Source: a virus. Taken from it: a stretch of 64,000 nucleotides of DNA. Below are positions 1 through 64,000 of the stretch, one piece after another; position 1 is the stretch's first letter, and each line of letters starts with the position of its first letter. Below the pieces are notes generated by a model. The model searched no databases, was not told the origin of the DNA, and was given only the letters and a program-made list of their open reading frames with translations. Made by a program: the position numbers and the translations under genes. The stretch is from positions 115,365 to 179,364 of IMG/VR virus record IMGVR_UViG_3300023202_000205. One strand, written 5' to 3'.

Positions 1-158
1 AGAATCTCAGTGACCTCTGGCTCCCTACTGTGTGTCGGTGCCCACTCCTCGAGCTTACGCTGCACCGCCCGACCACGCTCCTTTCCATGCATAGTAATGA
101 CGGCTGCCAACTGCACCAGTTGATGTGCCTCCGCGATTATCTCGTCTTCATCTCTCAT
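1..158 (-). CDS. Hypothetical protein, 3' end outside window
   Basis: The reading frame starts at an ATG preceded by a G-rich ribosome binding site (GCGGGGG, 5 nt away) and runs leftward out of the window, so 52 residues are visible. The start reads MRDEDEIIAEAHQLVQLAAV, and the visible part is charged and probably helical. I do not recognise a family. It heads leftward like all its neighbours and is separated from the next gene by about 35 nt. Confidence 0.6.
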   Translation of the reverse strand, partial: MRDEDEIIAEAHQLVQLAAVITMHGKERGRAVQRKLEEWAPTHSREPEVTEI

Positions 159-193
159 AAAACCCCCGCTCAGTAAGACTTACGTTGGCGACC

Positions 194-517
194 CTAAATG
201 ATCGGATCGCTGAACTTGTTGAGCTGGTCCTTGTGCTCACGCACATACGTGAGGCACCGATTGAGGCGTGACACCCCGCGGTCATATCCGGCCGCGATTG
301 CCTCGGCAAATCCCTCGCGGTGGTCGCCGCTCAAGATGAGAAAGTACTCCATCTGCCCGAGCACGAGCGCGGTGGTCACGTCGCCGTAGATATACGTGTC
401 GTGACTATTATAGGAGATATACCAGTGCTTGCTCCCGGTATCGACCTCGTCGGTCCGGTTGGGAACAGTGCACGGCATCCCTTCGATAACAGCCATATAA
501 GCTGAGCTACGTTTCAT
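194..517 (-). CDS. Hypothetical protein (107 aa)
   Basis: A soluble protein of 107 residues with no signal peptide or membrane segment. The ATG is preceded by AAGG at a normal distance. The middle is rich in Tyr, Asp and Thr and the C-terminal half looks helical. I recognise no motif. It lies just downstream of a perfect 24-bp palindrome (552-575), which sits in its upstream region and could be an operator for it. Confidence 0.6.
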   Translation of the reverse strand: MKRSSAYMAVIEGMPCTVPNRTDEVDTGSKHWYISYNSHDTYIYGDVTTALVLGQMEYFLILSGDHREGFAEAIAAGYDRGVSRLNRCLTYVREHKDQLNKFSDPII

Positions 518-551
518 GCTACCTTATCTTTCTTTTATCCGTCTATTAGTG

Positions 552-575
552 AATAGTGTTCACGCGAACACTATT
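552..575. repeat. Palindrome of the TGTTC-N4-GAACA family (site 1)
   Basis: Ten-base arms AATAGTGTTC and GAACACTATT pair perfectly around ACGC. This is the longest and cleanest member of a family found at seven places in the window. It overlaps the stop codon of the upstream gene and lies in the short intergenic gap. It could be a protein-binding site or an RNA hairpin. Confidence 0.8.
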
Positions 576-912
576 ACTCGTGGTGACTCTCGATCACTCG
601 ACGAGACGCTTCGACCCAGTTATCTATGGCCTCTCGCATCTCCTGGCGGACCTCACTCAGCACCTCAGCGTGTTGGTCGTCATCCCCCTCAGAAACCACG
701 TCCGCAATCCGACGTGTTAGTAATACGTCGAACAACCCTACGTGGTCCCGCAAGAACCGAGCACACCCGAGGGCGGCCTGGTCCAGCTGCTCGGCACTCT
801 GCTGGGTTGCACCGTGGTACGCCTCCGCGTCGAGCTCAGCAGCTCGATGAGGATCTCCTTCTGATGGCATTTGTAGCTCCAAGTAAGGTAAGTGGTTAGG
901 TGTTTCCGTCAT
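574..912 (-). CDS. Hypothetical protein (112 aa)
   Basis: I chose the ATG that opens MTETPNHLPYLEL because it overlaps the end of the upstream gene by 17 nt, the usual operon spacing here; longer in-frame starts would overlap that gene by over 100 nt. The product is acidic and helical (repeated Glu, Asp, Ala, Gln) with no recognised domain. The coding part ends at the palindrome at 552-575. Confidence 0.55.
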   Translation of the reverse strand: MTETPNHLPYLELQMPSEGDPHRAAELDAEAYHGATQQSAEQLDQAALGCARFLRDHVGLFDVLLTRRIADVVSEGDDDQHAEVLSEVRQEMREAIDNWVEASRRVIESHHE

Positions 913-1201
913 CAAATAAATCAAGGACCAGGCTCTGGATCTTTTCACGGACATCCCGCGCCTCCGGAAGTGGTTCCGGTTCCCCCAACTGGTTGTGTGG
1001 TGCTGTCGCAAACTCCCATAGAATTAACAACCTCTCACGGAGGTCCTCTGAGTACTGCTCCTGATTCTCCAAACAATCCTGTAACCGCTCTATCTCCTGA
1101 GCAGCTTGCACCATCTGCTGACAGCAGATGTCTCGTTCCCAGGGCTCTCCGTCAGTCGCTCCGAGACCTACTGACGCCCGTAGTTTCTGTACTAGACTCA
1201 C
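896..1201 (-). CDS. Hypothetical helical protein (101 aa)
   Basis: A 101-residue, mainly helical protein with the middle EIERLQDCLENQEQYSEDLR likely forming a coiled coil. Its start overlaps the stop of the gene before it by 4 nt (ATGA), and its end overlaps the start of the next, so it is translated as part of one polycistronic unit. No family recognised. Confidence 0.6.
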   Translation of the reverse strand: MSLVQKLRASVGLGATDGEPWERDICCQQMVQAAQEIERLQDCLENQEQYSEDLRERLLILWEFATAPHNQLGEPEPLPEARDVREKIQSLVLDLFDDGNT

Positions 1202-1473
1202 CGCTCAGCCTCCTTTTGCCATTTCCGGGCGTACTGCAGCGCCCTCCGCAGGGCACTCTCGATGCCCTCAGAGGTCCCGTCGTGCTCCACCTGCACATCC
1301 GCGAGGGCCCGGGATATGCTGACACGGTCTGACTTTCTCCAGAAAATAACGGACACTTCTGATGCATCTATTTCGATCTCGGCCTCTCCTGACCGACTGC
1401 CTAACTGGATAGCTTCTGAAACCAGGTCTGAGAGAGTCCTTTGTTCATCCCCCAGCACATTGTGGTCGCACAT
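1198..1473 (-). CDS. Hypothetical protein (91 aa)
   Basis: A 91-residue protein with an alternating strand-helix look (EAEIEIDASEVSVIFWRK then helix). Its ATG shares bases with the TAA of a 43-residue frame upstream (TAATG), and its own stop overlaps the next start, so it is the middle member of a tightly packed leftward operon. No family recognised. Confidence 0.6.
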   Translation of the reverse strand: MCDHNVLGDEQRTLSDLVSEAIQLGSRSGEAEIEIDASEVSVIFWRKSDRVSISRALADVQVEHDGTSEGIESALRRALQYARKWQKEAER

Positions 1474-1604
1474 TAAACGCCCCTTTCTTCACTCAACTGC
1501 TCGGTGACCTGCTCTGCGAATGCGAATATATGCTCGACGACACCATCGCCGAAGTCTACGTGCGCTCGTTTCGACCGTAACGCCCAAGGACATCCTCCAG
1601 TCAT
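1473..1604 (-). CDS. Small hypothetical protein (43 aa)
   Basis: The frame opens MTGGCPWALRSKRAHVDFGD and ends in an acidic helix. Both junctions are coupled: its ATG overlaps the stop of a 24-residue frame (ATGA) and its TAA overlaps the next ATG (TAATG). The same frame stays open for about 70 nt upstream of this ATG without a good start, so the true N-terminus might be longer or reached by frameshift from the 24-residue frame. Function unknown. Confidence 0.4.
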   Translation of the reverse strand: MTGGCPWALRSKRAHVDFGDGVVEHIFAFAEQVTEQLSEERGV

Positions 1605-1675
1605 GGCAGGTTCCGCCGCCACACTCCTTGAATCGCTTTCGCGACCGCGCGATTTAAATCTATCGTAACAGGCAT
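1601..1675 (-). CDS. Possible leader peptide (24 aa)
   Basis: A 24-codon frame (MPVTIDLNRAVAKAIQ...) with a strong ribosome binding site (GGGGGAG, 6 nt before the ATG). Its stop overlaps the start of the following 43-residue frame. It may be a leader peptide for translational coupling, or the first part of a single gene broken by a frameshift. Evidence is the binding site and the junction only. Confidence 0.35.
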   Translation of the reverse strand: MPVTIDLNRAVAKAIQGVWRRNLP

Positions 1676-1677
1676 TC

Positions 1678-1920
1678 TTATCTCCCCCGGCGTTTATGCT
1701 TCTTCATTTTCTTGCGGCGGGCTCTGGCCGCCCGACGCTTCTGCTTCCCCAGCAAGCTATGATTATGACCCCAGGGCTTTGACGGTAGAGGTGCCACATA
1801 ACCCGGCTGTGCCTTCAGCACGAACGGCCTATCCCCCTGTTCACGCCGCCTCCTCATCTCCAGGCCAAGAACACGCTCGAGGATAAGGACACGCTCGCGC
1901 TTAGTTAGATGTCCCGCCAT
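1678..1920 (-). CDS. Small basic protein (80 aa)
   Basis: An 80-residue, very basic protein whose C-terminus is almost all Arg and Lys (RRAARARRKKMKKHKRRGR), suggesting nucleic acid or ribosome binding. The ATG is preceded by GGAG and overlaps the end of the upstream gene by 20 nt. I do not recognise a family. Confidence 0.6.
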   Translation of the reverse strand: MAGHLTKRERVLILERVLGLEMRRRREQGDRPFVLKAQPGYVAPLPSKPWGHNHSLLGKQKRRAARARRKKMKKHKRRGR

Positions 1921-2383
1921 CAGCTTTGCTCCGTCTCCGGCTCATGTCCGGTAGATAGTGGGCGATCTGCTCAGCCCAGGTTCGCCCCGTCAGGTTCCCC
2001 GTCGCCTGCATGTAGCCACAGGCAAAGAAAATCTGGTCCGGTTCGACGCCGGTCAGTTCGTCGACGAGCTCTCGTGTCCCGTCTTTGAAGAAATGTCCGA
2101 AGTCGCACTCGACCACCCATTCCACAGGATCGATGCCTAAGATCTCAAGGGCATCGAGCAGCGGATAGACATTCTCCCACCATTCGTAGGCCACTCCCGC
2201 ACCCCCTGACAGGTCGCACTCACCGAGCTTGATGTGACGGATTGCTAGCAGCATGTGAGCAATCTCGTCATACGACCGGTCGGACAACCCCTCCTTGATA
2301 GATTGGGCGACGAACCGCTCGTCTGGATCGAGTTTTATACGCAAAAGCGTATCGACAAATTCATGCGTGCTCTCTATATGCAT
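1901..2383 (-). CDS. Hypothetical protein (160 aa)
   Basis: I chose the ATG at MHIESTHEF because AGGAG lies 8 nt before it; an upstream in-frame start would run into a large inverted repeat. The protein is acidic, mostly helical, with a Trp-rich centre (YEWWENVYPLL). No domain recognised. Its upstream region contains the 25-bp-arm inverted repeat at 2411-2545, which would form a large hairpin in the 5' part of its transcript. Confidence 0.6.
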   Translation of the reverse strand: MHIESTHEFVDTLLRIKLDPDERFVAQSIKEGLSDRSYDEIAHMLLAIRHIKLGECDLSGGAGVAYEWWENVYPLLDALEILGIDPVEWVVECDFGHFFKDGTRELVDELTGVEPDQIFFACGYMQATGNLTGRTWAEQIAHYLPDMSRRRSKADGGTSN

Positions 2384-2410
2384 TGTCAGATCTCCTGTAT
2401 AGTCTATCTG

Positions 2411-2545
2411 TTCTGTCACCAAAGCGCCCACTAGGCTATCAAGGCTTAGACAGAGCTACTCGTCAACAGCTCCCACCCCTATCTGCCCGAGACGATAGGG
2501 ACCTTCTTAAGACGGGCTCACCTAGTGAGCGCTTTGGTGACAGAA
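2411..2545. repeat. Inverted repeat with 25-bp arms and inner hairpin
   Basis: The arm at 2411-2435 (TTCTGTCACCAAAGCG...) is repeated in reverse complement at 2521-2545 with one mismatch. The 85 nt between the arms contain a second 7-bp hairpin, CCCTATC / GATAGGG. No gene covers it. Its position before a leftward gene suggests a structured 5' untranslated region, a small RNA or a protein-binding cruciform. Confidence 0.75.
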
Positions 2546-2570
2546 ATATGGTGTTTGTAGAAATCAAGAG

Positions 2571-2596
2571 AAAGGGCCGGCAAGTACCGGCCCTTT
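2571..2596 (-). terminator. Rho-independent terminator
   Basis: A perfect 10-bp stem AAAGGGCCGG / CCGGCCCTTT with a 6-nt loop lies 18 nt after the stop of the leftward gene at 2614-3060. On the minus strand it is followed by TCTCTTGATTTC and on the plus strand by a richer T tract, so it may act in both directions. Confidence 0.7.
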
Positions 2597-2613
2597 CTGC
2601 TTTTCTTTATCTA

Positions 2614-3060
2614 TCAGTCGATTACCCGCCTTTTGGTACGGAGGTCGACCTGATAGGTGATCAAGTAGATCCCTTCCTGGAACACGTGATCGTCATGCTC
2701 GGGATGTGCCAGCGTCCACTCACCTGTCGCCTCGATCACCGGCCCCAGGCATTCCTGGCGCATAGCGGGATCATCACGAAAAAGATCGACTGGACACGCC
2801 TCCGCCGCCCGGGCAGCATCGTCGGGCCAGAAAATGCGAACGGGACCTTGCGCGTGATGCCGGGACCCGACGGTCTGGCCGAGAGCCACCTGCCTGGACT
2901 GCTCAGTATTTTCGACGTTCCACGCCGCCGGGCGTTTGGAGATGGGGTGACAGTAAACATCCCCCTGATGGCCCGCAGCATCCTTGTCATGCTTACGAAC
3001 CTCCTGCTGGACCTTCGCGGCCTTGTCGTTCAGTTCCTTGATGTGTTCTTGGACGTTCAT
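2614..3060 (-). CDS. Hypothetical protein (148 aa)
   Basis: The ATG follows GAGGAGAGAC. The N-terminal 30 residues form a charged helix (MNVQEHIKELNDKAAKVQQE); the rest is rich in His, Pro and Asp and ends in a beta-like stretch (YLITYQVDLRTKRRVID). I recognise no family. It sits between the repeat-rich DUF6745-like gene and a terminator, so it is the last gene of that leftward unit. Confidence 0.6.
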   Translation of the reverse strand: MNVQEHIKELNDKAAKVQQEVRKHDKDAAGHQGDVYCHPISKRPAAWNVENTEQSRQVALGQTVGSRHHAQGPVRIFWPDDAARAAEACPVDLFRDDPAMRQECLGPVIEATGEWTLAHPEHDDHVFQEGIYLITYQVDLRTKRRVID

Positions 3061-3076
3061 GTCTCTCCTCTAATTC

Positions 3077-5725
3077 CTAGCTCTGGTGAGCTATGGTGGT
3101 CTCGTCGAAACCACAGATGGATTCGTGAGCTTCGCGACACGTTGTCGCGTTAGCGTCGACAGGCATGGCGTACACCCGGCCAGTCGAGTTATCTGAGCCA
3201 TACAGATATTGGTCTGCGTGCATGTCCTGAACCAGGATACGGGGAAGACCGTGGTACATGTCCGAGTCAACTAATTTAGTATCGGTATCCCCTAGATATC
3301 GCTCAATCCCGTATCGTTCGATCAATACACGACGCACCTCTGCGTTTACTTCTCCCCCAATCTCTTCGAGGGTTATCAAGTGAGGTTCCATGATCACGTG
3401 TTCTTTCACCCGCACACCATGCCAGTGATATAACGACCACCCGTCCCGCCACCTATGCGAAGGACCTTCCTCACAATGTGCGCGGTTTTGCCTGTCTGTA
3501 AAGACTACCTCGGGGTTTTCACTTACTACACAGAACTTTTCATGAAAACACTGAAAACCACCCTCAGCCGCATCCTCGTAATGTCTCCACTTCTCATACT
3601 CCGGGAGATCCAACCAACCCATCTCCCGGAAAGCTGTGATGAAAGTAATCCAACCGCCCCACGTGCGGCCTCCCTGGTAAACACGGCCCCACTTAGTGGC
3701 ACAGCCAACAGCATTCTTTATAGAAATGCCAGTCCTACAACAGAACAAAGCAACGCCGCATAACACCTGCGAAAGAGTATCCTTTGACCACTTAACCTCT
3801 TTCGCCTTACTCATTTCAGCATACACAGCTTCGCGGGTGGCGTCGCCCACAGCTTCGTGGGTGGCGTCGGACACAGCTCTGAGGGTGGCTTCGTCCACAG
3901 CTCTGTGGGTGGCGTCGGACACAGCTCTGAGGGTGGCGTCGGACACAGCTCTGAGGGTGGCAGCATACACAGCTTCGCGGGTGGCGTCGTCCACAGCTTC
4001 GCGGGTGGCGTCGTGCACAGCTCTGTGGGTGGCGTTGTGCACAGCTCTGAGGGTAGCGTCGGACACAGCTCTGTGGGTGGCTTCGATCACAACATCGCCG
4101 GTGACGGCATACACAGCTTCGCGGGTGGCTTCGTCCACAGCTCTGTGGGTGGCGGCATACACAGCTTCGCGGGTGGCTTCGTGCACAGCTCCGAGGGTGG
4201 CGTCACCCACAGCTTCGCGGGTGACGTCGTCCACAGCTCTGTAGGTGGCTAAGTCCACAGCTTCGCGGGTGGCAGCGAACACAGCTTCGCGGGTGGCGTC
4301 GTCCACAGCTTCGTAGGTGGCGGTGTCCACAGCTTCGTGGGTGGCGTCGTCCACAGCTTCGTGGGTGGCGTCGTCCACAGCTCTGAGGGTGGCGTCGTGC
4401 ACAGCTTTGCGGGTGGCGTCGCTCACAGCTCTGAGGGTGGCGTCGTGCACAGCTTCGAGGGTGGCGTCGTCCACAGCTCTGTAGGTGGCTAAGTCCACAG
4501 CTCTGAGGGTGGCGTTGTGCACAGCTTCATGGGTGGCGTTGTGCACAGCTTCGCCGGTGGCGTCGTTCACAGCTCTGAGGGTGGCGATGTCCACAGCTTC
4601 GAGGGTGGCGTCGTGCACAGCTCTGTAGGTGGCGTTGTGCACAGCTATGCGGGTGGCGTCGTCCACAGCTTCTTGGGTGGCGTCGCCCACAGCTTCGTGG
4701 GTGGCTTCGTGCACAGCTTCGCGGGTGGCGTCGTGCACAGCTCTGTGGGTGGCGTTGTGCACAGCTCTGAGGGTAGCGTCGGACACAGCTCTGTGGGTGG
4801 CGTCGTCCACAGCTCTGCGGGTAGCGTCGGACACAGCTCTGTGGGTGGCGAAGTGCACAGCTCTGAGGGTGGCGTCGTCCACAGCTCTGCGGATGGCGAT
4901 GTGCACAGCTTCGCGGGTGGCGTCGCCCACAGCGTCGGACACAGCTTCGCGGGTGGCGTCGTCCACAGCTCTGTGGGTGGCAGCGAACACAGCTCTGAGG
5001 GTGGCAGCGAACACAGCTTCGCGGGTGGCGGTGTCCACAGCTCCGAGGGTGGCGTCGTCCACAGCTTCGTAGGTGGCGTCGCCCACAGCTTCGTGGGTGG
5101 CGGCATACACAGCTTCGCGGGTGGCTTCGTCCACAGCTCTGTGGGTGGCGGCATACACAGCTTCGCGGGTGGCGTCGGACACAGCTCTGAGGGTGGCGTC
5201 GGACACAGCTCTGAGGGTGGCAGCGAACACAGCTTCGCGGGTGGTGGCGTCCACAGCTTCGTGGATGGCTTCGTGCACAGCTTCGTGGGTGGCGTCGTCC
5301 ACAGCTCTGTAGGTGGCTAAGTCCACAGCTCTGAGGGTGGCGTTGTGCACAGCTTCATGGGTGGCGTTGTGCACAGCTTCGCCGGTGGCGTCGTTCACAG
5401 CTCTGAGGGTGGCGTCGTGCACAGCTTCGAGGGTGGTGTCGTGCACAGCATCGCGGGTGGAAGGCCTCGGCATAGACTTAGAGGACTCCTGCCCCTGACG
5501 ATACCACCACAAGGCAGCCGTACCATAAACCAATGCCATCTGCAGGGGGCTATCAACAATCACTACTTTCGGTTCCGATAGTCCTGCAGATTCGTATAAC
5601 CCTCGAATACCGCTGATAACGCGGTCCCGATCACAACGCTCGGTAGAGCGCGTATGTTCGATCCACTTTTCTGTATGTTTCTTCAGGTTCTCGTAGTCCT
5701 GTTCCGTTAAGTCAAGGTGCAGCAT
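3077..5725 (-). CDS. DUF6745-like protein with about 68 octapeptide repeats (882 aa)
   Basis: I chose the ATG of MLHLDLTEQDYENLKKH because AAGGAG lies 6 nt upstream. Residues 1-88 form an ordinary domain. Residues about 89-634 are tandem 8-residue repeats of the form xATxxAVx (for example DATREAVH, DATLRAVS), about 68 copies with one half-unit. The remaining 250 residues resemble DUF6745, with PEYEKWRHYEDAAEGG, CEEGPSHRWRDG, VRRVLIERYGIERYL and a late CREAHESICGF. DUF6745 function is unknown; it is common in actinobacterial and phage proteins. The repeats put small residues (Ala, Thr, Val) every four positions, so they may form a long helical or solenoid stalk. The size and homogeneity of the repeat tract are unusual for a phage gene. 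Confidence 0.8.
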   Translation of the reverse strand: MLHLDLTEQDYENLKKHTEKWIEHTRSTERCDRDRVISGIRGLYESAGLSEPKVVIVDSPLQMALVYGTAALWWYRQGQESSKSMPRPSTRDAVHDTTLEAVHDATLRAVNDATGEAVHNATHEAVHNATLRAVDLATYRAVDDATHEAVHEAIHEAVDATTREAVFAATLRAVSDATLRAVSDATREAVYAATHRAVDEATREAVYAATHEAVGDATYEAVDDATLGAVDTATREAVFAATLRAVFAATHRAVDDATREAVSDAVGDATREAVHIAIRRAVDDATLRAVHFATHRAVSDATRRAVDDATHRAVSDATLRAVHNATHRAVHDATREAVHEATHEAVGDATQEAVDDATRIAVHNATYRAVHDATLEAVDIATLRAVNDATGEAVHNATHEAVHNATLRAVDLATYRAVDDATLEAVHDATLRAVSDATRKAVHDATLRAVDDATHEAVDDATHEAVDTATYEAVDDATREAVFAATREAVDLATYRAVDDVTREAVGDATLGAVHEATREAVYAATHRAVDEATREAVYAVTGDVVIEATHRAVSDATLRAVHNATHRAVHDATREAVDDATREAVYAATLRAVSDATLRAVSDATHRAVDEATLRAVSDATHEAVGDATREAVYAEMSKAKEVKWSKDTLSQVLCGVALFCCRTGISIKNAVGCATKWGRVYQGGRTWGGWITFITAFREMGWLDLPEYEKWRHYEDAAEGGFQCFHEKFCVVSENPEVVFTDRQNRAHCEEGPSHRWRDGWSLYHWHGVRVKEHVIMEPHLITLEEIGGEVNAEVRRVLIERYGIERYLGDTDTKLVDSDMYHGLPRILVQDMHADQYLYGSDNSTGRVYAMPVDANATTCREAHESICGFDETTIAHQS
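3824..5460. repeat. 24-bp minisatellite, about 68 copies
   Basis: The unit is close to CACAGCTCTGAGGGTGGCGT plus four more bases, repeated in phase for about 1.64 kb inside the gene at 3077-5725. There is one 12-bp half-unit near 4920-4945. A block of about 100 bp near 4485-4585 recurs almost exactly near 5310-5410, an offset of 34.5 units, showing recent segmental duplication by slippage or recombination. Confidence 0.9.
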
Positions 5726-6006
5726 TGTGCACTCCTTTCCTGTAGAGCAGGGAACGGCTCTTACCGTCCCTTGCAGTTTTCTAGAATAGCTGATAGTTTT
5801 CAAACAACCAGCATAGAAGGGTCACTAGAGAGTATCGTCATAAGTCGTGTGTCTGTAGGGGTTTACGTACCCCGCGATACCAGACCTTATCAGCCCTCCC
5901 AAAACAACCCCACTTTACCCATCTTTCTGACACATGTCGCCACAGACGACAAAACCCCATTATCCAAATAACACCCCTTTGATCACTTTTTGAGCGATAA
6001 CAAAAC
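5726..6006. other. Intergenic region upstream of the repeat-protein gene
   Basis: No gene is supported in these 281 bases. It holds the AAGGAG site of the downstream gene, an imperfect hairpin (GGGAACGG / CCGTCCC at about 5748-5768) and AT-rich stretches that could contain the leftward promoter; I could not fix -35 and -10 boxes with confidence. Confidence 0.4.
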
Positions 6007-6019
6007 GACTCTTTGAGTC
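6001..6019 (-). terminator. Possible weak terminator
   Basis: A short hairpin GACTC-AAA-GAGTC is followed on the minus strand by GTTTTGTT. It overlaps the stop codon of the leftward gene at 6018-6422. The stem is only 5 bp, so the call is tentative. Confidence 0.35.
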
Positions 6020-6422
6020 AGGCTCTCTTACTCACTAGATCGATCAGGTGATCCACGCGAGCATCCTTTCCCCGCAAGCCCTGTAGGTACTCGCTGATCC
6101 TCTGAGCGTTCTTCAACTGGTGATTATGGGGTTCCGGCCTCCCCTCCTGGCCACAATTGAGAAACTCAGCACGAAAGAATGCCCACGACCGTTCCGTCAG
6201 CAGCCAGTGAAGCAATCCCGTGAAAGCCTGCTCTGTAGGCGACAGCGTCTCCTCAGTGGGGGCGGGCTCTGGTGCTTGGTAGTCCTGTGAGGCCTCCCTC
6301 CTAGCCTGTGAGGCCTCCCTACTAGCTTGCTCCTCGACCCAGGACAGCTTGTTGGACAGCTCCCTTAGTGCCTCTCTGACCTCTCTGACTGAGTGAAGGT
6401 TCTTTTCCGGATCCTGAGACAT
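6018..6422 (-). CDS. Hypothetical protein (134 aa)
   Basis: I chose the ATG of MSQDPEKNLHSV because AAGGAGG lies 7 nt upstream; a longer frame runs into the previous gene. The first 60 residues are a charged coiled coil with a duplicated heptapeptide (EASQARR, EASQDYQ). The remainder (LLHWLLTERSWAFFRAEF) is helical and Trp-rich. Function unknown. Confidence 0.6.
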   Translation of the reverse strand: MSQDPEKNLHSVREVREALRELSNKLSWVEEQASREASQARREASQDYQAPEPAPTEETLSPTEQAFTGLLHWLLTERSWAFFRAEFLNCGQEGRPEPHNHQLKNAQRISEYLQGLRGKDARVDHLIDLVSKRA

Positions 6423-6433
6423 GAAGAGCCTCC

Positions 6434-6862
6434 TTAGTTGGGCAGCTTGGCGTAAGGGAACTGCTGCTTGATCTCCTCCACGGTGGAGACCGTTACCGGG
6501 CGTTGCCAGGGGATCTGGAACACTTTGGCGACACGATGCAGTCCTGCTCCCCACGTCTCAGGGTCCATGCAGTCGTGCAAGCAGGTGAGTTGGTACAGCA
6601 TCTTCAGGGTTCTGGGGTCGTGCATATTCACTCCCGACTCCCTCAGGGCGCTCTGCAGGGCAGGACTGGCGAGATTACACGAATGCTGCACGTGACCCTC
6701 GAGGTACTGTTCGTCGAGGGCGAAGCCGATAGCATGCTTGTATCCCTCCTCGGAGACGAGAACTGAAGACGGCCCATAACTGGGTGAGTAGTAGATCGCT
6801 TTGGCATTCTGCCGCAGCAGGCCCTCAGCAATGCGGTAGAAGAGTTGTTTGAGTGTAAGCAT
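6434..6862 (-). CDS. Hypothetical protein, paralogue of the 6926-7327 product (142 aa)
   Basis: The ATG of MLTLKQLFYRIAEGLL follows AAAGGAGG. It shares an architecture with the next gene upstream: an N-terminal helix, a 'DEQY...' motif, then GVNMHDPRTLKMLYQL...FQIPW matching GVDFEDRRTRELVISL...YQIDW. The two are tandem paralogues that have diverged. No outside family recognised. Confidence 0.6.
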   Translation of the reverse strand: MLTLKQLFYRIAEGLLRQNAKAIYYSPSYGPSSVLVSEEGYKHAIGFALDEQYLEGHVQHSCNLASPALQSALRESGVNMHDPRTLKMLYQLTCLHDCMDPETWGAGLHRVAKVFQIPWQRPVTVSTVEEIKQQFPYAKLPN

Positions 6863-6925
6863 GATAATGCCTCCTTTGTGACTAATGGGTGAATAGACAA
6901 TGACCTGGAACAACAACGTCGTTGC

Positions 6926-7327
6926 TCAGGCTGAGACTGATTCTGGTGACCAGTCGATCTGGTAGGAGCGGGCGAGCAGCAGGAGCCGATCGGGCCACTC
7001 CCTGGGAGAAAAACGGTCGTGGATGATCTGCAGGGAGATCACCAACTCACGGGTCCGGCGATCTTCGAAATCAACGCCAGAAGCCACCAGAGCAGCCTTC
7101 AGAGGCTCTGACTCTGGGTTGGTGGGGTTGACTCGGGTAAGTGGGACCTCCTCGAAAGAGCTGTGGTAATGCTGGTCGTCGATCAGAAGACCGACGCTGA
7201 CCGGCTTGCCACGCCTCGTACGGTACCGTCGGACCTGGCGGTGCGCGGTTCCCACTGGCACCACGCGACCCTCCTTGAGGAGATGATCGGCGACTTTCGT
7301 GAATATCTGAGTAGCAGATTTTGCCAT
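6926..7327 (-). CDS. Hypothetical protein, paralogue of the 6434-6862 product (133 aa)
   Basis: A 133-residue basic protein starting MAKSATQIFTKVADHLLKEG. It shares the order and spacing of several motifs with its downstream neighbour (see 6434-6862), including a D-x2-Y/H-Y-rich strand and a C-terminal helix ending in QIDW. The pair probably arose by duplication. Function unknown. Confidence 0.6.
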   Translation of the reverse strand: MAKSATQIFTKVADHLLKEGRVVPVGTAHRQVRRYRTRRGKPVSVGLLIDDQHYHSSFEEVPLTRVNPTNPESEPLKAALVASGVDFEDRRTRELVISLQIIHDRFSPREWPDRLLLLARSYQIDWSPESVSA

Positions 7328-7362
7328 GTCTCGAATTCCTTGAAGACAGAGTGATAGACGAA

Positions 7363-7386
7363 CACCCCACGCAAAAACGTGGGGTG
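7363..7386 (-). terminator. Strong GC-rich hairpin, possible terminator
   Basis: A perfect 9-bp stem CACCCCACG / CGTGGGGTG with a 6-nt loop lies between the end of the gene at 7444 and the start of the gene at 7327. On the minus strand it lacks a clear T tract, so it could instead be a 5' mRNA structure. Confidence 0.5.
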
Positions 7387-7443
7387 CTGTTCCGAGGTGT
7401 TTGTGAAAACTCGGGTTAGGACTTTTTTGAGCTGTGAACTAGC

Positions 7444-7659
7444 TCAGCGCGATGGGCTTATCGTCCAGTAATAGACGACGGTGTGGGAGAAATGATAATC
7501 AGAGCCACACACCTCACACATGGGAAGGCAGTTCCAGCCATCCGCGAGAGTGTCTGAGGGGGTCATCTTTATGACGGGCTCCTCATTTGTACAAAGACAG
7601 CTGCTCTCAAAAACAAGTAGCACGTCCGTGTCATCGACACGGGCTGGAAGACGTTCCAT
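7444..7659 (-). CDS. Small Cys-rich protein, possible zinc binder (71 aa)
   Basis: The ATG of MERLPARVDDTDVLL follows AAAGGA. Cysteines occur in C-L-C and C-x5-C-x2-C patterns (SSCLCTNEEP, NCLPMCEVCGSDYH), which suggests a small zinc ribbon. It overlaps the upstream gene by 29 nt in another frame. Function unknown. Confidence 0.55.
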   Translation of the reverse strand: MERLPARVDDTDVLLVFESSCLCTNEEPVIKMTPSDTLADGWNCLPMCEVCGSDYHFSHTVVYYWTISPSR

Positions 7660-7843
7660 GGTCAGATCCTTTCCAGGCTCGTAAGTGGTCTCGGATGTAC
7701 TCCCTAACAGCCCATTCACCACACTCCAAGGTGTCCGATGGAACCGTCAATGAGAGTACCCCATAACGTTTCCGCCATTTCTTGTTGATGCGCTTCTTCG
7801 GGTGGGATCGGACCTGAACGTCCACGCGATGGTCAGTTTCCAT
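7631..7843 (-). CDS. Small basic protein (70 aa)
   Basis: A 70-residue protein whose ATG follows GAGGAGG. The first third is basic (RSHPKKRINKKWRKRYG) and may bind nucleic acid. It overlaps the downstream gene by 29 nt. No family recognised. Confidence 0.55.
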   Translation of the reverse strand: METDHRVDVQVRSHPKKRINKKWRKRYGVLSLTVPSDTLECGEWAVREYIRDHLRAWKGSDHGTSSSPCR

Positions 7844-7862
7844 AGTACCTCCTCGCAGTTGG

Positions 7863-8075
7863 TTAGTAACTTCGCGGAAAAAGGAGAAAAACCAAAAGAA
7901 TAGCAGTGACGATCGTCATGAATATGTCAAATCCAGTGACGCCCGCGTAGCCCGCAGATTGGCTCTGTATGATCACAATCAAAAACCAAACCGCTAAAAG
8001 CAGCCCAGCTAGGATTATGTCAAATCCAGTGACGCCCGCGTAGCCCGCAGATTGGCTCTGTATGATCACAATCAA
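7863..8075 (-). CDS. Small membrane protein with an internal duplication (about 70 aa)
   Basis: The product has two hydrophobic segments (LLLAVWFLIVII and the C-terminal IVTAILLVFLLF) and carries the sequence QSQSAGYAGVTGFD twice because of a 93-bp in-frame tandem duplication. The given start is a TTG; the frame stays open upstream and overlaps the end of the nucleotidase gene, where a strong AGGAGG lies before a non-standard codon, so the true start is uncertain. Small two-segment membrane proteins in phages are often holins or superinfection factors, but nothing here shows that. Confidence 0.45.
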   Translation of the reverse strand: MIVIIQSQSAGYAGVTGFDIILAGLLLAVWFLIVIIQSQSAGYAGVTGFDIFMTIVTAILLVFLLFPRSY

Positions 8076-8108
8076 AAACCAAACCGCTAAAAGCAGCCCA
8101 GCTAGGAT
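7923..8108. repeat. 93-bp tandem direct duplication
   Basis: Two adjacent copies of 93 bp (7923-8015 and 8016-8108) appear identical by eye. The length is a multiple of three, so the duplication adds 31 codons in frame to the membrane protein and also touches the last bases of the nucleotidase gene. The absence of divergence suggests a recent event. Confidence 0.85.
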
Positions 8109-8779
8109 GGGGTGCCGAGATTTGATGGCTCACCCTCCTGTTCAGCCTGGCCTTCCTCGTTTTTACGAACGAGTGCCTTGTGGATCGTCGACGTCTCCTC
8201 CCGCCACTGCTGGATCTTGCCCAGGACATAACTCAATTGAGTAGTACCGCTCCGAGAGTAATGCTCCGCACCCGCCTCATTCCAAGGCATGGGCCAGAGA
8301 CAAGCCCCACCACCACGGGCCCGGAACTGCTGGACGTGACGCATACTATCGTCGATCAGAAACGTCAGAGGGCCCGCCGCAGCTGCCTTCCTCGGCGTGA
8401 TCATGAAATCTCGGAAAAACCGATTACAGAAAAAATCCTGCAACCACTGGACCTTTCCACCCGCAGCCGAAGGGTCCACGCTGGGAGACGTGCAAATCAC
8501 TACCCGACAAGAGGTTGTGTCATGTAAGGTGTTGAACAGCATTCTCGCCCACGGGAGAGGCTCCAGGTTGCTCCAAAAAGCGGCTCCCTGGGCATGAAGC
8601 GTATCCCACATATCGCTTTGCGTTTCCCAACCGAAATGCTTTTCGACACCCCAGTCAGGTGGTGGGTTGTGAAAGTGGTCCGAATCCCGGTTCTGGGATG
8701 CGTAGCCCGCGACGGCTTTGACGAAATTGGTCAAAACACCATCCATGTCCAAAAGGATCACTCGCTCACCCTTGTTCAT
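8102..8779 (-). CDS. HAD-superfamily 5'(3')-deoxyribonucleotidase-like (225 aa)
   Basis: The N-terminal DMDGVLTN (residues 11-18) is the nucleophile motif of haloacid dehalogenase phosphatases, and later VVICTSPS and FLIDDSMRHV fit motifs II and IV. The fold and size match the 5'(3')-deoxyribonucleotidases, which remove phosphate from deoxynucleoside monophosphates. In phages they adjust dNTP pools. The ATG overlaps the stop of the exonuclease gene by 4 nt, so the two are translationally coupled. The last 30 residues are a charged tail. Confidence 0.8.
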   Translation of the reverse strand: MNKGERVILLDMDGVLTNFVKAVAGYASQNRDSDHFHNPPPDWGVEKHFGWETQSDMWDTLHAQGAAFWSNLEPLPWARMLFNTLHDTTSCRVVICTSPSVDPSAAGGKVQWLQDFFCNRFFRDFMITPRKAAAAGPLTFLIDDSMRHVQQFRARGGGACLWPMPWNEAGAEHYSRSGTTQLSYVLGKIQQWREETSTIHKALVRKNEEGQAEQEGEPSNLGTPS

Positions 8780-9582
8780 TCGTCACCCTTCCCAAAAGTG
8801 GCTTTGCTCAGATACTCGGCCAGAAACGGGTTTTCCATCCGAGACACCTGGCCCCTCGCGTGAACTCGCAGATCCCGCTCCCGCATCGGCGTAATACGAC
8901 CCCTGAGGACCTCGCAGCGCAAAAACAGCAAATACGTATCCAGAGCGTCGCACATGGCGTAATTGAAGATCTGCTGTTGTTTTCCATCCTGCCACATCTG
9001 AAAAACCTGAGACCCGTCAATACCCATGCTCTTACCTGCTCCTCCGGCAAAGTAAGCAAACATGTCCAACCCACCCGGAATTCGTTGACCGCCAAAATTC
9101 GAGATGAATTCCTGACAGTCGAAATGGGCGTCGGTATTGAACCGATATCGGGGATGCTTGTAATTAGGCCCCTCCTGGGAAAACCAGTGCCGGGCTTCCT
9201 CAATACCGTAACGAAACGCATAGGTCTCCAAAACCGGCATATCGAAACCCCGACCGTTGTAGGTCACCAACGTTGGGCCACCATATTTCTCCCAGCCCCG
9301 CCAGAATTTGCGGGCAACCCCCTCAGGGCCACCCTCCAAATCGTGAACCGCCAAAACCTGCCTTAAACTCAGGTCAGGCCCAGCCTTGCAGAGGCCAATC
9401 GCAACAGGGCTGTGCCACGGAATCGGCAGAAACGTCGATTCCCCCAATTCCCGCTGCTCCTCCTGCCACGTAGTATAGAGATCCTCACCCCGCATAGTGC
9501 TACCGGGGTATTTGAAATCCCGCAGCAACTGGATATCCGGAATGGTCTCAATGTCGAAAACGAAAATGTCAACGCCGTCCTT
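8776..9582 (-). CDS. Predicted PolB-like 3'-5' exonuclease (268 aa)
   Basis: I chose the ATG of MKDGVDIFVFDIETIPD, which has GAGAGGAG upstream. DIET (D11, E13) is exonuclease motif I, LVTYNGRGFDMPVL fits motif II and CDALDTYLLFLR fits motif III of the DEDD/RNase H fold. The pattern is that of the predicted PolB-like 3'-5' exonucleases, about 230-280 residues. It probably degrades or edits DNA in phage replication or repair. It is coupled to the nucleotidase gene downstream. Confidence 0.8.
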   Translation of the reverse strand, partial: KDGVDIFVFDIETIPDIQLLRDFKYPGSTMRGEDLYTTWQEEQRELGESTFLPIPWHSPVAIGLCKAGPDLSLRQVLAVHDLEGGPEGVARKFWRGWEKYGGPTLVTYNGRGFDMPVLETYAFRYGIEEARHWFSQEGPNYKHPRYRFNTDAHFDCQEFISNFGGQRIPGGLDMFAYFAGGAGKSMGIDGSQVFQMWQDGKQQQIFNYAMCDALDTYLLFLRCEVLRGRITPMRERDLRVHARGQVSRMENPFLAEYLSKATFGKGDE

Positions 9583-9602
9583 CATAGGGACTCCTCTCAA
9601 AT

Positions 9603-9620
9603 TGTGTTCGCGCGAACACA
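9603..9620. repeat. Palindrome of the TGTTC-N4-GAACA family (site 2)
   Basis: A perfect 18-bp palindrome, TGTGTTCGCGCGAACACA, in the intergenic gap just after the 25-residue frame at 9623-9700 and before the exonuclease gene. It is the most symmetrical member of the seven-site family. Confidence 0.8.
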
Positions 9621-9622
9621 GA

Positions 9623-9700
9623 TCAGACTGTGCCCAAACCACCTCTGAAAAACTGATTCAGTCGAACCACAAGCAGATTGGCCTGGTTGATGAGTTTCAT
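9623..9700 (-). CDS. Possible small peptide (25 aa)
   Basis: A 25-codon frame (MKLINQANLLVVRLNQFFRG...) with a strong AGGAG 8 nt before its ATG fills most of the gap between two genes. It is hydrophobic-amphipathic. The evidence is the ribosome binding site and position only. Confidence 0.35.
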   Translation of the reverse strand: MKLINQANLLVVRLNQFFRGGLGTV

Positions 9701-9749
9701 CGGAAGACTCCTACCGGTTTCCGGTTCAGATATCGAATGTGCCTCGGGT

Positions 9750-10124
9750 TCAGTTCAACTCAGCCTGCTCCTTCCGAGCCTCACTGGTCAACTGCCTCAG
9801 GCGATTTTCGAACCGCCTCTTGGCTTCCTGGTCGATCATCTCAACCAACTCCGTCTCCTGCATCTCCTCCTGACTGCAAACGAAAGCAGGCCCCACCAGC
9901 AAGCTGCCTACATGGCCAGAGAGAATAGCGGCGTAAGAGTTCAGGTCGAGATTCAGCAGTAGCCCCTCGTCGTCTACGTAGATGTCCCACCCACAGGCGG
10001 TGCCTTCAAGAATCGGAACTGCGCAGAAAAGCCCTGAAGGGAAAATCTGGTGTGTGTTGTTGAGTAGACGGTGGTGTTCCACGTGGAACATCACCTCTCC
10101 ATTCGGCTCTATGATGAGTGCCAT
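9750..10124 (-). CDS. DUF3846-like hypothetical protein (124 aa)
   Basis: A 124-residue protein. The middle (LLNLDLNSYAAILSGHVG then LLVGPAFVCS) resembles the small phage family DUF3846, in which a conserved Asn and an Ala-x-x-Leu stretch precede a hydrophobic 'GP' strand; this is a tentative match. The C-terminal third is a charged helix. Codons for VMFHVEH contain a perfect parS-like palindrome (10075-10090). Confidence 0.5.
   Translation of the reverse strand: MALIIEPNGEVMFHVEHHRLLNNTHQIFPSGLFCAVPILEGTACGWDIYVDDEGLLLNLDLNSYAAILSGHVGSLLVGPAFVCSQEEMQETELVEMIDQEAKRRFENRLRQLTSEARKEQAELN
10075..10090. promoter_or_regulatory. parS-like 16-bp palindrome
   Basis: TGTTCCACGTGGAACA is a perfect palindrome that differs from the bacterial parS consensus TGTTTCACGTGAAACA at two positions and matches forms used by pseudomonads. 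It lies inside a coding sequence. A 13-of-16 relative occurs at 17521-17536. It may bind host or phage ParB, but chance or codon use is possible. Confidence 0.5.
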
Positions 10125-10164
10125 GATGCTCTCTTTCTCAGCGAATAGGAGGCGCAGTCACGCT

Positions 10165-10599
10165 TTACGCGTCCTGCTCTCCTTCTTTTTCCTCTTGCTC
10201 TACAATCAGACGGTCCAACGCCTCGTTGAAACTCATCCCCTCGGTCCGCAACTGGTCGAGCCGCTTGGCCAACTCCCTATCGGCCCCTACCCTGCGCCAC
10301 ATACCAATCCGCTCCGACCCGCTCCTGGCCCTCGGAGGTGGATCACCAAGGTCGTAACATATCTGGTAACCTGTCACAGATACCAAGCCGCTGAACGGGC
10401 ATAGCGAGCCGGCGAGATGGGTAGCGACGGAATCAGCCGTATCAGAGCTCCTCACACCAACTAGGTTGTCCGTAGTCCCGCAGTTTTGGAGCCCCGAGCC
10501 CAAAAACGTAGTCCAGCTAACCCCAGTAGCGCTCGAAGCTAGCAAGCTTCCCGAACTTTGGCACTCCTGGCCCTCTCTGCTCTCCGTCTCCTCCTCCAT
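10165..10599 (-). CDS. Hypothetical protein containing a CRISPR repeat (144 aa)
   Basis: The ATG of MEEETESREG follows AAGGAG. The C-terminal 45 residues (MWRRVGADRELAKRLDQLR...) look like an ordinary helical protein and have their own possible start with GGAG upstream. The preceding 95 residues are Ser/Thr/Gly-rich and low in character, and the solitary CRISPR repeat at 10373-10408 is translated within them. I suspect the true gene may be the short C-terminal frame, or that a repeat was inserted into an older gene. Confidence 0.4.
   Translation of the reverse strand: MEEETESREGQECQSSGSLLASSATGVSWTTFLGSGLQNCGTTDNLVGVRSSDTADSVATHLAGSLCPFSGLVSVTGYQICYDLGDPPPRARSGSERIGMWRRVGADRELAKRLDQLRTEGMSFNEALDRLIVEQEEKEGEQDA
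10373..10408 (-). CRISPR. Solitary CRISPR repeat inside a coding frame
   Basis: A 36-nt copy of the array repeat with two changes, nearly 40 kb from the nearest array. It begins GTCACAGATACC and ends GGGCATAGCGAG on the plus strand. No second repeat or leader is seen next to it. Confidence 0.85.
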
Positions 10600-10990
10600 T
10601 GTCTGCTCCTTCTGTGCGCGATTGGATCCACCGAGCATCTATATCCCAGTAGCGGTAAAACGCTGTGCCTCTCGTATGGCCTCGTAGGGGTTTCTCGAAT
10701 TCAGTCTGCCACAGGCAGAGCGACGAGACAATCCATCGAATGGCCTGCCGGACCTGCTTGTTGTCCACCCCTACGTAGTCTATAAGAGAAGGTATGGTAT
10801 GCGGTCCCTGCTGAAGGGCATGGTAGACCACTGGAAAGATCGCCTTGGTGACCAGATACACCCTATGGGTCGCTGGTCGCAGCCCATGTTCACGGATTCT
10901 CGTGAAAAGAGGATCCACGTAGGTCTCAATACGGTCGAGCACCTCCTGTAGCGCATCCTCTGCAAGTTGCTGGTCTGGGTCTGAGTCCAT
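10517..10990 (-). CDS. Hypothetical protein, possibly winged-helix (157 aa)
   Basis: The ATG of MDSDPDQQLAEDALQ follows GGGAGG. Residues 40-110 (RVYLVTKAIFPVVYHAL, TIPSLIDYVGVDNKQVRQAIRWIVSSL, then a strand pair) read like a winged helix-turn-helix DNA-binding domain. The tail (GADNGGGDGEQ) is low complexity and overlaps the next frame by 83 nt, which is long; the 3' end may have been altered by a frameshift. A regulator role is a guess. Confidence 0.5.
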   Translation of the reverse strand: MDSDPDQQLAEDALQEVLDRIETYVDPLFTRIREHGLRPATHRVYLVTKAIFPVVYHALQQGPHTIPSLIDYVGVDNKQVRQAIRWIVSSLCLWQTEFEKPLRGHTRGTAFYRYWDIDARWIQSRTEGADNGGGDGEQRGPGVPKFGKLASFERYWG

Positions 10991-11027
10991 GACTTGCGCC
11001 TCCCGAGCCCAATACTCGTTACTGCCA

Positions 11028-11666
11028 CTACCAATCAAGCTGTTCAAGCTGTTTAACGTAGCAATACTCCATACAGCTAGGCTCCCTATACTCCAGCGGA
11101 GCAGCTTGCTTCACCCGCGTTACAACGTTTATGAGCGACTTTCTCAGGGCAACACCTACGTGTTGCGATGCTATTGATTTTACAATACCCAACGGAAATA
11201 GGTCCATGCTGTGGTTGTCATAGCGGGGACGACAATTATCAACGAAGGGAACGAGGTTCTCAGGCATAGTCCGAAAAAGATCGATCCCGACATCAACGGC
11301 GAGCTGAGTACCAATCCAGCCCCACCCGGGCTCTAACTCCGAATCACTGGGCTGCTCCTCGTAGCCGTACTCCTTGACGATCTCGACCACTTTCTCGGCA
11401 ACCGCCTGAGCTGTGTGGGCTGACGCTTCAGAAGAAGGGATCCGCCGCCGATCGGTGACCAACCAACCGTTTATGGGGACGTCAGACAGCTGGATCTTAT
11501 ATCCTCGGAGAAAGCTGCCACAGCAATCGTCCGAGAAAAGCAGGTTACCCAACCTGCCGGGCTGGTCGGAAAAGAAGTCCTCCACAAAGACTGTGAAATC
11601 GAGATAGGGTAGGCTGATCGATAGATTTCGGACGATGATTCTGTCTTCTTGCGTGTTGGTCTCCAT
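11028..11666 (-). CDS. Hypothetical protein (212 aa)
   Basis: A 212-residue soluble protein with a good AGAGGAG site. It mixes strands and helices and has scattered Cys (SDDCCGSF, DNCRP, SCMEYCYV). No motif recognised. It lies at the end of the operon that contains the three paralogues at 11681-14011. Confidence 0.6.
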   Translation of the reverse strand: METNTQEDRIIVRNLSISLPYLDFTVFVEDFFSDQPGRLGNLLFSDDCCGSFLRGYKIQLSDVPINGWLVTDRRRIPSSEASAHTAQAVAEKVVEIVKEYGYEEQPSDSELEPGWGWIGTQLAVDVGIDLFRTMPENLVPFVDNCRPRYDNHSMDLFPLGIVKSIASQHVGVALRKSLINVVTRVKQAAPLEYREPSCMEYCYVKQLEQLDW

Positions 11667-11680
11667 CCGGATCTCCTCTG

Positions 11681-12424
11681 CTAGCTTTTGAGTGATTCGA
11701 GTATTTCCTGTGGTTCTGGGATCGACGAATACTCCTTGGGATACATTTTCGTGTCATAGGCCATAAGTAGCTGTCTGATCTCGTTCGACAAGGCTGCTGG
11801 AGTGTACCCGTGGGTGCCCCCTATGCCTACCTTGCCGAGGTGCCCGCGAGAACCTCTGAAACAGTGCACCGCCAAATACCCCGTCAGTCCTCCTGGGAAA
11901 ATAGACGCCTTTTTAAACAAGACGTGAATCGGGTCACGCATACAAACGTTCACAGAAGCAGCAATGCTACAATACGGATCAGCCAGTAATGCCCACCTGA
12001 GGTTGTTAAAGGGAATGTAGACCACCTCATTTAACCAAGGAACCCAAATGGGAAAGTCTTTCACTTTATCAAAATATACCTTACGTACACTGACTCCCCC
12101 AAGAAACGACAAGTTATTCCGGTCCGGGTGTAGGTACTTTCGGGAATAATCTCTTATAGCCTTCGCTGTAACACCCCTAAAAGGTATGGGTTGTGAGTTT
12201 CCCACGACCAAATCGAATAAGCGATCCCTTGAGGGAGTACCAACTAGCTCTCTGATATAGTCAACAAGGACGTCATTCAGGCCACACACGAGATCGTAAT
12301 AGGTGCTCTGGCTGGTAGATTCCGGAACCACCTCCCCTCGGGACCACGCTCTCCAAGCGTTAATGAACTCCATACCAGTACAGTAGTTGCGCGGTAGTGG
12401 CTGTTTACTGTCACTGCTCAGCAT
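11681..12424 (-). CDS. Hypothetical protein, 'EFIxAWR' paralogue 1 (247 aa)
   Basis: I chose the ATG of MLSSDSKQPLPRNYCTGMEF, which has AAGGAG upstream and overlaps the previous gene by 14 nt. It shares the N-terminal signature YxxxxEFIxAWRxxSxGxxVPxxT with the two genes upstream, so the three form a tandem paralogue family. Central and C-terminal parts have diverged strongly. Function unknown. Confidence 0.6.
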   Translation of the reverse strand: MLSSDSKQPLPRNYCTGMEFINAWRAWSRGEVVPESTSQSTYYDLVCGLNDVLVDYIRELVGTPSRDRLFDLVVGNSQPIPFRGVTAKAIRDYSRKYLHPDRNNLSFLGGVSVRKVYFDKVKDFPIWVPWLNEVVYIPFNNLRWALLADPYCSIAASVNVCMRDPIHVLFKKASIFPGGLTGYLAVHCFRGSRGHLGKVGIGGTHGYTPAALSNEIRQLLMAYDTKMYPKEYSSIPEPQEILESLKS

Positions 12425-13130
12425 GGGGAATGAACTCCTTGGTAGAGGGAGTGGGGACTGGAGCGAAGTGCCTTCCCACACGGCTCCCCATTTCGTTCGG
12501 CCATGTCCTCCCAAAAACCGTGTCAAGCAACTCGATGGCAACACAGCGAGCTACTGGGTTGATCAGACTGTCCTCGAAACCAGGTGTTCTGACAAACGTG
12601 CGCCAGCGCTTGAGATGCTGGAACAAATGGATCGACTCGCCCAAGCTCAGGAACCACCCTCGAGATCTCAGGGATCCCGGAAACGGGTTACTTACAACAA
12701 GTACTGCATGCTTGACCACCTGTATACGGGTCCCGTCGAATACGAGCACCCCACAGGTGTTCCTAGTTTCTACACTAAATGAGCCTGCTAAACGCTTGAT
12801 CTGCTCTGGGACTTCCCCCTCAAGAAGGACCTCTATTTCCCCCATCAAGATGCTCACAGATAGTTTATCACGCACACTTCTTGTAAGACCGAACGGAGGC
12901 CTCCCTTCCCAACAAGATCCGAAAGAGTCTACCATGTCACGCCACTCGTAGTTCTTCGCTAGGAATTGACGAAAAAGACGGCAGCTCAGGTCATCGAGCC
13001 ACCTCATATCCCCCTCTCCAGGAATCCTCTCCGAGCTCGTAGGCGTAGGAACTGCCTTCCCCAAGGAATAGCAGCGCCACGCTCTTATGAATTCTGTAGG
13101 TGATGTGTAATCACTCTGTCGTGGTATCAT
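12411..13130 (-). CDS. Hypothetical protein, 'EFIxAWR' paralogue 2 (239 aa)
   Basis: Starts MIPRQSDYTSPTEFIRAWRC after AGGAGG. The N-terminal signature is shared with paralogues 1 and 3, and the C-termini of 2 and 3 both have 'INPVARCVAIELLDTVFGRTWPNEMGS' type endings (paralogue 3: ARGLAVQILDRIYGETYWPGELGS). The family looks specific to this phage or its relatives. Function unknown. Confidence 0.6.
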   Translation of the reverse strand: MIPRQSDYTSPTEFIRAWRCYSLGKAVPTPTSSERIPGEGDMRWLDDLSCRLFRQFLAKNYEWRDMVDSFGSCWEGRPPFGLTRSVRDKLSVSILMGEIEVLLEGEVPEQIKRLAGSFSVETRNTCGVLVFDGTRIQVVKHAVLVVSNPFPGSLRSRGWFLSLGESIHLFQHLKRWRTFVRTPGFEDSLINPVARCVAIELLDTVFGRTWPNEMGSRVGRHFAPVPTPSTKEFIPHAEQ

Positions 13131-13141
13131 GAGACCTCCTG

Positions 13142-14011
13142 CTACGTTTTGTAAAGCGCGCCCAGCTCAGATCCAAGCTCCCCTGGCCAGTAAGTCTCCC
13201 CGTAAATGCGATCCAAGATCTGTACAGCTAACCCACGAGCCACCCAGGTATCCGGGGTCACCCAGCCAGGGGTCTGGGTATCAATTTCTGAATCCGAATC
13301 CATAGCAAGCGTCAGTCTCTGAAGATAGAGAGGTAAGTTTACCCGTGCTAGTTCTATAAAGTAGCAGTCCGCGCAGTCACTACATCTCTCATGTGCTATC
13401 TCGAAGAAAGCAGCTCCATCAGGGAGGGGCGGCACCTCTACTACAGTTCTTATGGAAACCAACGGCATCGTTGGGCGACCCGCTACCCGTGACGTTAAAT
13501 TGAATAGCTGACATTTATCGTCGAATACCCTCACATGCCGGTCATCAAAAGAGACCTCTCTTATCGGAATACGGAAAGGGTAAGGGTCAAGCACGGGACA
13601 TTCACAGACGTCGTCTATCAGGGCGCGAATCTCCTCGTTGATATCCGGAGCGGTTGCTGAATTGTTAAGCAGGTCTTTGACTCTGCTGGTAAACCTGGCC
13701 TCAACAAACATCCGTTTATCGAGTGGTATTTCAACGATCTCCTCTATTCCCTCTCTGTGTATGAACCCCCCACCTGCGTACTCAACAGATTCTATGAATT
13801 CCTTTTCAAGGTTTGGTAGGAACTCATTTTCATAAAAGTGTCGAAAACGAGTAGGTGATTCGAAACGTAGGGGGGCGTGCATCTCCCTGTCATATTCCAT
13901 CACTGGCGGGAAAGTTGGCTGAGGGACTTCCTGACCAAGAGAGTATTTCCTCCAAGCACTGATGAACTCCATGGGAGTCTTGTAATGGGTTAGTTGTGGT
14001 TTTTCGGTCAT
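13142..14011 (-). CDS. Hypothetical protein, 'EFIxAWR' paralogue 3 (289 aa)
   Basis: First gene of the three-paralogue operon, starting MTEKPQLTHYKTPMEFISAW with AAGG upstream. It has the N-terminal signature and the C-terminal 'LAVQILDRIYGE' region of the family, and a Cys cluster (CECPVLDPYP, ERCSDCADC) that may bind zinc. A solitary CRISPR repeat with a piece of array leader lies 38 nt upstream of its ATG, so its promoter may be the leader-like sequence. Confidence 0.6.
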   Translation of the reverse strand: MTEKPQLTHYKTPMEFISAWRKYSLGQEVPQPTFPPVMEYDREMHAPLRFESPTRFRHFYENEFLPNLEKEFIESVEYAGGGFIHREGIEEIVEIPLDKRMFVEARFTSRVKDLLNNSATAPDINEEIRALIDDVCECPVLDPYPFRIPIREVSFDDRHVRVFDDKCQLFNLTSRVAGRPTMPLVSIRTVVEVPPLPDGAAFFEIAHERCSDCADCYFIELARVNLPLYLQRLTLAMDSDSEIDTQTPGWVTPDTWVARGLAVQILDRIYGETYWPGELGSELGALYKT

Positions 14012-14048
14012 TGATCAGCTTCCTTACTAAGTCAGTAAGATAGTCTTC

Positions 14049-14113
14049 GTCGCAGATACCAAGCCTCTAATCGGGCATAGCGAGAGGGCTCTTATAACTC
14101 GGCCAAGGGTTCC
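14049..14113 (-). CRISPR. Solitary CRISPR repeat with truncated leader
   Basis: Bases 14049-14084 match the array repeat with three changes. They are followed at 14085-14113 by AGGGCTCTTATAACTCGG and more, which copies the start of the array leaders (AGGGCCTTTATAACTCGG in array 2). In the minus direction the order is leader piece, repeat, 38 nt, then the ATG of the gene at 14011. The conserved TTATAA could serve as a -10 box. Confidence 0.8.
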
Positions 14114-14120
14114 ATCAGTC

Positions 14121-14317
14121 GCTCTATTAGAGCAGTAGAATAGCTCTACCAGGGGCTTCATCGGCTACTCTATTAAAGTAGTAATACGCCTTTACCAGGG
14201 GTCTCGTCAACTATCTTATTAAGGTAGTAAGACAAGCTCCAGGTGGTATGCCAGCCCCCTCTATTAGAGCAGTAAGACGGCTTTCCAGGAGTTACATCTG
14301 TTACTCTGCTAAAGTAA
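14121..14317. repeat. Five tandem hairpin units, 45-46 nt apart
   Basis: Hairpins centred near 14127, 14173, 14219, 14264 and 14309 read GCTCTATTAGAGC, CTACTCTATTAAAGTAG, CTATCTTATTAAGGTAG, CTCTATTAGAG and TTACTCTGCTAAAGTAA. The bases change but pairing is kept, so structure rather than sequence seems to be conserved. Units also share an AC-CAGGGG-like linker. They could be iterons or structured RNA. Confidence 0.75.
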
Positions 14318-14373
14318 TAGGATTACATCACCAGTATTACGTAAACACGAGAAAGGAACCCACTAATATAGTT

Positions 14374-14518
14374 CGGGAATGTATAATTCTGCTTTTTAGC
14401 GAGAGTACTACGTAAGGAGCTTTTTTCGTATTATCAGTTTAATAGCTATTATACTATTAAAACCAACAAAAGCTCCTTACGAAGTACTCTAGCTAAAAAG
14501 CAGAATTATACATTCCCG
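14374..14518. repeat. Large inverted repeat, 51-bp arms
   Basis: Arms 14374-14424 and 14468-14518 pair with 49 of 51 matches around a 43-nt AT-rich loop. The arm begins CGGGAATGTATAATTCTG. Such a structure could extrude as a cruciform or fold as a long RNA hairpin. It sits in the middle of the non-coding block. Confidence 0.9.
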
Positions 14519-14729
14519 TAAATGAGTTGGAGATTCACGATAAAACTGGTCCTGAGACCATGAGAATCGCCTGATACCTGGAAATCCCCTGGTGACTTCA
14601 CTACCTGTTTACCCGTGAATGGGATTTCCTGCCTCACTGAGAGACTTTCTTGGTGACAGAGGGTACTGGGAGGGGGTCATCAATAAAAGTCTCTCAGATT
14701 GGAAAAATCGAGTAGGATAGTAGGTCCTG

Positions 14730-14948
14730 CTACCCCGACCCGTCTGAACCGAATACCTTGCGGTAGATCCGGTCCAGGCGGTTCAGCTGGCTCTCCACGA
14801 ACCGGTGGTCCCGTCGCTTGTCCATCTCATCGATGAAGCTGATCTCACGATCCTGGAGTTGGAACTCCTCTGAAGAGAGATCGAGCAATGCATCGAGTTG
14901 GTCACGTTGTCGATCGTCAAGCGGTACACGTTTGGGAAGCACTGCCAC
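14730..14948 (-). CDS. Small helical protein (72 aa)
   Basis: Starts at a GTG with AGGAG upstream. Highly charged and almost wholly helical (DDRQRDQLDALLDLSSEEFQ...). No family recognised. It follows the RMF-like gene in the same leftward unit, with a palindrome between them. Confidence 0.55.
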   Translation of the reverse strand: MAVLPKRVPLDDRQRDQLDALLDLSSEEFQLQDREISFIDEMDKRRDHRFVESQLNRLDRIYRKVFGSDGSG

Positions 14949-14972
14949 GCTGGGTCTCCTGGTGCAAACTTT

Positions 14973-14988
14973 GTGTTCGCGTGAACAC
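14973..14988. repeat. Palindrome of the TGTTC-N4-GAACA family (site 3)
   Basis: GTGTTC-GCGT-GAACAC, perfect arms. It lies immediately after the stop codon of the RMF-like gene and before the ribosome binding site of the next gene. Confidence 0.75.
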
Positions 14989-15158
14989 TATTGAGGCGAT
15001 TGTTGTTCCTTGGCTTCTTCGGCAGCTTCGTACCAACCCTCTTTCCAATTCTTGGCACGATGTTGATCATCTGTGTGAGGGCACGAAGTAATCGACTGCC
15101 CTGCCTTGAAAGCTCGATAACCATTATTCAAGTCCTCGTTTATGCCGTATTTTTCCAT
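14988..15158 (-). CDS. Ribosome modulation factor-like protein (56 aa)
   Basis: This short frame has a strong AGGAGG site and reads NNGYRAFKAG...SCPH...NWKEGWYEAAEEA. The spacing GYxA-x3-G, a Cys-Pro-aromatic or His, and W-x2-GW-x-EA is the signature of ribosome modulation factor (RMF), the 55-residue protein that dimerises 70S ribosomes into inactive 100S particles. In a phage it might alter host ribosomes, or the fold may have another role. It overlaps the upstream gene's end by 19 nt. Confidence 0.65.
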   Translation of the reverse strand: MEKYGINEDLNNGYRAFKAGQSITSCPHTDDQHRAKNWKEGWYEAAEEAKEQQSPQ

Positions 15159-15973
15159 GACTCACTTCCTCCTATCTTATTAGAATCACACGTGAAGGGG
15201 CTTTTCCACGAGTCCTCTATAAAAGCGTGTTTGAGTGCTCTCATGTCTTCCTCGTTGGAGAGATGGTGTTGGATGCTTTTACAGCTCTGTAGAAGACTGT
15301 TCGAGGCATCTTCGAACACCTCGCGGCTGAAGGTACCGTAAAGCGTACAGTATGGTGGGCACTTCTCGACGAGCAAGAGACCCGCTTGTTCACAATCCCC
15401 CAGCAACGCGGCCAAAACAGCCGACTGATTCCACTTTGCCCGCCAAACAGCGTGGCTGATCGGGTCACTGTTGTACAGCTTGTCGACCGCTTTGAGAATC
15501 ACAGAAGTCTTTCCTGGCACTACAATTGGGACATTTTCTCTCAGTTCGATCCGATCGATGCCGTCGCTCTCCGGCCAGATTTCCGAGGCATTCTTGGCTA
15601 GCGGTGCCGAATCGGTTTTGGACTCGGTGTGAAGCTGCTGGATCGTCTTGTTCTCTTTGATCGACTCGACCATGGCCGCCGCTTTATGGTAGTCGCTCAT
15701 GAGCACTGGAATCTTGTGTAGCTTGTCCGCCTCTTTCTTGCCCTCGGTCCAATCTTTCGTTCGGCGACTGGAGGTATCGATGAAGTGGAATGCTGCGTTG
15801 AGCACCGTATGCTCGGCTTGAAAGCACAACATGAGTAGGTCGTTGAACAGTTGACTGGAGCTGGGTGCTGGCGCGTCCATCTCACCGGTCATCATCAGGC
15901 AAAAATGATAAGGGTGGTTATACCAATCCCTTAGGTGACGGCTGCCTAGAGAGATCACTGGTTGGTCATTCAT
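15140..15973 (-). CDS. RecE/PD-(D/E)XK-like exonuclease homologue, possibly degenerate (277 aa)
   Basis: The C-terminal half (AKWNQSAVLAALLGDCEQAG, then LLVEKCPPYCTLY) resembles the region of RecE / exonuclease VIII-type PD-(D/E)XK proteins where a Q-x2-hydrophobic helix is followed by 'VEKxPPY'. These enzymes resect double-stranded DNA for recombination. The expected catalytic Asp and 'DxK' before it are not clear: the matching stretch reads VILKAVDKLY. It may be inactive or another branch of the fold. Coupled to genes on both sides. Confidence 0.5.
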   Translation of the reverse strand: MNDQPVISLGSRHLRDWYNHPYHFCLMMTGEMDAPAPSSSQLFNDLLMLCFQAEHTVLNAAFHFIDTSSRRTKDWTEGKKEADKLHKIPVLMSDYHKAAAMVESIKENKTIQQLHTESKTDSAPLAKNASEIWPESDGIDRIELRENVPIVVPGKTSVILKAVDKLYNSDPISHAVWRAKWNQSAVLAALLGDCEQAGLLLVEKCPPYCTLYGTFSREVFEDASNSLLQSCKSIQHHLSNEEDMRALKHAFIEDSWKSPFTCDSNKIGGSESWKNTA

Positions 15974-16271
15974 CTGGTATCTCGATTTCTGTCTGTGGGT
16001 CTCCGTCGAGGTCGGTAAGTGCTTTAATCAGATCCATGATGGGCACTGAGTAAAGCTCTCCTCCTCGCTCAACAGATTCCATGTATTTGACGCGTTCATC
16101 CCGGATCTGGTTGGCCATCTCCGGGTAGTCTTTCACGAGTTCATCCTCTGCTTCCGCCATATGGCCGATAGCGATCCAGGCGTGTTCTGGGTATCCTCTG
16201 GGTACCTCAGACATCAACACCAACGCCTGAGCTAAATGCTTGCGACCACATGACGTACAGCTGGGCCTCAT
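15966..16271 (-). CDS. Small phage protein with CxxC...RKHLAQA motif (101 aa)
   Basis: I chose the ATG of MRPSCTSCGRKHLAQALVLM, which has AAGGA upstream. The N-terminal C-x2-C followed by RKHLAQA, then GYPEHAWIAIGHMAEAEDELV, is a pattern I associate with small conserved phage proteins of unknown function; the two Cys may bind metal with the later His residues. Its stop overlaps the next ATG. Confidence 0.6.
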   Translation of the reverse strand: MRPSCTSCGRKHLAQALVLMSEVPRGYPEHAWIAIGHMAEAEDELVKDYPEMANQIRDERVKYMESVERGGELYSVPIMDLIKALTDLDGDPQTEIEIPDE

Positions 16272-16300
16272 GAATAGATCCTTTCGGTCTCGGAGGTGCA

Positions 16301-16825
16301 TTACTTGCTGTTATTGGTTTTCGATACAGCGGTAGAGACAGCCCTATTGGTCCCAGCCGATGCCTGCCTATCTGACTGCCCACCCGTTGTGTTGGGGACC
16401 GACGGTAACGCCTTGTCCTGGTCCTTCTTCTTCTGCTCTTGCTCCTTCGTCTTCACAGCCGCCGACTGCTCCTCAAAAGCCTGCTTGGCCACCTCGAGAA
16501 CTACCTGCACATCCCGTGATGCCGTCTGATCACTCGCGGTACACTGAGCCATCTGGAGGCTATTAAGCAAGCCCTCCAAAAGCTCGTAAGGCGCGTCAGT
16601 CAGGTAGACGCAAGGGTTGGCACGTTTTTCGTTCTGGGACGTCGCCTTCTGGGCACGAGCCAGCTCAGCCTTGGTATAGCCGACCAGGTCGATGAGGGGC
16701 TGGGGGTTCTCGGAAGGAGTGTAGGCGTCGACGTGCACCGTTAGGGTCAGGACAAAGTGCTTTGCGTCAATACTCATGACGCGTGTGCACTCTTCCATTT
16801 GGATACTCGTGATGTGATCTTCCAT
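16301..16825 (-). CDS. Hypothetical protein with disordered tail (174 aa)
   Basis: The first 115 residues appear folded; the last 60 are rich in Lys, Gln, Ser and Thr (KTKEQEQKKKDQDK) and probably disordered. The ATG follows AGGA. No family recognised. Confidence 0.6.
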   Translation of the reverse strand: MEDHITSIQMEECTRVMSIDAKHFVLTLTVHVDAYTPSENPQPLIDLVGYTKAELARAQKATSQNEKRANPCVYLTDAPYELLEGLLNSLQMAQCTASDQTASRDVQVVLEVAKQAFEEQSAAVKTKEQEQKKKDQDKALPSVPNTTGGQSDRQASAGTNRAVSTAVSKTNNSK

Positions 16826-16837
16826 GGTTTCCTCATG

Positions 16838-16862
16838 AAAAAAACCACCTGATATCAGGTGG
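16838..16862 (-). terminator. Rho-independent terminator
   Basis: The perfect 18-base palindrome CCACCTGATATCAGGTGG is followed on the minus strand by seven T residues, about 30 nt after the stop of the 403-residue protein gene. This is the clearest terminator in the window. Confidence 0.9.
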
Positions 16863-16892
16863 CTTGTAGTGGTTCATTTGGTCAGGAATTGA

Positions 16893-18104
16893 TTACTCGT
16901 CTGATTCCTCAGGTAACTTGTCCAACTCCTTTTGGAGCCAGATCAGAACGGCCTCCGCTGCGTCGAGTGTATTCGACGAAGGATCGACGTCAGCCAGCAG
17001 CTCGCGAACGGTGGGCATCGAGATAGCCACCTCGTTGATTCGTTGCATCAACGTCTCGTGGTCTGGCTCATCGCCTTCTTTGGGAATCAGGGAACTGATC
17101 CCACCCATCAAGGTGGTAATCAGCTTACGCTGCCCTGTGGGGAACGAATCAGTCGAAATGACCGTCGCCTCTACATCCCTTCGCACTTCGTCATCGTCGA
17201 GTTTCATGCGCAAAAACTCTGAGCAGCTCACGAGGAGCTGGACGATATCGACGTTTTCGAAGTTCTCACCTGCTTCAGGGTTCTCCTCGAGAAACTCGTC
17301 CATCTTCTGATCAAACCGGGGTAGGCGGATACGGGCCAATTTGATGCCTTCCCGCATCTTATCCTCGAGCTCCTCCCTGGTCTCCTTGTCCTTGCCATTG
17401 TTCGTGAGCTTACCGTGCTCAGACAGATCTGCTTCGAACATGGTCACGACTTCTTCGATCTTCTCCCGCTCTTTGTCCGATAAGGCGATGGAGCTACTCA
17501 CCTGCTCTTCCAGTTCGGCACGCTCCACGTGGAACGGAGGGGCGTAGGGAAGGATGACAGCCATACCGAACTCCCGTAACCACAGGGTCTTGGACCCCTC
17601 CGTCCCGATATAGTGCTCCCCATCATCGAAACCAATGGCTTGGTAGGACTGTCGACCAACCTTGGCAAAGGCACATTTGATGTCCCCGTCGATGTGGAAC
17701 CCCACATTCTCCCAGAGGAACAGATCGTTGGCTCGAGTTACCAGCGCGCAATTAGTGGCGTAAGACGCCAGTGTCTGCCCAACCACGAACCGGAGCAGAT
17801 TCAGCTGTGTATCATCACTCAGGTTGTTGAAGGCCTTCTCCAGCTCGTTCAGAGCAGCCTTCTCCTTCGTGCTCTGCTTGAGATGAGCCAGAGCTGCCTC
17901 GAAGACATTGCAGGCCACGTTAGCAACGTTGTCGTCGACCAGCTCAGCTGGGTTCTTGGTGGCCCGATCCATATTGACCAGCCAGTTCAGTAGCTGGGTC
18001 CGGGAGGCAGCTGCCTCGTCTCGGTACTCGTCGGGCATTTCCTCAAACGCCTGTTCGGCACTAGCTTTGAGCCGCTCTTCGTATTTCTCGTGTTGTGCTG
18101 TCAT
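16893..18104 (-). CDS. Hypothetical acidic protein (403 aa)
   Basis: A 403-residue, mostly helical, acidic protein with a good GAGGG site. The middle contains a strand-rich stretch (DLFLWENVGFHIDGDIKCAF, then FGMAVILPYAPPFHVERAE). It ends acidic (DKLPEESDE). A strong terminator follows, so it is probably well expressed; a structural or DNA-associated role is possible but nothing identifies it. Confidence 0.65.
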   Translation of the reverse strand: MTAQHEKYEERLKASAEQAFEEMPDEYRDEAAASRTQLLNWLVNMDRATKNPAELVDDNVANVACNVFEAALAHLKQSTKEKAALNELEKAFNNLSDDTQLNLLRFVVGQTLASYATNCALVTRANDLFLWENVGFHIDGDIKCAFAKVGRQSYQAIGFDDGEHYIGTEGSKTLWLREFGMAVILPYAPPFHVERAELEEQVSSSIALSDKEREKIEEVVTMFEADLSEHGKLTNNGKDKETREELEDKMREGIKLARIRLPRFDQKMDEFLEENPEAGENFENVDIVQLLVSCSEFLRMKLDDDEVRRDVEATVISTDSFPTGQRKLITTLMGGISSLIPKEGDEPDHETLMQRINEVAISMPTVRELLADVDPSSNTLDAAEAVLIWLQKELDKLPEESDE

Positions 18105-18162
18105 GTGGTCCCTCTGCTGATGCTGAACATTAGCTCAGATAGTGTGTTACGCAAGATGCCCC

Positions 18163-18537
18163 TCACTCAATCACGTGTGGGTGCGGGGCCTGTGGGTTGA
18201 GCCTCCCAGGTTTGATCAGGTCAGAGTGCTGGATACGCAGGGAGAAAAACTCTCGGTCAGCATTGGCGATTACCGCTGGCGACCCCTGGAAGTGCAGTAC
18301 CCGTGGGTTCGTCTGATTGCTGAATGTGATGTCGACGTGGTTGGCCGACATATCCAGGCAGTACCACCGAAACGAGTGGCCCCCAAAAGTACTGACCAAT
18401 AAGTCATGTAACGGGTAGCTCTCCTCTTTGCTCTTGGTGAATGCCTCGGCAACACGGTGGGCGATGTGAACCGTTAGGGATGCCCGTACGATAAGTGCCT
18501 CAAAGCGCCCAGCTGCGGTAACGATGACGTTGGACAT
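18163..18537 (-). CDS. Hypothetical protein (124 aa)
   Basis: A 124-residue protein with an N-terminal strand-helix pair (MSNVIVTAAGRFEALIVRAS) and several His residues. Its ATG overlaps the stop of the RuvA-like gene, so it belongs to the recombination operon. No family recognised. Confidence 0.55.
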   Translation of the reverse strand: MSNVIVTAAGRFEALIVRASLTVHIAHRVAEAFTKSKEESYPLHDLLVSTFGGHSFRWYCLDMSANHVDITFSNQTNPRVLHFQGSPAVIANADREFFSLRIQHSDLIKPGRLNPQAPHPHVIE

Positions 18538-19157
18538 CAGGGCCTTTCCTGTGCCGTTTCGGCAGCCCTCTGGAAGAGCAACGAGACCAATTCACCCGGC
18601 TCCTTGTCCGGGTTCTCCTGGATCACCTCATCCAACATTTCCGACGAGACCTGGTAGTCCGGCTTGATCTGTTTGACGATCTGACGGACCCGGTTCTCAA
18701 CACCTGCTGGACTCAGGGTACCGAGACCCTCGATGACTGCGATCTCCTCAATACGGTCCTTGAGTTCGTTGCAGATGTGCCAGGCGGTATCCTTCGAGAC
18801 CCCTTTGACCCCATGTGCCAAGTCATGGTCCTTCTTGTACCGAATCAGTAACAGGGCGTCGTCGCCGTGATACTGGAGAAGCGCCGCTGACTTGGCAGGC
18901 CCAATACGGATACCCTTCAGCCCGGCGATAACCATAGCGAGACGTTTTTGAAGGGAGCTTTGAAAGACGTAAGTCGTACCCACGCCCTCTCGGCTGTAGG
19001 CTGTCCACAGGAAGAGATTTTTATACTCGTAATGCAAATCGAGCGATTCGTTATCGACTAAGTCGTAGCCAGTTCCACAACCCTCAGAAGTCCAGAGCGT
19101 TACCATGTTTCCATATCGGGTGATTGGTGTTCCTTTACCAAGAAAGGATAGGTTCAT
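18537..19157 (-). CDS. ruvA: RuvA-like Holliday junction-binding protein (206 aa)
   Basis: Size and layout match RuvA: an N-terminal beta-barrel region, then two helix-hairpin-helix motifs (GLKGIRIGPAKSAAL near residue 80 and GVKGVSKDTAWHI near 117), then a C-terminal helical domain that in RuvA contacts RuvB. RuvA tetramers hold four-way junctions flat for branch migration. The RuvB homologue is encoded two genes upstream in the same operon and a RusA-like resolvase beyond it, which supports the call. The N-terminal domain is diverged. Confidence 0.75.
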   Translation of the reverse strand: MNLSFLGKGTPITRYGNMVTLWTSEGCGTGYDLVDNESLDLHYEYKNLFLWTAYSREGVGTTYVFQSSLQKRLAMVIAGLKGIRIGPAKSAALLQYHGDDALLLIRYKKDHDLAHGVKGVSKDTAWHICNELKDRIEEIAVIEGLGTLSPAGVENRVRQIVKQIKPDYQVSSEMLDEVIQENPDKEPGELVSLLFQRAAETAQERP

Positions 19158-19198
19158 ACACGTCTCCTTATTTGACGTAAGAATTGAAGATGGCTAAG

Positions 19199-19861
19199 TC
19201 AGGTGAGAACCCTTTTTTTGGAAATAGGATCAGATAATGGTATAAATTCATGAACCCGCCAAGGGTATTTTGTCCCAAACTCTGACTGGAACCACTGCTT
19301 CCAGCGGTCCACTGGATACCCAATATTTTGATTGAGAACACCATGATGGGTTTCCATGACGAAAGACATAGACGAACCTAATATGTCGATACACCGCGCG
19401 TCGTCGATAAGAACCCGCTCCCCACCTTCACAGTCGAGCTTCACTATAGTGCCTGATCCGACACTGGTCCCTGCGTCCGCAAGCAACTCAGGCAATGGAA
19501 GGCTCTCTATAGTCCCTTCCTCATCGTCAACCATGGCAACTGCACCAGACGTACGAATATTTTTGTTAGGGACTGCCCTCACTTGTTTTCCGGTACCGAG
19601 CGCTTTGTTAATGCAGGTAGTCTGAAACCCCCGTGTATTTTGGACTAGGCCGTTAAAGGTAGTCGGGTTCGGTTCGAAACAGAAGATCTCAGCATGAGGA
19701 AATAGACAGCGGGCGTAGATACTGAAAAGCCCATAGTTGGCACCGATATCGATAATGCGATCGACTGGGCGGTCGAAGAATTTTCGCAGTCGATAAAGAT
19801 CGGCCGTGATTATTTCTTGAAATATCAAAGGAAAGTATTTTTCGAAGTTATCGCAGATCAT
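19199..19861 (-). CDS. FkbM-family SAM-dependent methyltransferase (220 aa)
   Basis: IIDIGANYGLFSIYA is the S-adenosylmethionine-binding glycine loop and FCFEPNPTTFNGLVQN the acidic second strand of FkbM-type methyltransferases; IVKLDCEGGERVLI is the later family signature. Members methylate hydroxyl groups on sugars, lipids or small molecules. Its position between ruvB and ruvA, with TAAATG coupling to ruvB, is unexpected and gives no hint of its substrate. It could modify a surface glycan or a nucleotide. Confidence 0.8.
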   Translation of the reverse strand: MICDNFEKYFPLIFQEIITADLYRLRKFFDRPVDRIIDIGANYGLFSIYARCLFPHAEIFCFEPNPTTFNGLVQNTRGFQTTCINKALGTGKQVRAVPNKNIRTSGAVAMVDDEEGTIESLPLPELLADAGTSVGSGTIVKLDCEGGERVLIDDARCIDILGSSMSFVMETHHGVLNQNIGYPVDRWKQWFQSEFGTKYPWRVHEFIPLSDPISKKRVLT

Positions 19862-20829
19862 TTATCGTACAGCTGCTTGAGCTGCCCCCAACGTTCTTTG
19901 CCTGCTTCGGTCAGTTCTCTTCCCGCTGACCCACGATGGACATACCCACTCCGGAGTAGCCAAGGTTCGTAGACTTCCTCCACAGTGACCGGCTGCTCAT
20001 TGAGTGCATGAGCTAGCGCCTTTACACCCACTGGGCGGTCTACCATGCCGAGATAGGACATATACTGGTACTCCTCAGGACTGAGCTCTGCTTTGAATCC
20101 CAGCCTACTGAGGGTCTTACTGGCATGACCCACGGTAATGGCGATTTGCTGCGTATCCGAAGGCTCCTGGGCGACGAAAGTATCGATCGTATTGCTCAGC
20201 AGGTTGACTGCATTCCGCGCCACCCCTTTCGCAGCGTCTGCGAGTATATGGCAGCCTTTCTCGTCGATTGTCACGCCTTTCATAGAAACGTGCCAATAGA
20301 TGATCTGCTCCATCTCCTCCGTCGTGTAGGGTTCCAGTGTGAAGACGTGCTGAAACCGGCTGCGAAGGGGCCCATCCAGTAAGCCACGCCTCGTCGTGGC
20401 GGCAATTATCGTAAACGCGGGCAGCGCTACATCGATGACCGACTCATTTCCTGGATCACCAATTCGAACAGATAGCTTCCGGTCCTCCATAGCTGTTAGC
20501 AGATGCTCTCTAGCAGCCGCAGGTAGTGCATGGACCTCATCCAGGAACAGAACGTCTCCTTCGGGCACTATACTGAGTACGCTGGTCAATGCGGTGGGCT
20601 TATCCACTGCTGCGCAATTAACGAAATGTACTCCCGCCTCCATCTCGGTGGGTATGACTGACATGGCGAGAGTGGTTTTGCCAAGCCCGGCAGGGCCAGC
20701 CAATAACAGATGCGCCAGGGGCTTGCCCTGGCGCTTGGCGGATGTGACCGCGATACTCAGATTTTTGGTAACCCTGGACTGGCCGTGAAAGGCACTTAGT
20801 CGACTAGGGCGGTGGACGCTCATCGGCAT
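19858..20829 (-). CDS. ruvB: RuvB Holliday junction branch-migration ATPase (323 aa)
   Basis: AAA+ protein with Walker A GPAGLGKTT (45-53), Walker B LFLDEVHAL (95-103), sensor 1 IAATTRRGLL, an Arg-finger region PLRSRFQ and a C-terminal winged helix (VGVKALAHALNEQPVTVEEV), the full RuvB layout and normal length. It drives branch migration of junctions held by RuvA. A second ATG two codons in has a better GGAG spacing and may be the real start. It overlaps the RusA-like gene by about 20 nt. Confidence 0.9.
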   Translation of the reverse strand: MPMSVHRPSRLSAFHGQSRVTKNLSIAVTSAKRQGKPLAHLLLAGPAGLGKTTLAMSVIPTEMEAGVHFVNCAAVDKPTALTSVLSIVPEGDVLFLDEVHALPAAAREHLLTAMEDRKLSVRIGDPGNESVIDVALPAFTIIAATTRRGLLDGPLRSRFQHVFTLEPYTTEEMEQIIYWHVSMKGVTIDEKGCHILADAAKGVARNAVNLLSNTIDTFVAQEPSDTQQIAITVGHASKTLSRLGFKAELSPEEYQYMSYLGMVDRPVGVKALAHALNEQPVTVEEVYEPWLLRSGYVHRGSAGRELTEAGKERWGQLKQLYDK

Positions 20830-21358
20830 ACTCCAAGAGTGTCAGGATGGTGACGCTGCGGTCACCAGGATACTGGGTGTAGTCACATTCAAAGTTGTTT
20901 GGTCGATCATCCTCAATGACCCCCTGCTCGATCAAGCAGTCGATAAGGGGTTTGGTTCCACCGACCATGTTGGCGAAGTCCATCTCCCTATTGGGGTGTT
21001 TGTAGATGCGTTCGACACTCCACCTCGACCAAGGCAGGTAGAGTCCTCTGTAAGCGCGGAAACGAAGTCCTACTCTCTCAAGCCAGTCCTTTTTGTCAGA
21101 CCGGTAACGGGACCAATGACTGTAAGTTGAACTGTTCTGACTCCTAACGAGGCGATCGAAACAGACAGTTAGAGGCAGCCCTGGCTTCTCTTTGGGCTTA
21201 GCAAAGCTAGTCGCCTTCTTTTTACGTCCCTTGCTTTTGGCGGAGCAGCAACGCTGGATAGCCCTGGTCAGCGCCTTCAAAGATGACTGACCATGCTGCG
21301 CTCCACATGTAGGGCACGCGGCACTCAGCGTGTGAGTGTTTTCAACAGATGTTCCCAT
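20804..21358 (-). CDS. RusA-like Holliday junction resolvase (184 aa)
   Basis: The C-terminal half has the RusA-type pattern: REMDFANMVGGTKPLIDCLIEQGVIEDD, in which acidic residues bind Mg2+ and the final DD pair is typical, followed by a strand YTQYPGDRSVTI. RusA cleaves Holliday junctions symmetrically. Here an N-terminal extension carries Cys pairs (CPTCGAQHG and CC) that may form a zinc finger. Its place next to ruvB and ruvA gives a complete migrate-and-resolve set. Confidence 0.75.
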   Translation of the reverse strand: MGTSVENTHTLSAACPTCGAQHGQSSLKALTRAIQRCCSAKSKGRKKKATSFAKPKEKPGLPLTVCFDRLVRSQNSSTYSHWSRYRSDKKDWLERVGLRFRAYRGLYLPWSRWSVERIYKHPNREMDFANMVGGTKPLIDCLIEQGVIEDDRPNNFECDYTQYPGDRSVTILTLLEYADERPPP

Positions 21359-21774
21359 AGCGCCGTCAGACTGTAGATGGTGGATACGAAAGCAGGAGGG
21401 TGCTCGACAGTAACTTCTCGGAGAGTCGCTAGATCCAGTACACGGATCCGATCGTCTGGGTCCGGGAGGAACAGGTGGTCACCATTGACGATCGCCACAG
21501 CACCCTCCTTCAAGTCTTCGTCAGGTAGTTTGCGGAGATGGGACATCACCCGCATCACAATTGGCCACCGGAGACCACCTAGTGACATAAGTATCGCTGC
21601 TGTAGCAATTACCATGTCTCTTACTCTGGGCTCTTCCGGGTCCTCCGCAACGTTTTCCAGCGCTGCCCGAAAATCCGCCTCACTCTCAACGAGACGGATA
21701 GCCATGAGCCATTGCAACACTATATCAGCAGATTCTTGTTGCGGCATCTCAGGCATGGTTTTACGGTCAGACAC
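21325..21774 (-). CDS. Hypothetical protein (149 aa)
   Basis: Starts at a GTG after GAGGT. Residues 10-95 are helical, with a hydrophobic helix VIATAAILMSLGG that is too short and polar-flanked to be clearly transmembrane. The C-terminal part has short strands. No family recognised. It overlaps the RusA-like gene by 34 nt. Confidence 0.55.
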   Translation of the reverse strand: MSDRKTMPEMPQQESADIVLQWLMAIRLVESEADFRAALENVAEDPEEPRVRDMVIATAAILMSLGGLRWPIVMRVMSHLRKLPDEDLKEGAVAIVNGDHLFLPDPDDRIRVLDLATLREVTVEHPPAFVSTIYSLTALWEHLLKTLTR

Positions 21775-21782
21775 GGTCTACC

Positions 21783-22076
21783 TCAAACCGGCCGAGTCAG
21801 GCGGAATTCTTGCTCGTAGGCCGTTACGCCGCTATCTCGGTCGCTCGGCTCGTTGAACACGGGGCGAGGACCTCCTCGGATCTCCATCCCATATCCTGGC
21901 GCATTCTTCTTCACCCAGTTGTTCATGAGGTCATTTTTGACCTGAACGGACCTGAGATAGTGAAGGATAGCGTTGGCCGGCTGGTCTTCGGCCACCTCGA
22001 TCCGGACCGTGAGAGTCACGGTATGGCCCTCAGCGTCGCTGGACTCGACTGTGAAGGGGAACTGTGCAGTGGTCAT
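21783..22076 (-). CDS. Hypothetical protein (97 aa)
   Basis: The first half is strand-rich (MTTAQFPFTVESSDAEGHTV), followed by a helix and a polar tail. A GGAG site precedes the ATG. I recognise no family. Confidence 0.55.
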   Translation of the reverse strand: MTTAQFPFTVESSDAEGHTVTLTVRIEVAEDQPANAILHYLRSVQVKNDLMNNWVKKNAPGYGMEIRGGPRPVFNEPSDRDSGVTAYEQEFRLTRPV

Positions 22077-22127
22077 GCTGTCTCCATAGCTGTTGAACAG
22101 CTAGATTGCAAGAGCCAGCACTAAAAG

Positions 22128-22766
22128 TCAATCCTCTTCTATGTCCAGGAACACGAAACCTGGCGGCAGCCGCCACTCCTGTGGCGATAGAGACTCCAAG
22201 ACCGAAAATTCACGGGTCACAACGTTCCCGCGCGGGTCGGTTACAATCAGCCGTTTTCGAAGCATATCAGACGTGATGTGCTTTTTCACCTCTTCCAGGT
22301 CGGATTGGACCTGCCTCTGTCGATCCTCTATGTGTGCAACTATATCCATACCAAACACATAGAGAAACTCAGGGAAAGTAAACAGCCCCCTGGGTGTCCG
22401 AACAAACCGTATATTGGCTGAGGTAAGCACGACATTGTAAGCCCACGAGCTGTTGATTTCGGCCTCATAGATAGGATCGAAATCCTCCATATGCCATTTG
22501 TTGTCCTGGTTGACTATGGCTGCCCACTTTCCCGCCGCCATACAGAACGCTTGATAGGTGTCGCCTCCGATACTCTCAGACGAACGACGAAGGTGCAGTT
22601 TATCTTGGTCGGAAAAATGCTTCGCAAGCTCGCCGATAAAGGTCTCTTCCCCAGGTTGGGAACCCAATAGCGCGTCGATGAACTCCTTCGACAAGTTGGA
22701 AGGTAGTTCGTAGGGGGGTGCTCCGGCAATGGTGATCGCCCCCTCTGCAAGGTCTAGTTGACCCAT
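22128..22766 (-). CDS. Hypothetical protein (212 aa)
   Basis: A 212-residue soluble protein with a strong GGAGG site and TAAATG coupling to the gene before it. Mixed helix and strand; the C-terminal part contains a charged helix (EDRQRQVQSDLEEVKKHI) and a 'VTDPRGNVVTREF' strand pair. No family recognised. Confidence 0.6.
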   Translation of the reverse strand: MGQLDLAEGAITIAGAPPYELPSNLSKEFIDALLGSQPGEETFIGELAKHFSDQDKLHLRRSSESIGGDTYQAFCMAAGKWAAIVNQDNKWHMEDFDPIYEAEINSSWAYNVVLTSANIRFVRTPRGLFTFPEFLYVFGMDIVAHIEDRQRQVQSDLEEVKKHITSDMLRKRLIVTDPRGNVVTREFSVLESLSPQEWRLPPGFVFLDIEED

Positions 22767-23216
22767 TTACTCTTTTTCCTCCTCTTTTGTTTGTTTTTTA
22801 GGGGACTTAGCACCATATTGTGCTGGCGGGTCCCGCTTCTTATGCGTCTGGCCGTATCGTAGCTCGAACCGAGCTTCCTCCAAATTGGCGATACGGCAGT
22901 GGGAGAGCCTTCCAAGGATGCCTAACGTATCTTCCATCAAAAACGAGAGGCGCGCTATTTCCTCTGCTACTTCTTCGTGGCTCGCATCCTTGCTAAGTTC
23001 CCTCAAGCAGTGGCGCAGCTGAAAGCTGGCCGATCTAAGTACGATATGCCGAATACGTTTCATGGTCGAGAGTATTCGTATCGCCCTCAGAATGCGGGTC
23101 TGTACCCGCTCCAGCTCTCTACGGAGTTCAGAAGGTGGTCGGGCAACATACTCAATCCGGTTCTTCCCATCGTTGTAGATGATATCCACTTTTTTAGGAG
23201 CTCGTCGTTTCGCCAT
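22767..23216 (-). CDS. Hypothetical basic helical protein (149 aa)
   Basis: I took the ATG of MAKRRAPKKVDIIY, whose first bases overlap the stop of the preceding gene (TGATG). Both ends are strongly basic and the middle is a long helical stretch rich in Arg and Leu. It could bind nucleic acid. Function unknown. Confidence 0.6.
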   Translation of the reverse strand: MAKRRAPKKVDIIYNDGKNRIEYVARPPSELRRELERVQTRILRAIRILSTMKRIRHIVLRSASFQLRHCLRELSKDASHEEVAEEIARLSFLMEDTLGILGRLSHCRIANLEEARFELRYGQTHKKRDPPAQYGAKSPKKQTKEEEKE

Positions 23217-23521
23217 CAAAGCCCCCGTGGAATGCTGAGTCGGTCTGCGTGTATACGGCCACCCATCGCAACCTCAACGAGAGAAACCACTTCGAACGGA
23301 GCCAACTGTCCGCGCACGACAGCTAGTACTTCCTCAGAACGGATAAGATTGGCTAGCGCCTGAAGGCCTTCTTCATCGTCGGAATAGTCAAACAAGTGTG
23401 GCTGTGCCCGGTCAGTGACTGCGAAGGCGAACAGCCTGCTATCCGCTGGAGAGGCCAGTTGAAACTTGGGGGCACATCCAAAACTGTGCCCCTTTCTTGT
23501 ACCCTGAAAAGGCAGGTTCAT
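23216..23521 (-). CDS. Hypothetical protein (101 aa)
   Basis: I chose the ATG of MNLPFQGTRKGHSFGCAPKF, 20 nt after the upstream stop; the longer frame would overlap that gene. A strand-rich N-terminal part is followed by helices. No family recognised. Confidence 0.55.
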   Translation of the reverse strand: MNLPFQGTRKGHSFGCAPKFQLASPADSRLFAFAVTDRAQPHLFDYSDDEEGLQALANLIRSEEVLAVVRGQLAPFEVVSLVEVAMGGRIHADRLSIPRGL

Positions 23522-23541
23522 ACGTGGTCGAAGACGCTCCA

Positions 23542-24165
23542 CTATACCTCCCGTATCCGCAACCCAAGGTGGAGTGGGTCCAGCCGTAAGCCCGATTCTC
23601 GAGTAACAACGGCCACGCGGCGACTGGTCAAGCACTCTGGGAGTAGTAGCGTAACCGATACCCCTGTACGCTCTTTGAGGAACGGGTCGGCTATCCGCGT
23701 GTCATGTATGTGAAGCGCCCATTCCAGTTTTCTCAGTGGGTCGTTAAACTGAAAGGTCTGTATGAACTCAGCAAAGCCTACCGCTGTCTCAGGGGGAATA
23801 CCCTGGACTGTGTAAAACCACGGATTTGTCGTGATGTCTGCCCCATCAAATAACGAAATCGGCTTTTCCGATCGATAGGTAGTGACGGGAATCTCTTCAT
23901 CGAGATGCTTGGCGTAAAGCTCGAAAAGAGAACGATCCATGCCAAGCATGCAGTAAGCGAGTGCTGGAAAGAACCAAGCCTGCTCCTTGGAAAGCTGCTT
24001 GGGTGGTGGTTCCAGGTTCTCAACGTGGGCTGGTCGTAGGTCCTCGGCCGTCTCGTGTCCTCGAGGAACTCCGGACTCCCGGCTCAGGATTTCCTGAGCC
24101 TGGCGAGCCTCATCAGGGTTCTCGATGGCCGGAGGGTTCTCTGTCCAGGACAGGTCTTCCGACAT
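23542..24165 (-). CDS. Hypothetical protein (207 aa)
   Basis: The ATG of MSEDLSWTENPPAIENPDEA follows GGGAG and overlaps the previous gene by 53 nt in another frame. The N-terminal 60 residues are acidic and likely disordered; the remainder is folded and rich in aromatic residues. No family recognised. Confidence 0.55.
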   Translation of the reverse strand: MSEDLSWTENPPAIENPDEARQAQEILSRESGVPRGHETAEDLRPAHVENLEPPPKQLSKEQAWFFPALAYCMLGMDRSLFELYAKHLDEEIPVTTYRSEKPISLFDGADITTNPWFYTVQGIPPETAVGFAEFIQTFQFNDPLRKLEWALHIHDTRIADPFLKERTGVSVTLLLPECLTSRRVAVVTRESGLRLDPLHLGLRIREV

Positions 24166-24946
24166 ATACCCGCTCCCTATTGTAGCTGGCATTGCACTCC
24201 CAAATGGTGCAACGACATTCGGAACAGTATATGTCTTTGTCAAAAGGACAAGAGTATTGTCCAATAGTGTTCTCGCGAACACTATCAAGATCCACCTCAA
24301 AACGCATACGACGCCGGAGAATAGCCAAGTTCGACCGCTTCATCTTGGGGTCGACCCGCCAATCTTCGAAGTCCAGCTCCAGAGGGTTCCTATCCGAAGT
24401 AGTCAGATAGCCCCAGAAACGAAGCCCCACAAACCTCTCTACATCGTAGTCATACGGCAGCTTCCGGGAGTACCCAATCTGATAGGCCAACCAGGCCATC
24501 CAGGGTTCTGGGAACTTCTTCTTGAGCAGGTGGCCCGCAGGGTGCCCAGTCAGGCAGTAGAACGTGACCTGGACCCCCGCTTGGCCGTTCCTCCAAGGAC
24601 AGTGCTCAACGCTGTAAGCTTCCAAGGCGACCCACTCGTCACGAGTAGGTGTGTCGAACAGGTGGAGCACGCCAATATCTAGCTCGTCCTTCCGCGCTAT
24701 CAACTGGCGTGCTAACAGGTTACACCATTTATTGGTAAGTACCTTGTTCTCGTACTGCATCAGCGTCTGGAAGATACGATCCGGATTAGGGCTGTTCTTC
24801 AGGGCGAAGTGCAGATTATGCGCCAACCTCTTACAGAGGGTGGCGGTCAGCGGCTCATCGATGAACTTGTGGAACATATCCACTGCATCGGCGTGAGCCG
24901 CGTCCAAGTTCTCCAACTTGTTCCTAGGAAGCTTGGGAAGCACCAT
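24113..24946 (-). CDS. Hypothetical protein with C-terminal Cys cluster (277 aa)
   Basis: The last 60 residues contain CPFDKDIYCSECRCTIWEC, a probable zinc site. The rest is helical with Trp and aromatic patches. Codons for VRENTI form palindrome site 4 (24264-24285). Coupled to the ParB/DUF1016-like gene upstream. Function unknown. Confidence 0.6.
   Translation of the reverse strand: MVLPKLPRNKLENLDAAHADAVDMFHKFIDEPLTATLCKRLAHNLHFALKNSPNPDRIFQTLMQYENKVLTNKWCNLLARQLIARKDELDIGVLHLFDTPTRDEWVALEAYSVEHCPWRNGQAGVQVTFYCLTGHPAGHLLKKKFPEPWMAWLAYQIGYSRKLPYDYDVERFVGLRFWGYLTTSDRNPLELDFEDWRVDPKMKRSNLAILRRRMRFEVDLDSVRENTIGQYSCPFDKDIYCSECRCTIWECNASYNRERVYVGRPVLDREPSGHREP
24264..24285. repeat. Palindrome of the TGTTC-N4-GAACA family (site 4)
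   Basis: Nine-base arms ATAGTGTTC / GAACACTAT around TCGC, perfect, located within the coding sequence of an unknown protein. The extended arms match those of site 1 although one site is coding and the other is not, which argues that the DNA motif itself is selected. Confidence 0.8.
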
Positions 24947-24947
24947 G

Positions 24948-25874
24948 TCAGGGTGTTTCGTCAGGGACTTCGGTAGCGTTGAGCTCCTCCTCGATACCCC
25001 TGAGCAGTTCGTTCATCGGCTCCATCAGGGCTTGGGCATTCGCCTTCAGGCTACGGAGGTGATCGTAATAGCGGCCTTGAGCGGCGTCGCTGTCGAACCC
25101 GAGCTGGGCCGATTCTCGTAAAACGATGAACGCGTTGGGGATACCGGAACTGGCCTTGGTAACAGCCTTCTCCACATCCCTGATTGCCTTCAACGGGTTG
25201 GTCACGGTCCGCTCGGTGATCGTCGGACGACCCGTAGCAGTTGCACGATCGGGTCGTTCAGCAGCTCCTTCGTCTACCGGGGCCTCTTCGGCAGTCTCGC
25301 CTTCCTCGACAGAGCCTTCGGTGAGATCTTCGATCTCCACCTCCTCGACTCCCTCTGCTTCTTCGCCTCCTTCACGGGTGGTACGGGACTCTTCGGCAGC
25401 GGCCGTAGCTGCGCTGGCGATCCTGCGCTGATTGATGGTCTTCACCAACTCGTCCAGCTCCCTACTGGAGATCACATGACCATCTTGGATCATTTGGCTC
25501 TCAGCTTCCTGACGAACCTCCTCCGAGAACTGTAGTAGCTTCTTGGCATGGGTTACGGAGAACCCGCGCTTGGAGAGCTCCTCCAGCTTGGCTATGTCAG
25601 GGTAAGTCTCGAAGAGCGCCTTGGCCCAGTAGAGCCAGCGACGTACATCCATGATCTCCGTCAGGACACCTTCTTCTTGAAGGTCTTCAGCCAGCTTATC
25701 AGCGCTGGCATCCCCGTACTTGTTACGTTCGAGACCCTGCATGAACTCCGCAAAGAGACTGCCGATGGTATGATACCGTTTCAGGTTCGCTCCCTCGACT
25801 GCCCGACATCCGTCGGCAATCTTGGATACCAAAGCCTGGTAACGTCGTTCCGGCATGCTAAGTGTTCCGGCCAT
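24948..25874 (-). CDS. Helical, possibly DNA-binding protein with acidic linker (308 aa)
   Basis: Residues 35-150 (YHTIGSLFAEFMQGLERN, LAEDLQEEG, VRRWLYWAKALFETYP, GFSVTHAKKLLQFSEEVRQEA) recall helical DNA-binding regions such as the DUF1016/YhcG N-terminus or ParB-like helix-turn-helix domains; the match is by pattern only. A long Glu/Ala-rich linker follows, then a C-terminal helical domain that could oligomerise. If it is a ParB-like protein it would be a natural partner for the palindromes described elsewhere in the window. The gene starts at TAAATG. Confidence 0.5.
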   Translation of the reverse strand: MAGTLSMPERRYQALVSKIADGCRAVEGANLKRYHTIGSLFAEFMQGLERNKYGDASADKLAEDLQEEGVLTEIMDVRRWLYWAKALFETYPDIAKLEELSKRGFSVTHAKKLLQFSEEVRQEAESQMIQDGHVISSRELDELVKTINQRRIASAATAAAEESRTTREGGEEAEGVEEVEIEDLTEGSVEEGETAEEAPVDEGAAERPDRATATGRPTITERTVTNPLKAIRDVEKAVTKASSGIPNAFIVLRESAQLGFDSDAAQGRYYDHLRSLKANAQALMEPMNELLRGIEEELNATEVPDETP

Positions 25875-26396
25875 TTACTGTTGCTCCTGAAAGAGGTTGC
25901 CGTACCGCTCTGAGAAGAACCCAGACATCGGTACAATAGAGAATGCCACGTGCCGAGCGGCTACGTGAAGATGTGTGATAGACGCTGTAATGTCAGCATG
26001 CATCGGGTAACCCAGAGCAGCCAACCTACCTATCTCATAACATTTAAAGACCAGGCAGAATGTTTTCTCACTGTCGCTTATTCGGTCTTTCTCTTCATCA
26101 AGCTTTTCAATGAAAAGTTGGGTAACAGGGCTCTTATTTGGTTTGGTGTAAATTTCACGAAAGTTGAACGAAAAACACCTACCTGTTACAATGTGGATCG
26201 GAATCAAATCCTGTTCGTTAAACCAATCGAAACCGAACGCAGGGCCGTATTCATAGGAAAGACTTCTTACCTTCTTAGGCGGGTACCCCAGTTGCTGGAG
26301 TATGAGCTTTAACGTCGACTGTTCGAAAGCCTCCTCTCGCTCCTCACTGGTGCGTTCAAAGGCTTTCAAAAAGTCGTCAGGCTCAGACTCAGACAT
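25875..26396 (-). CDS. Hypothetical protein (173 aa)
   Basis: An acidic N-terminal helix is followed by a mixed domain containing FNEQDLIPIHIVTGRCFSFN and a His-rich C-terminal part (ITHLHVAARHVAF). It sits between the recombinase gene and the ParB/DUF1016-like gene, with coupled junctions on both sides. No family recognised. Confidence 0.6.
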   Translation of the reverse strand: MSESEPDDFLKAFERTSEEREEAFEQSTLKLILQQLGYPPKKVRSLSYEYGPAFGFDWFNEQDLIPIHIVTGRCFSFNFREIYTKPNKSPVTQLFIEKLDEEKDRISDSEKTFCLVFKCYEIGRLAALGYPMHADITASITHLHVAARHVAFSIVPMSGFFSERYGNLFQEQQ

Positions 26397-27631
26397 TACT
26401 TCTTACCTTTTTTCTTCTCCGACAGTTTGCCGGCTTCGAAGTCGATGTCTGCCGTTTGAATGGACGGAAACTCCGTAATATTGAGGAAGTTCGACAACCG
26501 ATCACGTGTTTCGATATCGTCCTCAATGCTCCTCCCGAAAGCGTAATAGCTGGCCCCATCCAGGTCTAGCTGCTTACACTTGATGCTGTTCTTCTTCTGT
26601 TCGGTGAAGTCCAGGATCTCGGCCAGCCGCTCTTTGTCTTCTTTGAAAAACTTGGGCTTGAACTTGTCGTTGTACTTCATGTTCACCAACAAGTTGCCCA
26701 AAGCACCATACCAATCAAACCACATGGCTTGCCTGGTACTCCCATCTTCCTGGGGGACATGCTGCCAGCAGAGTGGTACCATGAGACTACGGTCCCCTGG
26801 TCCAACACAGGATCGGGCAGTCCGTATCCACATCTCATACCCTTCAACAGCCGTCCCTTCAAACGGGGCTGAGTCATCCTTGGCTTTACGGAAGGCACCT
26901 CCTTTATTGATACGAAGGTGGGTTGAGCAAGAAAACTGAGCTGCGGTAGCCCCCTTCTCCTTGTACTGCGTTCCGTAACCAGTCTGCTCCATCGACTTCT
27001 TCATATGCTGGACCCAAGCCACCGAGCACGTGGTCCCGAGAAGGTTGAGTGTCTCCAAGAAGTTGGTTACCTGCAAACTCGCTACGGGAAACCCGCGCTC
27101 AGCAGCGGAACCCTCCTTACGAAGAGTCCTGTCTGCCTCGTCCGTAGACCTGGCCATTAGGGAGTCGATGGTTACGAAGATTGGCTCTCGCTTGTTCTTT
27201 TCCTTGTTCCCCATATTGCGAGAGTGCTCGACAGCCCTAGTAACCATTGTCTGCCACTCGCCTATGGAGCCACATACCTTATAAGCTCTTTTTTTCTGTT
27301 CGGCTATACCATTCCACCAAGTCATGGCGTCCAGCATAGTTGGGGAAGTTTTGTTCTCTGTATCCAGCAACAGATGGACACCATTGTCTCTAATGAACCA
27401 ATTGCCTAACTCAACGGCGAGTGTTGATTTAAATGACTTCTCCTCTCCACTCAGTCCGTAATATCGCTGACTGGGGAGTATAGAGGACCCGCCTATCAGC
27501 CACTGGAAAGCCAAGTAAGGTATTTCCACACCCCAGGTATGCTGGGCGTGGTCCCCCTGCAGGTAAGCCTTAGAGGAAGTAGAATGCTTGTTGAGGTCCG
27601 CGATAAGGCCGCTGACTATATCGTCGCTCAT
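26396..27631 (-). CDS. RecA/UvsX-like recombinase (411 aa)
   Basis: The N-terminal part has a modified Walker A (GLSGEEKSFKST, 59-70), then LLLDTENK and PIFVTIDSLMAR as the Walker B strand, the order seen in RecA and phage UvsX proteins. These coat single-stranded DNA and drive strand exchange. The Gln-containing strand (SVAWVQHMKKS) and loop regions also fit. The C-terminus is long and basic. It lies beside the replication genes, as expected. A circadian-clock/KaiC-like or DnaB-like ATPase is a less likely alternative. Confidence 0.75.
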   Translation of the reverse strand: MSDDIVSGLIADLNKHSTSSKAYLQGDHAQHTWGVEIPYLAFQWLIGGSSILPSQRYYGLSGEEKSFKSTLAVELGNWFIRDNGVHLLLDTENKTSPTMLDAMTWWNGIAEQKKRAYKVCGSIGEWQTMVTRAVEHSRNMGNKEKNKREPIFVTIDSLMARSTDEADRTLRKEGSAAERGFPVASLQVTNFLETLNLLGTTCSVAWVQHMKKSMEQTGYGTQYKEKGATAAQFSCSTHLRINKGGAFRKAKDDSAPFEGTAVEGYEMWIRTARSCVGPGDRSLMVPLCWQHVPQEDGSTRQAMWFDWYGALGNLLVNMKYNDKFKPKFFKEDKERLAEILDFTEQKKNSIKCKQLDLDGASYYAFGRSIEDDIETRDRLSNFLNITEFPSIQTADIDFEAGKLSEKKKGKK

Positions 27632-27650
27632 GAATACTCCTCATAAGTAA

Positions 27651-27682
27651 CTGCGTGGGCACAGACGGTTGTACCCACGCAG
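27651..27682 (-). terminator. Intergenic hairpin, terminator or attenuator
   Basis: A perfect 9-bp stem CTGCGTGGG / CCCACGCAG with a 14-nt loop fills the gap between the 375-residue protein gene and the recombinase gene. There is no clear T run on the minus strand (TTACTTATG), so it may instead moderate readthrough or stabilise the mRNA. Confidence 0.5.
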
Positions 27683-27691
27683 GTAGCTGGT

Positions 27692-28819
27692 TCAGATGTC
27701 CCCGTCGAGCAAGTCCTCGTAGAACTTCGCTTTGTCTTCGGCGGAAGTCGGTTCGCCAGCGTTCCCCGACTCACCAGCGTCCGAGGGTGTACTGGACACC
27801 TTGGAAGAACGCCCCTCATCGCCTGAACTACTGTCGAGAGGGTTGGTCAAATCCTCATCCAACTCGATCTGCAAGGAAGTGTCGGCCGTGCCTTCTGATC
27901 CCTGAGTTGACGGGCCCTGGCCCGGCAGATCGTCTCCCGCAGGAGGCGTGTAACCGGTCTGAGCAGGGGTAGCCGCACCCTGGCCAAACACCCTTTCATA
28001 GTCATCGGGGAACGCGAACTCGACGATGCTACGGCCAAAACAGGCAACAGCAGCGCGAAGCTGTTCGTCGAAAGTCCTGATCTTCAAAGCCTTATCCCAA
28101 GGAACCCAGAGCTCCTTGCATTTCTGGGCTGGAAGCGGAATTTTATCCCCCAGCTCGGCGTTGAAGATCTTGATCTTGCGGTTCATCTTCTGCTCTTCTG
28201 GAGTCAGGATGATCGCCCTGCCCTCCTCCGGGCTGAAGATATCCAGGTCGCGCTTATTGGCTTCTAGCAGAACCTCGCTAACCGACTCAGCAGCTGTAGT
28301 GGTCAGAAACACCACTTGCTTGGTTTTGACCTTATCCAGCTTTTCATCATTAAACTGGATGACCAAGGCTTGGAGAAGCGCCATGTCCGGAGTCGGCCGC
28401 AACTGAGCTTCCATACCTCCATCAAGGATGGCGTCCACCCGCTCCTTGATGTGGGAGGGCAGTTGGTTCTTCTTCTGCCGACCACGAAGCCGGATGAAAA
28501 GGCCAGGAAACACCATATTCACATGGTCGTCTTCCCTACGATCGGAGGAACGGGCGATACCGCTGAATCGACTATCGATGCCTGCATTGATCGTAACCGG
28601 TTCTATCCGGAAATTACTGAAGTCAGGCCCAGATGGCGTCATCGAGTTCAGCATAGGGCGTATCGAGCCGTCCTCCGCGATCTCTGGGATAGGCCGAATG
28701 ATCGTCACACCTTTGTTGGTGCTCGGACGCGCTGCGTTTGCGTACTCTTCATGAACACACGCATTGAAGAAGTTTTTATCTCCTTCTTGCTTGTCGTTCA
28801 TGCGATTGATTACTGCCAC
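27692..28819 (-). CDS. Putative DNA-binding replication accessory protein (375 aa)
   Basis: The first 270 residues form a mixed domain (GVTIIRPIPEIAEDGSI, HVNMVFPGLFIRL, KQVVFLTTTA). The last 95 are Gly/Ser/Asp/Glu-rich and disordered and end in an acidic tip (FYEDLLDGDI). An acidic disordered tail is typical of single-stranded DNA-binding proteins, and the gene lies between the polymerase and recombinase genes, so an SSB-like role is plausible. I see no diagnostic motif. Confidence 0.5.
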   Translation of the reverse strand: MAVINRMNDKQEGDKNFFNACVHEEYANAARPSTNKGVTIIRPIPEIAEDGSIRPMLNSMTPSGPDFSNFRIEPVTINAGIDSRFSGIARSSDRREDDHVNMVFPGLFIRLRGRQKKNQLPSHIKERVDAILDGGMEAQLRPTPDMALLQALVIQFNDEKLDKVKTKQVVFLTTTAAESVSEVLLEANKRDLDIFSPEEGRAIILTPEEQKMNRKIKIFNAELGDKIPLPAQKCKELWVPWDKALKIRTFDEQLRAAVACFGRSIVEFAFPDDYERVFGQGAATPAQTGYTPPAGDDLPGQGPSTQGSEGTADTSLQIELDEDLTNPLDSSSGDEGRSSKVSSTPSDAGESGNAGEPTSAEDKAKFYEDLLDGDI

Positions 28820-28971
28820 TCTATCTCCTTAGATTTGTGGTCTGGTTGATTGTATGCTTGCGGTAAACAAGCAGGAAGTGCTGGACAAACGATACTACAT
28901 CTCTTTCGGGCGTGTCCATAGGTTCTATGGGACCTACCGTAGGTAGCTGCCCCCACAGCTACATATAGTAG

Positions 28972-31900
28972 CTACGTAGCAGAAGTAACGTAGAGGCTCC
29001 TGTACTCCTCCATGTCTTTCTCCTTTTCTGGGTCGTAACCCTTGTCACTCCAACGATGTGGGAAAATCTCCACATCGACCCCTAGGTAGTGCTCGGTGCC
29101 CGGTAGCTTATTTTCGTACCCCATACAACTATAGATCAACGATAGCGCTTTGGGTACGTCCTCATACTTGATCTCGAATAAGAAGGCGTCGTGAACGGGT
29201 AGGAGTATTTCCATACCCGGAGCAGCCCCCTCTCTCCGCATATCTCGGAGCTTCCGATGCAACATGACTCCCGCTTGAGCAAGTAGGTCGGCAACCGCTC
29301 CTTGAATCGGGCTATTCTTGGCTTCGCGTCTAACAGCCGCCTGATCCCACTCGCTCATCTGGTTAGCGCCTTGGAAGTAACGCCGCCTATTAAACGCGTT
29401 CTCTATGTATTCCTGCTTAACGGCTTTGTCGCTATTTTTGACAAGCCATTCCCAGGCCTCAGGAAAAGACTTGGCCAACCCATTGATAATCGCCTGGGTA
29501 TCTTCCGGGCTAACAGGGTCAGAGACCACCTTATTGATCTCCCGGGCTAAGGCTGCCGCACCCCTTCCGTACATAACGCCAAAGTTCACCGACTTGGCTG
29601 CAATGCGGAGAGCACTGTACTTCTTTTTGATATTTGATGACCATGCGTCGTAAGTTGCTTTGTCGCCAGAATCTATAGCGGCAATGGCCGCTGGTAGATC
29701 CTCCAATTCAGGGAGTTTAAAAGCGGTAGCACAGACTTCGCTATGTAGATCTCTTCCCTTCTGAACGACTTCGATAAGGGCTGGATCACCACTTACATAG
29801 GCCCAGATGCAAAGCTCCGCAGTCGCAAAGTCAGCCTCGATTAGACAGTATCCTGGGCGGGATACGAAGCACGACGCGAATTTGGGGACGTTGATACGGT
29901 CTTCCGGCTCAATGCGGTCAGGCCCCTGGTACGGCTCTTTACCGGGTAACCAATTACCGTTTTCGTCTGTCTCCCCATCATAGGTACGTTTCTCGTAGTC
30001 CTCTATAGAGCACTCAAAAGTATGCTCAACCAGAGCCTCGAACGCAGCTGCTTCTTGCTTCTTAGGCTTGGTTTGCAAGTTCGCCTTGGAAGAAGAATAC
30101 CTACCAGTGGTAGTCAACTGACTTAGGCGTGTCCTGACCCTGCCGTCGGACCAGATATTGTTGTGGAACCCTTTACCGTCTTCCGGTACGCCAAACTCAT
30201 TGGCTATCTGAGGTGCCAAATAAGTTGAAAGAAACTTGCCGATGACCGACAAGTGCTTCAACAAGCGAAGGATTCTGATATCTGAGTTATCGGAGTGAAG
30301 GAGGTCCAGCGCTTCTGCACTAACTGCCGGGGTGTGGTATTCTTCTTCGCCTTCTTCCAGGATTTGTTTCCAGTCCTTAGGGTACTTGTCCGTGTTGAAC
30401 AATGGTTGCAAACCAAGCGTATGGGCACCTTCAGGAGGCGTTTTAGCATTCTTGTACTTATGCCCATAATAGAGCAGCATCTTGATCTGCTCATCGCTTG
30501 CTGGATTGAGTGACGGCCAGTTAGCTTCCTCCCTTACCCTCACTAAAAGGTCGGAGTATACCGGCTCATAGATGTCCCTCAGTTTGGACCGCTGTTCCTC
30601 ATCTATCAGAATGCCCTGTCGTTCCACCTGGTAGAGATGCCAACTCGTTGGGGCCACGTGACGGAAGTAGAGACGTTTAAGCGTTTCGGTCTGATTGAGC
30701 TCCTTTAACAGCTCCAGCGCTACCTGCCAAGTCACGTCGGCATCGATCTGTGCATATGGAATCAATATTTCGTAAGGGATATCCCTATAACCGAACTGAA
30801 GATGCTTATTTCTTTTTCCAGTACTTTCTAGATACTCTTCCAGCTCCCTCCAAAAAGCCCCATACGAGGGGCAGTACTTACGCACCAAATGATCCAAACC
30901 CTGGCTCTCGTCACCATAGAGCAGGTGGTGAATCAGCATGGTATCAATACCGTCTTCGATGCGCTCGGTAATAGGGTACCCGTTTCGATCAAACTGCTCA
31001 CAATCGACTCGTAGGTGCTGGGCGCAGATACGCCAGTTACGGTCTAGGAGTAGCTGCTGAACGGAATACCAAATCCGATGCCAGTCCTCCGGACTATGCA
31101 TGACCTTACCGGCTTTGTAGAACTTCCCTTTATACTCGAAGTCATATTCGTGGAACTGCCTCCAAACGACCGCCTTCTCTTCCTTGGCAACATAGGCAGC
31201 ATATCGCTTCTCGCCGCGCCTGGCGGAAGAGTCTTTCTCAGAAAAGAGTTTCCAAGGGTCTTTGTATTTTGCCTCGGCCCACTCTTCGAAGGACATCACG
31301 TCAGGGTGGGGTTTAACTACCTCGACCTGCTCGGTCAGTTGTATAAAGGCCGACGTTCTTGGTCCCCAGGATAGCTGAATAGACAGTGTCTCGTTGTGCT
31401 CTTCTCGGGCGTACCTATTACCAAACTCTGTATCGAACGCAACCCAAGGCGGGTTTTCCTTTCGTATCTCCTGGCACAGGGCCTCTACTTCCTCGGCTGT
31501 TGCGCAGATACGATAGTCCATGCCGGAGTTTCTGCGGTGAAACAAGTCATCTTTGACTTCTCTCGCCCGAACGAGCTCTTTCCGAAATACGCTTATCTCG
31601 GCGTGCCCTCCTAGAAATGCGAAGGGGCTGTACGTTGGTATAACCTTTGTAGAGTGACCTCCGATTTCGTAATCCAGGACGTCACCCTGGTAAGTATCAA
31701 GTTTGGCTTTCCTACCGTAAAGGGCTTTTACTGCGTCAGCACCAAAGGCTATTATCACGTCTGGTTTACAATGTTCGATATCCGCCTGGAGGTAGGGCAG
31801 CCCCTCTTTTTTATGTCGCTGTTCATACTTATTTAGTGTACGGGGCAGTGTAAAACGACAAACGTGTGTTGCCACACACTCCCCTAGAAGGAGCCCCGCC

Positions 31901-32256
31901 CTTTTAAGCTCGTCTCTCAGGAACCTGCCTACCCTTGTCTTAGGATGTAGTACTGTGTGTTCTTCGACGTCCTTTGCATTAGGGCTGGGTAGAATAAGCA
32001 TCACCCTAGTAGGTCGCCATCCCCGGGCTTCGCTTTTCTGGAGTTCCCGCTCCTCGGGCAGACTTGCTTTTGAGAAGGCTGTACCTACCCACCCACAGGG
32101 GAGGTGGTCAAGGTTACCCAACCGGTGTACCGGCAGGACGAGACTCTGATTGCAGACGAGCTCTATAAACTCGTCAGTATCGTAAGCCTCGTAATGTTGC
32201 TTACGGTATTCCTCGTGCTCCGGGGAGAGCACTGACCGGGTAACTGGTGTTGGCAT
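28972..32256 (-). CDS. UDG-like / 3'-5' exonuclease / family A DNA polymerase fusion (1094 aa)
   Basis: Three modules are visible. Residues about 75-235 resemble family 4 uracil-DNA glycosylases (VMLILPSPNAKDVEE, GRFLRDELKRAGL, PDVIIAFGADAVKAL) but the usual catalytic 'GEAPG' has become LPSPN, so it may be inactive. From about 270 a DEDD exonuclease follows (AFDTEFGNR; later YAQIDADVTW). The C-terminal third is a Pol I polymerase with motif A LIEADFATAEL, motif B KSVNFGVMYGRG and motif C PVHDAF. A UDG-like domain joined to a family A polymerase is known from SPO1-type phages. This is the replicative polymerase. Confidence 0.92.
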   Translation of the reverse strand: MPTPVTRSVLSPEHEEYRKQHYEAYDTDEFIELVCNQSLVLPVHRLGNLDHLPCGWVGTAFSKASLPEERELQKSEARGWRPTRVMLILPSPNAKDVEEHTVLHPKTRVGRFLRDELKRAGLLLGECVATHVCRFTLPRTLNKYEQRHKKEGLPYLQADIEHCKPDVIIAFGADAVKALYGRKAKLDTYQGDVLDYEIGGHSTKVIPTYSPFAFLGGHAEISVFRKELVRAREVKDDLFHRRNSGMDYRICATAEEVEALCQEIRKENPPWVAFDTEFGNRYAREEHNETLSIQLSWGPRTSAFIQLTEQVEVVKPHPDVMSFEEWAEAKYKDPWKLFSEKDSSARRGEKRYAAYVAKEEKAVVWRQFHEYDFEYKGKFYKAGKVMHSPEDWHRIWYSVQQLLLDRNWRICAQHLRVDCEQFDRNGYPITERIEDGIDTMLIHHLLYGDESQGLDHLVRKYCPSYGAFWRELEEYLESTGKRNKHLQFGYRDIPYEILIPYAQIDADVTWQVALELLKELNQTETLKRLYFRHVAPTSWHLYQVERQGILIDEEQRSKLRDIYEPVYSDLLVRVREEANWPSLNPASDEQIKMLLYYGHKYKNAKTPPEGAHTLGLQPLFNTDKYPKDWKQILEEGEEEYHTPAVSAEALDLLHSDNSDIRILRLLKHLSVIGKFLSTYLAPQIANEFGVPEDGKGFHNNIWSDGRVRTRLSQLTTTGRYSSSKANLQTKPKKQEAAAFEALVEHTFECSIEDYEKRTYDGETDENGNWLPGKEPYQGPDRIEPEDRINVPKFASCFVSRPGYCLIEADFATAELCIWAYVSGDPALIEVVQKGRDLHSEVCATAFKLPELEDLPAAIAAIDSGDKATYDAWSSNIKKKYSALRIAAKSVNFGVMYGRGAAALAREINKVVSDPVSPEDTQAIINGLAKSFPEAWEWLVKNSDKAVKQEYIENAFNRRRYFQGANQMSEWDQAAVRREAKNSPIQGAVADLLAQAGVMLHRKLRDMRREGAAPGMEILLPVHDAFLFEIKYEDVPKALSLIYSCMGYENKLPGTEHYLGVDVEIFPHRWSDKGYDPEKEKDMEEYRSLYVTSAT

Positions 32257-32273
32257 AGGTGCTCTCCTCTCCC

Positions 32274-33362
32274 TTAGTCCATCACTTTATTGATAAGCTT
32301 ATTCATCTCACGCATGCCTAGATCTGCCGCATCCGGCACTGAAACATCTTCGCCATCATTGTGCTTCCTCGCAAGTTCTAGGACCTCCTGAGGCCAACGT
32401 ATAGTGCGTACGTCCTCAAGATGCTTACCGAGAAGGTTCTGTAGCTCCTCTACGTAGACTCTCCCACCGCCTCCCTTTCGGTTATCAGGTACGAACGTAT
32501 CCGCGTCAGTAGCAATGATGGCCACTTTAAACCTCTCGCTGAGTTGCTCTGCTCTGAGGGTGTTAAGCTGTTTCCCGAACATGGCAATACCGGTAGGGCC
32601 GCTGAAGATAGCATTTAAGATGCCTTCTGAAAGCACCGGTATGTCTAGCGGGGATACGCCATGGAGGTTGTAGAACACCTTCACAAACCCAGGAGGTAAG
32701 TACCACCTGGGCTGGGTGTTAGGAGAGATGGCTCTCCCCTGCCAGGCTACCTGCTTACCACTGATATCCCAGATAGGGAATATAATGCGGTACTGAGCAG
32801 GTAGGAAGATCTCGTCTTTGGTGGCTGTCCAGCATGCTCCGTAGACTCGGGTTACATACTCTACGACTTTGTAGCTCGTAAACCCACGGTAGTTGGATAA
32901 CAGGAACTTGATGGCGTCGTGATCCTTAGGTAACTCTGTGAGCGGCACACACCCTTGAGGCATGGGTATAGCGCCTCTCTGTGTTCGCGCGGACACTTTT
33001 CTCTCGAGCTCAGGAATATCATCTGGGAGGTCGATCTCGTAAGCCTTTACCTTCTCCAGCAGTTCCATCCAAAATTCATCGGGCATGCTTTGCTCGCAAG
33101 ACTCGTTATAGCAGTGGATAAGCCCCAGCACCCTGCTTCGGTTGAAGTTGCTTACCCGGTCTAACCACCGGTAACTGATGGATAAACGCTGCTTTTCGTC
33201 ACCACAGAACGGGCAGTCCACATTGTAGGATTCCCCTCGCTCTATTACTTGATTGTGCCCACCAGGTACACGTTCTTCAATTCGCTTAACTCCCTCGTTA
33301 TAGACCTTGAGATAGCCGAATCGCTCCACGAGCGCGGCGTATAGGGGTTCGTTGAGTACCAT
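32274..33362 (-). CDS. DnaG-like DNA primase (362 aa)
   Basis: An N-terminal zinc finger (C50, C53, C84, C89: DCPFCG then HCYNESC) is followed by a linker and a TOPRIM domain (VLSEGILNAIFSG with the catalytic Glu, then VAIIATDADTF with the paired Asp). This is the layout of phage primases that lay RNA primers for lagging-strand synthesis. It lacks a fused helicase; the DnaB-like helicase is encoded 3 nt upstream. Codons for SARTQ hold palindrome site 5. Confidence 0.85.
   Translation of the reverse strand: MVLNEPLYAALVERFGYLKVYNEGVKRIEERVPGGHNQVIERGESYNVDCPFCGDEKQRLSISYRWLDRVSNFNRSRVLGLIHCYNESCEQSMPDEFWMELLEKVKAYEIDLPDDIPELERKVSARTQRGAIPMPQGCVPLTELPKDHDAIKFLLSNYRGFTSYKVVEYVTRVYGACWTATKDEIFLPAQYRIIFPIWDISGKQVAWQGRAISPNTQPRWYLPPGFVKVFYNLHGVSPLDIPVLSEGILNAIFSGPTGIAMFGKQLNTLRAEQLSERFKVAIIATDADTFVPDNRKGGGGRVYVEELQNLLGKHLEDVRTIRWPQEVLELARKHNDGEDVSVPDAADLGMREMNKLINKVMD
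32981..32996. repeat. Palindrome of the TGTTC-N4-GAACA family (site 5)
   Basis: GTGTTC-GCGC-GGACAC, one mismatch between arms, inside the primase coding sequence. Confidence 0.6.
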
Positions 33363-33365
33363 AAG

Positions 33366-34829
33366 CTACGTCTCGTGTAGTTTCTTGCCGTGCTCAGAAG
33401 GGACTTTATTACTGTCCCGCTTATCGCTATGCTTAGCAAAAAAGCGTTTACCCTTCATTTCAAAGCGGTCGCTCACATCGTAGAACGCCGCCAACTCACC
33501 TCGCAAGCACATAACAGAGTGGTTGCCTAGGATGCCATCATCGCGGCTTTTCACCCAGGTCAGTAGAGAATTGCCAGTAACGGGGTCCTGCTTGTTTACA
33601 GCAATAGCGTACTTCATAGGGGCTGTGAACATGCGGCAATCAGCTGCACAGTACATATCTGGTCGGTTGAAGGGGCCTCGTTTCACCACGTCAGCTGCCA
33701 TTTGCTGCGAGACAGCTATGATGCAGTTCGATCGATAAGCCTCTTGGGCAAGCGTATAACTGAGTGATTGGATCTCCATTTCCTTGGTCCGCTTGGTGGT
33801 CTGCATCACCGCGTCCGCCAGAATACCAGCCCAGTCGACATATACGTACGTAGGCTTCTTACCACGCGAGCGTAGCTGGCCTATTTCCGCCAATATAGGC
33901 GCAGCACCTTCATGCATGGTATTATCTTTGACCATGTCAAGCCAGTGCAGGTACTCGTCGACGTACGATAGCTTTCTGGCTGTTTTTTGATTATCGATAC
34001 CGGCATTTTTCACTACGCTGTCTATACTATTCTTCTCAAAGAGCGTGTAGTCAAGCCCAAGGGCACACCCTAGAATCTTGTTCCTCATAGATCGAGTCAT
34101 ACCCTCTTCTGCAAGGACCAACAACGCGTGGTTGCCTCCAAGTGCTTGTGCTACAGCTAATTGAATACCAAAAGTTGTCTTACCACCATTCTGGGGAGCA
34201 ATGATTCCAACAGCGGATCCATTTACAGGCCCACTGCCGTTCCCGGTACAAGAGTCGATCCAAGGGATGAGAGTCGCTACCCGCTCTCCGGCCTCTTCGA
34301 GGTTTGTATCGAGGATGCCGGAATGGGAGCGGCCTCCTTTGACAGAAGACTGCTTGGCCTCCAAGTCGAGAATCTGCTTGCCGAGCCCGTCTATATCTCC
34401 CGTCTCAGCTGCCCCTCGTAGGGTCTCTTTTGCAGCTGGTCTAAACACGCAAATCTCTGCAATAGCTACAATAAGGTCTCTTGCCAACGCCTCGCTTTTT
34501 TCCGTTACCAGTTTTCGTACACATATGAACTCGCCAAGTTTTTTAAGGTATTCTTCTTTCTTGCCCGGACTGGGTACATGGCTATCAACGAAGTAATCCA
34601 CCTCTGCTTTGATAACTGCTTCATCTGGGGCCATCCCGTGTTTCTCGTAGTATTCTACGATCGCTCTAAAAATAACAGCTTGTGCCGGGCTCCCCTTGAT
34701 CTCCGAGTGGACGAGGTGCCGTCCATCCAACTGAGCGCTGATAGCACTTTCTAGTAGAGTTGGCGACCTAACCATTTGCGCTAACAAGATATCCAGGTGG
34801 CCTTCTTGGTACTTGAACGTGCTACTCAT
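33366..34829 (-). CDS. DnaB-like replicative helicase (487 aa)
   Basis: After an N-terminal helical domain (1-150, as in DnaB) comes a RecA-type ATPase: Walker A IIAPQNGGKTTF (209-220), HALLVLAEEGM, Walker B PTYVYVDWAGIL, and IIAVSQQMAADV with the conserved Gln. DnaB-type hexamers unwind DNA at the fork and work with the primase encoded next door. The C-terminal LTWVKSRDD and basic tail fit. Coupled by a 4-nt overlap to the gene before it. Confidence 0.85.
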   Translation of the reverse strand: MSSTFKYQEGHLDILLAQMVRSPTLLESAISAQLDGRHLVHSEIKGSPAQAVIFRAIVEYYEKHGMAPDEAVIKAEVDYFVDSHVPSPGKKEEYLKKLGEFICVRKLVTEKSEALARDLIVAIAEICVFRPAAKETLRGAAETGDIDGLGKQILDLEAKQSSVKGGRSHSGILDTNLEEAGERVATLIPWIDSCTGNGSGPVNGSAVGIIAPQNGGKTTFGIQLAVAQALGGNHALLVLAEEGMTRSMRNKILGCALGLDYTLFEKNSIDSVVKNAGIDNQKTARKLSYVDEYLHWLDMVKDNTMHEGAAPILAEIGQLRSRGKKPTYVYVDWAGILADAVMQTTKRTKEMEIQSLSYTLAQEAYRSNCIIAVSQQMAADVVKRGPFNRPDMYCAADCRMFTAPMKYAIAVNKQDPVTGNSLLTWVKSRDDGILGNHSVMCLRGELAAFYDVSDRFEMKGKRFFAKHSDKRDSNKVPSEHGKKLHET

Positions 34830-35395
34830 TGAAGGAACTCCAGTTCTCCGGCGAAGGCCTCGTTAGCGACAGGTGTGGCCTTCAGCTCCATAATGGCGCC
34901 GTCTCTGTAACGCTTGACTATTTCAGGGAAGCCAAGCTTATTCGCCATCACAGCTCTGAAGAGTGGTGTAAGGTGTACCGTTTGATCCTCGAGGGTCTCA
35001 CGGTATCCGTAGATCTTCGCCCAACGTTGAAAGCAAATCAACTGGCTTTTATAGCGTCGTGCGGAATGAGTATCCGATACCTGGTAGGTCCTAATGGACC
35101 CGCTGATTTTCTCACTAGCAATAAGGGCGGGCCAGAACTTACCTAGTACGGCCATACCATCCAGTTGTGCTTTGACAAACTCACCGGGCGATTGCTCTCT
35201 TAGACGACAAAGCCGGGCGGCCTTGTAAAACTTGACGTAGTCTTTCTTGGCTATTCGTGCGGTACCGGATACGTAAGTCTTTCTCAGTTCAACAAACAGG
35301 TTCATGAGCTCTTCGGCAAGCTCTACCAACTCTGGGTCTGGTATATGGTGGCGTCCCTGGCTATCGATAATCTCGATGTGGTCGATACGTCCCAT
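34826..35395 (-). CDS. Hypothetical replication-operon protein (189 aa)
   Basis: A basic, helical 189-residue protein between the SF2 helicase and DnaB-like helicase genes, with overlaps of a few bases on both sides. A helicase-loader role would fit its position, but it has no ATPase motif and nothing in the sequence proves it. Confidence 0.55.
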   Translation of the reverse strand: MGRIDHIEIIDSQGRHHIPDPELVELAEELMNLFVELRKTYVSGTARIAKKDYVKFYKAARLCRLREQSPGEFVKAQLDGMAVLGKFWPALIASEKISGSIRTYQVSDTHSARRYKSQLICFQRWAKIYGYRETLEDQTVHLTPLFRAVMANKLGFPEIVKRYRDGAIMELKATPVANEAFAGELEFLQ

Positions 35396-36861
35396 TACCG
35401 TACCTCAACTTGAAATCCATTCTTCCTATAGACTCTTAGACGCTGCACAGACCTATACTGTAGGTTCTTGCTGAACTTGTCCATGAAATCAATGAGGAGC
35501 CCCTGCAGCTTGGAAGTCTTGTCACCTAAGCGAGATAGACGACCAGGTACCTGCCCAGAGTCCAGTGGGCTCCCAGTACCGTCAGCTCGGACAAGTACTG
35601 CTAGGTCCCGGAAGTCGACCCCTTTCGACCAGATCTTGGTAGCGATGGCACGCTTGAGCTCATGGGTCTCGAACGCTTTACGATACGCTTCTCGCATCTT
35701 CTTAGTACAGGGCTCCTGTTCCGGTGTCATAGCCCCTCTTTTCCGCATAGCAGTTATACGGGCTGGGGAAGGCTCCCCTGTAACAATCGGGAACTCAGGA
35801 AGTAGTTGCCCTAGGGCATACGCATGCTCCGTCTTATCTACCATGACCAGTAGTTGTTGGTCGTCGCCGATCTCTTCCTCCACCTTACGTACCGTGTACG
35901 CTATGAGGCGGTTACGATAATCGTTTAGCCAAAGACCTAGCCGGTCAGCATCGGCCGTATTCCTCATGCCAGCCACATCGGGACCGGCCGAAGACGTAAT
36001 CATCCTTACCTGCAGCTGAACAATGTTGCCGCCGGCCACGCCTTCTTGGTAGGTTACGTCAGCTATTTGCTGTCCGAAGACCGCTTCACCAAACCCCTCA
36101 GCTTTATCACTCCTGCCCTCCGGGGTAGCAGTAAACCCGAAAATACGTGCACGACGGAACTTGTTGAACTTCTTGACGTAGTTCTCTGTCATTAGCGTGT
36201 GGCATTCATCCGCCAGTATGAGGTTCACGTCCTTGGGAGCCTTATGAAGCGACTGAGAAGTACACACAGTAACTCGACGAGTATAGCTTTTGCCCGCACC
36301 AATCCGGCCTAGCTGGCTGCCCAGATCGTACTTGAGATCATCGTAGATGTTAGAAGCAATATCGTTGGAGTTGACTGTAATCAGGATTTCTGCGCGGGGA
36401 TAGACCTTAGCTAACAGCTTGACTAGGAAGGTCTTACCCCACCCAGTAGGGCACACGACAATCCCACCCCGGTGTGCTAGCAGTTTGGAAAACACTTCCT
36501 TCTGCCGCGACCTCCAACTGACTCCTTCGATCTGAGATAAGTCAGGCTTCCCCAGACCGTCGTCTACAAAGTCCTCCACTGTTACTTGATACCCGTACTT
36601 ATTCAAGTCAGCTAAGATACGTGGGCCATATCCTGCTAACGCACAGAAAGCAGCAGTGTCCCCTTCCTCCGTATACCAGAATAGGGGTATTTTACTGATA
36701 TTACGTGTACGCACTGGGTATGTAGAACCAGTAGCTACGTCTTCCACCCACTCAGTATCCACTGAATGCCGCGATACAGTACAAACCTCTTCGTAAAACT
36801 CGCCCAGTTCGCTGGGGAAGAGGGCAAGAGCGCGCCCCAGGTATCTTAGCTTAGCTATCAT
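35395..36861 (-). CDS. SF2 DEAD/H-box helicase, UvsW/XPB-like (488 aa)
   Basis: I start at the ATG of MIAKLRYLGRAL, which overlaps the E1-like gene stop (ATGA). Motif I VVCPTGWGKTF, motif II LILADECHTL, motif III FGFTATPEG and motif VI QVPGRLSRLG are all clear, with a helicase C domain between. The RSRQKEVFSKLL Q-motif-like start and overall size match T4 UvsW and related branch-migrating helicases. It would remodel forks and recombination intermediates. Confidence 0.88.
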   Translation of the reverse strand: MIAKLRYLGRALALFPSELGEFYEEVCTVSRHSVDTEWVEDVATGSTYPVRTRNISKIPLFWYTEEGDTAAFCALAGYGPRILADLNKYGYQVTVEDFVDDGLGKPDLSQIEGVSWRSRQKEVFSKLLAHRGGIVVCPTGWGKTFLVKLLAKVYPRAEILITVNSNDIASNIYDDLKYDLGSQLGRIGAGKSYTRRVTVCTSQSLHKAPKDVNLILADECHTLMTENYVKKFNKFRRARIFGFTATPEGRSDKAEGFGEAVFGQQIADVTYQEGVAGGNIVQLQVRMITSSAGPDVAGMRNTADADRLGLWLNDYRNRLIAYTVRKVEEEIGDDQQLLVMVDKTEHAYALGQLLPEFPIVTGEPSPARITAMRKRGAMTPEQEPCTKKMREAYRKAFETHELKRAIATKIWSKGVDFRDLAVLVRADGTGSPLDSGQVPGRLSRLGDKTSKLQGLLIDFMDKFSKNLQYRSVQRLRVYRKNGFQVEVR

Positions 36862-37520
36862 TTCGAGTAAGACTCCATCGCTAACAAGTTGAAGACAGTA
36901 TGGCGATCTGTCGGCAACTCTCGCAGCCACTTACTGAACTGCTGGACTAGGAGCCCGGCAGCTATATTGGCTATGTGGATAGACATACGTGTCGTACAAG
37001 TTGCTTGGAAAGCCTCTTCACGATCGAACAACGTGGACTCGTAGTAATCCCTAGAATCAGGGTCGCTGACAGAGAGGACGTGAACCGTATCTCCTGCTAC
37101 CCGACTATCCAGGAATAGATTGTAGGTGCTTGTCCGGAAGAGCTGACCGCGAGTGTTGATGTTGTCGACACAGCAGAAGACGATAGGGTGCTCGTAACTC
37201 TCCGTAGGGAACCTCCTGTGCAGGCCCTTAGCTGTCGTAGCTCCATCGGAGGCAGGAAATAACTGCTGTCGTTCGATGTCCCCGAGAAGAGCTTCTACCT
37301 TAGGCACACCTATATCATCGCGCCGCCAACCTTGAGGCCCTATATTCGATTCCTCTACCGTATCATGGTCGTAAAAGGCCAGATTACGAGCCCCTGCGGA
37401 ACAAAGCTGAAGCACAACCTGCCTCCCTACGGCGCCTACCCCGGCTACTGCTATCGGCAGGTTCCACAGTATATCAGGCGGGAGCAACCCCGCCTGTCTC
37501 TGGTATTGTACAGTGCTCAT
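36858..37520 (-). CDS. E1-like ThiF-family adenylyltransferase, set A (220 aa)
   Basis: The Rossmann nucleotide loop GVGAVG (27-32), the acidic pair DHD (51-53) and the Asn/Arg/Lys region SNIGPQGWRR...K74 match the ThiF/E1 superfamily, which adenylates the C-terminal Gly of a ubiquitin-like protein and passes it to a Cys. C175 in ATCTTR is a candidate acceptor. It is a minimal, single-domain E1. The JAMM peptidase and E2-RING genes are directly upstream and the SF2 helicase overlaps downstream, so it is expressed with replication genes. Confidence 0.85.
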   Translation of the reverse strand: MSTVQYQRQAGLLPPDILWNLPIAVAGVGAVGRQVVLQLCSAGARNLAFYDHDTVEESNIGPQGWRRDDIGVPKVEALLGDIERQQLFPASDGATTAKGLHRRFPTESYEHPIVFCCVDNINTRGQLFRTSTYNLFLDSRVAGDTVHVLSVSDPDSRDYYESTLFDREEAFQATCTTRMSIHIANIAAGLLVQQFSKWLRELPTDRHTVFNLLAMESYSK

Positions 37521-37525
37521 TTATT

Positions 37526-39418
37526 TTACTCACCTTTCAGGTATTCGCTGGCCGTGTAAGGCTCGTCAGTTGGATTTACGTCGATGCCGAACATCTCCAG
37601 CCGGTCGACTGCAGATAGGTCATACCCCGATGATCGTACGTAATTGACTACGTAGTCGAACACGGATGCTTTGTCCTTTTCGGCTGACTTCTTTCTGAGA
37701 TCAGCGATGCCCTTTTCTATATCTTCCACCGTGTCCCCGTTCTGCAGGCATTGGTGGACTACTTGAGCGACATCGATCCATGCATCACTGATATCGGTAA
37801 AGTCGTTGATGTCATCACCCACAATTGTTTTTGGGCCTAGGATCTCATCCTCCTCGTCGTCACCAATATAGAACCCTACCGGGTTACGATCATCCTCCTC
37901 CTTCTCATCTTTACCCATGGGTGCTAGTTCGGACATAGCCGTTTCTAACTCTGTTAGGCCGGCCGCCACCGATTCCAGAACGCTTATCTCATCGATACTA
38001 AGGTAGATCACCATATTGTCATAACAGACCCAATGGTGGAGAGTTTGTATAGGGGTATCGAAACAGTCAAAAATTGTACCAGCAACGGCCGGATCTCGAC
38101 TAGATACGTAAGGAAACAATTTGTCTTCTACCTCTGAAAGAATTTCCCTATACTCGGTATCGTGTACCACAGGCTTGTCCAAGCTGAATAGCTCGTCGCT
38201 GGTGAGCACCATCGTCTTTTTATTTTTACCAACACCGGTCTCGTATTTGAAAGATACAACCTGATCTTTCCCTACAGCAGCGACGACCATATCGCACTTT
38301 TCCAACTGATCTGCCAGTTCTTGAGAAACATCTCTAAGGGTCAGAGATTCCTGAGAAGTGTTCGCTAATTCCACGAACATGTCCTCGTCCATCATCCAGA
38401 AGACGGAGTCTCTTCGAAGCGAGAATTCGGTGTCATCCGGCGGCCTCGGAAGAGTAGGCGTGCTGTAAGGGCCACGGCTATGATCATAGGGATCAAAGCC
38501 ATTAAGATAAGACAGATAGGAATCATCATCGTCCCACATACCATACGGATCCACAATGGTGGTCTGGGGGCTGGTTTTGGAAACACCTCGACCGCCTCCA
38601 CTGGGGATCCCTTGGTGGTAGACACCATAACTGTTGGGAAAATACGTGTACGTCTCTTCGACATTGTTGGCTACCTCCTCCAGCCATTCCTTGCGCACCT
38701 TCTCATCTACGGCTGGCTCGTCAAAGCTGATGACCGTCTCCGCTTCGATCGATATCACGCGCTCCGAACCACCTGGGTCCCTAAACCGATAGTCACAGTG
38801 GTACCTGCCATCAGAGCTGAGGATGAACATGACACCCCAAGAAGCGCTACCGAAATTATCCTTACCATAGAATGTATCCAGATCTTTCTGACTGGGAGAG
38901 GGATCGAAGCCAGGGTGGGTATGGATCCAAATACGCATGAACTGGTCGACCTTGAGGCGGTACTCACCTTCAGGGTCGGCCATGTCGGCTACTAGCTCCG
39001 ACAAGGAGCCAGGGAGGATCTTCGTGTGAACACTGCTTACCTCCTGCGGGGGCACTAGAATGTCCACAACCAACATATAGTCGTCAGGATCGGTAACTGC
39101 GAGACCGCCGATCTCCGTGTTAACGCAATCCCGCATGAAGTGAAGCTTAGCCCACGCAAAAGGCGTAAAACGCAGCTTCAAACGAATACTGTCGCTGACA
39201 CAGATGGGGGATGGGGTCACGGGCTGGATGGCCCTTTTCTGAGTAACTCCTTTCTGCGCGTCAGTGGTTGTCTGGGGAACACTCGGTAACCGTGACTTCG
39301 TCACTGTCTTCGTGCCCTTCTTCGCAGTGCTCTTCTTCGTAGGCCCGGAGGTCTTGTGCTGCTCTTTCGTCTCCTGCTTGAGCGCGGCGCCGCCATTGTC
39401 GCACGATTTCCTGGTCAT
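37526..39418 (-). CDS. JAMM/MPN metallopeptidase, set A (630 aa)
   Basis: Residues 75-260 form a JAB/MPN domain: E102 (TEIGGLAV), then IWIHTHPGFDPSPSQKD with H166, H168, S176 and D179, the full zinc-binding and catalytic set of deubiquitinase-like JAMM enzymes. The N-terminal 70 residues are Lys/Thr-rich and disordered, and about 370 residues of unknown acidic domain follow. A strong GAGGAGG supports the start although it overlaps the E2-RING gene by 158 nt. It probably matures or removes the ubiquitin-like proteins. Confidence 0.85.
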   Translation of the reverse strand: MTRKSCDNGGAALKQETKEQHKTSGPTKKSTAKKGTKTVTKSRLPSVPQTTTDAQKGVTQKRAIQPVTPSPICVSDSIRLKLRFTPFAWAKLHFMRDCVNTEIGGLAVTDPDDYMLVVDILVPPQEVSSVHTKILPGSLSELVADMADPEGEYRLKVDQFMRIWIHTHPGFDPSPSQKDLDTFYGKDNFGSASWGVMFILSSDGRYHCDYRFRDPGGSERVISIEAETVISFDEPAVDEKVRKEWLEEVANNVEETYTYFPNSYGVYHQGIPSGGGRGVSKTSPQTTIVDPYGMWDDDDSYLSYLNGFDPYDHSRGPYSTPTLPRPPDDTEFSLRRDSVFWMMDEDMFVELANTSQESLTLRDVSQELADQLEKCDMVVAAVGKDQVVSFKYETGVGKNKKTMVLTSDELFSLDKPVVHDTEYREILSEVEDKLFPYVSSRDPAVAGTIFDCFDTPIQTLHHWVCYDNMVIYLSIDEISVLESVAAGLTELETAMSELAPMGKDEKEEDDRNPVGFYIGDDEEDEILGPKTIVGDDINDFTDISDAWIDVAQVVHQCLQNGDTVEDIEKGIADLRKKSAEKDKASVFDYVVNYVRSSGYDLSAVDRLEMFGIDVNPTDEPYTASEYLKGE

Positions 39419-41261
39419 GAATTTCCTCCTCTACGCCAGTGGCGAGGGTGATTTCTAAATCGCCGGCGAGTGAATTCCACCAGCGCAATTTGTCTCGTAA
39501 CAGCGCGAGCGAATAAGCTTGCGTCTGACGCTCCAGGTTTCTGGTAACGGTTTTCACTACTTCAAACGCAGTTTCTGTTGTAAAGCCCCCGTCAAAGAAC
39601 GATAGAAGGCGTATGAAGTCGCTATCGAATGCGGGCATATAGTGGGCCTTTAGCTCGTGTAGCCAGAACTCCATGTACGCGATGTCGGACCGAAAAACAG
39701 ACCCAAAACCAAGTCCCTCTGGGTCGCACTCAGGGCAGATAAAAGTGTTCGTGTATCGGCAAAGGGAGCGATTATCTATCCTGACTTCAGCACCACAGGT
39801 GCACTCTTCCTTGTAAAGTATATCGGGCGTTATTCGTAACGGAGATCTCGTCATGTTACGAGGATCACATACGTCTGGACGGCGCCGTATGTGTCTTTGA
39901 AGACGCTCATCCTCCCCTATACCAACAGTAGTTGTACCGTCTTCTTCGTCCCTGCAACATGCTTGACACCCGTAGTCACGGTACCCAAGCACAACCTTGT
40001 TCTCGTCGATCGCTTCGCCTCTGTACTGCCTCGTGCAGACAGGGCATTGGTAGACACCCTCCTCTGCAGCTGCTATCTCAGCGCGGAAACGTGGTGTACA
40101 CTCCGCACAGGCTACTGCTGTTAGAGAAGACCCATTACGCTCTGGAACAGGAATATCATACCATCGAGGGGGGTAGACTTGTCCACAACATACATTACAT
40201 ACCGGAAGCGAGGCAGGGTGGTAGTACTCTTGGTCAACCGAGTTAAAAACAGCACATCGCTGGTGAAGTACTCCAAAGGCGGTATGCACCGCGTCGCCTT
40301 CTATTTGTTCCTGACATACCTCACAGGTGTTATCGGGCCTTCCGACGCCTCCCCCATACCAGTTACAGATAGATACAAAAGGACCGTCAGGGTTGTAAGT
40401 AGCCAGCACCCTTTCTGTAAGAAATATCGCATCCGATATGAGACCATTTTTAAGAGCGTTTTTAACACCTTCGAAAGCATTTCCGAAGCATACATTACCT
40501 GAGTTCACATGTGGGTGTATAACATGAGAGTCGTCGTACGACCTGTTAGGTGGCCCCACAGAAGTTACCTTGATGCAATCAGGGTAGGAGTCTTCTTCAC
40601 GTTGGCTATCTGAGACTAGTCTTCTGAGCTTCTCCAGTAGTATATGTATGTAAAACCCATCAAAAGATACCTCTACCCCATCTTCTGAGAAGGTAACTGG
40701 GGGTGTGCGTACGACTATTCGCTTCTGTTCGATGCAAGCGAATTCATGTGCCGCCCCTTCTTCACACTCTAGCCGCTCGTCCCCCATAGCGAAGGCAATA
40801 CGTCCCCGAAGAGTGCTATTAAGCAGCAGTCGTATTTCCCTTTGACAAAAATCATCTGTAAGAAAGCAGTCACGGCGAGACATGGTTTCCGCGTAACGCA
40901 GTGCCTCCTGCTCTACATCCTCCTGAGAGGCCACGAGTCTGAGCTCTTCCAGAGCCTCTGTAGCTTCTTGTAAAGTTGTCCTCAGCGCCCCTATTTTGCG
41001 CAAAGTAGCGTCATGCTGAGCAGTAGGCCATATTTTATCGGCGCCGTCACTATCAAAGAAACTGCACAAGGTAAGAGCATGCAGTTGGGTCAGTCTTGTA
41101 CTACTACGTAGTATGACTGCCTTCTCCTTGAAATACTTAGTGACTTTTTGTCGAGACTGAGATTCTAAAATTTCCTCTAAGATTTTAGTAAATATGCCAA
41201 CCCGCTCTTCAGAGGGTGCTGGGAGACCCTCTATGTTCACTGTGTTTCCAACCTGCTCCAT
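39261..41261 (-). CDS. E2-like domain fused to RING-like zinc modules, set A (666 aa)
   Basis: Residues about 190-300 end in IHPHVNSGNVCFGN with C258, followed by a helix and YNPDGPF...W, the pattern of E2 ubiquitin-conjugating folds around the active-site Cys. Directly after come Cys/His clusters: C313-C316 and C336, C355-C358, C385-C388, C406-C409 and C432-C435, then another CTCGAE...CPECD set, which look like RING or treble-clef zinc fingers. The N-terminal 130 residues are helical. The fusion suggests a combined E2 and E3. The ATG follows GGGGGA. Confidence 0.75.
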   Translation of the reverse strand: MEQVGNTVNIEGLPAPSEERVGIFTKILEEILESQSRQKVTKYFKEKAVILRSSTRLTQLHALTLCSFFDSDGADKIWPTAQHDATLRKIGALRTTLQEATEALEELRLVASQEDVEQEALRYAETMSRRDCFLTDDFCQREIRLLLNSTLRGRIAFAMGDERLECEEGAAHEFACIEQKRIVVRTPPVTFSEDGVEVSFDGFYIHILLEKLRRLVSDSQREEDSYPDCIKVTSVGPPNRSYDDSHVIHPHVNSGNVCFGNAFEGVKNALKNGLISDAIFLTERVLATYNPDGPFVSICNWYGGGVGRPDNTCEVCQEQIEGDAVHTAFGVLHQRCAVFNSVDQEYYHPASLPVCNVCCGQVYPPRWYDIPVPERNGSSLTAVACAECTPRFRAEIAAAEEGVYQCPVCTRQYRGEAIDENKVVLGYRDYGCQACCRDEEDGTTTVGIGEDERLQRHIRRRPDVCDPRNMTRSPLRITPDILYKEECTCGAEVRIDNRSLCRYTNTFICPECDPEGLGFGSVFRSDIAYMEFWLHELKAHYMPAFDSDFIRLLSFFDGGFTTETAFEVVKTVTRNLERQTQAYSLALLRDKLRWWNSLAGDLEITLATGVEEEIHDQEIVRQWRRRAQAGDERAAQDLRAYEEEHCEEGHEDSDEVTVTECSPDNH

Positions 41262-41300
41262 AAGTCCCCCACTAAGGGCTTGCGCCCCTGTGTTAGCGCA

Positions 41301-41333
41301 AAAAGAACCCCCGCCAGGCTATCCTGGCGAGGG
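41301..41333 (-). terminator. Rho-independent terminator between the two operons
   Basis: A GC-rich stem CCCTCGCCAGG / CCTGGCGGGGG is followed on the minus strand by TTCTTTTTG. It lies after the ubiquitin-like gene A and before the E2-RING gene, so it separates the SbcCD-containing operon from the replication operon. Confidence 0.8.
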
Positions 41334-41369
41334 CTCCATCGTTACGGTATGTTACTCGAATCTATGCGG

Positions 41370-41639
41370 TCAGTTACCCTCCGGATTGGACGGGGTGACG
41401 GTGACCTTGTCATTGTCCTCCAGTTCGTCGTCCAGGTGGGCCGTGTGGCCGTTGCGGCGCACTTCCCGGCCGTGATCGCCGTCGACGACGTCTCCGACAC
41501 GGGACCCACGGGGGACTTGCCGGTAGCCGGCGTCACCGGTATCGGAGCGCACAACCAGCACGCGAACGGGACCGCCGCCCTGGTTGTCGATCTCCACGTC
41601 CTGTCCGGGGGTGACGCGGATGTTGGTCTGGTCGCTCAT
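41370..41639 (-). CDS. Ubiquitin-like beta-grasp protein A (89 aa)
   Basis: The second half (GREVRRNGHTAHLDDELEDN, then DKVTVTP) has the 'RxNG...dxxLxDxDxVxVxP' pattern of ThiS/MoaD/ubiquitin-like folds. The chain ends SNPEGN, so cutting off the last Asn would expose a Gly C-terminus for an E1. The gene is visibly more GC-rich than its neighbours. It lies between sbcC (4 nt downstream of it) and a terminator. Assignment rests on pattern and on the E1, E2 and JAMM genes nearby. Confidence 0.65.
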   Translation of the reverse strand: MSDQTNIRVTPGQDVEIDNQGGGPVRVLVVRSDTGDAGYRQVPRGSRVGDVVDGDHGREVRRNGHTAHLDDELEDNDKVTVTPSNPEGN

Positions 41640-41642
41640 AGT

Positions 41643-44003
41643 CTATTCTCTCTGAATGGGATCTAGGGTAATTACGTGATCGAAAAATCCCACAAGGGAT
41701 TCTTCATGGTCGACCATAATGACTTGTCTACCAGTAGCTCCGGCTGCCTCCTTCAGCTTCAAAATCAGATTTTGAAGATGCACCACATTGTCCTTATCCA
41801 AGTGGTTGGAGGGCTCATCGAGTACGAGTAGGCCTACTTGTCGGGCAAACGTATCCGCCATGGCCGAGCGGAACGATGTCGAAGCTATTACCTTTTGTCC
41901 ACCAGAAAGTCGGGCAGCGGCGAAAGGTGGACTATCTTCCTTACTAGCAACAAAAGCGAGCTCTTCATCCAAGTGCATGGAGAAGTTCGCCTCCCATATC
42001 GACAAGTAGTGTGCTATTCGGCGGTTAAGAACGGCTGCGTATTCCCTCATCAATAACGAGGGGAGCCCGCTAACGTGGAGGACCTCGCGTGCCCTCTTGC
42101 AGATCTTGACCCATTCTGCGTCCACAGACTCGACTGCTAGCGTATCCGCCATACGCTTTTTCGTCGCAACATATTGTTCCTGTTGTACTTCGAACGAGGT
42201 GATCTCCCTATCGAGCTGCTGTCGCGATTGTGTTCGCGCAAACAAAGTCTCGACTTGTTTCTTCGCCTCCTTGATTTCTGCTTCGTTAGGCATCTCGGCT
42301 ACTGCCCCGAGTTCCTCACGCGCGTTCCTAGCTGACTGAAGCTGTTTCTCCAGCTTCTCTACAATGGCCACTTTGCCTTTGACAGTAGTGTCCTGCTCGG
42401 CCATCGCTATACTAGTACGCTCATAACTGGAGACGAGTTTCTGGAGACGTTCCACTTCCTCTTCGTTGAGTGGATTAGGAACTGATGTCTGGAGCTGCCC
42501 TTCCAGCATCTCTTTCCGGTTTTGAAGGCTCTCCAGGGAGCTGGTGTGGGACGTCAAGGCATCCCGCTGAGAACGAACCTCGTTTAGCCGATTCTGGACC
42601 TTTTCCTTGCTTCGCTGAACGGCCTCTATGGCATTTGAACGACTCTCATCAATTAAATGAGTGAATCGGTCGATTTCTGCCGTCAACCGCTGGCCCTCTT
42701 CTTTCCAGCGCTGATTGAGTGAGGCCTTCTGCTTCTCAAGCTGGTCTAGCTTCTCTTGCGATTCTTTCTGGAACCGCTCAGCCACCTCTTGTCCGCAGGT
42801 AGGACACTGGCCACTTTCAAAGATTGCCAGCTGCTCGGAAGTCTCCGAGATCTGACGCTCCAGGTCTCTGGCCTCTTGTTGGGCCTCCCTTTTAAAGGTC
42901 TGGAGCTGCTCGGAGAGCGTGTCCCGCTTTTCATGCAACTCCTTATCCTCTGGCAGAGAAGGCAGTTCCGACTTTCCTGTTAACTGGAGCTCTCGAGTAC
43001 GCAGCGTATCTGAGAGCTTCGAGATGGTTTCTTCCAGCTCGATAGAGTCACCTTCTGGACGCTCTCCCAGCTGGTCTAGTGACGCTTTAACCGTCGCCAG
43101 CTGGCTTCTCAGCTCCTCTGTGGCTTGAACGGCCCTCTTGTCGGCCTCGTGCTGGGCAAGGAGTGATCGTGCGTCCTCAGCAGCGGATTTGACGTCTCCA
43201 GCCATCTTACGCAGGGAATCCCTGCGCTCAGTCAGCTTGTCTAGCTCCTCCACTGCTTCGGTAAGCTCGGTGGCAACCTCCTCGATTCGTTCGTCAGCTT
43301 GTCTGATGGCAACGTTGTTCTGAGACTGCTTGTGCAGGCGGTTCAGCAGATCTTCGTAGGGCTGTAGTTCGGAAATCTCAGCCTCTACCTCGGTCAGTTG
43401 CTTGTTCAACTTAGCAAGGCGGTCCTCATTCTCCTCAATCGACTCCTGGATCATTTTGATCTGCTGATCTAAACCAGGAGTGACGCTGTAACGAGAGGCC
43501 TCGTTTCTGAGATGCTTTTCTGCCTCAGAAGCCTGCTGCAGTCCCACAGTCTCCTGAATCTCGCGGAGACGCTGGGTGTTGGTACTGAACAAGATTGAGT
43601 CGATCTTACCCTGCGGTACGAAAACATTGTTGAGCAAGGCGTCCACCGTGGTGGAGCAGAGCGACTCGATGAACTCAGTGATTTCGGTCTTGCGAGTTAA
43701 CGTCTCCCCCGGCGTGACCAGTTTCTGGCTATTCCGCTTTCCAAGCGTTCTCGTAATCGAGTAGGACGAGTCACCGTGCTCGAAATCAACGGTGACCGTC
43801 GCAGTGTCTGCTCCCCACATCACGTTATCCACTTTGGAACCTTCGGCAGCTATTTGGCCAGTAATACCGAAGCGGATCATATCGAGGACCGTAGATTTGC
43901 CTGAGCCATTCTTACCCAGGATGCCGCAGATGCCGGCACAGAACTCCCCTTCAAAACGCTCATGGCAGCCGAAGTTTTCAGCGAAAACGCGCGTGATCAG
44001 CAT
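41643..44003 (-). CDS. sbcC: SbcC/Rad50-like ATPase (786 aa)
   Basis: N-terminal Walker A GKNGSGKST (30-38), two very long coiled coils separated by a zinc hook CPTCGQ near residue 400, then the ABC signature LSGGQK near 700 and Walker B LLVLDEPSNHLD. This is the complete Rad50/SbcC architecture, shorter than the 1000-residue bacterial form and similar to phage gp46. With SbcD it processes DNA ends and hairpins. Ubiquitin-like genes flank it on both sides within 4 nt. Confidence 0.93.
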   Translation of the reverse strand: MLITRVFAENFGCHERFEGEFCAGICGILGKNGSGKSTVLDMIRFGITGQIAAEGSKVDNVMWGADTATVTVDFEHGDSSYSITRTLGKRNSQKLVTPGETLTRKTEITEFIESLCSTTVDALLNNVFVPQGKIDSILFSTNTQRLREIQETVGLQQASEAEKHLRNEASRYSVTPGLDQQIKMIQESIEENEDRLAKLNKQLTEVEAEISELQPYEDLLNRLHKQSQNNVAIRQADERIEEVATELTEAVEELDKLTERRDSLRKMAGDVKSAAEDARSLLAQHEADKRAVQATEELRSQLATVKASLDQLGERPEGDSIELEETISKLSDTLRTRELQLTGKSELPSLPEDKELHEKRDTLSEQLQTFKREAQQEARDLERQISETSEQLAIFESGQCPTCGQEVAERFQKESQEKLDQLEKQKASLNQRWKEEGQRLTAEIDRFTHLIDESRSNAIEAVQRSKEKVQNRLNEVRSQRDALTSHTSSLESLQNRKEMLEGQLQTSVPNPLNEEEVERLQKLVSSYERTSIAMAEQDTTVKGKVAIVEKLEKQLQSARNAREELGAVAEMPNEAEIKEAKKQVETLFARTQSRQQLDREITSFEVQQEQYVATKKRMADTLAVESVDAEWVKICKRAREVLHVSGLPSLLMREYAAVLNRRIAHYLSIWEANFSMHLDEELAFVASKEDSPPFAAARLSGGQKVIASTSFRSAMADTFARQVGLLVLDEPSNHLDKDNVVHLQNLILKLKEAAGATGRQVIMVDHEESLVGFFDHVITLDPIQRE
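42230..42245. repeat. Degenerate palindrome of the TGTTC-N4-GAACA family (site 6)
   Basis: GTGTTC-GCGC-AAACAA, two mismatches, in the sbcC coding sequence. It is the weakest of the seven sites but falls at the expected spacing between sites 5 and 7. Confidence 0.4.
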
Positions 44004-44006
44004 GGG

Positions 44007-44267
44007 TTACCCGTTCCGGACGAAGAGGCTCCGGATCTTACGGGCCAGCCGGACGACGACGTTGCCCTTGATCTTACGGACGAGCAGGAGGGTCTGCCCA
44101 TCCTGAACGACCTCGCCGAGCTGCACTTCCCGCCCATCGATGCGGGCTTCCTGCCCAGTCGGGTCGAGGCCGGCGGTCCCAAGCACGTCGTTGACGGTGG
44201 AATTTTCGGGAACCATATATTCCTCGATTCTCCCAGGTATACGGCCAGCGCGAACGGTGATTGACAT
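44007..44267 (-). CDS. Ubiquitin-like beta-grasp protein B (86 aa)
   Basis: The layout strand-strand-helix-strand (MSITVRAGRIPGRIEEYMVP, then STVNDVLGTAGLDPTG) followed by ARIDGREVQLGEVVQDGQTL is typical of MoaD/ThiS/ubiquitin-like proteins. After the last strand, LLLVRKIKGN resembles the place where such proteins end in Gly; here 14 more residues follow, as in precursors that need trimming. Both ubiquitin-like proteins have a Gly-Asn at this point. It sits between sbcC and the E1-like gene B. Confidence 0.7.
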   Translation of the reverse strand: MSITVRAGRIPGRIEEYMVPENSTVNDVLGTAGLDPTGQEARIDGREVQLGEVVQDGQTLLLVRKIKGNVVVRLARKIRSLFVRNG

Positions 44268-44315
44268 AGTACTATTACTCCTGCCCTAATGGGCTATGGG
44301 TGGTGAACAAGTGAT

Positions 44316-45014
44316 TCAGACCAGGGAAGCTTCCCTGGTCATGGTTGTGGGTGGGTTGGCGTAGAAAATGTTCTCGGTCTCTGGCAGGTCCCCTCCGGCC
44401 CGAGACCACTCGAACCAGCGGATAAAGGACCAGACTGCGAAAGCAGTCACCAAGGCGGCCGTAGGGCCAACTGTGGTACGAGCTCCACACAGAGAGTCGC
44501 TGGCTTCCTCGTCCTCGCAAAGCGTACTCTCCCAGAGGCGTATCTGAGCCGGCATGGTTGGCTGTACTGCGTAGACCCTCCCCTCGTCTCGACCCATACG
44601 GGTCTCGATCATTAAGGAGATCCCTGGCTTGTACTTGATGGCGCCTTCCCAGATCTCCTTGCGGGAGGCCATGGTATCGGTCAACAAGAAAACAACGTCA
44701 CCAAGTAAGGTACGTCCATCAACTGCTTCGTCGTGAGTGGTAATTTCCAGGCCAGTATCGGTTTGGATGCGTTCCGACAAGGCATGTACTTTCTGTTTAC
44801 CAATGTCCTCGATACCAAAAATCTGATTGGCTACGTTGTGGTCCTCCACCTTATCGAAATCCCATGCGTGGAGATTCTGAACGCCCAGTTTGGCCAGTTC
44901 CATAGCGATGCGAGACCCAGTAGCCCCTACCCCGATAAGGTCAACACGTCGGTTCGCGAAATGGTCGGGGGAGAACACTAACAGGTGACGAAGAGGTTCA
45001 ACAAGATTGCCCAT
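44316..45014 (-). CDS. E1-like ThiF-family adenylyltransferase, set B (232 aa)
   Basis: GVGATG (28-33), DFD (52-54), HNVANQIFGIEDIGKQKV with the conserved Asn, Gln and Lys residues, and late Cys candidates C166 and C176 (SDSLCGARTTVGPTAAL) match ThiF/E1 proteins. It is related to but clearly distinct from the set A enzyme. The genes for JAMM B and the ubiquitin-like protein B flank it in the same operon, supporting a dedicated pathway. Confidence 0.88.
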   Translation of the reverse strand: MGNLVEPLRHLLVFSPDHFANRRVDLIGVGATGSRIAMELAKLGVQNLHAWDFDKVEDHNVANQIFGIEDIGKQKVHALSERIQTDTGLEITTHDEAVDGRTLLGDVVFLLTDTMASRKEIWEGAIKYKPGISLMIETRMGRDEGRVYAVQPTMPAQIRLWESTLCEDEEASDSLCGARTTVGPTAALVTAFAVWSFIRWFEWSRAGGDLPETENIFYANPPTTMTREASLV

Positions 45015-45019
45015 GTTGC

Positions 45020-45769
45020 CTATTTACTCCTTTTCTTATTGCCACCTCGGTTTTTCTTGGTGGTTGCGGGGACGATTGGCCCCCCTGAGCGTCGGCGATC
45101 CGTCTGTCGAGTAAAACGGGTGCCACCATACGAGTAGCCCCGATAAGAGCCTCCAGGAAGACCAGACTTGTAGGAAAGCTTCTTGACCTTGGAGGATACG
45201 ACATCCTCGACCGTCTTATCCAGGTCGTCCGCGGACTCCCACAAGATCTCAACAGGACAGCCACTGACAGTGATCCAGTTGTTACCACAACGATAGTATA
45301 CGGTGATATGGGCATCGCCTTTCTTATTTACGATACCACGAATCCATATCGAGTGATCATCGCCGTACTGTTGACAGAAGTCCTTCATCTGCTGGTCATC
45401 CTGTCCAGATGGCGAAACGCCCATACTGGCGTGGGAGTGGAACCAGGAGTTGAGACGGTTAACGCGGAACCGCTCATCTTTGGGGTCGGTGACCCCGTTC
45501 TTAGCGTCTTCCTCCATGACCTCTATCGCTGCCTGAGCCAGGCCCTCTGGGGTCAGCTCAGTGGTTGTAGCATGGCAGTCCTGGGCGGGTACGATGCATT
45601 CGGACAAAACGAAGTCGCCGGTCTCCATCTGATTGACGACCATGAGCCAGCCAACCTCCATTGCCACCTTTTCAACAAGTTTGTGCATATACCGAGCGGC
45701 GGACTCGGTAATGTAGATTGTGGGGGTACCGTGGAATAACGGTTTCACGTCAGGTTTTACTGAGAACAC
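45020..45769 (-). CDS. JAMM/MPN metallopeptidase, set B (249 aa)
   Basis: A stand-alone JAB/MPN domain with E38 (AMEVGWLMVV) and WFHSHASMGVSPSGQDD, giving H111, H113, S121 and D124 for zinc and catalysis. The C-terminal 50 residues are Gly/Arg/Lys-rich (SYRGYSYGGTRFTRQTDRRR) and may bind nucleic acid. It probably trims or cleaves ubiquitin-like protein conjugates. The gene is 33 nt from the E2-like gene B and 5 nt from the E1-like gene B. Confidence 0.88.
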   Translation of the reverse strand: MFSVKPDVKPLFHGTPTIYITESAARYMHKLVEKVAMEVGWLMVVNQMETGDFVLSECIVPAQDCHATTTELTPEGLAQAAIEVMEEDAKNGVTDPKDERFRVNRLNSWFHSHASMGVSPSGQDDQQMKDFCQQYGDDHSIWIRGIVNKKGDAHITVYYRCGNNWITVSGCPVEILWESADDLDKTVEDVVSSKVKKLSYKSGLPGGSYRGYSYGGTRFTRQTDRRRSGGPIVPATTKKNRGGNKKRSK

Positions 45770-45802
45770 GCGTGTGTCCCTTTCTATGATTATTTCTGAA
45801 GA

Positions 45803-47254
45803 CTAACTAGAGACGTCAGCAGACTCCGCTATGCGCCCGTTAGACGATTCGGTCACCTCTTGTATTGCGCTTTTACGTTCCCTCTCTTTTTCTTCCTCGA
45901 TTTGTGCCCTGGTCATACTAACAGGCCACTTGCGAATATGTCTACCAGCAGCATCTGCTACGTTCACCGTTTCGACAAACGCGATACAGATCTGCACGAG
46001 AGCAGACCACTCATAGTTTGCTACCAACTGAGGGATGACCGCATCCATGTTGCCGAGGCAGGGCCTTCCATCAGAGAACAGATGGGGGCCATTCATGCCG
46101 GCCTCATAGCCTTGGACTTTACGTGTCAGATTGTAGAATCGGACACCTGTGACTCGCTCATCGATGACGAGCTTGAACGCACCGATCTCATGTTGATCCC
46201 CCGTCTCAGGATGTATAACATGCAGCAGGTCGGTTTCCACGGTCATGCAGTTACCTCTCCAGTCCACTGACCGCACCTTTGGTACTTTCAAAAGATTGTC
46301 GAACTCCTTAGACAGTTTCTGTCCTAGCTCCTTCTTATAGCTGTTAAAGTTATCCAACTCGTGGGAATACTCCTGATGGAGCCTCAACGATTTTACCAGA
46401 TCTTTTTGATACCCGGCAATTTGTTCCTTTAAAGAAGAAGCCTCCTGCATAAGACGACTCTCTTCTTTATGTGCTCGCGCTGAGCACGCTTTTACGTAGC
46501 GTGCTTTGATCTCTTCCGTATCTCGTTTATAGCCCTCTTGATGTATTCGCGCCGCTTCCCTGAAGATTCTCCTCAGAATCTCCTGGGAACCTTCATTACA
46601 AGTATGGTCAGCTTTGTGATAGATGTAGAGAATGGACTCAGTGAGCGCCCCAACCTCGTCACCCTCGTCAGTGACGATAGCGGTACCATTCAGGAAAGGT
46701 CCTACGGAAGAGCTGTCACGAAATGATACCGAGTTACCCCACATCTCAGGGGGTACTTCGGTGATTCCTCTAACATTCGACCCCCAGATAATCACTTCAA
46801 AATACTTATCGCCATCACTCGTCGTGCGAGAACAGGCCCTCCCATCTGCTGTCTTGAGAAAGACGTGTTTTTCGAAGGTAGATACCAGAATCTCTTCGGA
46901 TAATTTTGTGAGGACGTCGATGAAAGTTGGATTTACGGTACTATCCACCTGAACTACCTTAATGGTAGAAGGGTCGACCTCTATAGAGGCCGGAGTGCCG
47001 TCTGGGTTGGCTAACGCTACGAACTGAGCGCCTTCCTTATCGGTCTCTACAATGTTGCCTACATCATAGCCAAAATCGGCGAGCTTTTTTACTCCAGCGT
47101 TCGTAATGCCCCAACAGGGGATGGCTTCTTCGATTGGATCGTCTTCGCTGCCTAGTGCATCCTCGGCAGTGATTCGTATACGTAATTCACGAAGCCGCTC
47201 ACGAGATACGGCCTCCTTCATTACGTAAAACACATTTCCACCAGCATTTGCCAT
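45803..47254 (-). CDS. E2-like conjugating protein, set B (483 aa)
   Basis: Residues 300-450 end with GPHLFSDGRPCLGN (C399), then a helix and VNVADAAGRHIRKWP, the pattern of bacterial E2/UBC folds around the active-site Cys ('PHxxxDGxxCLG ... N ... W'). The middle is a long coiled coil (about 245-310), and the N-terminal 230 residues are a separate beta-rich domain. It has no RING-like Cys clusters, unlike the set A protein. It is the second gene of the SbcD-led operon. Confidence 0.78.
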   Translation of the reverse strand: MANAGGNVFYVMKEAVSRERLRELRIRITAEDALGSEDDPIEEAIPCWGITNAGVKKLADFGYDVGNIVETDKEGAQFVALANPDGTPASIEVDPSTIKVVQVDSTVNPTFIDVLTKLSEEILVSTFEKHVFLKTADGRACSRTTSDGDKYFEVIIWGSNVRGITEVPPEMWGNSVSFRDSSSVGPFLNGTAIVTDEGDEVGALTESILYIYHKADHTCNEGSQEILRRIFREAARIHQEGYKRDTEEIKARYVKACSARAHKEESRLMQEASSLKEQIAGYQKDLVKSLRLHQEYSHELDNFNSYKKELGQKLSKEFDNLLKVPKVRSVDWRGNCMTVETDLLHVIHPETGDQHEIGAFKLVIDERVTGVRFYNLTRKVQGYEAGMNGPHLFSDGRPCLGNMDAVIPQLVANYEWSALVQICIAFVETVNVADAAGRHIRKWPVSMTRAQIEEEKERERKSAIQEVTESSNGRIAESADVSS

Positions 47255-47265
47255 GCGGCCTCTCC

Positions 47266-48360
47266 TTATTCCTGCTGTTTGATGAATTGTTCGCGTTTCA
47301 GACGTATTACATCCAGCGGGCCAGCCGCCGGCTCTAACAGATCAAGCACGAACTGGTAGGTAAACGGCTCTGTATCATGGTCGACCAAACGAGTGAGTAG
47401 TGCCTCAACGGATATGATGTCATCGACTTCTTCTCGTCCGCCGAAGTCATCTAGCTCAATGTCTTCGGGGGCATCAACGGGCTCGCTGATCACAATGGCG
47501 CTGTCTGTCTGATGAGCTATGCGTCCGACTTCGGCGGCACATTCGGGGGTAAATACGACCCATGCTACAGGTGGCAAAGGCTGTCGCTCCCCTAGAGTAT
47601 CGGTCAGCCACTCCTCTAAAGCGGGCACCTGATCGTCGGCGGTAAAACGGAACTTCTTGATTGGACGGTAAGGTAGGGGCAGGCGCTCAATGGAGAGGTC
47701 GGTATTGACCAACATACACGATTTTGGGCCAGCCTGGCCGATATCCCGAGCACTTCCCGGACCAGTATAGTAAGCCCACTGGCCTGGTCGTACCTGTTGC
47801 TCCCATTCAATGTGAATATCCCCCATGACGACTAACGGGATATCTTTGGGAACCCACTCCAGATCACAGTTCCATTGCCCCTCGAAGCGGAGCGCTTGCT
47901 TACACGCCTGGTGTAGGAACAGGCACTGTGGTTGTTCCTCGCGGGCACCTAGTTCCACCAATTGTTGTTCGATTTCATCCTTCAACGTGTAATCGAACCC
48001 AACGCAGGTAACCTTTCCTATCTCCCGCTGTGTGCCGTCTCCGATATGCTGAACGTGATCGTGACAGGCGACATACCAGGGTGTTGACCGCTTGTCGTGG
48101 TTGCCCTGTATGGCGTACACGTCGACGCCCGTTTCTCTGCATCGATCCATCTGACGGCGAAAGAACTGGAGAACCTCAGGGCTGGGCTTGATGGTATCAA
48201 ATAAGTCCCCGAGCAGCACCAGCGGGAGGTAGAGCTCTAGGGATAAGTCAACCACCCCTTCCAAGCTGAGGAACGTATCTCCTGTAATACCGGTCATCCG
48301 GCGCCAGATAAACGGGTCCAGGTGTAGATCGCCGAGAGCTAGGAATGCCGGCTCAGACAT
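47266..48360 (-). CDS. sbcD: SbcD/Mre11-like nuclease (364 aa)
   Basis: Calcineurin-like phosphoesterase motifs are all present: ALGDLHLD (residues 7-14), VLLGDLFD, AIQGNHDK, a lone His in CLFLHQA and VVMGDIHIEW. Length and C-terminal region match SbcD/Mre11, the Mn2+-dependent nuclease partner of SbcC. It is separated from sbcC by the ubiquitin-like set B (E2, JAMM, E1, ubiquitin-like), an unusual split of this gene pair. Confidence 0.9.
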   Translation of the reverse strand: MSEPAFLALGDLHLDPFIWRRMTGITGDTFLSLEGVVDLSLELYLPLVLLGDLFDTIKPSPEVLQFFRRQMDRCRETGVDVYAIQGNHDKRSTPWYVACHDHVQHIGDGTQREIGKVTCVGFDYTLKDEIEQQLVELGAREEQPQCLFLHQACKQALRFEGQWNCDLEWVPKDIPLVVMGDIHIEWEQQVRPGQWAYYTGPGSARDIGQAGPKSCMLVNTDLSIERLPLPYRPIKKFRFTADDQVPALEEWLTDTLGERQPLPPVAWVVFTPECAAEVGRIAHQTDSAIVISEPVDAPEDIELDDFGGREEVDDIISVEALLTRLVDHDTEPFTYQFVLDLLEPAAGPLDVIRLKREQFIKQQE

Positions 48361-48823
48361 AATAGTGCGTCGCTAGGCTGTTGCGGAGTTGAGTCGCCTG
48401 ACTGGACAGTAGCTCCAATCGATAGAGCGCTTCTTCCAACCTCTCTCTGGGAGGGCCTGCTCCACTGAACAGAAAGTCGGTTCGGAGAAGTGCACATAAA
48501 CCCAACGTGGGTTGATAGTTGTGGCATAAGGCGTCGCACTGACGTGCGATGCTCTCCGGGGCTGTGGGCGCCATTTCACGAGCTGTAGCCCTTGAAAGGA
48601 GGCTTTGCCCTGGAGCGATTTGATCCTCACTGCGTTGGATCTCAACACCATCCATGAGGTCGATTGGCTGGTGGTCGGTTTCTGAGTCTGGCACACCTTC
48701 TCCGGCTACGAATGCCTTACGGGTTTCAGGGTCAATCGCCACTGAGCGCGACTCAGGTATCTTCCGTTTCCCCTTCTGGGGCTTCTTCTTGTGAGCTTTC
48801 TTGCTCTTCTTTTTGGCGGACAT
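48353..48823 (-). CDS. Hypothetical protein with Lys-rich N-terminus (156 aa)
   Basis: The first 25 residues are almost all Lys, Ser and Arg (MSAKKKSKKAHKKKPQKGKR), followed by an acidic linker and a helical C-terminal domain with three Cys. The N-terminus could bind DNA or RNA. It overlaps sbcD at its 3' end and the Rep-like gene at its 5' end. Confidence 0.6.
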   Translation of the reverse strand: MSAKKKSKKAHKKKPQKGKRKIPESRSVAIDPETRKAFVAGEGVPDSETDHQPIDLMDGVEIQRSEDQIAPGQSLLSRATAREMAPTAPESIARQCDALCHNYQPTLGLCALLRTDFLFSGAGPPRERLEEALYRLELLSSQATQLRNSLATHYYV

Positions 48824-49586
48824 TGAGTCCCTCCTGTTGTTCTAGTTGGGCGAGTATGGTTGAGTCCAGACGGCAACGGTTGATCCGTGTCCACCCCCGA
48901 CTCAGCCCCCTTGGTTGAAAATTGGTCAGATACTTCTCGAAGATGTTATGCCTACGGTACACCCAAGGATGTACCAAACTGCTTAGCCACTCCGACGGGG
49001 CTGCACGTGGGTCGATTTCTCGACGATCAATGACGCCTACTACCTGTCCCTCATTTTCAACGTGAACTTGACCGGACCGTACGTCTTTGTCCCGCACGGG
49101 GGAGTCCGATTGGAAAACCCCTACTAGTTGGTAACTGAGTTCCCCACCGAACGGGTCACCTCTACGTATATCGCCCGTGATTTTTACATCACAGGCGTCG
49201 TAGCTGAGGGTGTACCCTACAAGCTGGTATCGCGTAGCCCGTGCTTTGAAACGCTTGATGAGGTTCGGGTGTAAATCAGTGGTCCACTTTTGGTGACAGG
49301 TCGAGCGGATGTAGGTGGTACGGTCTTTGAGAGCATGCAGCGCTTTGAGTAGTTCTATGTTACGTCTGTGCCAGCAACTCGGGCAGAGCGGATGGTTGCA
49401 GTACTTCTGGGTCTTTTTATGACAGGCCATGAACGACATGCCGTGGCAGTCACGTATACTACTATACTTGCCCTGACAGTAAGCTAATAGACCAAATATG
49501 CGTACCCATTCAAATAAAGCATCTCCAAGGGAATCTCTGTAAAAGCAATCTCTATACCAAGCATATAGGCCATACGGGTCCTTCAC
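48753..49586 (-). CDS. Zinc-cluster protein, Rep-like region (277 aa)
   Basis: Begins at a GTG with AGGAGG 4 nt upstream. CHKKTQKYCNHPLCPSCWHRR resembles the Cys cluster (C-x3-5-C-x2-C) seen in rolling-circle Rep proteins, but I cannot find the HUH and catalytic Tyr motifs, so the Rep label covers this patch only. The C-terminal 40 residues are Gln/Glu-rich. It lies directly downstream of CRISPR array 1, and the last repeat-like remnants end 45 nt from its start. Confidence 0.5.
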   Translation of the reverse strand: MKDPYGLYAWYRDCFYRDSLGDALFEWVRIFGLLAYCQGKYSSIRDCHGMSFMACHKKTQKYCNHPLCPSCWHRRNIELLKALHALKDRTTYIRSTCHQKWTTDLHPNLIKRFKARATRYQLVGYTLSYDACDVKITGDIRRGDPFGGELSYQLVGVFQSDSPVRDKDVRSGQVHVENEGQVVGVIDRREIDPRAAPSEWLSSLVHPWVYRRHNIFEKYLTNFQPRGLSRGWTRINRCRLDSTILAQLEQQEGLNVRQKEEQESSQEEAPEGETEDT

Positions 49587-49689
49587 GGAGCCTCCTATGT
49601 GTGTCTATTTTTGCATAATTTATACATCCTGTCACAGATATGTTATTCAGTCGGTAGCCGATACCCGGCCTCTATCAGTCAGTCAGTCA

Positions 49690-50273
49690 GCCACAAATAC
49701 CAAGCCTCTGAGCGGGCATAGCGAGAGTGCGCAGCTTCCCGCTTCTCCCCGATCACATCCGGGTCACAGATACCAAGCCTCTGAGCGGGCATAGCGAGAG
49801 GAGGTCTGGCCGGCTTTACCGCGAGATCGTGGTGACGTCACAGATACCAAGCCTCTGAGCGGGCATAGCGGGAGACGCCCTGCATGTTGCTCGTCACAGA
49901 TACCAAGCCTCTGAGCGGGCATAGCGAGTATCAGCGGTTCATAGGCTGATTCCCGTGATGGCGAGTCACAGATACCAAGCCTCTGAGCGGGCATAGCGAG
50001 CGGCGGTAACCTACGCTGGCGTCACAGATACCAAGCCTCTGAGCGGGCATAGCGAGAACAGGATACTGTAGACGACCTCTTTCGTCACCGCTCGGGTCAC
50101 AGATACCAAGCCTCTGAGCGGGCATAGCGAGAAACTGCGGCCGGTGCTGGCAAATGCCCATCCTGTGTCACAGATACCAAGCCTCTGAGCGGGCATAGCG
50201 AGTCCCACCACGCCCGGCAGACCGAGTGCACGCATGCGTCACAGATACCAAGCCTCTGAGCGGGCATAGCGAG
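49690..50273 (-). CRISPR. CRISPR array 1: 9 repeats, 8 spacers
   Basis: Repeats are 36 nt. In plus-strand coordinates they start at 49690, 49763, 49837, 49893, 49965, 50021, 50096, 50167 and 50238. Spacers are 37, 38, 20, 36, 20, 39, 35 and 35 nt. The repeat begins GTCACAGATACC and ends GGGCATAGCGAG. I read transcription leftward: the leader is on the right, changed repeats lie at the left end, the minus-strand repeat ends in GTGAC as many type V repeats do, and its AUGCC/GGUAU stem needs a G-U pair available only on that strand. Repeat fragments continue to 49631. Confidence 0.97.
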
Positions 50274-50445
50274 AGGGCCTTTATAATTCGGTTCATGGAA
50301 CCGTGTTATATCGCTATCCGCGAGAGCCCTCATCTCAGCTGATCCTAGCACCCTTTAGATCACTGCAATATCTCCACCTAAACCATTATCATCAAAGAAC
50401 ATCGAGTGCCTCCCGTAATTTCAGAACCAAGAAGGCGCTCGAAAC
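50274..50445 (-). promoter_or_regulatory. Leader of CRISPR array 1
   Basis: These 172 bp match the leader of array 2 with only 10 differences. Near the first repeat the minus strand has TTATAAAG, a likely -10 box that would start transcripts at about the first repeat, and next to it the palindrome CGGTTC-ATG-GAACCG, a possible operator. The leader starts 3 nt after the stop of the 213-residue protein gene. Confidence 0.8.
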
Positions 50446-50448
50446 TAC

Positions 50449-51090
50449 TCAGGAGGCCTTCCTACGCTTGGCGCTCTTCTTCTTCTTAACCGGCGGGATT
50501 GCTTTGGCAATCTCGCGCTGTAGCTGGCGTGCAACCTGGGGAGGTATCTCCCCTTTTGCGACGGCCTCTTTGATGACATCCACCACTATCGGCCACGGCA
50601 TCCAATAACCTCTGTACCGGATACCACGTTCTTTATCCGGTACGATAGCCGAGTAGACAGATCTCTTGGTGGCAGGTTTCTTTACCCGCTCCTCTGTGGA
50701 GTCGAGGTAGGTTCTCAGCTCCTCGAGACTGACGTCTGATAGACTCTTATCCTCGATAACGCGTGTTTCGAGGACCCTTTTTCGACGATCATTGTTCCTC
50801 GAGTTGATAAACACCCGCTGCTTCTCAGGGGGTAGGAGCAGCAAATGGGTGTCGAGGTCATGCTCCGCAATCTCGAGCAATGAGTCGAAGAAGTTCGAGT
50901 CACCCATCCCTTCCTGAATTAACCGTATTTTGAGCTTACGCCCAAACCGGTCATGGTACTTCTTGTATTTGTTAGCCAGCGAACGAAAGGCTAGTTTCCC
51001 GCTTTCGTAGCTAGCTAGCAACTCCCTGATAGCAGAGAGGAAGGAGGGGGAATCCCCTCCCCCGGCAACGGCCGTTTTCGTTTTGGGCAT
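50449..51090 (-). CDS. Unknown basic protein co-transcribed with the Cas12m-like effector (213 aa)
   Basis: It starts 10 nt after the effector stop codon and ends 3 nt before the array 1 leader, so effector, this gene and array form one block. The protein is basic, mainly helical, with a Lys/Arg-rich C-terminus (PPVKKKKSAKRRKAS) and a central GIRYRGYWMPWPIVVDVI stretch. It has no Cas1, Cas2, Cas4, nuclease or recognised DNA-binding motif. Type V-M systems are not known to me to need a second protein, so this is a candidate accessory factor. Confidence 0.7.
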   Translation of the reverse strand: MPKTKTAVAGGGDSPSFLSAIRELLASYESGKLAFRSLANKYKKYHDRFGRKLKIRLIQEGMGDSNFFDSLLEIAEHDLDTHLLLLPPEKQRVFINSRNNDRRKRVLETRVIEDKSLSDVSLEELRTYLDSTEERVKKPATKRSVYSAIVPDKERGIRYRGYWMPWPIVVDVIKEAVAKGEIPPQVARQLQREIAKAIPPVKKKKSAKRRKAS

Positions 51091-51100
51091 CTCATTCTCC

Positions 51101-52981
51101 TTAGGTGGTAACCTTTTCTGACTTCTTAGACTTCTTGGACTTCTTCGATTTCTTGGACTTCTTGGACTTCTTAGCCTTTTTAGCTTTCTTAGGCTCCTTC
51201 TTCTCTTCCGTACCGTTACTTTTCTTACTTTTTCGAACTTCCCCCTTGCTACGGGCAGCAGAGATGTCCACGCTATCCGTCAGCTGAGTACGGAGCATAA
51301 GTCTCAGCATTTTGCCAGTATTACGACGTTTGATAAACTCGTCAAAATCTTTCTGAGAGAGAAATCGTCGTAACAGGTTCAGCACACGGCTGTAATCCCC
51401 GCTCACCCCACAATCGCAGGGCCTCTCCTTAGTACAGTTGCCGCAGGTTTTTGCGATACCGCAAGGATTGACTTCTACGCAGGTCATAGCCTTTTTAAGT
51501 GTTTCCTCGAGATACGACACCGCCGCCAACCTCCTGTATTGGTCAGATGCCTCATCTCCGGGAGACTTACGCTCCTTGGTTCTGGAATCAGCATACCTGG
51601 CGAAGTCTGTCCAGTGGATATCGGGTATCACCACTGTGTCGTAAGTCCTCGACAACTTGGCCGCGAACTTGCGGTAGAGATCCAAGCGGTGCTCTTGAAT
51701 GTGTAACCGCTGGTTAGACGCATATTCCAGTAAGTGTTTGTCCTGAACCCTCCACTTCTCAGCTGTCACATACGCATGCTTGTCCCCTTTCCATCTGTTG
51801 TCCTTCCACTTCCAGATGACGGCTGCCAGCTGAGCTTCCGACCTCCAGTGGAAAATGGACTTCGTTGCTTCTTGGATCCACTCGGGGCCCTTGCGGAAGA
51901 ACTTGTCGAGTCGTTTACAGGTTTTATTGAACTCTTTGCGCCTGATGGATTGGAGATCTTCTTCATTATCTTTGAAGTTGATGTACTTATTCTCAAGTAG
52001 GAGATGCCCGAAATCACCATCTTCTCCAGCATAGGTTGCGACCCGTATACCGTCGTCCTGAACGGCCCACCCAGGCATTACAGCAACAACTCCGTGTCCT
52101 TTCTCCCGCTTTTCCAAAGCAGACCAGTCGTCGGTAGATAGGACCAGCTGAAGACTCCACTTCAGATTAGTACCCACCTTCTTTCCAACCAGTCGAGCAT
52201 ATTTGACCTGAGCACCGCGCGGGACGTCACGGTGAAGCTTGGTACGGAAGTTCAACCAAACGGGCTCTTTACCCACACTCCCGATCCGTATCCGGCTCAT
52301 ACGCCAACGGTCCCCACTGGTGGGGCACCTTTCGTCGTTTACTTGCAGGAGTCGGCTGATCCGCTTACCGCTACCATCGAAAGCGTCGTAGAAGTTACCC
52401 CCGTTCTGTACCTGTACGGTGATGCTGTCCTCACCGCGATAACGAACGAACTCGGGGGGAGCTCCCGATTTGTCATCTACGCGAGATTGTGAAATCGCGT
52501 TCTTGAGATGCCAGAACAGGCTGCTTTCGTTATAAAGAGCCTTACACTTTTGCCTGAACTCATCCTCGAGCTTACTCTGACACTTCTCCCATTTCTTGGT
52601 AGGGTAGCACTTCTTCTTTTTGAATTCACTGAGTTTCCTATACTTACCATTTCTGAGCTGTTTGGCTTTCTTGATCTGCTCCTTAAGGAGCTTGTCGATC
52701 TCACGCGTCCTCAGTTTGGCACGCTGCTTTCTGGAAAGATCGATGAGGCTATCAACCTCTTTTTCGGCTTCCTCAACGTCTTTTAAGAGGGGGATGATAG
52801 CTGGAAATAGTTGGCGAAGCTTGTCATGGATAGCCGTCCTCCGCTCTCTTTCGATAGCTACAAGACTATTCCTGTAATGGTTCATTTCTCGGAAGATAGC
52901 TATCGCTTCCTCCTCATCTTCTTTAAACAACTTAGCCCCGAATTTATAAACCTTCGAAGGCTTGCTATCTCGCCCAAACAT
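51101..52981 (-). CDS. Cas12m-like type V CRISPR effector with altered RuvC site (626 aa)
   Basis: Size and signatures match type V-M/V-U1 (Cas12m): N-terminal YRNSLVAIERERR (36-48), PEFVRYRGEDSITVQVQ (176-192), WRMSRIRIGSVGKEPVW (226-242) and HRDVPRGAQVKYARLV (250-265). In RuvC-I the expected 'xDxGW' reads VMPGW, so Asp is M302. In RuvC-II 'VVxED' reads VVIPDI, so Glu is P453. RuvC-III keeps D529 (GDYSRVLNLL), after a zinc knuckle with C513, C516, C522 and C524. It should bind DNA through crRNA but not cut. A 35-residue Lys/Ser tail follows. Cas12m enzymes are known to silence without cleaving double-stranded DNA. Confidence 0.85.
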   Translation of the reverse strand: MFGRDSKPSKVYKFGAKLFKEDEEEAIAIFREMNHYRNSLVAIERERRTAIHDKLRQLFPAIIPLLKDVEEAEKEVDSLIDLSRKQRAKLRTREIDKLLKEQIKKAKQLRNGKYRKLSEFKKKKCYPTKKWEKCQSKLEDEFRQKCKALYNESSLFWHLKNAISQSRVDDKSGAPPEFVRYRGEDSITVQVQNGGNFYDAFDGSGKRISRLLQVNDERCPTSGDRWRMSRIRIGSVGKEPVWLNFRTKLHRDVPRGAQVKYARLVGKKVGTNLKWSLQLVLSTDDWSALEKREKGHGVVAVMPGWAVQDDGIRVATYAGEDGDFGHLLLENKYINFKDNEEDLQSIRRKEFNKTCKRLDKFFRKGPEWIQEATKSIFHWRSEAQLAAVIWKWKDNRWKGDKHAYVTAEKWRVQDKHLLEYASNQRLHIQEHRLDLYRKFAAKLSRTYDTVVIPDIHWTDFARYADSRTKERKSPGDEASDQYRRLAAVSYLEETLKKAMTCVEVNPCGIAKTCGNCTKERPCDCGVSGDYSRVLNLLRRFLSQKDFDEFIKRRNTGKMLRLMLRTQLTDSVDISAARSKGEVRKSKKSNGTEEKKEPKKAKKAKKSKKSKKSKKSKKSKKSEKVTT

Positions 52982-53070
52982 GTTAACTCCTTGGTTGTTA
53001 TTGCTGATTGTGGTTTCATTATCTGGTTGGTCGGTACGACCCCGAACTGGATGCCGTCGTCAACAGATAC

Positions 53071-53106
53071 GTCGCAGATACCAAGCCTCTGAGCGGGCAT
53101 AGCAAG
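53071..53106 (-). CRISPR. Solitary CRISPR repeat upstream of the effector gene
   Basis: A 36-nt repeat copy with two changes, 90 nt before the effector ATG, in the same orientation as the arrays. A partial second copy (CAACAGATAC) precedes it on the plus strand. The following minus-strand sequence, starting GTATCTGTTGACGACGG, would be its spacer. It could produce an autoregulatory guide or be a remnant. Confidence 0.85.
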
Positions 53107-53123
53107 GCCACCTGGCCATCAAA

Positions 53124-53153
53124 ATAGGGGACGCTGTACCTAACGTCCCCTAT
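53124..53153 (-). terminator. Rho-independent terminator
   Basis: A perfect 10-bp stem ATAGGGGACG / CGTCCCCTAT with a 10-nt loop, followed on the minus strand by TTTTGATGG. It closes the membrane-protein gene at 53173-53412 and insulates the effector gene, which therefore needs its own promoter between 52981 and 53124. Confidence 0.8.
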
Positions 53154-53172
53154 CCCTATCTACTCATCAAAG

Positions 53173-53412
53173 CTAACGGCGGCGCAAATCAAACTGCTCA
53201 AGTACTTCAAGCACGACAAGCGCCACCACCTGCAGCAAACCGGCCCATACCCAGACACGAGTGACATCGGTCACGAAAGTGCGGAATAACGGCCATGAGA
53301 TCATGAGAGTCTCGAAGAGAGCCAAGACGAGTACGATCACGATAACGTAGTACAAGACAGCACCACTACGGGTACTGGCGCTGCTTGCCTTCTTTTCCTT
53401 CGAGGGAGGCAT
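53173..53412 (-). CDS. Small membrane protein (79 aa)
   Basis: The ATG of MPPSKEKKASSAS follows GAGGAAAGG; a GTG five codons earlier is possible. Two hydrophobic segments (VLYYVIVIVLVLALFETLMI and VWVWAGLLQVVALVVLEVL) make it a two-pass membrane protein with charged ends. Function unknown; a holin-like role is only a guess. Confidence 0.6.
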   Translation of the reverse strand: MPPSKEKKASSASTRSGAVLYYVIVIVLVLALFETLMISWPLFRTFVTDVTRVWVWAGLLQVVALVVLEVLEQFDLRRR

Positions 53413-53498
53413 GAGGCCTTTCCTCACAGCTCATGAAACCGACGGCACCAGCTGAGCATGGTTTGCATCCGACGGGTGTGGCCGTGACGCCACCAGAC

Positions 53499-53516
53499 TG
53501 TGTTCGCGTGAACACA
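53499..53516. repeat. Palindrome of the TGTTC-N4-GAACA family (site 7)
   Basis: TGTGTTC-GCGT-GAACACA, perfect 7-bp arms, in the gap between the membrane-protein gene and the AcrVA2-like gene. Confidence 0.75.
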
Positions 53517-53549
53517 ATCCTTTATCATGAGCTACGTATGCACTAGCGG

Positions 53550-54773
53550 TCAGGTATCCTCACCTGATTTGACGAGGATACGGTTGACCCACTTGAGCTG
53601 GGTATCCTTGCGGCCCTTCCCAACCCGATAGCGGTGCCAATGAGGCCTCCGCCAATGCACGCGGGGAGAGGCGTGGCTGCCCTCCCCGTCTTCTCGTTCG
53701 AGACGTGTATAACTACGCCCCAACATATTGGGTGTCCAAATCTCGATAGACTGCTCGCGCTTCTTCTTTTTTCCGGGTATCTTCTTTCCCTTACGTGTCT
53801 TACATAGACTAGCCTCCTCGAAATCCTCAGGGCATGCCATGAAAAACAGCCCGATATTGAAAACCAGGCTGGTTACCCGACAGATCATCTGATCCTCCGA
53901 CTCACTGAGTTCCCCTGCCTGGACGTGCTCAACCTCCATGAACTCAGCGATCGATTGATCCTGTTTTGGCCCCTCTGACCGGTAATAGCAGGGACCCTCG
54001 GTAACGACGTGTATGCAGAAGATGTTGTCCCTGCGAATATCCAGGAGCCTGTGGGCGTCCTCCTCGGGAAGCTGGGGAGCTTGCACGATGTGTTCCTGGT
54101 CTTCAAACTCCTTGGGAGTCGTTGTCTGAACGAAGACATAGGTCACATCAAACCCCTCAGCCGTCTTTAAAAGGCCTTTCGGAATGGCAACTGTCCAGAA
54201 CGGATAGGGCCAGCGTACTTCCCCGTAGACCACCTCTTGCGGGGGCTCCGTCGATAACAGCGCTATCAGGAGTTCGCTGGTCAGGGATACCATGGGTTGG
54301 TAGTCGTGAAGCCATTGAAGGAAGAACTCATGGATTCGACGGGTCGCCTCTCCCTCTTCCTCTTCCAACCCCAGCATGTAAAGGAGGTTAGTGTAGGATT
54401 CCACCTGACAGCGGTTCAGGAGGTCCTCGTAGGGGTGGTACGCCTTGGGCATTTGGTAAAGGACTCTCTCGCTCTTCTGCCGGTAGTCCCTGATCGTCTT
54501 CTCAACATTTTGAGTACCATTACGCACCTGCTCCTTAGTGACCTTCCCTATGGACAACTCATATTCGAGCTGCTCACGAACCCGCTTTCTCAGAGTGACC
54601 AGCGCTTTCTCCGCGGTAATTTCCAGGGCTTTCCATGGCTGCTTGGAAAGCTCCTCCTGGAGTAACTGCTCGTACTCGTACTTAAGCGCCTTTTTCTCGA
54701 GTGGACTCATGTGCTGCAGGGCCTCAAGGAGCTGTTCGTCCATTTCCCCGGGTAGGTGATGCTGTTGATTCAT
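53550..54773 (-). CDS. Protein with AcrVA2-like C-terminal region (407 aa)
   Basis: The C-terminal segment SPRVHWRRPHWHRYRVGKGR, then KWVNRILV, matches in style the conserved end of AcrVA2 and the wider mobile-element family to which it belongs, in which His, Trp and Arg residues alternate. AcrVA2 blocks Cas12a by destroying its mRNA. The rest is helical and acidic at the N-terminus. The gene diverges from the terminase gene, 35 nt apart, and lies close to the phage's own type V system. Whether it acts on a CRISPR system is not shown. Confidence 0.55.
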   Translation of the reverse strand: MNQQHHLPGEMDEQLLEALQHMSPLEKKALKYEYEQLLQEELSKQPWKALEITAEKALVTLRKRVREQLEYELSIGKVTKEQVRNGTQNVEKTIRDYRQKSERVLYQMPKAYHPYEDLLNRCQVESYTNLLYMLGLEEEEGEATRRIHEFFLQWLHDYQPMVSLTSELLIALLSTEPPQEVVYGEVRWPYPFWTVAIPKGLLKTAEGFDVTYVFVQTTTPKEFEDQEHIVQAPQLPEEDAHRLLDIRRDNIFCIHVVTEGPCYYRSEGPKQDQSIAEFMEVEHVQAGELSESEDQMICRVTSLVFNIGLFFMACPEDFEEASLCKTRKGKKIPGKKKKREQSIEIWTPNMLGRSYTRLEREDGEGSHASPRVHWRRPHWHRYRVGKGRKDTQLKWVNRILVKSGEDT

Positions 54774-54808
54774 GTTGCGTAACTCCTTGTGGTACGTAGT
54801 CTTCTGGC

Positions 54809-56611
54809 ATGGCGGTCGCGGCTCCTACGAAGCTGGAAGAGACACTCAAGGAAGTGCGAAACCGGGCCGTCAAAAATGGTGCTTCGCTTGCTCCAGCACT
54901 TCCCCTCATACTCCAACTGAGGGGGCAGCCCTACTCACTGAACTGGTCTCACTTCATGTTTGAGCCCATGTTCAAGTTTATAGGTATGCCTCGTCGAATG
55001 ATGTTGCTTTGTGGCCGCCAGGTCTCCAAAAGCACCTCGATGGCAGCTAGTCAGATACTCCGGGCAGCTATCCAGCCCAACTACAACATCCTTACCGTAA
55101 TGCCGCTTTACGAGCAGGTTCGCAAATTCAGCCAAAACTATGTGCGCCCTTTCATAACGACGAGTGGGGTAAGGAATCGTCTGGTCAGTGAACTGGGAAC
55201 GGACTCGGTCCTTCAACGGCAGATAGGGCCACTACAACACAACAGTTCCTTGTTCTACAGCTACAGTTCTGGCGACCCCAACCGTGTCCGTGGTATCCCT
55301 GCAGACGAAACCGACTTTGACGAGATCCAGGATTTGGACCACGCTGACCTCCCGATCATTGAATCGTGTATGGGTGCTTCGCGGTTCAAGATTGTTCGAC
55401 TAACGGGAACCCCTAAGACGTTTGACAACACGGCCAACCTGCTCTGGGAAGATAGCTCCCAGGCACATTGGCACATCCCCTGTTGTTGTGGCAAAGAGAA
55501 TAAAGCTGCCGTTGATGGTGATCTAATTCAGATGATCGGAGATGGTGGTAAACGACCGGATGGCTCTGTGCGTACACTGATCTGCGCTAACTGTGGCCGA
55601 GACCTCAATAGCCGCATTGGGTATTATGTCCACGACTACCCAGATCGCCGGTCGATCTTTCCCGGCTATCACGCCCCTCAGCCTATCCTCCCCATGCACT
55701 ATGAGTCGCCGCCGGACTGGCATGTCATCTTGGAAACGATGCATGAGAAGGCGACTTACATCTTCTACAACGAGGTCCTCGGAGAGTCCTATGATGCGGG
55801 CTCAAAGGTCATCACCTACGAGGAGCTGCATAAGGCAGCGCAGGTAACACCTTGTGAGCCGAAGGACATGCTGCCTTCTCGGTACATTGCTACTATGGTC
55901 GGGATCGACTGGGGTGGTCGTGGTAAGGAAAAGACGTCCGATACCGACGACTTTATCTCGAACACCGCCTTTGCCGTAGCAGGAATGCGGTCCGACGGTG
56001 TCATAGAGATACCCTGGCTTCACAAAGTACCCTATGTGGTAGATATGAGCCACGAGTCACATATGGCCGTCAACGTAGCTGCTAGCAGTAGGTCGGACTA
56101 CATCGCGATGGATTATGGCGGTCAGGGAAATGTGCAGGAACAGCAAGTGCGTGCCTGGGGATGGCCAGCGGAACGGGTGGTTCCGTTTACTTACGCGGTG
56201 ATGGCGCCAACACGCCCCGTAGTCTACTACAACCCTCCGAAACACCGTGGTGTCCGATCCAGTTATACACTGGATAAGCCCAGGAGTATCTTGCTCCTAG
56301 CAGAGCTCCTTAAGAGAGGGTTAGTGTTACTCCCCAACTCAGATAAATACCTGAAAGACCACCTGCGTGACTTCCTCAACATCTATGAAGAGAGTATCGA
56401 GAACCCCTCCGGCTCACCTCGTCGACTCATCAAACGGATGAGTCGACGCACTGACGACGTCGTCCACGCAATCAATTTTGCCGTAATGGGCCTCTTCCAT
56501 TACACAAATAGCTGGCCTAAGATCGCCGATTCATTTGTCGAGCAGGCCATCTCGCAGATACCTTCTTCTGTCACAGATACCAAGCCTTTGAGCGGGCATA
56601 GCGCGGGATGA
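54809..56611 (+). CDS. terL: Terminase large subunit (600 aa)
   Basis: ATPase domain with Walker A-like CGRQVSKST (68-76) and Walker B-type DETDFDEIQDL (about 164-174); a zinc-ribbon insert CCCGKENK...CANCGRD; and an RNase H-like nuclease domain with VGIDWGGRG and YIAMDYGGQG. These mark the packaging motor of tailed phages. It is the only clear plus-strand gene here. No good ribosome binding site precedes the ATG. Its last 14 codons lie in the leader-distal repeat of CRISPR array 2, so the protein ends TDTKPLSGHSAG. Confidence 0.92.
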   Translation: MAVAAPTKLEETLKEVRNRAVKNGASLAPALPLILQLRGQPYSLNWSHFMFEPMFKFIGMPRRMMLLCGRQVSKSTSMAASQILRAAIQPNYNILTVMPLYEQVRKFSQNYVRPFITTSGVRNRLVSELGTDSVLQRQIGPLQHNSSLFYSYSSGDPNRVRGIPADETDFDEIQDLDHADLPIIESCMGASRFKIVRLTGTPKTFDNTANLLWEDSSQAHWHIPCCCGKENKAAVDGDLIQMIGDGGKRPDGSVRTLICANCGRDLNSRIGYYVHDYPDRRSIFPGYHAPQPILPMHYESPPDWHVILETMHEKATYIFYNEVLGESYDAGSKVITYEELHKAAQVTPCEPKDMLPSRYIATMVGIDWGGRGKEKTSDTDDFISNTAFAVAGMRSDGVIEIPWLHKVPYVVDMSHESHMAVNVAASSRSDYIAMDYGGQGNVQEQQVRAWGWPAERVVPFTYAVMAPTRPVVYYNPPKHRGVRSSYTLDKPRSILLLAELLKRGLVLLPNSDKYLKDHLRDFLNIYEESIENPSGSPRRLIKRMSRRTDDVVHAINFAVMGLFHYTNSWPKIADSFVEQAISQIPSSVTDTKPLSGHSAG

Positions 56612-57464
56612 TGACGGCCCCTCAGTCACAGATACCAAGCCTCTGAGCGGGCATAGCGAGGCGGCCATGACCCCGAGGAACAGCCGTGGCCCTCCGAGTC
56701 ACAGATACCAAGCCTCTGAGCGGGCATAGCGAGCCGATTGCGATGGGGTGGACCCGGTCTCTTTCGAGTTGTCACAGATACCAAGCCTCTGAGCGGGCAT
56801 AGCGGGGGCCTTGCTACCGGGTTTCCCTTCAGACTACCCTTCGGTCACAGATACCAAGCCTCTGAGCGGGCATAGCGAGACCATAGCCACCTCGGCAAGG
56901 CCCTGGATACCGCCGCGTCACAGATACCAAGCCTCTGAGCGGGCATAGCGAGCGCTTTTGGATCGCCTGGCGTACGCCCTGCTTCTGGTCACAGATACCA
57001 AGCCTCTGAGCGGGCATAGCGAGGGCGCTCTCACACAGCGAGGAGCAGAGCCATGGCCACACTGTCACAGATACCAAGCCTCTGAGCGGGCATAGCGAGT
57101 GCCATCGAATCCCCGGTAGCGGACACCGTTCACTTGCGTCACAGATACCAAGCCTCTGAGCGGGCATAGCGAGACAACTGTTGGCGGCGAGCACGACCGG
57201 ATGCCCAGGGTCACAGATACCAAGCCTCTGAGCGGGCATAGCGGGAGCTCGGCCGCCTCGGATTGGGTCAGTAGATGATCATGTCACAGATACCAAGCCT
57301 CTGAGCGGGCATAGCGAGTTCTCGTCGTCGGTACGCTCGCCACGGAGCGCCGCCGTCACAGATACCAAGCCTCTGAGCGGGCATAGCGAGTGCGACACCT
57401 TTCGCGGCACCGTGGCCAGCGAGATCTAGTCACAGATACCAAGCCTCTGAGCGGGCATAGCGAG
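56570..57464 (-). CRISPR. CRISPR array 2: 13 repeats, 12 spacers
   Basis: The same 36-nt repeat as array 1, starting (plus coordinates) at 56570, 56625, 56698, 56771, 56844, 56917, 56988, 57064, 57138, 57210, 57283, 57355 and 57429. Spacers are 19, 37, 37, 37, 37, 35, 40, 38, 36, 37, 36 and 38 nt. The changed repeat and the short spacer lie at the left, leader-distal end, and the leader is on the right, so transcription is leftward. The leftmost repeat overlaps the 3' end of the terminase gene. No cas genes adjoin it. Confidence 0.97.
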
Positions 57465-57636
57465 AGGGCCTTTATAACTCGGCTCAGGGAACCGTGTTAT
57501 ATCGCTCTCTGCGAGCGCCCTCATCTCAGCTGATCCTAGCACCTCTTAGATCACTGCAATATCTCCATCTAAACCATTATCAGCAAAGAACATCGAGCGC
57601 CTCCCGTAATTTCAGAACCAAGAAGGCGCTCGAAAC
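57465..57636 (-). promoter_or_regulatory. Leader of CRISPR array 2
   Basis: This 172-bp sequence is 94% identical to the leader of array 1. It has the same TTATAAAG near the first repeat on the minus strand and a slightly imperfect version of the adjacent palindrome. It starts 5 nt after the helicase stop codon. The duplication with so few differences points to recent copying of leader plus repeat as a unit. Confidence 0.8.
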
Positions 57637-57641
57637 AGATG

Positions 57642-59045
57642 CTAGAGTAGCGGTTTTATCTGGTCGTTACAGTACACCAGAGACGGATCCCAGTCTTTAA
57701 TCAGCAACCCCTCTAAGGTTCGTGCACGTGACAACGCCACATACGCCAGGCCGTGGCGTGACGCATTATCGGGAAACTTACCCAGAGAAGACATATCAAA
57801 CCAGGCCTTGCCGACAGTCATACCTTGTGCCTTATGGACTGTACAGGCGTACCCGAGCCGTACCGGGAACCCCGATACCCTGTGTTGTACGTAGCGACCC
57901 ATTGGGTCCTCCACATCCCTCTCCATCATTATTACCCGCACATCCTTGTTGGTTCTGTCGAGCAACACGCGCAGTTCGCTGATCCTATAAGGACGCCCAT
58001 TCTCAGCATGCTCGGCGATGCACGATTCTAGATCCCTCCCGTCTTCTGCCAGGGCTCCCGTAAGCGTACCTGTATCGCCGTTTACGTAAGCTCCTCCGGG
58101 TTTGGAGTTGACTGTAAGGAGCACTCGACAGCCCACCGCTAACGGCTCCCCATGCCCGAAGGGTGCTGCCTCAAGGACTTTCTGTCGAAACCGCTCCTCT
58201 CTGGGTGAGGCTTCTCGCTTCTTTTTGGGACGCCGATCTTCGAAAAATGCGTAAATCACGAAGTGACCAGTGCCGGTGTCCGACACGTGTCGCCATAACC
58301 GAGCGTTGTTGTACGCATCCGTTTTGGCGTTTGTGGCATACATTCGGATATATCGGTCATCGTCAGGCGGTACCTGGCAGGTCCGTTCTTGAAAGACCTC
58401 GTCTACCTGGTCGTCCACCGTGCCTTCTCGGACCTTGTTGAGGACCTCCATGAAGACTCCCTCACCCTGACGATGGTTCTCAGTCAGTTTGATGAATTCG
58501 TAGTCATCTAGGATTTCCGAATCCAGAATGAGGTCGTCCTTGACCGGGCTCGCCTGGGCCCAATCCCCAACCAGGAGGAGTTTCTTGCGGTACTCGCGGG
58601 CTGTTTTGATGATCCGATTCCCCATGTGTTTCCCGATCATGGATGCTTCATCTATGATGATGTCATCCGGAATGTCGGTCATGATCTTCTCGAGATAACT
58701 GTAAGACCAAATGGTCCAATCACGACGAGAGAAGCAGAACAGCATATCAACAGTAGACCCACCAACGTGCATCGCCGCTTTGCCAGTCGTTGCGGATACC
58801 TTCCAGCTGCCGCGTGCCTTCAGGGCATTGATGATCGTGCTTTTACCAGACCCGGCCTGACCTGTGAGGATAACGACCGGCTTCTCAGTACTTACGATCA
58901 ACTCGATTGCGTCCTTCTGTTCCTGGGAGAGCGTGACCCCTTCTCCAGGAACGGTACTATTCGTAGTAGCTCCTTCCTTCTGTTGGGTATGTGTAGGGGC
59001 GCCCGTTCCCTCATCTGAAGGCAGGGCGGTGTGTTCGGTGCTCAT
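57642..59045 (-). CDS. SF1B helicase, Pif1/Dda/RecD2-like (467 aa)
   Basis: Motif I ILTGQAGSGKSTI (60-72), motif II DIIIDEASMIG, motif III LLLVGDWAQASPV, motif IV-like KLTENHRQGEG and the C-terminal YACTVHKAQGMTV and AYVALSRARTLEGL identify a superfamily 1B helicase like T4 Dda. The N-terminal 37 residues are Thr/Ser/Gly-rich. It moves 5' to 3' on single-stranded DNA and helps replication initiation or fork restart. The stop is next to the array 2 leader. Confidence 0.9.
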   Translation of the reverse strand: MSTEHTALPSDEGTGAPTHTQQKEGATTNSTVPGEGVTLSQEQKDAIELIVSTEKPVVILTGQAGSGKSTIINALKARGSWKVSATTGKAAMHVGGSTVDMLFCFSRRDWTIWSYSYLEKIMTDIPDDIIIDEASMIGKHMGNRIIKTAREYRKKLLLVGDWAQASPVKDDLILDSEILDDYEFIKLTENHRQGEGVFMEVLNKVREGTVDDQVDEVFQERTCQVPPDDDRYIRMYATNAKTDAYNNARLWRHVSDTGTGHFVIYAFFEDRRPKKKREASPREERFRQKVLEAAPFGHGEPLAVGCRVLLTVNSKPGGAYVNGDTGTLTGALAEDGRDLESCIAEHAENGRPYRISELRVLLDRTNKDVRVIMMERDVEDPMGRYVQHRVSGFPVRLGYACTVHKAQGMTVGKAWFDMSSLGKFPDNASRHGLAYVALSRARTLEGLLIKDWDPSLVYCNDQIKPLL

Positions 59046-59418
59046 ATTTGGTGTACCCTTGGTAAAACTCTGCCATGCATTTAATCAAACGACAAACGCG
59101 GCGACCTCCAAACTCTTCCAAAGACACTTCCTGCTTCCCTGGAATTACCAGAGGTAACAAGCCAGTGGTGAAGAACCAGACGGTATTTCGTTGGTGTGGT
59201 CGACCCAAGAGAAATCGCCCAGGTACCACGAGGAGGTCGAACTCGTTGAAGACTACATCAGCCGCTGAGGGGCGTCCCAACCAGCGGTATATGTCCAGTG
59301 TAATCCACAACCCTTGCATGTTAAGCCGCGCGTACATGTCCCCTGTCATAGGTAAGAAAAAATACACGGCAATTGATTTTCCATTCTCGAAAAACACTCT
59401 ACTAAATAGCGAGCCCAT
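59011..59418 (-). CDS. Hypothetical protein, start uncertain (135 aa)
   Basis: A strand-rich protein (SIAVYFFLPMTGDMYARL, VVFNEFDLLVVPGRFLLG) that overlaps the helicase gene by 35 nt. The first ATG lies in the loop of a terminator hairpin, so one of the later ATGs, for example in MTGDMYARL with AGGGGAC nearby, may be the true start. No family recognised. Confidence 0.5.
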   Translation of the reverse strand: MGSLFSRVFFENGKSIAVYFFLPMTGDMYARLNMQGLWITLDIYRWLGRPSAADVVFNEFDLLVVPGRFLLGRPHQRNTVWFFTTGLLPLVIPGKQEVSLEEFGGRRVCRLIKCMAEFYQGYTKYEHRTHRPAFR

Positions 59419-59446
59419 TAGGGGACTCAGGCCATTTAGTAGAGTG
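59395..59446 (-). terminator. Rho-independent terminator
   Basis: A perfect 13-bp stem CACTCTACTAAAT / ATTTAGTAGAGTG with a 26-nt loop, followed on the minus strand by five T residues. It ends the gene at 59458-60060. Confidence 0.8.
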
Positions 59447-59457
59447 ATGCCATGGGT

Positions 59458-60060
59458 TTACCCACGGCGTCGTCGTGAACGCTTGCGCTCCACGACCGGT
59501 TGCCCCGGAACGGGGCTCCGTCTTTCCGGAATATCCGGTACGCTTCGATTCTCACGTATGAGATGTTTGTGCAGATCTTTATAAAACGTACCGAACAAAG
59601 GTCTTACGAAGCGCGAAAAATAGACACTGGGATGCTCACTAGGAGGAGCCACACCTGGATCCTTCATCGCGTCCAAGCAGCGTTCTGCAAAAAGTGCATA
59701 GCGCTGCATGGCCACAATGATCTTCTTGGCTTCCCTGATAGTCCTTTTCCATGCTTCGACCTGTGAATACACTTTCGGAACAAGTACACCACTACTCATT
59801 GGCACTACATCGCGACGACGAACAGTCGCGATAACCTTTTCTTTATTTTCCGCTGCATCGATTACCAAAATGACGCAAGCAGTTCTTCTCAACGTGCGAC
59901 CATAAGAGCTCTTACAGTCACGCTCGGCCTGACGGATAACTCGATGATAGATCAGCTCGAGTCTATGCAGTATATCCGAAGGAGTAGACTCCTTGGATAT
60001 ACCATCGAAAGTTATCCGTAGACCCTCTCGTACAGGGACAGGTTCGTCTGCACCAGGCAT
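59458..60060 (-). CDS. Hypothetical protein (200 aa)
   Basis: A 200-residue basic protein with mixed structure and a C-terminal Arg-rich tip (ERKRSRRRRG) that could bind nucleic acid. VILVIDAAENKEKV reads like a buried strand and turn. No family recognised. It is followed by a strong terminator. Confidence 0.6.
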   Translation of the reverse strand: MPGADEPVPVREGLRITFDGISKESTPSDILHRLELIYHRVIRQAERDCKSSYGRTLRRTACVILVIDAAENKEKVIATVRRRDVVPMSSGVLVPKVYSQVEAWKRTIREAKKIIVAMQRYALFAERCLDAMKDPGVAPPSEHPSVYFSRFVRPLFGTFYKDLHKHLIRENRSVPDIPERRSPVPGQPVVERKRSRRRRG

Positions 60061-60095
60061 TTAAGCCTCTCGTTCTTTGTTGGTGGTGATTGCGG

Positions 60096-60674
60096 TTACG
60101 AAGCCTCTACGACCCACACGGTCAGTGTGCGCTCATCCAACCCCAGCGACTCCGCGAACTGAGGCACTCTGTGGCAAATGCTCTTGCCAAACCGACAGAC
60201 GACGTTTTTGTGACCAGGGTTGACCAAGCCACTCCAACCACCACTTCTATGTTTCCACGTATAGTCGTTGTCGATTTTTATGATTAACTGAAGGATTTGC
60301 GCAGCTTCCTCCAGTTTGACAAACTGCTCAGGCTGGATCCGCTTCATCTCATCCAGATCGTTTCTGAGCTTTTCCAGCTGCTTGGCGAAATAGCGAAAGC
60401 TGTGAGCTACATGGCTCGCAGCAATGTTGATCAATATCCGGAAAAGCTCCCGGGTATTGATCCGCTTGTTGGGTTTGACCTCAATGGATCCACGAAAATC
60501 CTGGACACCTATGAACTCCTCAAGGAGCTTCACAACTGGTACCGAGGTATGTCGTAGAAGAAGACGGAAGTCTACTCCCCTGCTGCAGCTGAACATACGC
60601 CCATGCATGTGCATAGACGCCGCAAGCTCCTTCACGAGAAACTTGCTATCAACAATGGATGTGCTCGTACTCAT
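60096..60674 (-). CDS. Hypothetical protein (192 aa)
   Basis: A helical middle (RYFAKQLEKLRNDLDEMKRI) is flanked by basic and hydrophobic stretches. It overlaps the previous gene by 26 nt. No family recognised. Confidence 0.6.
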   Translation of the reverse strand: MSTSTSIVDSKFLVKELAASMHMHGRMFSCSRGVDFRLLLRHTSVPVVKLLEEFIGVQDFRGSIEVKPNKRINTRELFRILINIAASHVAHSFRYFAKQLEKLRNDLDEMKRIQPEQFVKLEEAAQILQLIIKIDNDYTWKHRSGGWSGLVNPGHKNVVCRFGKSICHRVPQFAESLGLDERTLTVWVVEAS

Positions 60675-60927
60675 ACTTATACCTCATTAGATGAAGTACC
60701 AATCCCTCGATCGGCTGATCTTCCGACAGAAGGGTAATACCTCTTGGTTGACCGTAGCCTTTACGGGGGGGGAGCCTTCGCTCCCGTTCCCGTATGCGAA
60801 GAACCAAGGACTCGATGTCCTCGATAAGTGTCGCAGCTACGGGGTTGTCGTAGGATGGCTGGTCGTCCAGCTTTTCCTCTGTACGAACCAATGTGGCCCG
60901 TAGGCTATTCAGCGATGTTTCGCTCAC
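60649..60927 (-). CDS. Small helical protein (92 aa)
   Basis: The N-terminal 50 residues form a charged helix pair (SLNSLRATLVRTEEKLDD, then LIEDIESLVLRIRERERR). The C-terminus is Tyr/His-rich. It overlaps the gene that follows. Function unknown. Confidence 0.55.
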   Translation of the reverse strand: MSETSLNSLRATLVRTEEKLDDQPSYDNPVAATLIEDIESLVLRIRERERRLPPRKGYGQPRGITLLSEDQPIEGLVLHLMRYKYEYEHIHC

Positions 60928-60939
60928 GTGATTTCCTTT

Positions 60940-61560
60940 TCAGAAAGGTTCGGGTTCGAAGAGACCTTCCTCAGGGAAAGTCTCGGGATCATCAGACCAC
61001 CAGGGTGGTGGGCCGACTGAGGTCCATTTGGCTTTTACCGGTTTTCCTTGGCTATTTCGTAGTACCCCCTTCTCAGCCTTGTAGTAGCGTCGGTAAGCCG
61101 TTATAGAGGGGTGCCCCTGAGCACCAAATCGAGCCTTCGATTTACCATAAGGCTCGCGGTAGCGCTCAGGAAGAGCCTGTACCCAGCGGGTCAGGCCTTT
61201 GTCTGGGACATGATCAGCGTTCTTCTGTGCAGATACCGTGTCCCAAGCGGCTACTGCAAAGTCGAGTGATTTATGGTCCACCTGTTCCTTGCCACGGAAC
61301 TGGCGGCGTAGCACGTACTCTCGGTTCAACGAGAATACGAGTTCCAGCAACCACTCCATATTACAAACGGACTCGGCAGCCCATTTGCAACATGGGTGAC
61401 CTGGATGGCTCACTCGATAAAGCCGGTCATGCCACAGCCCAAGGAGATGACACGCAGTACTCATGATCTGCGCGCCTTCCTTGAGCTGTGACACAACGTG
61501 TACATCGCTGTGATAGCGCGCACACAAGCGTGGGTCTCCGTGGAGAACGAAGATGTTCAT
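60940..61560 (-). CDS. Conserved phage protein of unknown function (206 aa)
   Basis: The start, MNIFVLHGDPRLCARYHSDV then HVVSQLKEGAQIMSTACHL, resembles a family seen in large phages and some eukaryotic viruses whose members begin 'MNIFVLDxDPxxxAxxHxDKHVVKMxLExAQMLSTA'. Conserved Asp and His residues suggest metal binding or catalysis, but no function is established to my knowledge. The C-terminal part (PPPWWSDDPETFPEEG) is acidic. Its ATG overlaps the next gene's stop. Confidence 0.65.
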   Translation of the reverse strand: MNIFVLHGDPRLCARYHSDVHVVSQLKEGAQIMSTACHLLGLWHDRLYRVSHPGHPCCKWAAESVCNMEWLLELVFSLNREYVLRRQFRGKEQVDHKSLDFAVAAWDTVSAQKNADHVPDKGLTRWVQALPERYREPYGKSKARFGAQGHPSITAYRRYYKAEKGVLRNSQGKPVKAKWTSVGPPPWWSDDPETFPEEGLFEPEPF

Positions 61561-62348
61561 TTCAGGATGAAAGTACCGAACAGCCTGGGCCCGTACCTTT
61601 TGGGCCCTTTCATCTCGATCTTGGCATCCTTGATCACCCCACCTGGAATGGGGACGAGTATTACCGAATTGGGCATCCAGCGATCCAAGGTGAACTCCTT
61701 CCCGTTGACCGAGAAGGTCACGTTGTCCATGTAATCGCCGCCTTCCCTCACCATGCCCCAGTTTCGAGACACCAGGCCAACGAATTTACCTTCTGCTCCA
61801 TCGGGCACGGGCATATCGATAGTGCCTACATGGAGGTCCCTATGTCGTCCAATACCGCTCACGTCTCCAAACATCTCGTACAGCTTGGCGCCGAGTCCCG
61901 TCTTGCTGAGCTCATAAGCCCTATCCAGTTTGACCTGGCCCAGTACCTTTCTCAGGTCGGAAGCTGGATGCTGACCGAGATCGGTGACCTTCGACCGATT
62001 CTCCACTTCACTCGGTTGAATCACATCCGCTGCCGTAGCTGGGGTATCGTTACCTACACCTTCGCCGGAGCTGAGCGATTCCAACTTCTTGATTTGAGAG
62101 CGCACAGCCAACGCTGCCTCCAAATCCCCGCTCTTAGTACTTTCCTTCATCGCTTCCTTGAGCTCTTCGATAGCCGCCTTCTTTTCCTTCTCGACCTTGT
62201 CTTTGTACTCTTTGTACGCCACGATGCGGCTTTCTTCCAAGTCAGTCATGACTTGTCTGGCCTCATCGGGCAGGGCTTCTGGGTTGACGTTGATGCTCTC
62301 AGCGCCCAATGCACTGAAAAGCAGGGTGAGAATGATCAGCCGTAACAT
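61557..62348 (-). CDS. Secreted protein with signal peptide (263 aa)
   Basis: The first 20 residues (MLRLIILTLLFSALGAESIN) form a signal peptide with a likely cut after GA. A charged helical region follows with AMKESTKSGDLEAALAVRSQ, a 'GDLxAALAVRxxI' helix I associate with secreted proteins of planctomycetes and verrucomicrobia, then a beta-sandwich-like C-terminal domain (LVSRNWGMVREGGDYMDNVT). It may have come from the host or act in its periplasm. A phage rarely encodes such a protein. Confidence 0.7.
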   Translation of the reverse strand: MLRLIILTLLFSALGAESINVNPEALPDEARQVMTDLEESRIVAYKEYKDKVEKEKKAAIEELKEAMKESTKSGDLEAALAVRSQIKKLESLSSGEGVGNDTPATAADVIQPSEVENRSKVTDLGQHPASDLRKVLGQVKLDRAYELSKTGLGAKLYEMFGDVSGIGRHRDLHVGTIDMPVPDGAEGKFVGLVSRNWGMVREGGDYMDNVTFSVNGKEFTLDRWMPNSVILVPIPGGVIKDAKIEMKGPKRYGPRLFGTFILK

Positions 62349-62375
62349 GGCTCGCGTTCCTTTCGAACTATGCTA

Positions 62376-63350
62376 TCACTTGGACAGCAGTTTGTTGATG
62401 CGGTTGAACAAGTTAGGAGGACAGTGGTCCGCCGACTTGGACAATGCAAAGGGTGCCGGCCAAGACTCGTGATGAATCTTGATAGCCGTCTTAGGCTTGG
62501 TGTTCACACGACACCCAGCCGCCTCCGCAGCCTGTATGACTTCTTTAGCGGAGGAGTTGTTGGTCAGCGGTTTGATACTTTCCTTCTTAGCCGCCTTCTT
62601 TTTCGCCTTCTTAACAGGTTTATCAGGAGCGCGATAAGCCGCCCCGTACTTCAGGTATTGCTGAAGAACTTCTTGGATACTACCATTACCCATCAGCTTT
62701 TTGGCCTTGCCCGCCTGGGAGTTTTTAGCTGCCCAGGGTATCACGTATTCCGGATCTGCGAAAACGCGAGGGGTGCCTCCCTCCGGACGGAGTCGGACAC
62801 CAAGACCTGACTTGTTGAGCCAACGATGAACGGTACTTCTGTTTACCGCTAACAGCTCTTCAAATCCATCGCTGCTTAGAAATATTTCTCCCCTAACATT
62901 GATTGCACAAGGTGTGCCGTCTTCTCTGGCCCGGACAACCGGGTTCTCCTGAGACACTTGCCCGCTAGTAGTGGGGGTATGTTTCTCAGCACTTTCGTCA
63001 GTAGCCGGCTTCTCGGGCCCTGGCTGGTCTTCTTTTTCCTCATCTTCGTCTTCCGAAGCTTCCCCAACTTCGTCTAGTATGAGGTCGCTCAAGTGGTCGA
63101 ACTGCTCCGAAAGACCAACTATATGATCCTCCAGGGATGAGAGATCAACCTTTGCCAGTTTAGCCGAGAGACTTTCGAAAAGAGGTTTGATGACGCCCTC
63201 TAGGGTTTCCGACTCTGAGGAGGCGTGGGTGCTATCCCCAAAAGAGAGGTTTGCAGTAACACCTTCCTCTGCCTCAGCCATCTTATGGATTTTTTCGACA
63301 AGTGCGCCCTTGGATAAGGGCGCGCTGATTGTGATGTGTAGTTGTGTCAT
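62376..63350 (-). CDS. Protein with helix-turn-helix-like centre and Lys-rich linker (324 aa)
   Basis: Residues about 165-215 (SSDGFEELLAVNRSTVHRWL, then RLRPEGGTPRVFADPEY) look like a MerR/excisionase-type winged helix that reads DNA. Before it lies an acidic disordered linker (ASEDEDEEKEDQPG), after it a Lys-rich tract (KKAKKKAAKKE) and a small C-terminal domain. It may be a DNA-organising or regulatory protein. Confidence 0.6.
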   Translation of the reverse strand: MTQLHITISAPLSKGALVEKIHKMAEAEEGVTANLSFGDSTHASSESETLEGVIKPLFESLSAKLAKVDLSSLEDHIVGLSEQFDHLSDLILDEVGEASEDEDEEKEDQPGPEKPATDESAEKHTPTTSGQVSQENPVVRAREDGTPCAINVRGEIFLSSDGFEELLAVNRSTVHRWLNKSGLGVRLRPEGGTPRVFADPEYVIPWAAKNSQAGKAKKLMGNGSIQEVLQQYLKYGAAYRAPDKPVKKAKKKAAKKESIKPLTNNSSAKEVIQAAEAAGCRVNTKPKTAIKIHHESWPAPFALSKSADHCPPNLFNRINKLLSK

Positions 63351-63359
63351 GGAACCCTC

Positions 63360-63635
63360 TCAGAACAGCAGACTGCCGAGCATGAAAACGATCACGAGGG
63401 TCACGCACGCGCCAACCATCGTACCAACGTCCCTACGCTGTCTGGCTTTCTTCTGGGACCGGCTTTCTCCTCCGTGGAGGAAGAAGTCCGCTTTGTCGAA
63501 ATGAAAGGCTGGGTAGACATACTTGTTTGCGACATCGACGTCGTAAACAGGGCGTCCCTCCCAGGTAATGCGTACAGTGTTCAACTGTTTGGGGCAGTAG
63601 AATACTGCCAGTTCGAGTGCTTCGTTTATCTTCAT
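63360..63635 (-). CDS. Tail-anchored membrane protein (91 aa)
   Basis: A cytoplasmic-looking domain of about 65 residues, a basic stretch (RSQKKARQRRDVG) and one C-terminal hydrophobic segment (ACVTLVIVFMLGSLLF) that reaches the end of the chain. This is the layout of a tail-anchored protein. No family recognised. Confidence 0.6.
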   Translation of the reverse strand: MKINEALELAVFYCPKQLNTVRITWEGRPVYDVDVANKYVYPAFHFDKADFFLHGGESRSQKKARQRRDVGTMVGACVTLVIVFMLGSLLF

Positions 63636-63699
63636 TATATCCTCCTTGGGATCACGTGGTTATCGGGAGTATACGTGTTACACCCCCTATCTCATGCAC

Positions 63700-64000
63700 T
63701 TAGGGCCGTACACTGCAATTCGAGGGAGCTTCGACCCCCTCCGGCAGCGTGCCACCTCCGAGGTCGAGCAGTTGGAGCCCCTCTGGCAGCAGGGTGCCCT
63801 CAGGCAGTGTGCCACCTTCGAGGTCGAGCAGTTGGAGCCCCTCTGGCAGCACGGTGCCTGCCGGCAGCGTGCCACCTCCGAGGTAGAGCAGTTGGAGCCT
63901 CTCTGGCAGCACGGTGCCTGCCGGCAGCGTGCTGCCTCCGAGGTTGAGCCCGTGGAGTTTAGCCCATTCCTTCTCGGTGTAGGATACCCGTTTAATTATT
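63700..64000 (-). CDS. Leucine-rich-repeat-like protein, 5' end outside window
   Basis: Only the last 99 codons are visible. They contain repeats of about 20 residues, LPEGLQLLDLGGGTLPAGTV and variants, encoded by a tandem DNA repeat of about 60 bp between 63725 and 63945. The spacing of Leu fits a leucine-rich-repeat solenoid, often used for protein binding. The frame enters from the right edge with a normal-looking N-terminal part (YTEKEWAKLHGLNL). Confidence 0.7.
   Translation of the reverse strand, partial: IIKRVSYTEKEWAKLHGLNLGGSTLPAGTVLPERLQLLYLGGGTLPAGTVLPEGLQLLDLEGGTLPEGTLLPEGLQLLDLGGGTLPEGVEAPSNCSVRP

Follow-up and report, generated by a model that had tools for sequence, protein, structure and literature searches.

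Two complete ubiquitin-like (Ubl) conjugation sets, each with a ThiF-type E1, an E2-like protein, a JAMM peptidase and a small beta-grasp protein, flank the sbcD and sbcC genes of a large, uncultured phage, and we consider it probable that both are working conjugation pathways. The locus spans positions 36858-48360 on the minus strand of the 64,000 nt stretch of DNA analysed here (the window), which covers positions 115,365-179,364 of IMG/VR record IMGVR_UViG_3300023202_000205 (179,364 bases). Bacterial Ubl conjugation is known chiefly as host immunity; our analysis suggests that phages, and not hosts alone, run ubiquitin-like protein modification. Complete E1-E2-JAMM-Ubl sets are widespread in tailed-phage genomes, where the label 'thiamine biosynthesis ThiF' masks them, and in one phage clade two unrelated sets lie in fixed order around sbcDC.

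Organization of the double locus

All 10 open reading frames of the locus lie at the coordinates given earlier, each on the minus strand (Table 1), in the order sbcD, E2-B, JAMM-B, E1-B, Ubl-B, sbcC, Ubl-A, terminator, E2-A, JAMM-A, E1-A and helicase, with set A running Ubl-E2-JAMM-E1 and set B running E2-JAMM-E1-Ubl. The catalytic motifs of both sets are intact. The main claims of a preliminary description made from the sequence alone, namely two complete cassettes interleaved with sbcDC, two ThiF-type E1s, two JAMM peptidases with intact HxH...SxxD residues, two small beta-grasp proteins, SbcC and SbcD, and a terminator after Ubl-A, are all upheld by the motif, profile and fold results given below and in Table 1 and by the recurrence of the gene order in relatives.

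Table 1. Features of the double Ubl locus and the adjoining replication genes (window positions).
Feature	Position	Strand	Evidence and residues
sbcD, Mre11/SbcD-like nuclease subunit	47266..48360	-	Metallophos 7e-8
E2-B	45803..47254	-	Coiled-coil N-half; UBC-like core at residues ~325-450, GPHLFSDGRPCLGN; predicted catalytic Cys399
JAMM-B metallopeptidase, 249 aa	45020..45769	-	E38, H111, H113, S121, D124
E1-B, ThiF-type adenylating enzyme, 232 aa	44316..45014	-	Pfam ThiF 2.5e-19; Cys176
Ubl-B, beta-grasp modifier, 86 aa	44007..44267	-	Beta-grasp end ...RKIKGN69, then 17-residue tail
sbcC, Rad50/SbcC-like ATPase	41643..44003	-	phrog_77 4e-48; zinc-hook CPTC400
Ubl-A, beta-grasp modifier, 89 aa	41370..41639	-	Ends ...PEGN-COOH
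Intrinsic terminator, Ubl-A/E2-A gap	41300..41337	-	15-bp GC-rich hairpin, then UUUUU; fold z -4.3
E2-A	39261..41261	-	Putative UBC-like core (residues ~180-290) with HPHVNSGNVCFG; Cys258 as predicted catalytic residue; C-terminal region rich in Cys (zinc?)
JAMM-A metallopeptidase, 630 aa, long C-terminal extension	37526..39418	-	E102, H166, H168, S176, D179
E1-A, ThiF-type adenylating enzyme, 220 aa	36858..37520	-	Pfam ThiF 1.5e-16; Cys175
SF2 helicase	35395..36930	-	ResIII 5e-16; overlaps E1-A; first of replisome genes
DnaB-like (replisome)	33366-34829		DnaB_C match
Primase-like (replisome)	32274-33362		DNAG_N match
PolA (replisome)	28972-32256		DNA_pol_A match

The two sbc genes encode an ABC ATPase with a zinc hook and a partner with Mre11-type motifs. 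SbcD carries the motifs DLH, GDLFD and GNHD, scores under the cut-offs of the NCBIfam models Mre11 (1e-12) and SbcD (3e-6), and has orthologues at the identical position in three relatives (43-46% identity), while SbcC shows LSGG, DEP and CxxC motifs and matches Rad50 at 2e-39 (below cut-off). The terminator, which was missed by a scan for consensus promoters and terminators and detected by fold analysis, has counterpart hairpins at the equivalent place in the same three relatives. Downstream, the helicase and replisome stretch is co-linear in L205 and L304 (42-50% identity). Elsewhere in the record TerL was found with phrog_675; a search with PF03237 gave no TerL match.

The E1 and JAMM proteins

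Both E1s contain GxGxxG and DxDxVE motifs, their catalytic cysteine is invariant across six phage E1s, and they are the only ThiF genes in the whole record. A profile search with E1-B matched ThiF and MoeB structures. The E-x-G and HxH..S..D residues are complete in each JAMM protein; JAMM-A matched Pfam Prok-JAB at 0.003 (under cut-off) and JAMM-B matched the PADLOC JAB model at 4e-6. A four-sequence JAMM profile, in which both window proteins were included, matched Rpn11 (3e-5) and CSN5 in the PDB, as well as one Bub protein (9ea4, BubCD, 0.002).

The E2-like proteins

Searches of E2-A and E2-B against Pfam, PADLOC, PHROGs, NCBIfam and PDB sequences returned zero matches. The two families are nevertheless homologous to each other (hhalign E 7e-10) and share the site HPH-x(6-7)-C-x-G, the spacing of which is that of the HPN...CL site of textbook E2s; in the E2-A family H249, P250, C258 and G260 are invariant. 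The AlphaFold core of E2-B (pLDDT about 75-90) has UBC topology, and its best Foldseek match in the PDB is UbcH7, a weak match (E 0.08, prob 0.63); Foldseek against BFVD gave nothing informative for this protein. The E2-A model has its elements in the same order as E2-B at moderate-to-low confidence, and Foldseek found no meaningful PDB matches for this low-confidence model. The shared site, the UBC-like core of E2-B and the homology of the two families support the assignment of both as E2s, that of E2-A being the more tentative. For E2-B the predicted structure supports a UBC fold, and for E2-A the Cys motif and the homology to the E2-B family support the assignment.

The earlier expectation of a UBC fold in both proteins thus held for the core of E2-B, but the E2-A model is of low confidence. 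In the name E2-RING given earlier to the A protein, the RING is putative: the tail of the protein is Cys-rich, with 20 Cys within residues 299-512 and six CxxC pairs, but has no Pfam RING match.

The Ubl modifiers and their C-termini

The Ubl-A and Ubl-B families are homologous (1.4e-8). The Ubl-B family profile matched SAMP2 (2.5e-4), PF1061, TtuB and ThiS, and that of Ubl-A matched SAMP2 more weakly (0.018) together with PF1061, MoaD and Urm1. In place of GG, these proteins end in K/E-G-N or G-A, and a [KREDQ][GS][NAP] end is present in 49 of 75 Ubls as against 3.9% of ORFs. From their sequences, Ubl-A and Ubl-B thus appear to be beta-grasp modifiers with an exposed C-terminal Gly. Relatives encode tandem poly-Ubl precursors, the Ubl-A counterpart being a triple tandem in L204, L205 and L208. 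Like the E2 families of these phages, the Ubl families are absent from Pfam and PHROGs.

Conservation, distribution and origin of the two sets

Relatives were retrieved with an E1-motif DNA pattern and lineage alignments; scans for close relatives with single E1 proteins gave no matches. The ten-gene order is unchanged in three divergent genomes (L204, L205 and L208), which excludes chance, and L206 is a near-copy. Proteins of the double locus are 25-61% identical to those of the relatives (E1, 39-61%), and dN/dS values of 0.08-0.36 for the nine genes with computable dS indicate purifying selection. Since the order recurs, the genes are under purifying selection and the terminator is retained, the double locus is a conserved unit and no accident. 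An assembly artefact was ruled out by the identical order on four further contigs.

Tandem duplication of one cassette was rejected (AU p 2.4e-43). As judged from the sequences, sets A and B have separate origins, each within its own phage lineage; the A-lineage E1 clade has an SH-aLRT of 99. A complete B-type set occurs on at least 52 other viral contigs, and E1, E2, JAMM and Ubl are found together in 52 of 80 viral B-type loci. B-type sets are also present in bacterial chromosomes, those of Melainabacteria and Patescibacteria: they were found in contigs of metagenome-assembled genomes (MAGs) assigned to Melainabacteria, Doudnabacteria, Parcubacteria, Moranbacteria and Kaiserbacteria (E1 47-57% identical to the phage's), at least one of which has chromosomal flanks. 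Single cassettes extend to isolate or complete phage genomes (crAss-like cr85_1 and Flavobacterium phage Fpv3), annotated merely as 'thiamine biosynthesis ThiF', and Xanthomonas PhiXhv-12 encodes an E1, a protein with the E2 motif and a likely Ubl. A tblastn search also matched a ThiF gene in DAC17, a crAss-like phage of Bacteroides.

A search of the open PMC literature returned no description of phage E1-E2-JAMM-Ubl cassettes. The novelty claimed in the preliminary description needs to be narrowed: the double, sbcDC-interleaved arrangement is the rare feature, whereas possession of such genes by phages is not rare, single phage cassettes being common in IMG/VR.

Proposed pathway and function

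In the pathway that we propose, the sets would be expressed with the Mre11-Rad50-like nuclease and, past the terminator, with the helicase and replisome. Cleavage by the JAMM at the conserved [K/E]-G-[N/A] end would trim the Ubl precursor or, in the relatives, cut up the poly-Ubl; the E1 would adenylate this end, load the Ubl onto its own Cys and pass it to the E2 Cys (residues in Table 1). The E2 would then join the Ubl to its target, with the zinc-rich tail (A) or the coiled coil (B) replacing an E3, and the JAMM may be able to strip the Ubl off again. We infer covalent conjugation, this order of steps and the orthogonality of the two conjugation/deconjugation pathways.

For the function, we tentatively favour a role in which the phage reversibly tags proteins of its own recombination and replication, SbcCD foremost; either SbcCD or the replisome is a plausible, unproven target. 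Outside the present clade, E1 loci show no significant proximity to DnaB or PolA (P 0.07 and 0.12) and no linkage of sbcC to Ubl cassettes was found, so that the case for repair proteins as targets comes from one clade. The fullest version of this reading, in which two orthogonal Ubl codes with new E2 families, G-N/G-A Ubls and some polyubiquitin-like precursors reversibly modify the phage Mre11-Rad50 and its replication-recombination machinery, seems somewhat unlikely; if true, it would be a viral counterpart of ubiquitin/SUMO control over DNA repair. Viral use of Ubl conjugation for the virus's own biology, a prokaryotic coupling of Ubl tagging to DNA-break repair, as in eukaryotes, and the origin of tandem Ubl precursors are now all testable.

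Tagging might instead be directed outwards. The phage may modify host proteins such as nucleases or defence sensors, or its JAMMs may strip host Ubl conjugates, and the very close B-type sets in bacterial MAG contigs mean that a compatible Ubl pathway may operate in hosts, open to hijack or block; we nevertheless rate this takeover or counter-defence role as rather unlikely, since each set has a full complement, with an E1, E2 and Ubl of its own, where deconjugation alone would need only a JAMM. Unlikely too, in our view, is a phage-borne defence in which competing phages have their virion or replication proteins tagged by one set or by both, giving superinfection immunity, with CRISPR-Cas12f part of the same defensive region. 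Bil, which plays this part for hosts, is the model here: its architecture of four separate Ubl, E2, JAMM and E1 genes is found in the locus, and set A reproduces the BilABCD order, Ubl-E2-JAMM-E1. No Bil-named model was among the best 25 PADLOC matches listed, from a library that may not include Bil models; the E1 and JAMM proteins do match PADLOC models for defence-system E1-E2 and JAB proteins. A Cas12f gene (PADLOC 3e-69) and a nine-repeat CRISPR array, the repeat of which has no exact match among other viral contigs, lie immediately upstream of the locus, and G052 retains a Cas12f homologue (33%). However, G051 and G054 (possibly fragments) keep the double Ubl locus with no Cas12f found, and the sets are embedded among sbcDC, helicase and replisome genes, outside any defence cassette; a housekeeping role accounts better for two sets kept under purifying selection among core genes.

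Readings without protein tagging fare worse. The small proteins might be ThiS/MoaD/TtuB-like sulfur carriers, ThiF-activated, for tRNA thiolation or a cofactor, in keeping with the E1 matches to ThiF and MoeB and the Ubl matches to TtuB, ThiS and MoaD besides SAMP2; SAMP2 and TtuB have a double role as sulfur carrier and protein tag. This is very improbable: in dozens of viral loci the neighbours of E1 and JAMM include E2-like proteins with an intact catalytic Cys, which have no role in sulfur transfer; the locus ORFs scanned yielded neither a rhodanese nor a cysteine desulfurase; and the E1s score far under the NCBIfam ThiF and MoeB cut-offs. More improbable still is processing of the Ubl by the JAMM in virion assembly, as JAMM and Ubl proteins of phage lambda do in the gpI/gpK tail tip (PMC1779556; meeting report PMC12908700): the JAMM proteins here have no NlpC/P60 domain, and the genes lie in a replication region with an E1 and E2 that lambda lacks.

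Comparison with known systems

Bacterial E1/E2/JAB/Ubl operons, including types 6d (PRTRC-like) and 6e, were surveyed by Iyer et al. 2006 (PMC1779556), in which the phage entry is a tail-assembly Ubl/JAB pair only. That lambda pair, gpI (Ubl) and gpK (JAB plus NlpC), resembles the present genes as a phage-encoded Ubl and JAMM, but it belongs to the tail genes, has no E1 or E2 and serves structural processing, in contrast to a replication context with no NlpC match. Types 6d and 6e share with our sets separate or adjacent genes for E1, JAB, an E2-like protein and a small beta-grasp protein, and type 6e also has Ubls of one to three tandem domains and a treble-clef-like Zn protein. The E2 of type 6d lacks an active-site His, however, whereas the phage E2s have HPH, and the present sets are phage-borne, doubled and inside sbcDC. 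Nor are they PRTRC: the E1s score 39.8 and 27 bits against the NCBIfam PRTRC_ThiF cut-off of 144.75, and the locus has no match to Pfam ParB, Prok-E2 or Prok_Ub.

Type II CBASS Cap2 and Cap3 are similar in pairing a ThiF-type E1 with a JAB peptidase of related folds, as the PADLOC matches reflect. Cap2, however, is a single E1-E2 fusion acting on a CD-NTase, of which there was no match among the locus genes scanned, while the phage E1 and E2 are separate genes accompanied by a Ubl. The four-part Ubl/E2/JAMM/E1 logic is that of bacterial host operons for immunity or stress; in contrast to these, the present sets are viral, two per genome and interleaved with Mre11-Rad50 genes, with E2s outside Pfam and NCBIfam families and Ubl ends of their own kind. 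The SbcC/SbcD-like genes themselves, with zinc hook and nuclease motifs, resemble the phage SbcCD (Mre11-Rad50) of the T4 gp46/gp47 type, from which the present clade differs in that a four-gene Ubl set splits sbcD from sbcC and a second set follows sbcC.

Layout and conservation of the double locus

The virus record is 179,364 bases long, and the window is its final 64 kb. A terminase large subunit, together with PolA, UvsX, a clamp loader and Dda helicase, identifies the virus as a tailed phage. The minus-strand gene order claimed in the preliminary description is present as stated: sbcD, E2-B, JAMM-B, E1-B, Ubl-B, sbcC, Ubl-A, a terminator, E2-A, JAMM-A and E1-A, which overlaps the SF2 helicase and is followed by the replisome genes. 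From sbcD to E1-A, neighbouring genes lie 3-48 bases apart, except for a gap of 108 bases that contains the terminator and an overlap of 158 bases.

Features near the ubiquitin-like sets (window coordinates)
Feature	Position	Strand	Evidence
Family-A DNA polymerase with N-terminal uracil-DNA-glycosylase (UDG) domain	28972-32256	-	UDG 2.6e-9, residues 103-215
Terminator	41337-41300	-	15-bp GC-rich hairpin, then UUUUU; z -4.3; between Ubl-A and E2-A
CRISPR array beside Cas12f	49687-50280		nine ~36-nt repeats, start-to-start 56-75
Cas12f/Cas12u1 effector	51101-52981	-	PADLOC 3e-69/9e-71
Terminase large subunit (TerL)	54809-56611		phrog_675, 2.5e-49

Among these neighbours, Cas12f is retained in a related phage (G052, 33% identical), the CRISPR repeat has no exact match in other viral contigs, and the UDG-PolA fusion has a counterpart in contig L304 that is 49% identical along nearly all of its length.

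The order from sbcD to the helicase recurs in four viral contigs of 57-180 kb (L204, L205, L206 and L208), which represent three divergent genomes because L206 is a near-copy of L205. Identity to the window is 56-61% for E1-B, 39-43% for E1-A, 35-37% for SbcC and 24-34% for E2-A (local alignments), and co-linearity of the 180-kb contig with the window extends through the replisome (PolA 49%, UvsX 58%, TerL 62%). The E2 motif and the JAMM residues HxH..S..D are retained in all double-locus genomes, and dN/dS, which could be computed between L204 and L208 for nine genes, was 0.08-0.36. The double locus is thus a conserved unit. A GC-rich hairpin lies 3' of Ubl-A in each relative, so Ubl-A is probably produced in excess over E2-A.

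Over their full length, 96 distinct virus records with an E1 were searched. Most carry one E1; two were found in the phage of the window, in contigs L204, L205, L206 and L208, and in records G001, G053 and G078. The last three (74 kb, L155; 207 kb, L300/L207; 223 kb, L301 and L302) have E1s of different lineages without the sbcDC arrangement, 14-27 kb apart in G053 and G078; those of G001 are 3 kb apart, but belong to other lineages.

Separate origin of the two sets

In the E1 tree, the A sequences group with single-set phages (SH-aLRT 99) and the B sequences form another clade (SH-aLRT 98). Duplication of one set, which would unite the double-locus A and B E1s, was rejected (AU p 2.4e-43), and by similarity E2, JAMM and Ubl split as E1 does. 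These sequence comparisons therefore indicate that two already distinct pathways were brought together in this phage line.

Components of the sets

The two E1/ThiF proteins and two intact JAMM peptidases proposed earlier are borne out. Both E1s contain a ThiF domain (1.5e-16 in E1-A, 2.5e-19 in E1-B), are the only ThiF genes of the record, and share nucleotide motifs and an invariant Cys (175 and 176 respectively) with the rest of a set of six phage E1s. Both JAMMs keep Glu, HxH and S..D, and a profile of these and two other phage JAMMs matches Rpn11 and CSN5.

By profile, the two small proteins are beta-grasp proteins, in agreement with the original claim: the Ubl-B family matches SAMP2 (2.5e-4), PF1061, TtuB and ThiS, the Ubl-A family matches SAMP2 (0.018), PF1061, MoaD and Urm1, and the two are homologous (1.4e-8). 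The motif [KREDQ][GS][NAP] lies within nine residues of the end in 49 of 75 non-redundant Ubls, versus 3.9% of ORFs; among the 75, GN/SN occurs in 37, GA in 14 and GG in only 6. The C-terminus of Ubl-A is ...PEGN; in Ubl-B, ...RKIKGN is followed by a tail of 17 residues. Two or three tandem Ubls, each unit closed by a similar motif, occur in L189, L204, L208, L209, L284 and L287, as a JAMM-processed poly-Ubl precursor would look. In two of these, Melainabacteria MAG contigs (L284:2640-3290 and L287:2344-3225), the two- and three-unit precursors have near-identical units ending VRGN and adjoin E2, JAMM and E1, making them polyubiquitin-like genes in bacteria.

Neither E2 candidate matched any curated family. 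Both carry a site motif (HPHVNSGNVCFG / GPHLFSDGRPCLGN) with the HPx...Cys spacing of textbook E2s. Its invariant residues are H, P, C and G within the E2-A family; within the E2-B family they are P, H, C, G and N. The two families align across this site (hhalign 6.7e-10). In the AlphaFold model of E2-B, a four-strand meander, an active-site loop and helices are predicted with confidence. The top match of this model among 350,542 PDB chains was the E2 UbcH7, though weakly (E 0.08, probability 0.63); the UEV protein Fts came 13th. The E2-A model was too poor for such a search. The claim of two E2-like proteins with a candidate Cys is thus supported by motif, family homology and the predicted E2-B fold, with E2-A a candidate by motif and homology.

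Relatives in phages and bacteria

An E1-motif DNA pattern matched at least 118 stretches in IMG/VR, with a JAMM gene within the stretch in 90 of the 118 listed. Among isolates and complete phage genomes, crAss-like cr85_1 and Flavobacterium phage Fpv3 each have an E1 labelled 'thiamine biosynthesis protein' next to JAMM and E2-like genes. The E1 so labelled in Xanthomonas phage PhiXhv-12 has as neighbours a likely Ubl ending in GG and a protein that combines the E2 motif with a Cys-rich tail. In Virus Rctr197k (L003, from a DAMO enrichment), a ThiF-like gene (~176,756-177,379) lies amid dense tRNA genes, and no JAMM or E2 was detected near it.

A-type sets, ordered Ubl-E2-JAMM-E1, are a lineage of their own. 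All four gene kinds occur in 52 of 80 viral loci retrieved with a B-type E1. Bacterial MAG contigs carry B-type sets as well, with E1 identities of 47-57%; they come from Melainabacteria/Obscuribacterales, Doudnabacteria, Parcubacteria, Moranbacteria and Kaiserbacteria. B-type sets are thus not viral only, since apparent pilus-type chromosomal genes, read from translations, flank the Kaiserbacteria set. Some B-type sets have two different E2-like genes in tandem (L207:6164-9133, L219:5775-8990, L221:5943-9073 and L284:3426-6232), the second of which may be a cofactor or inactive E2.

Proposed mechanism and target

From the families involved, JAMM would probably trim the Ubl, which E1 would adenylate and bind as a thioester and E2 would take over and transfer; the E2-A Cys-rich tail or E2-B coiled coil could fill the E3 role, and JAMM would reverse conjugation. 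We infer that sets A and B are orthogonal. Set B keeps its place between the two sbc genes, and set A its place ahead of the helicase; on this basis our first, tentative guess at the target is the recombination-replication machinery. Counting against any generalization of this guess, the share of other cassette phages with E1 at most 15 kb from DnaB (26 phages, P 0.07) or PolA (19 phages, P 0.12) did not exceed chance, and sbcC was not found close to a cassette outside the double-locus clade. The sets may instead serve in superinfection defence or tag host proteins.

Comparison with known systems

The preliminary description took a phage with two sets inside its repair and replication operons to be undescribed. 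We found no report of such cassettes in phages in the open-access literature. Bacterial E1/E2/JAB/Ubl operon types 6a-6e were defined by Iyer et al. (2006; PMC1779556), who for phages described the tail Ubl/JAB pair of the lambda type and no other. A PRTRC cassette was rejected (ThiF score 39.8 versus 144.75; no ParB or PRTRC E2/Ubl match in the locus), as was Type II CBASS, there being no E1-E2 fusion. The window's sets are phage-borne, whereas the Bil and Bub operons belong to hosts (PMC13373217).
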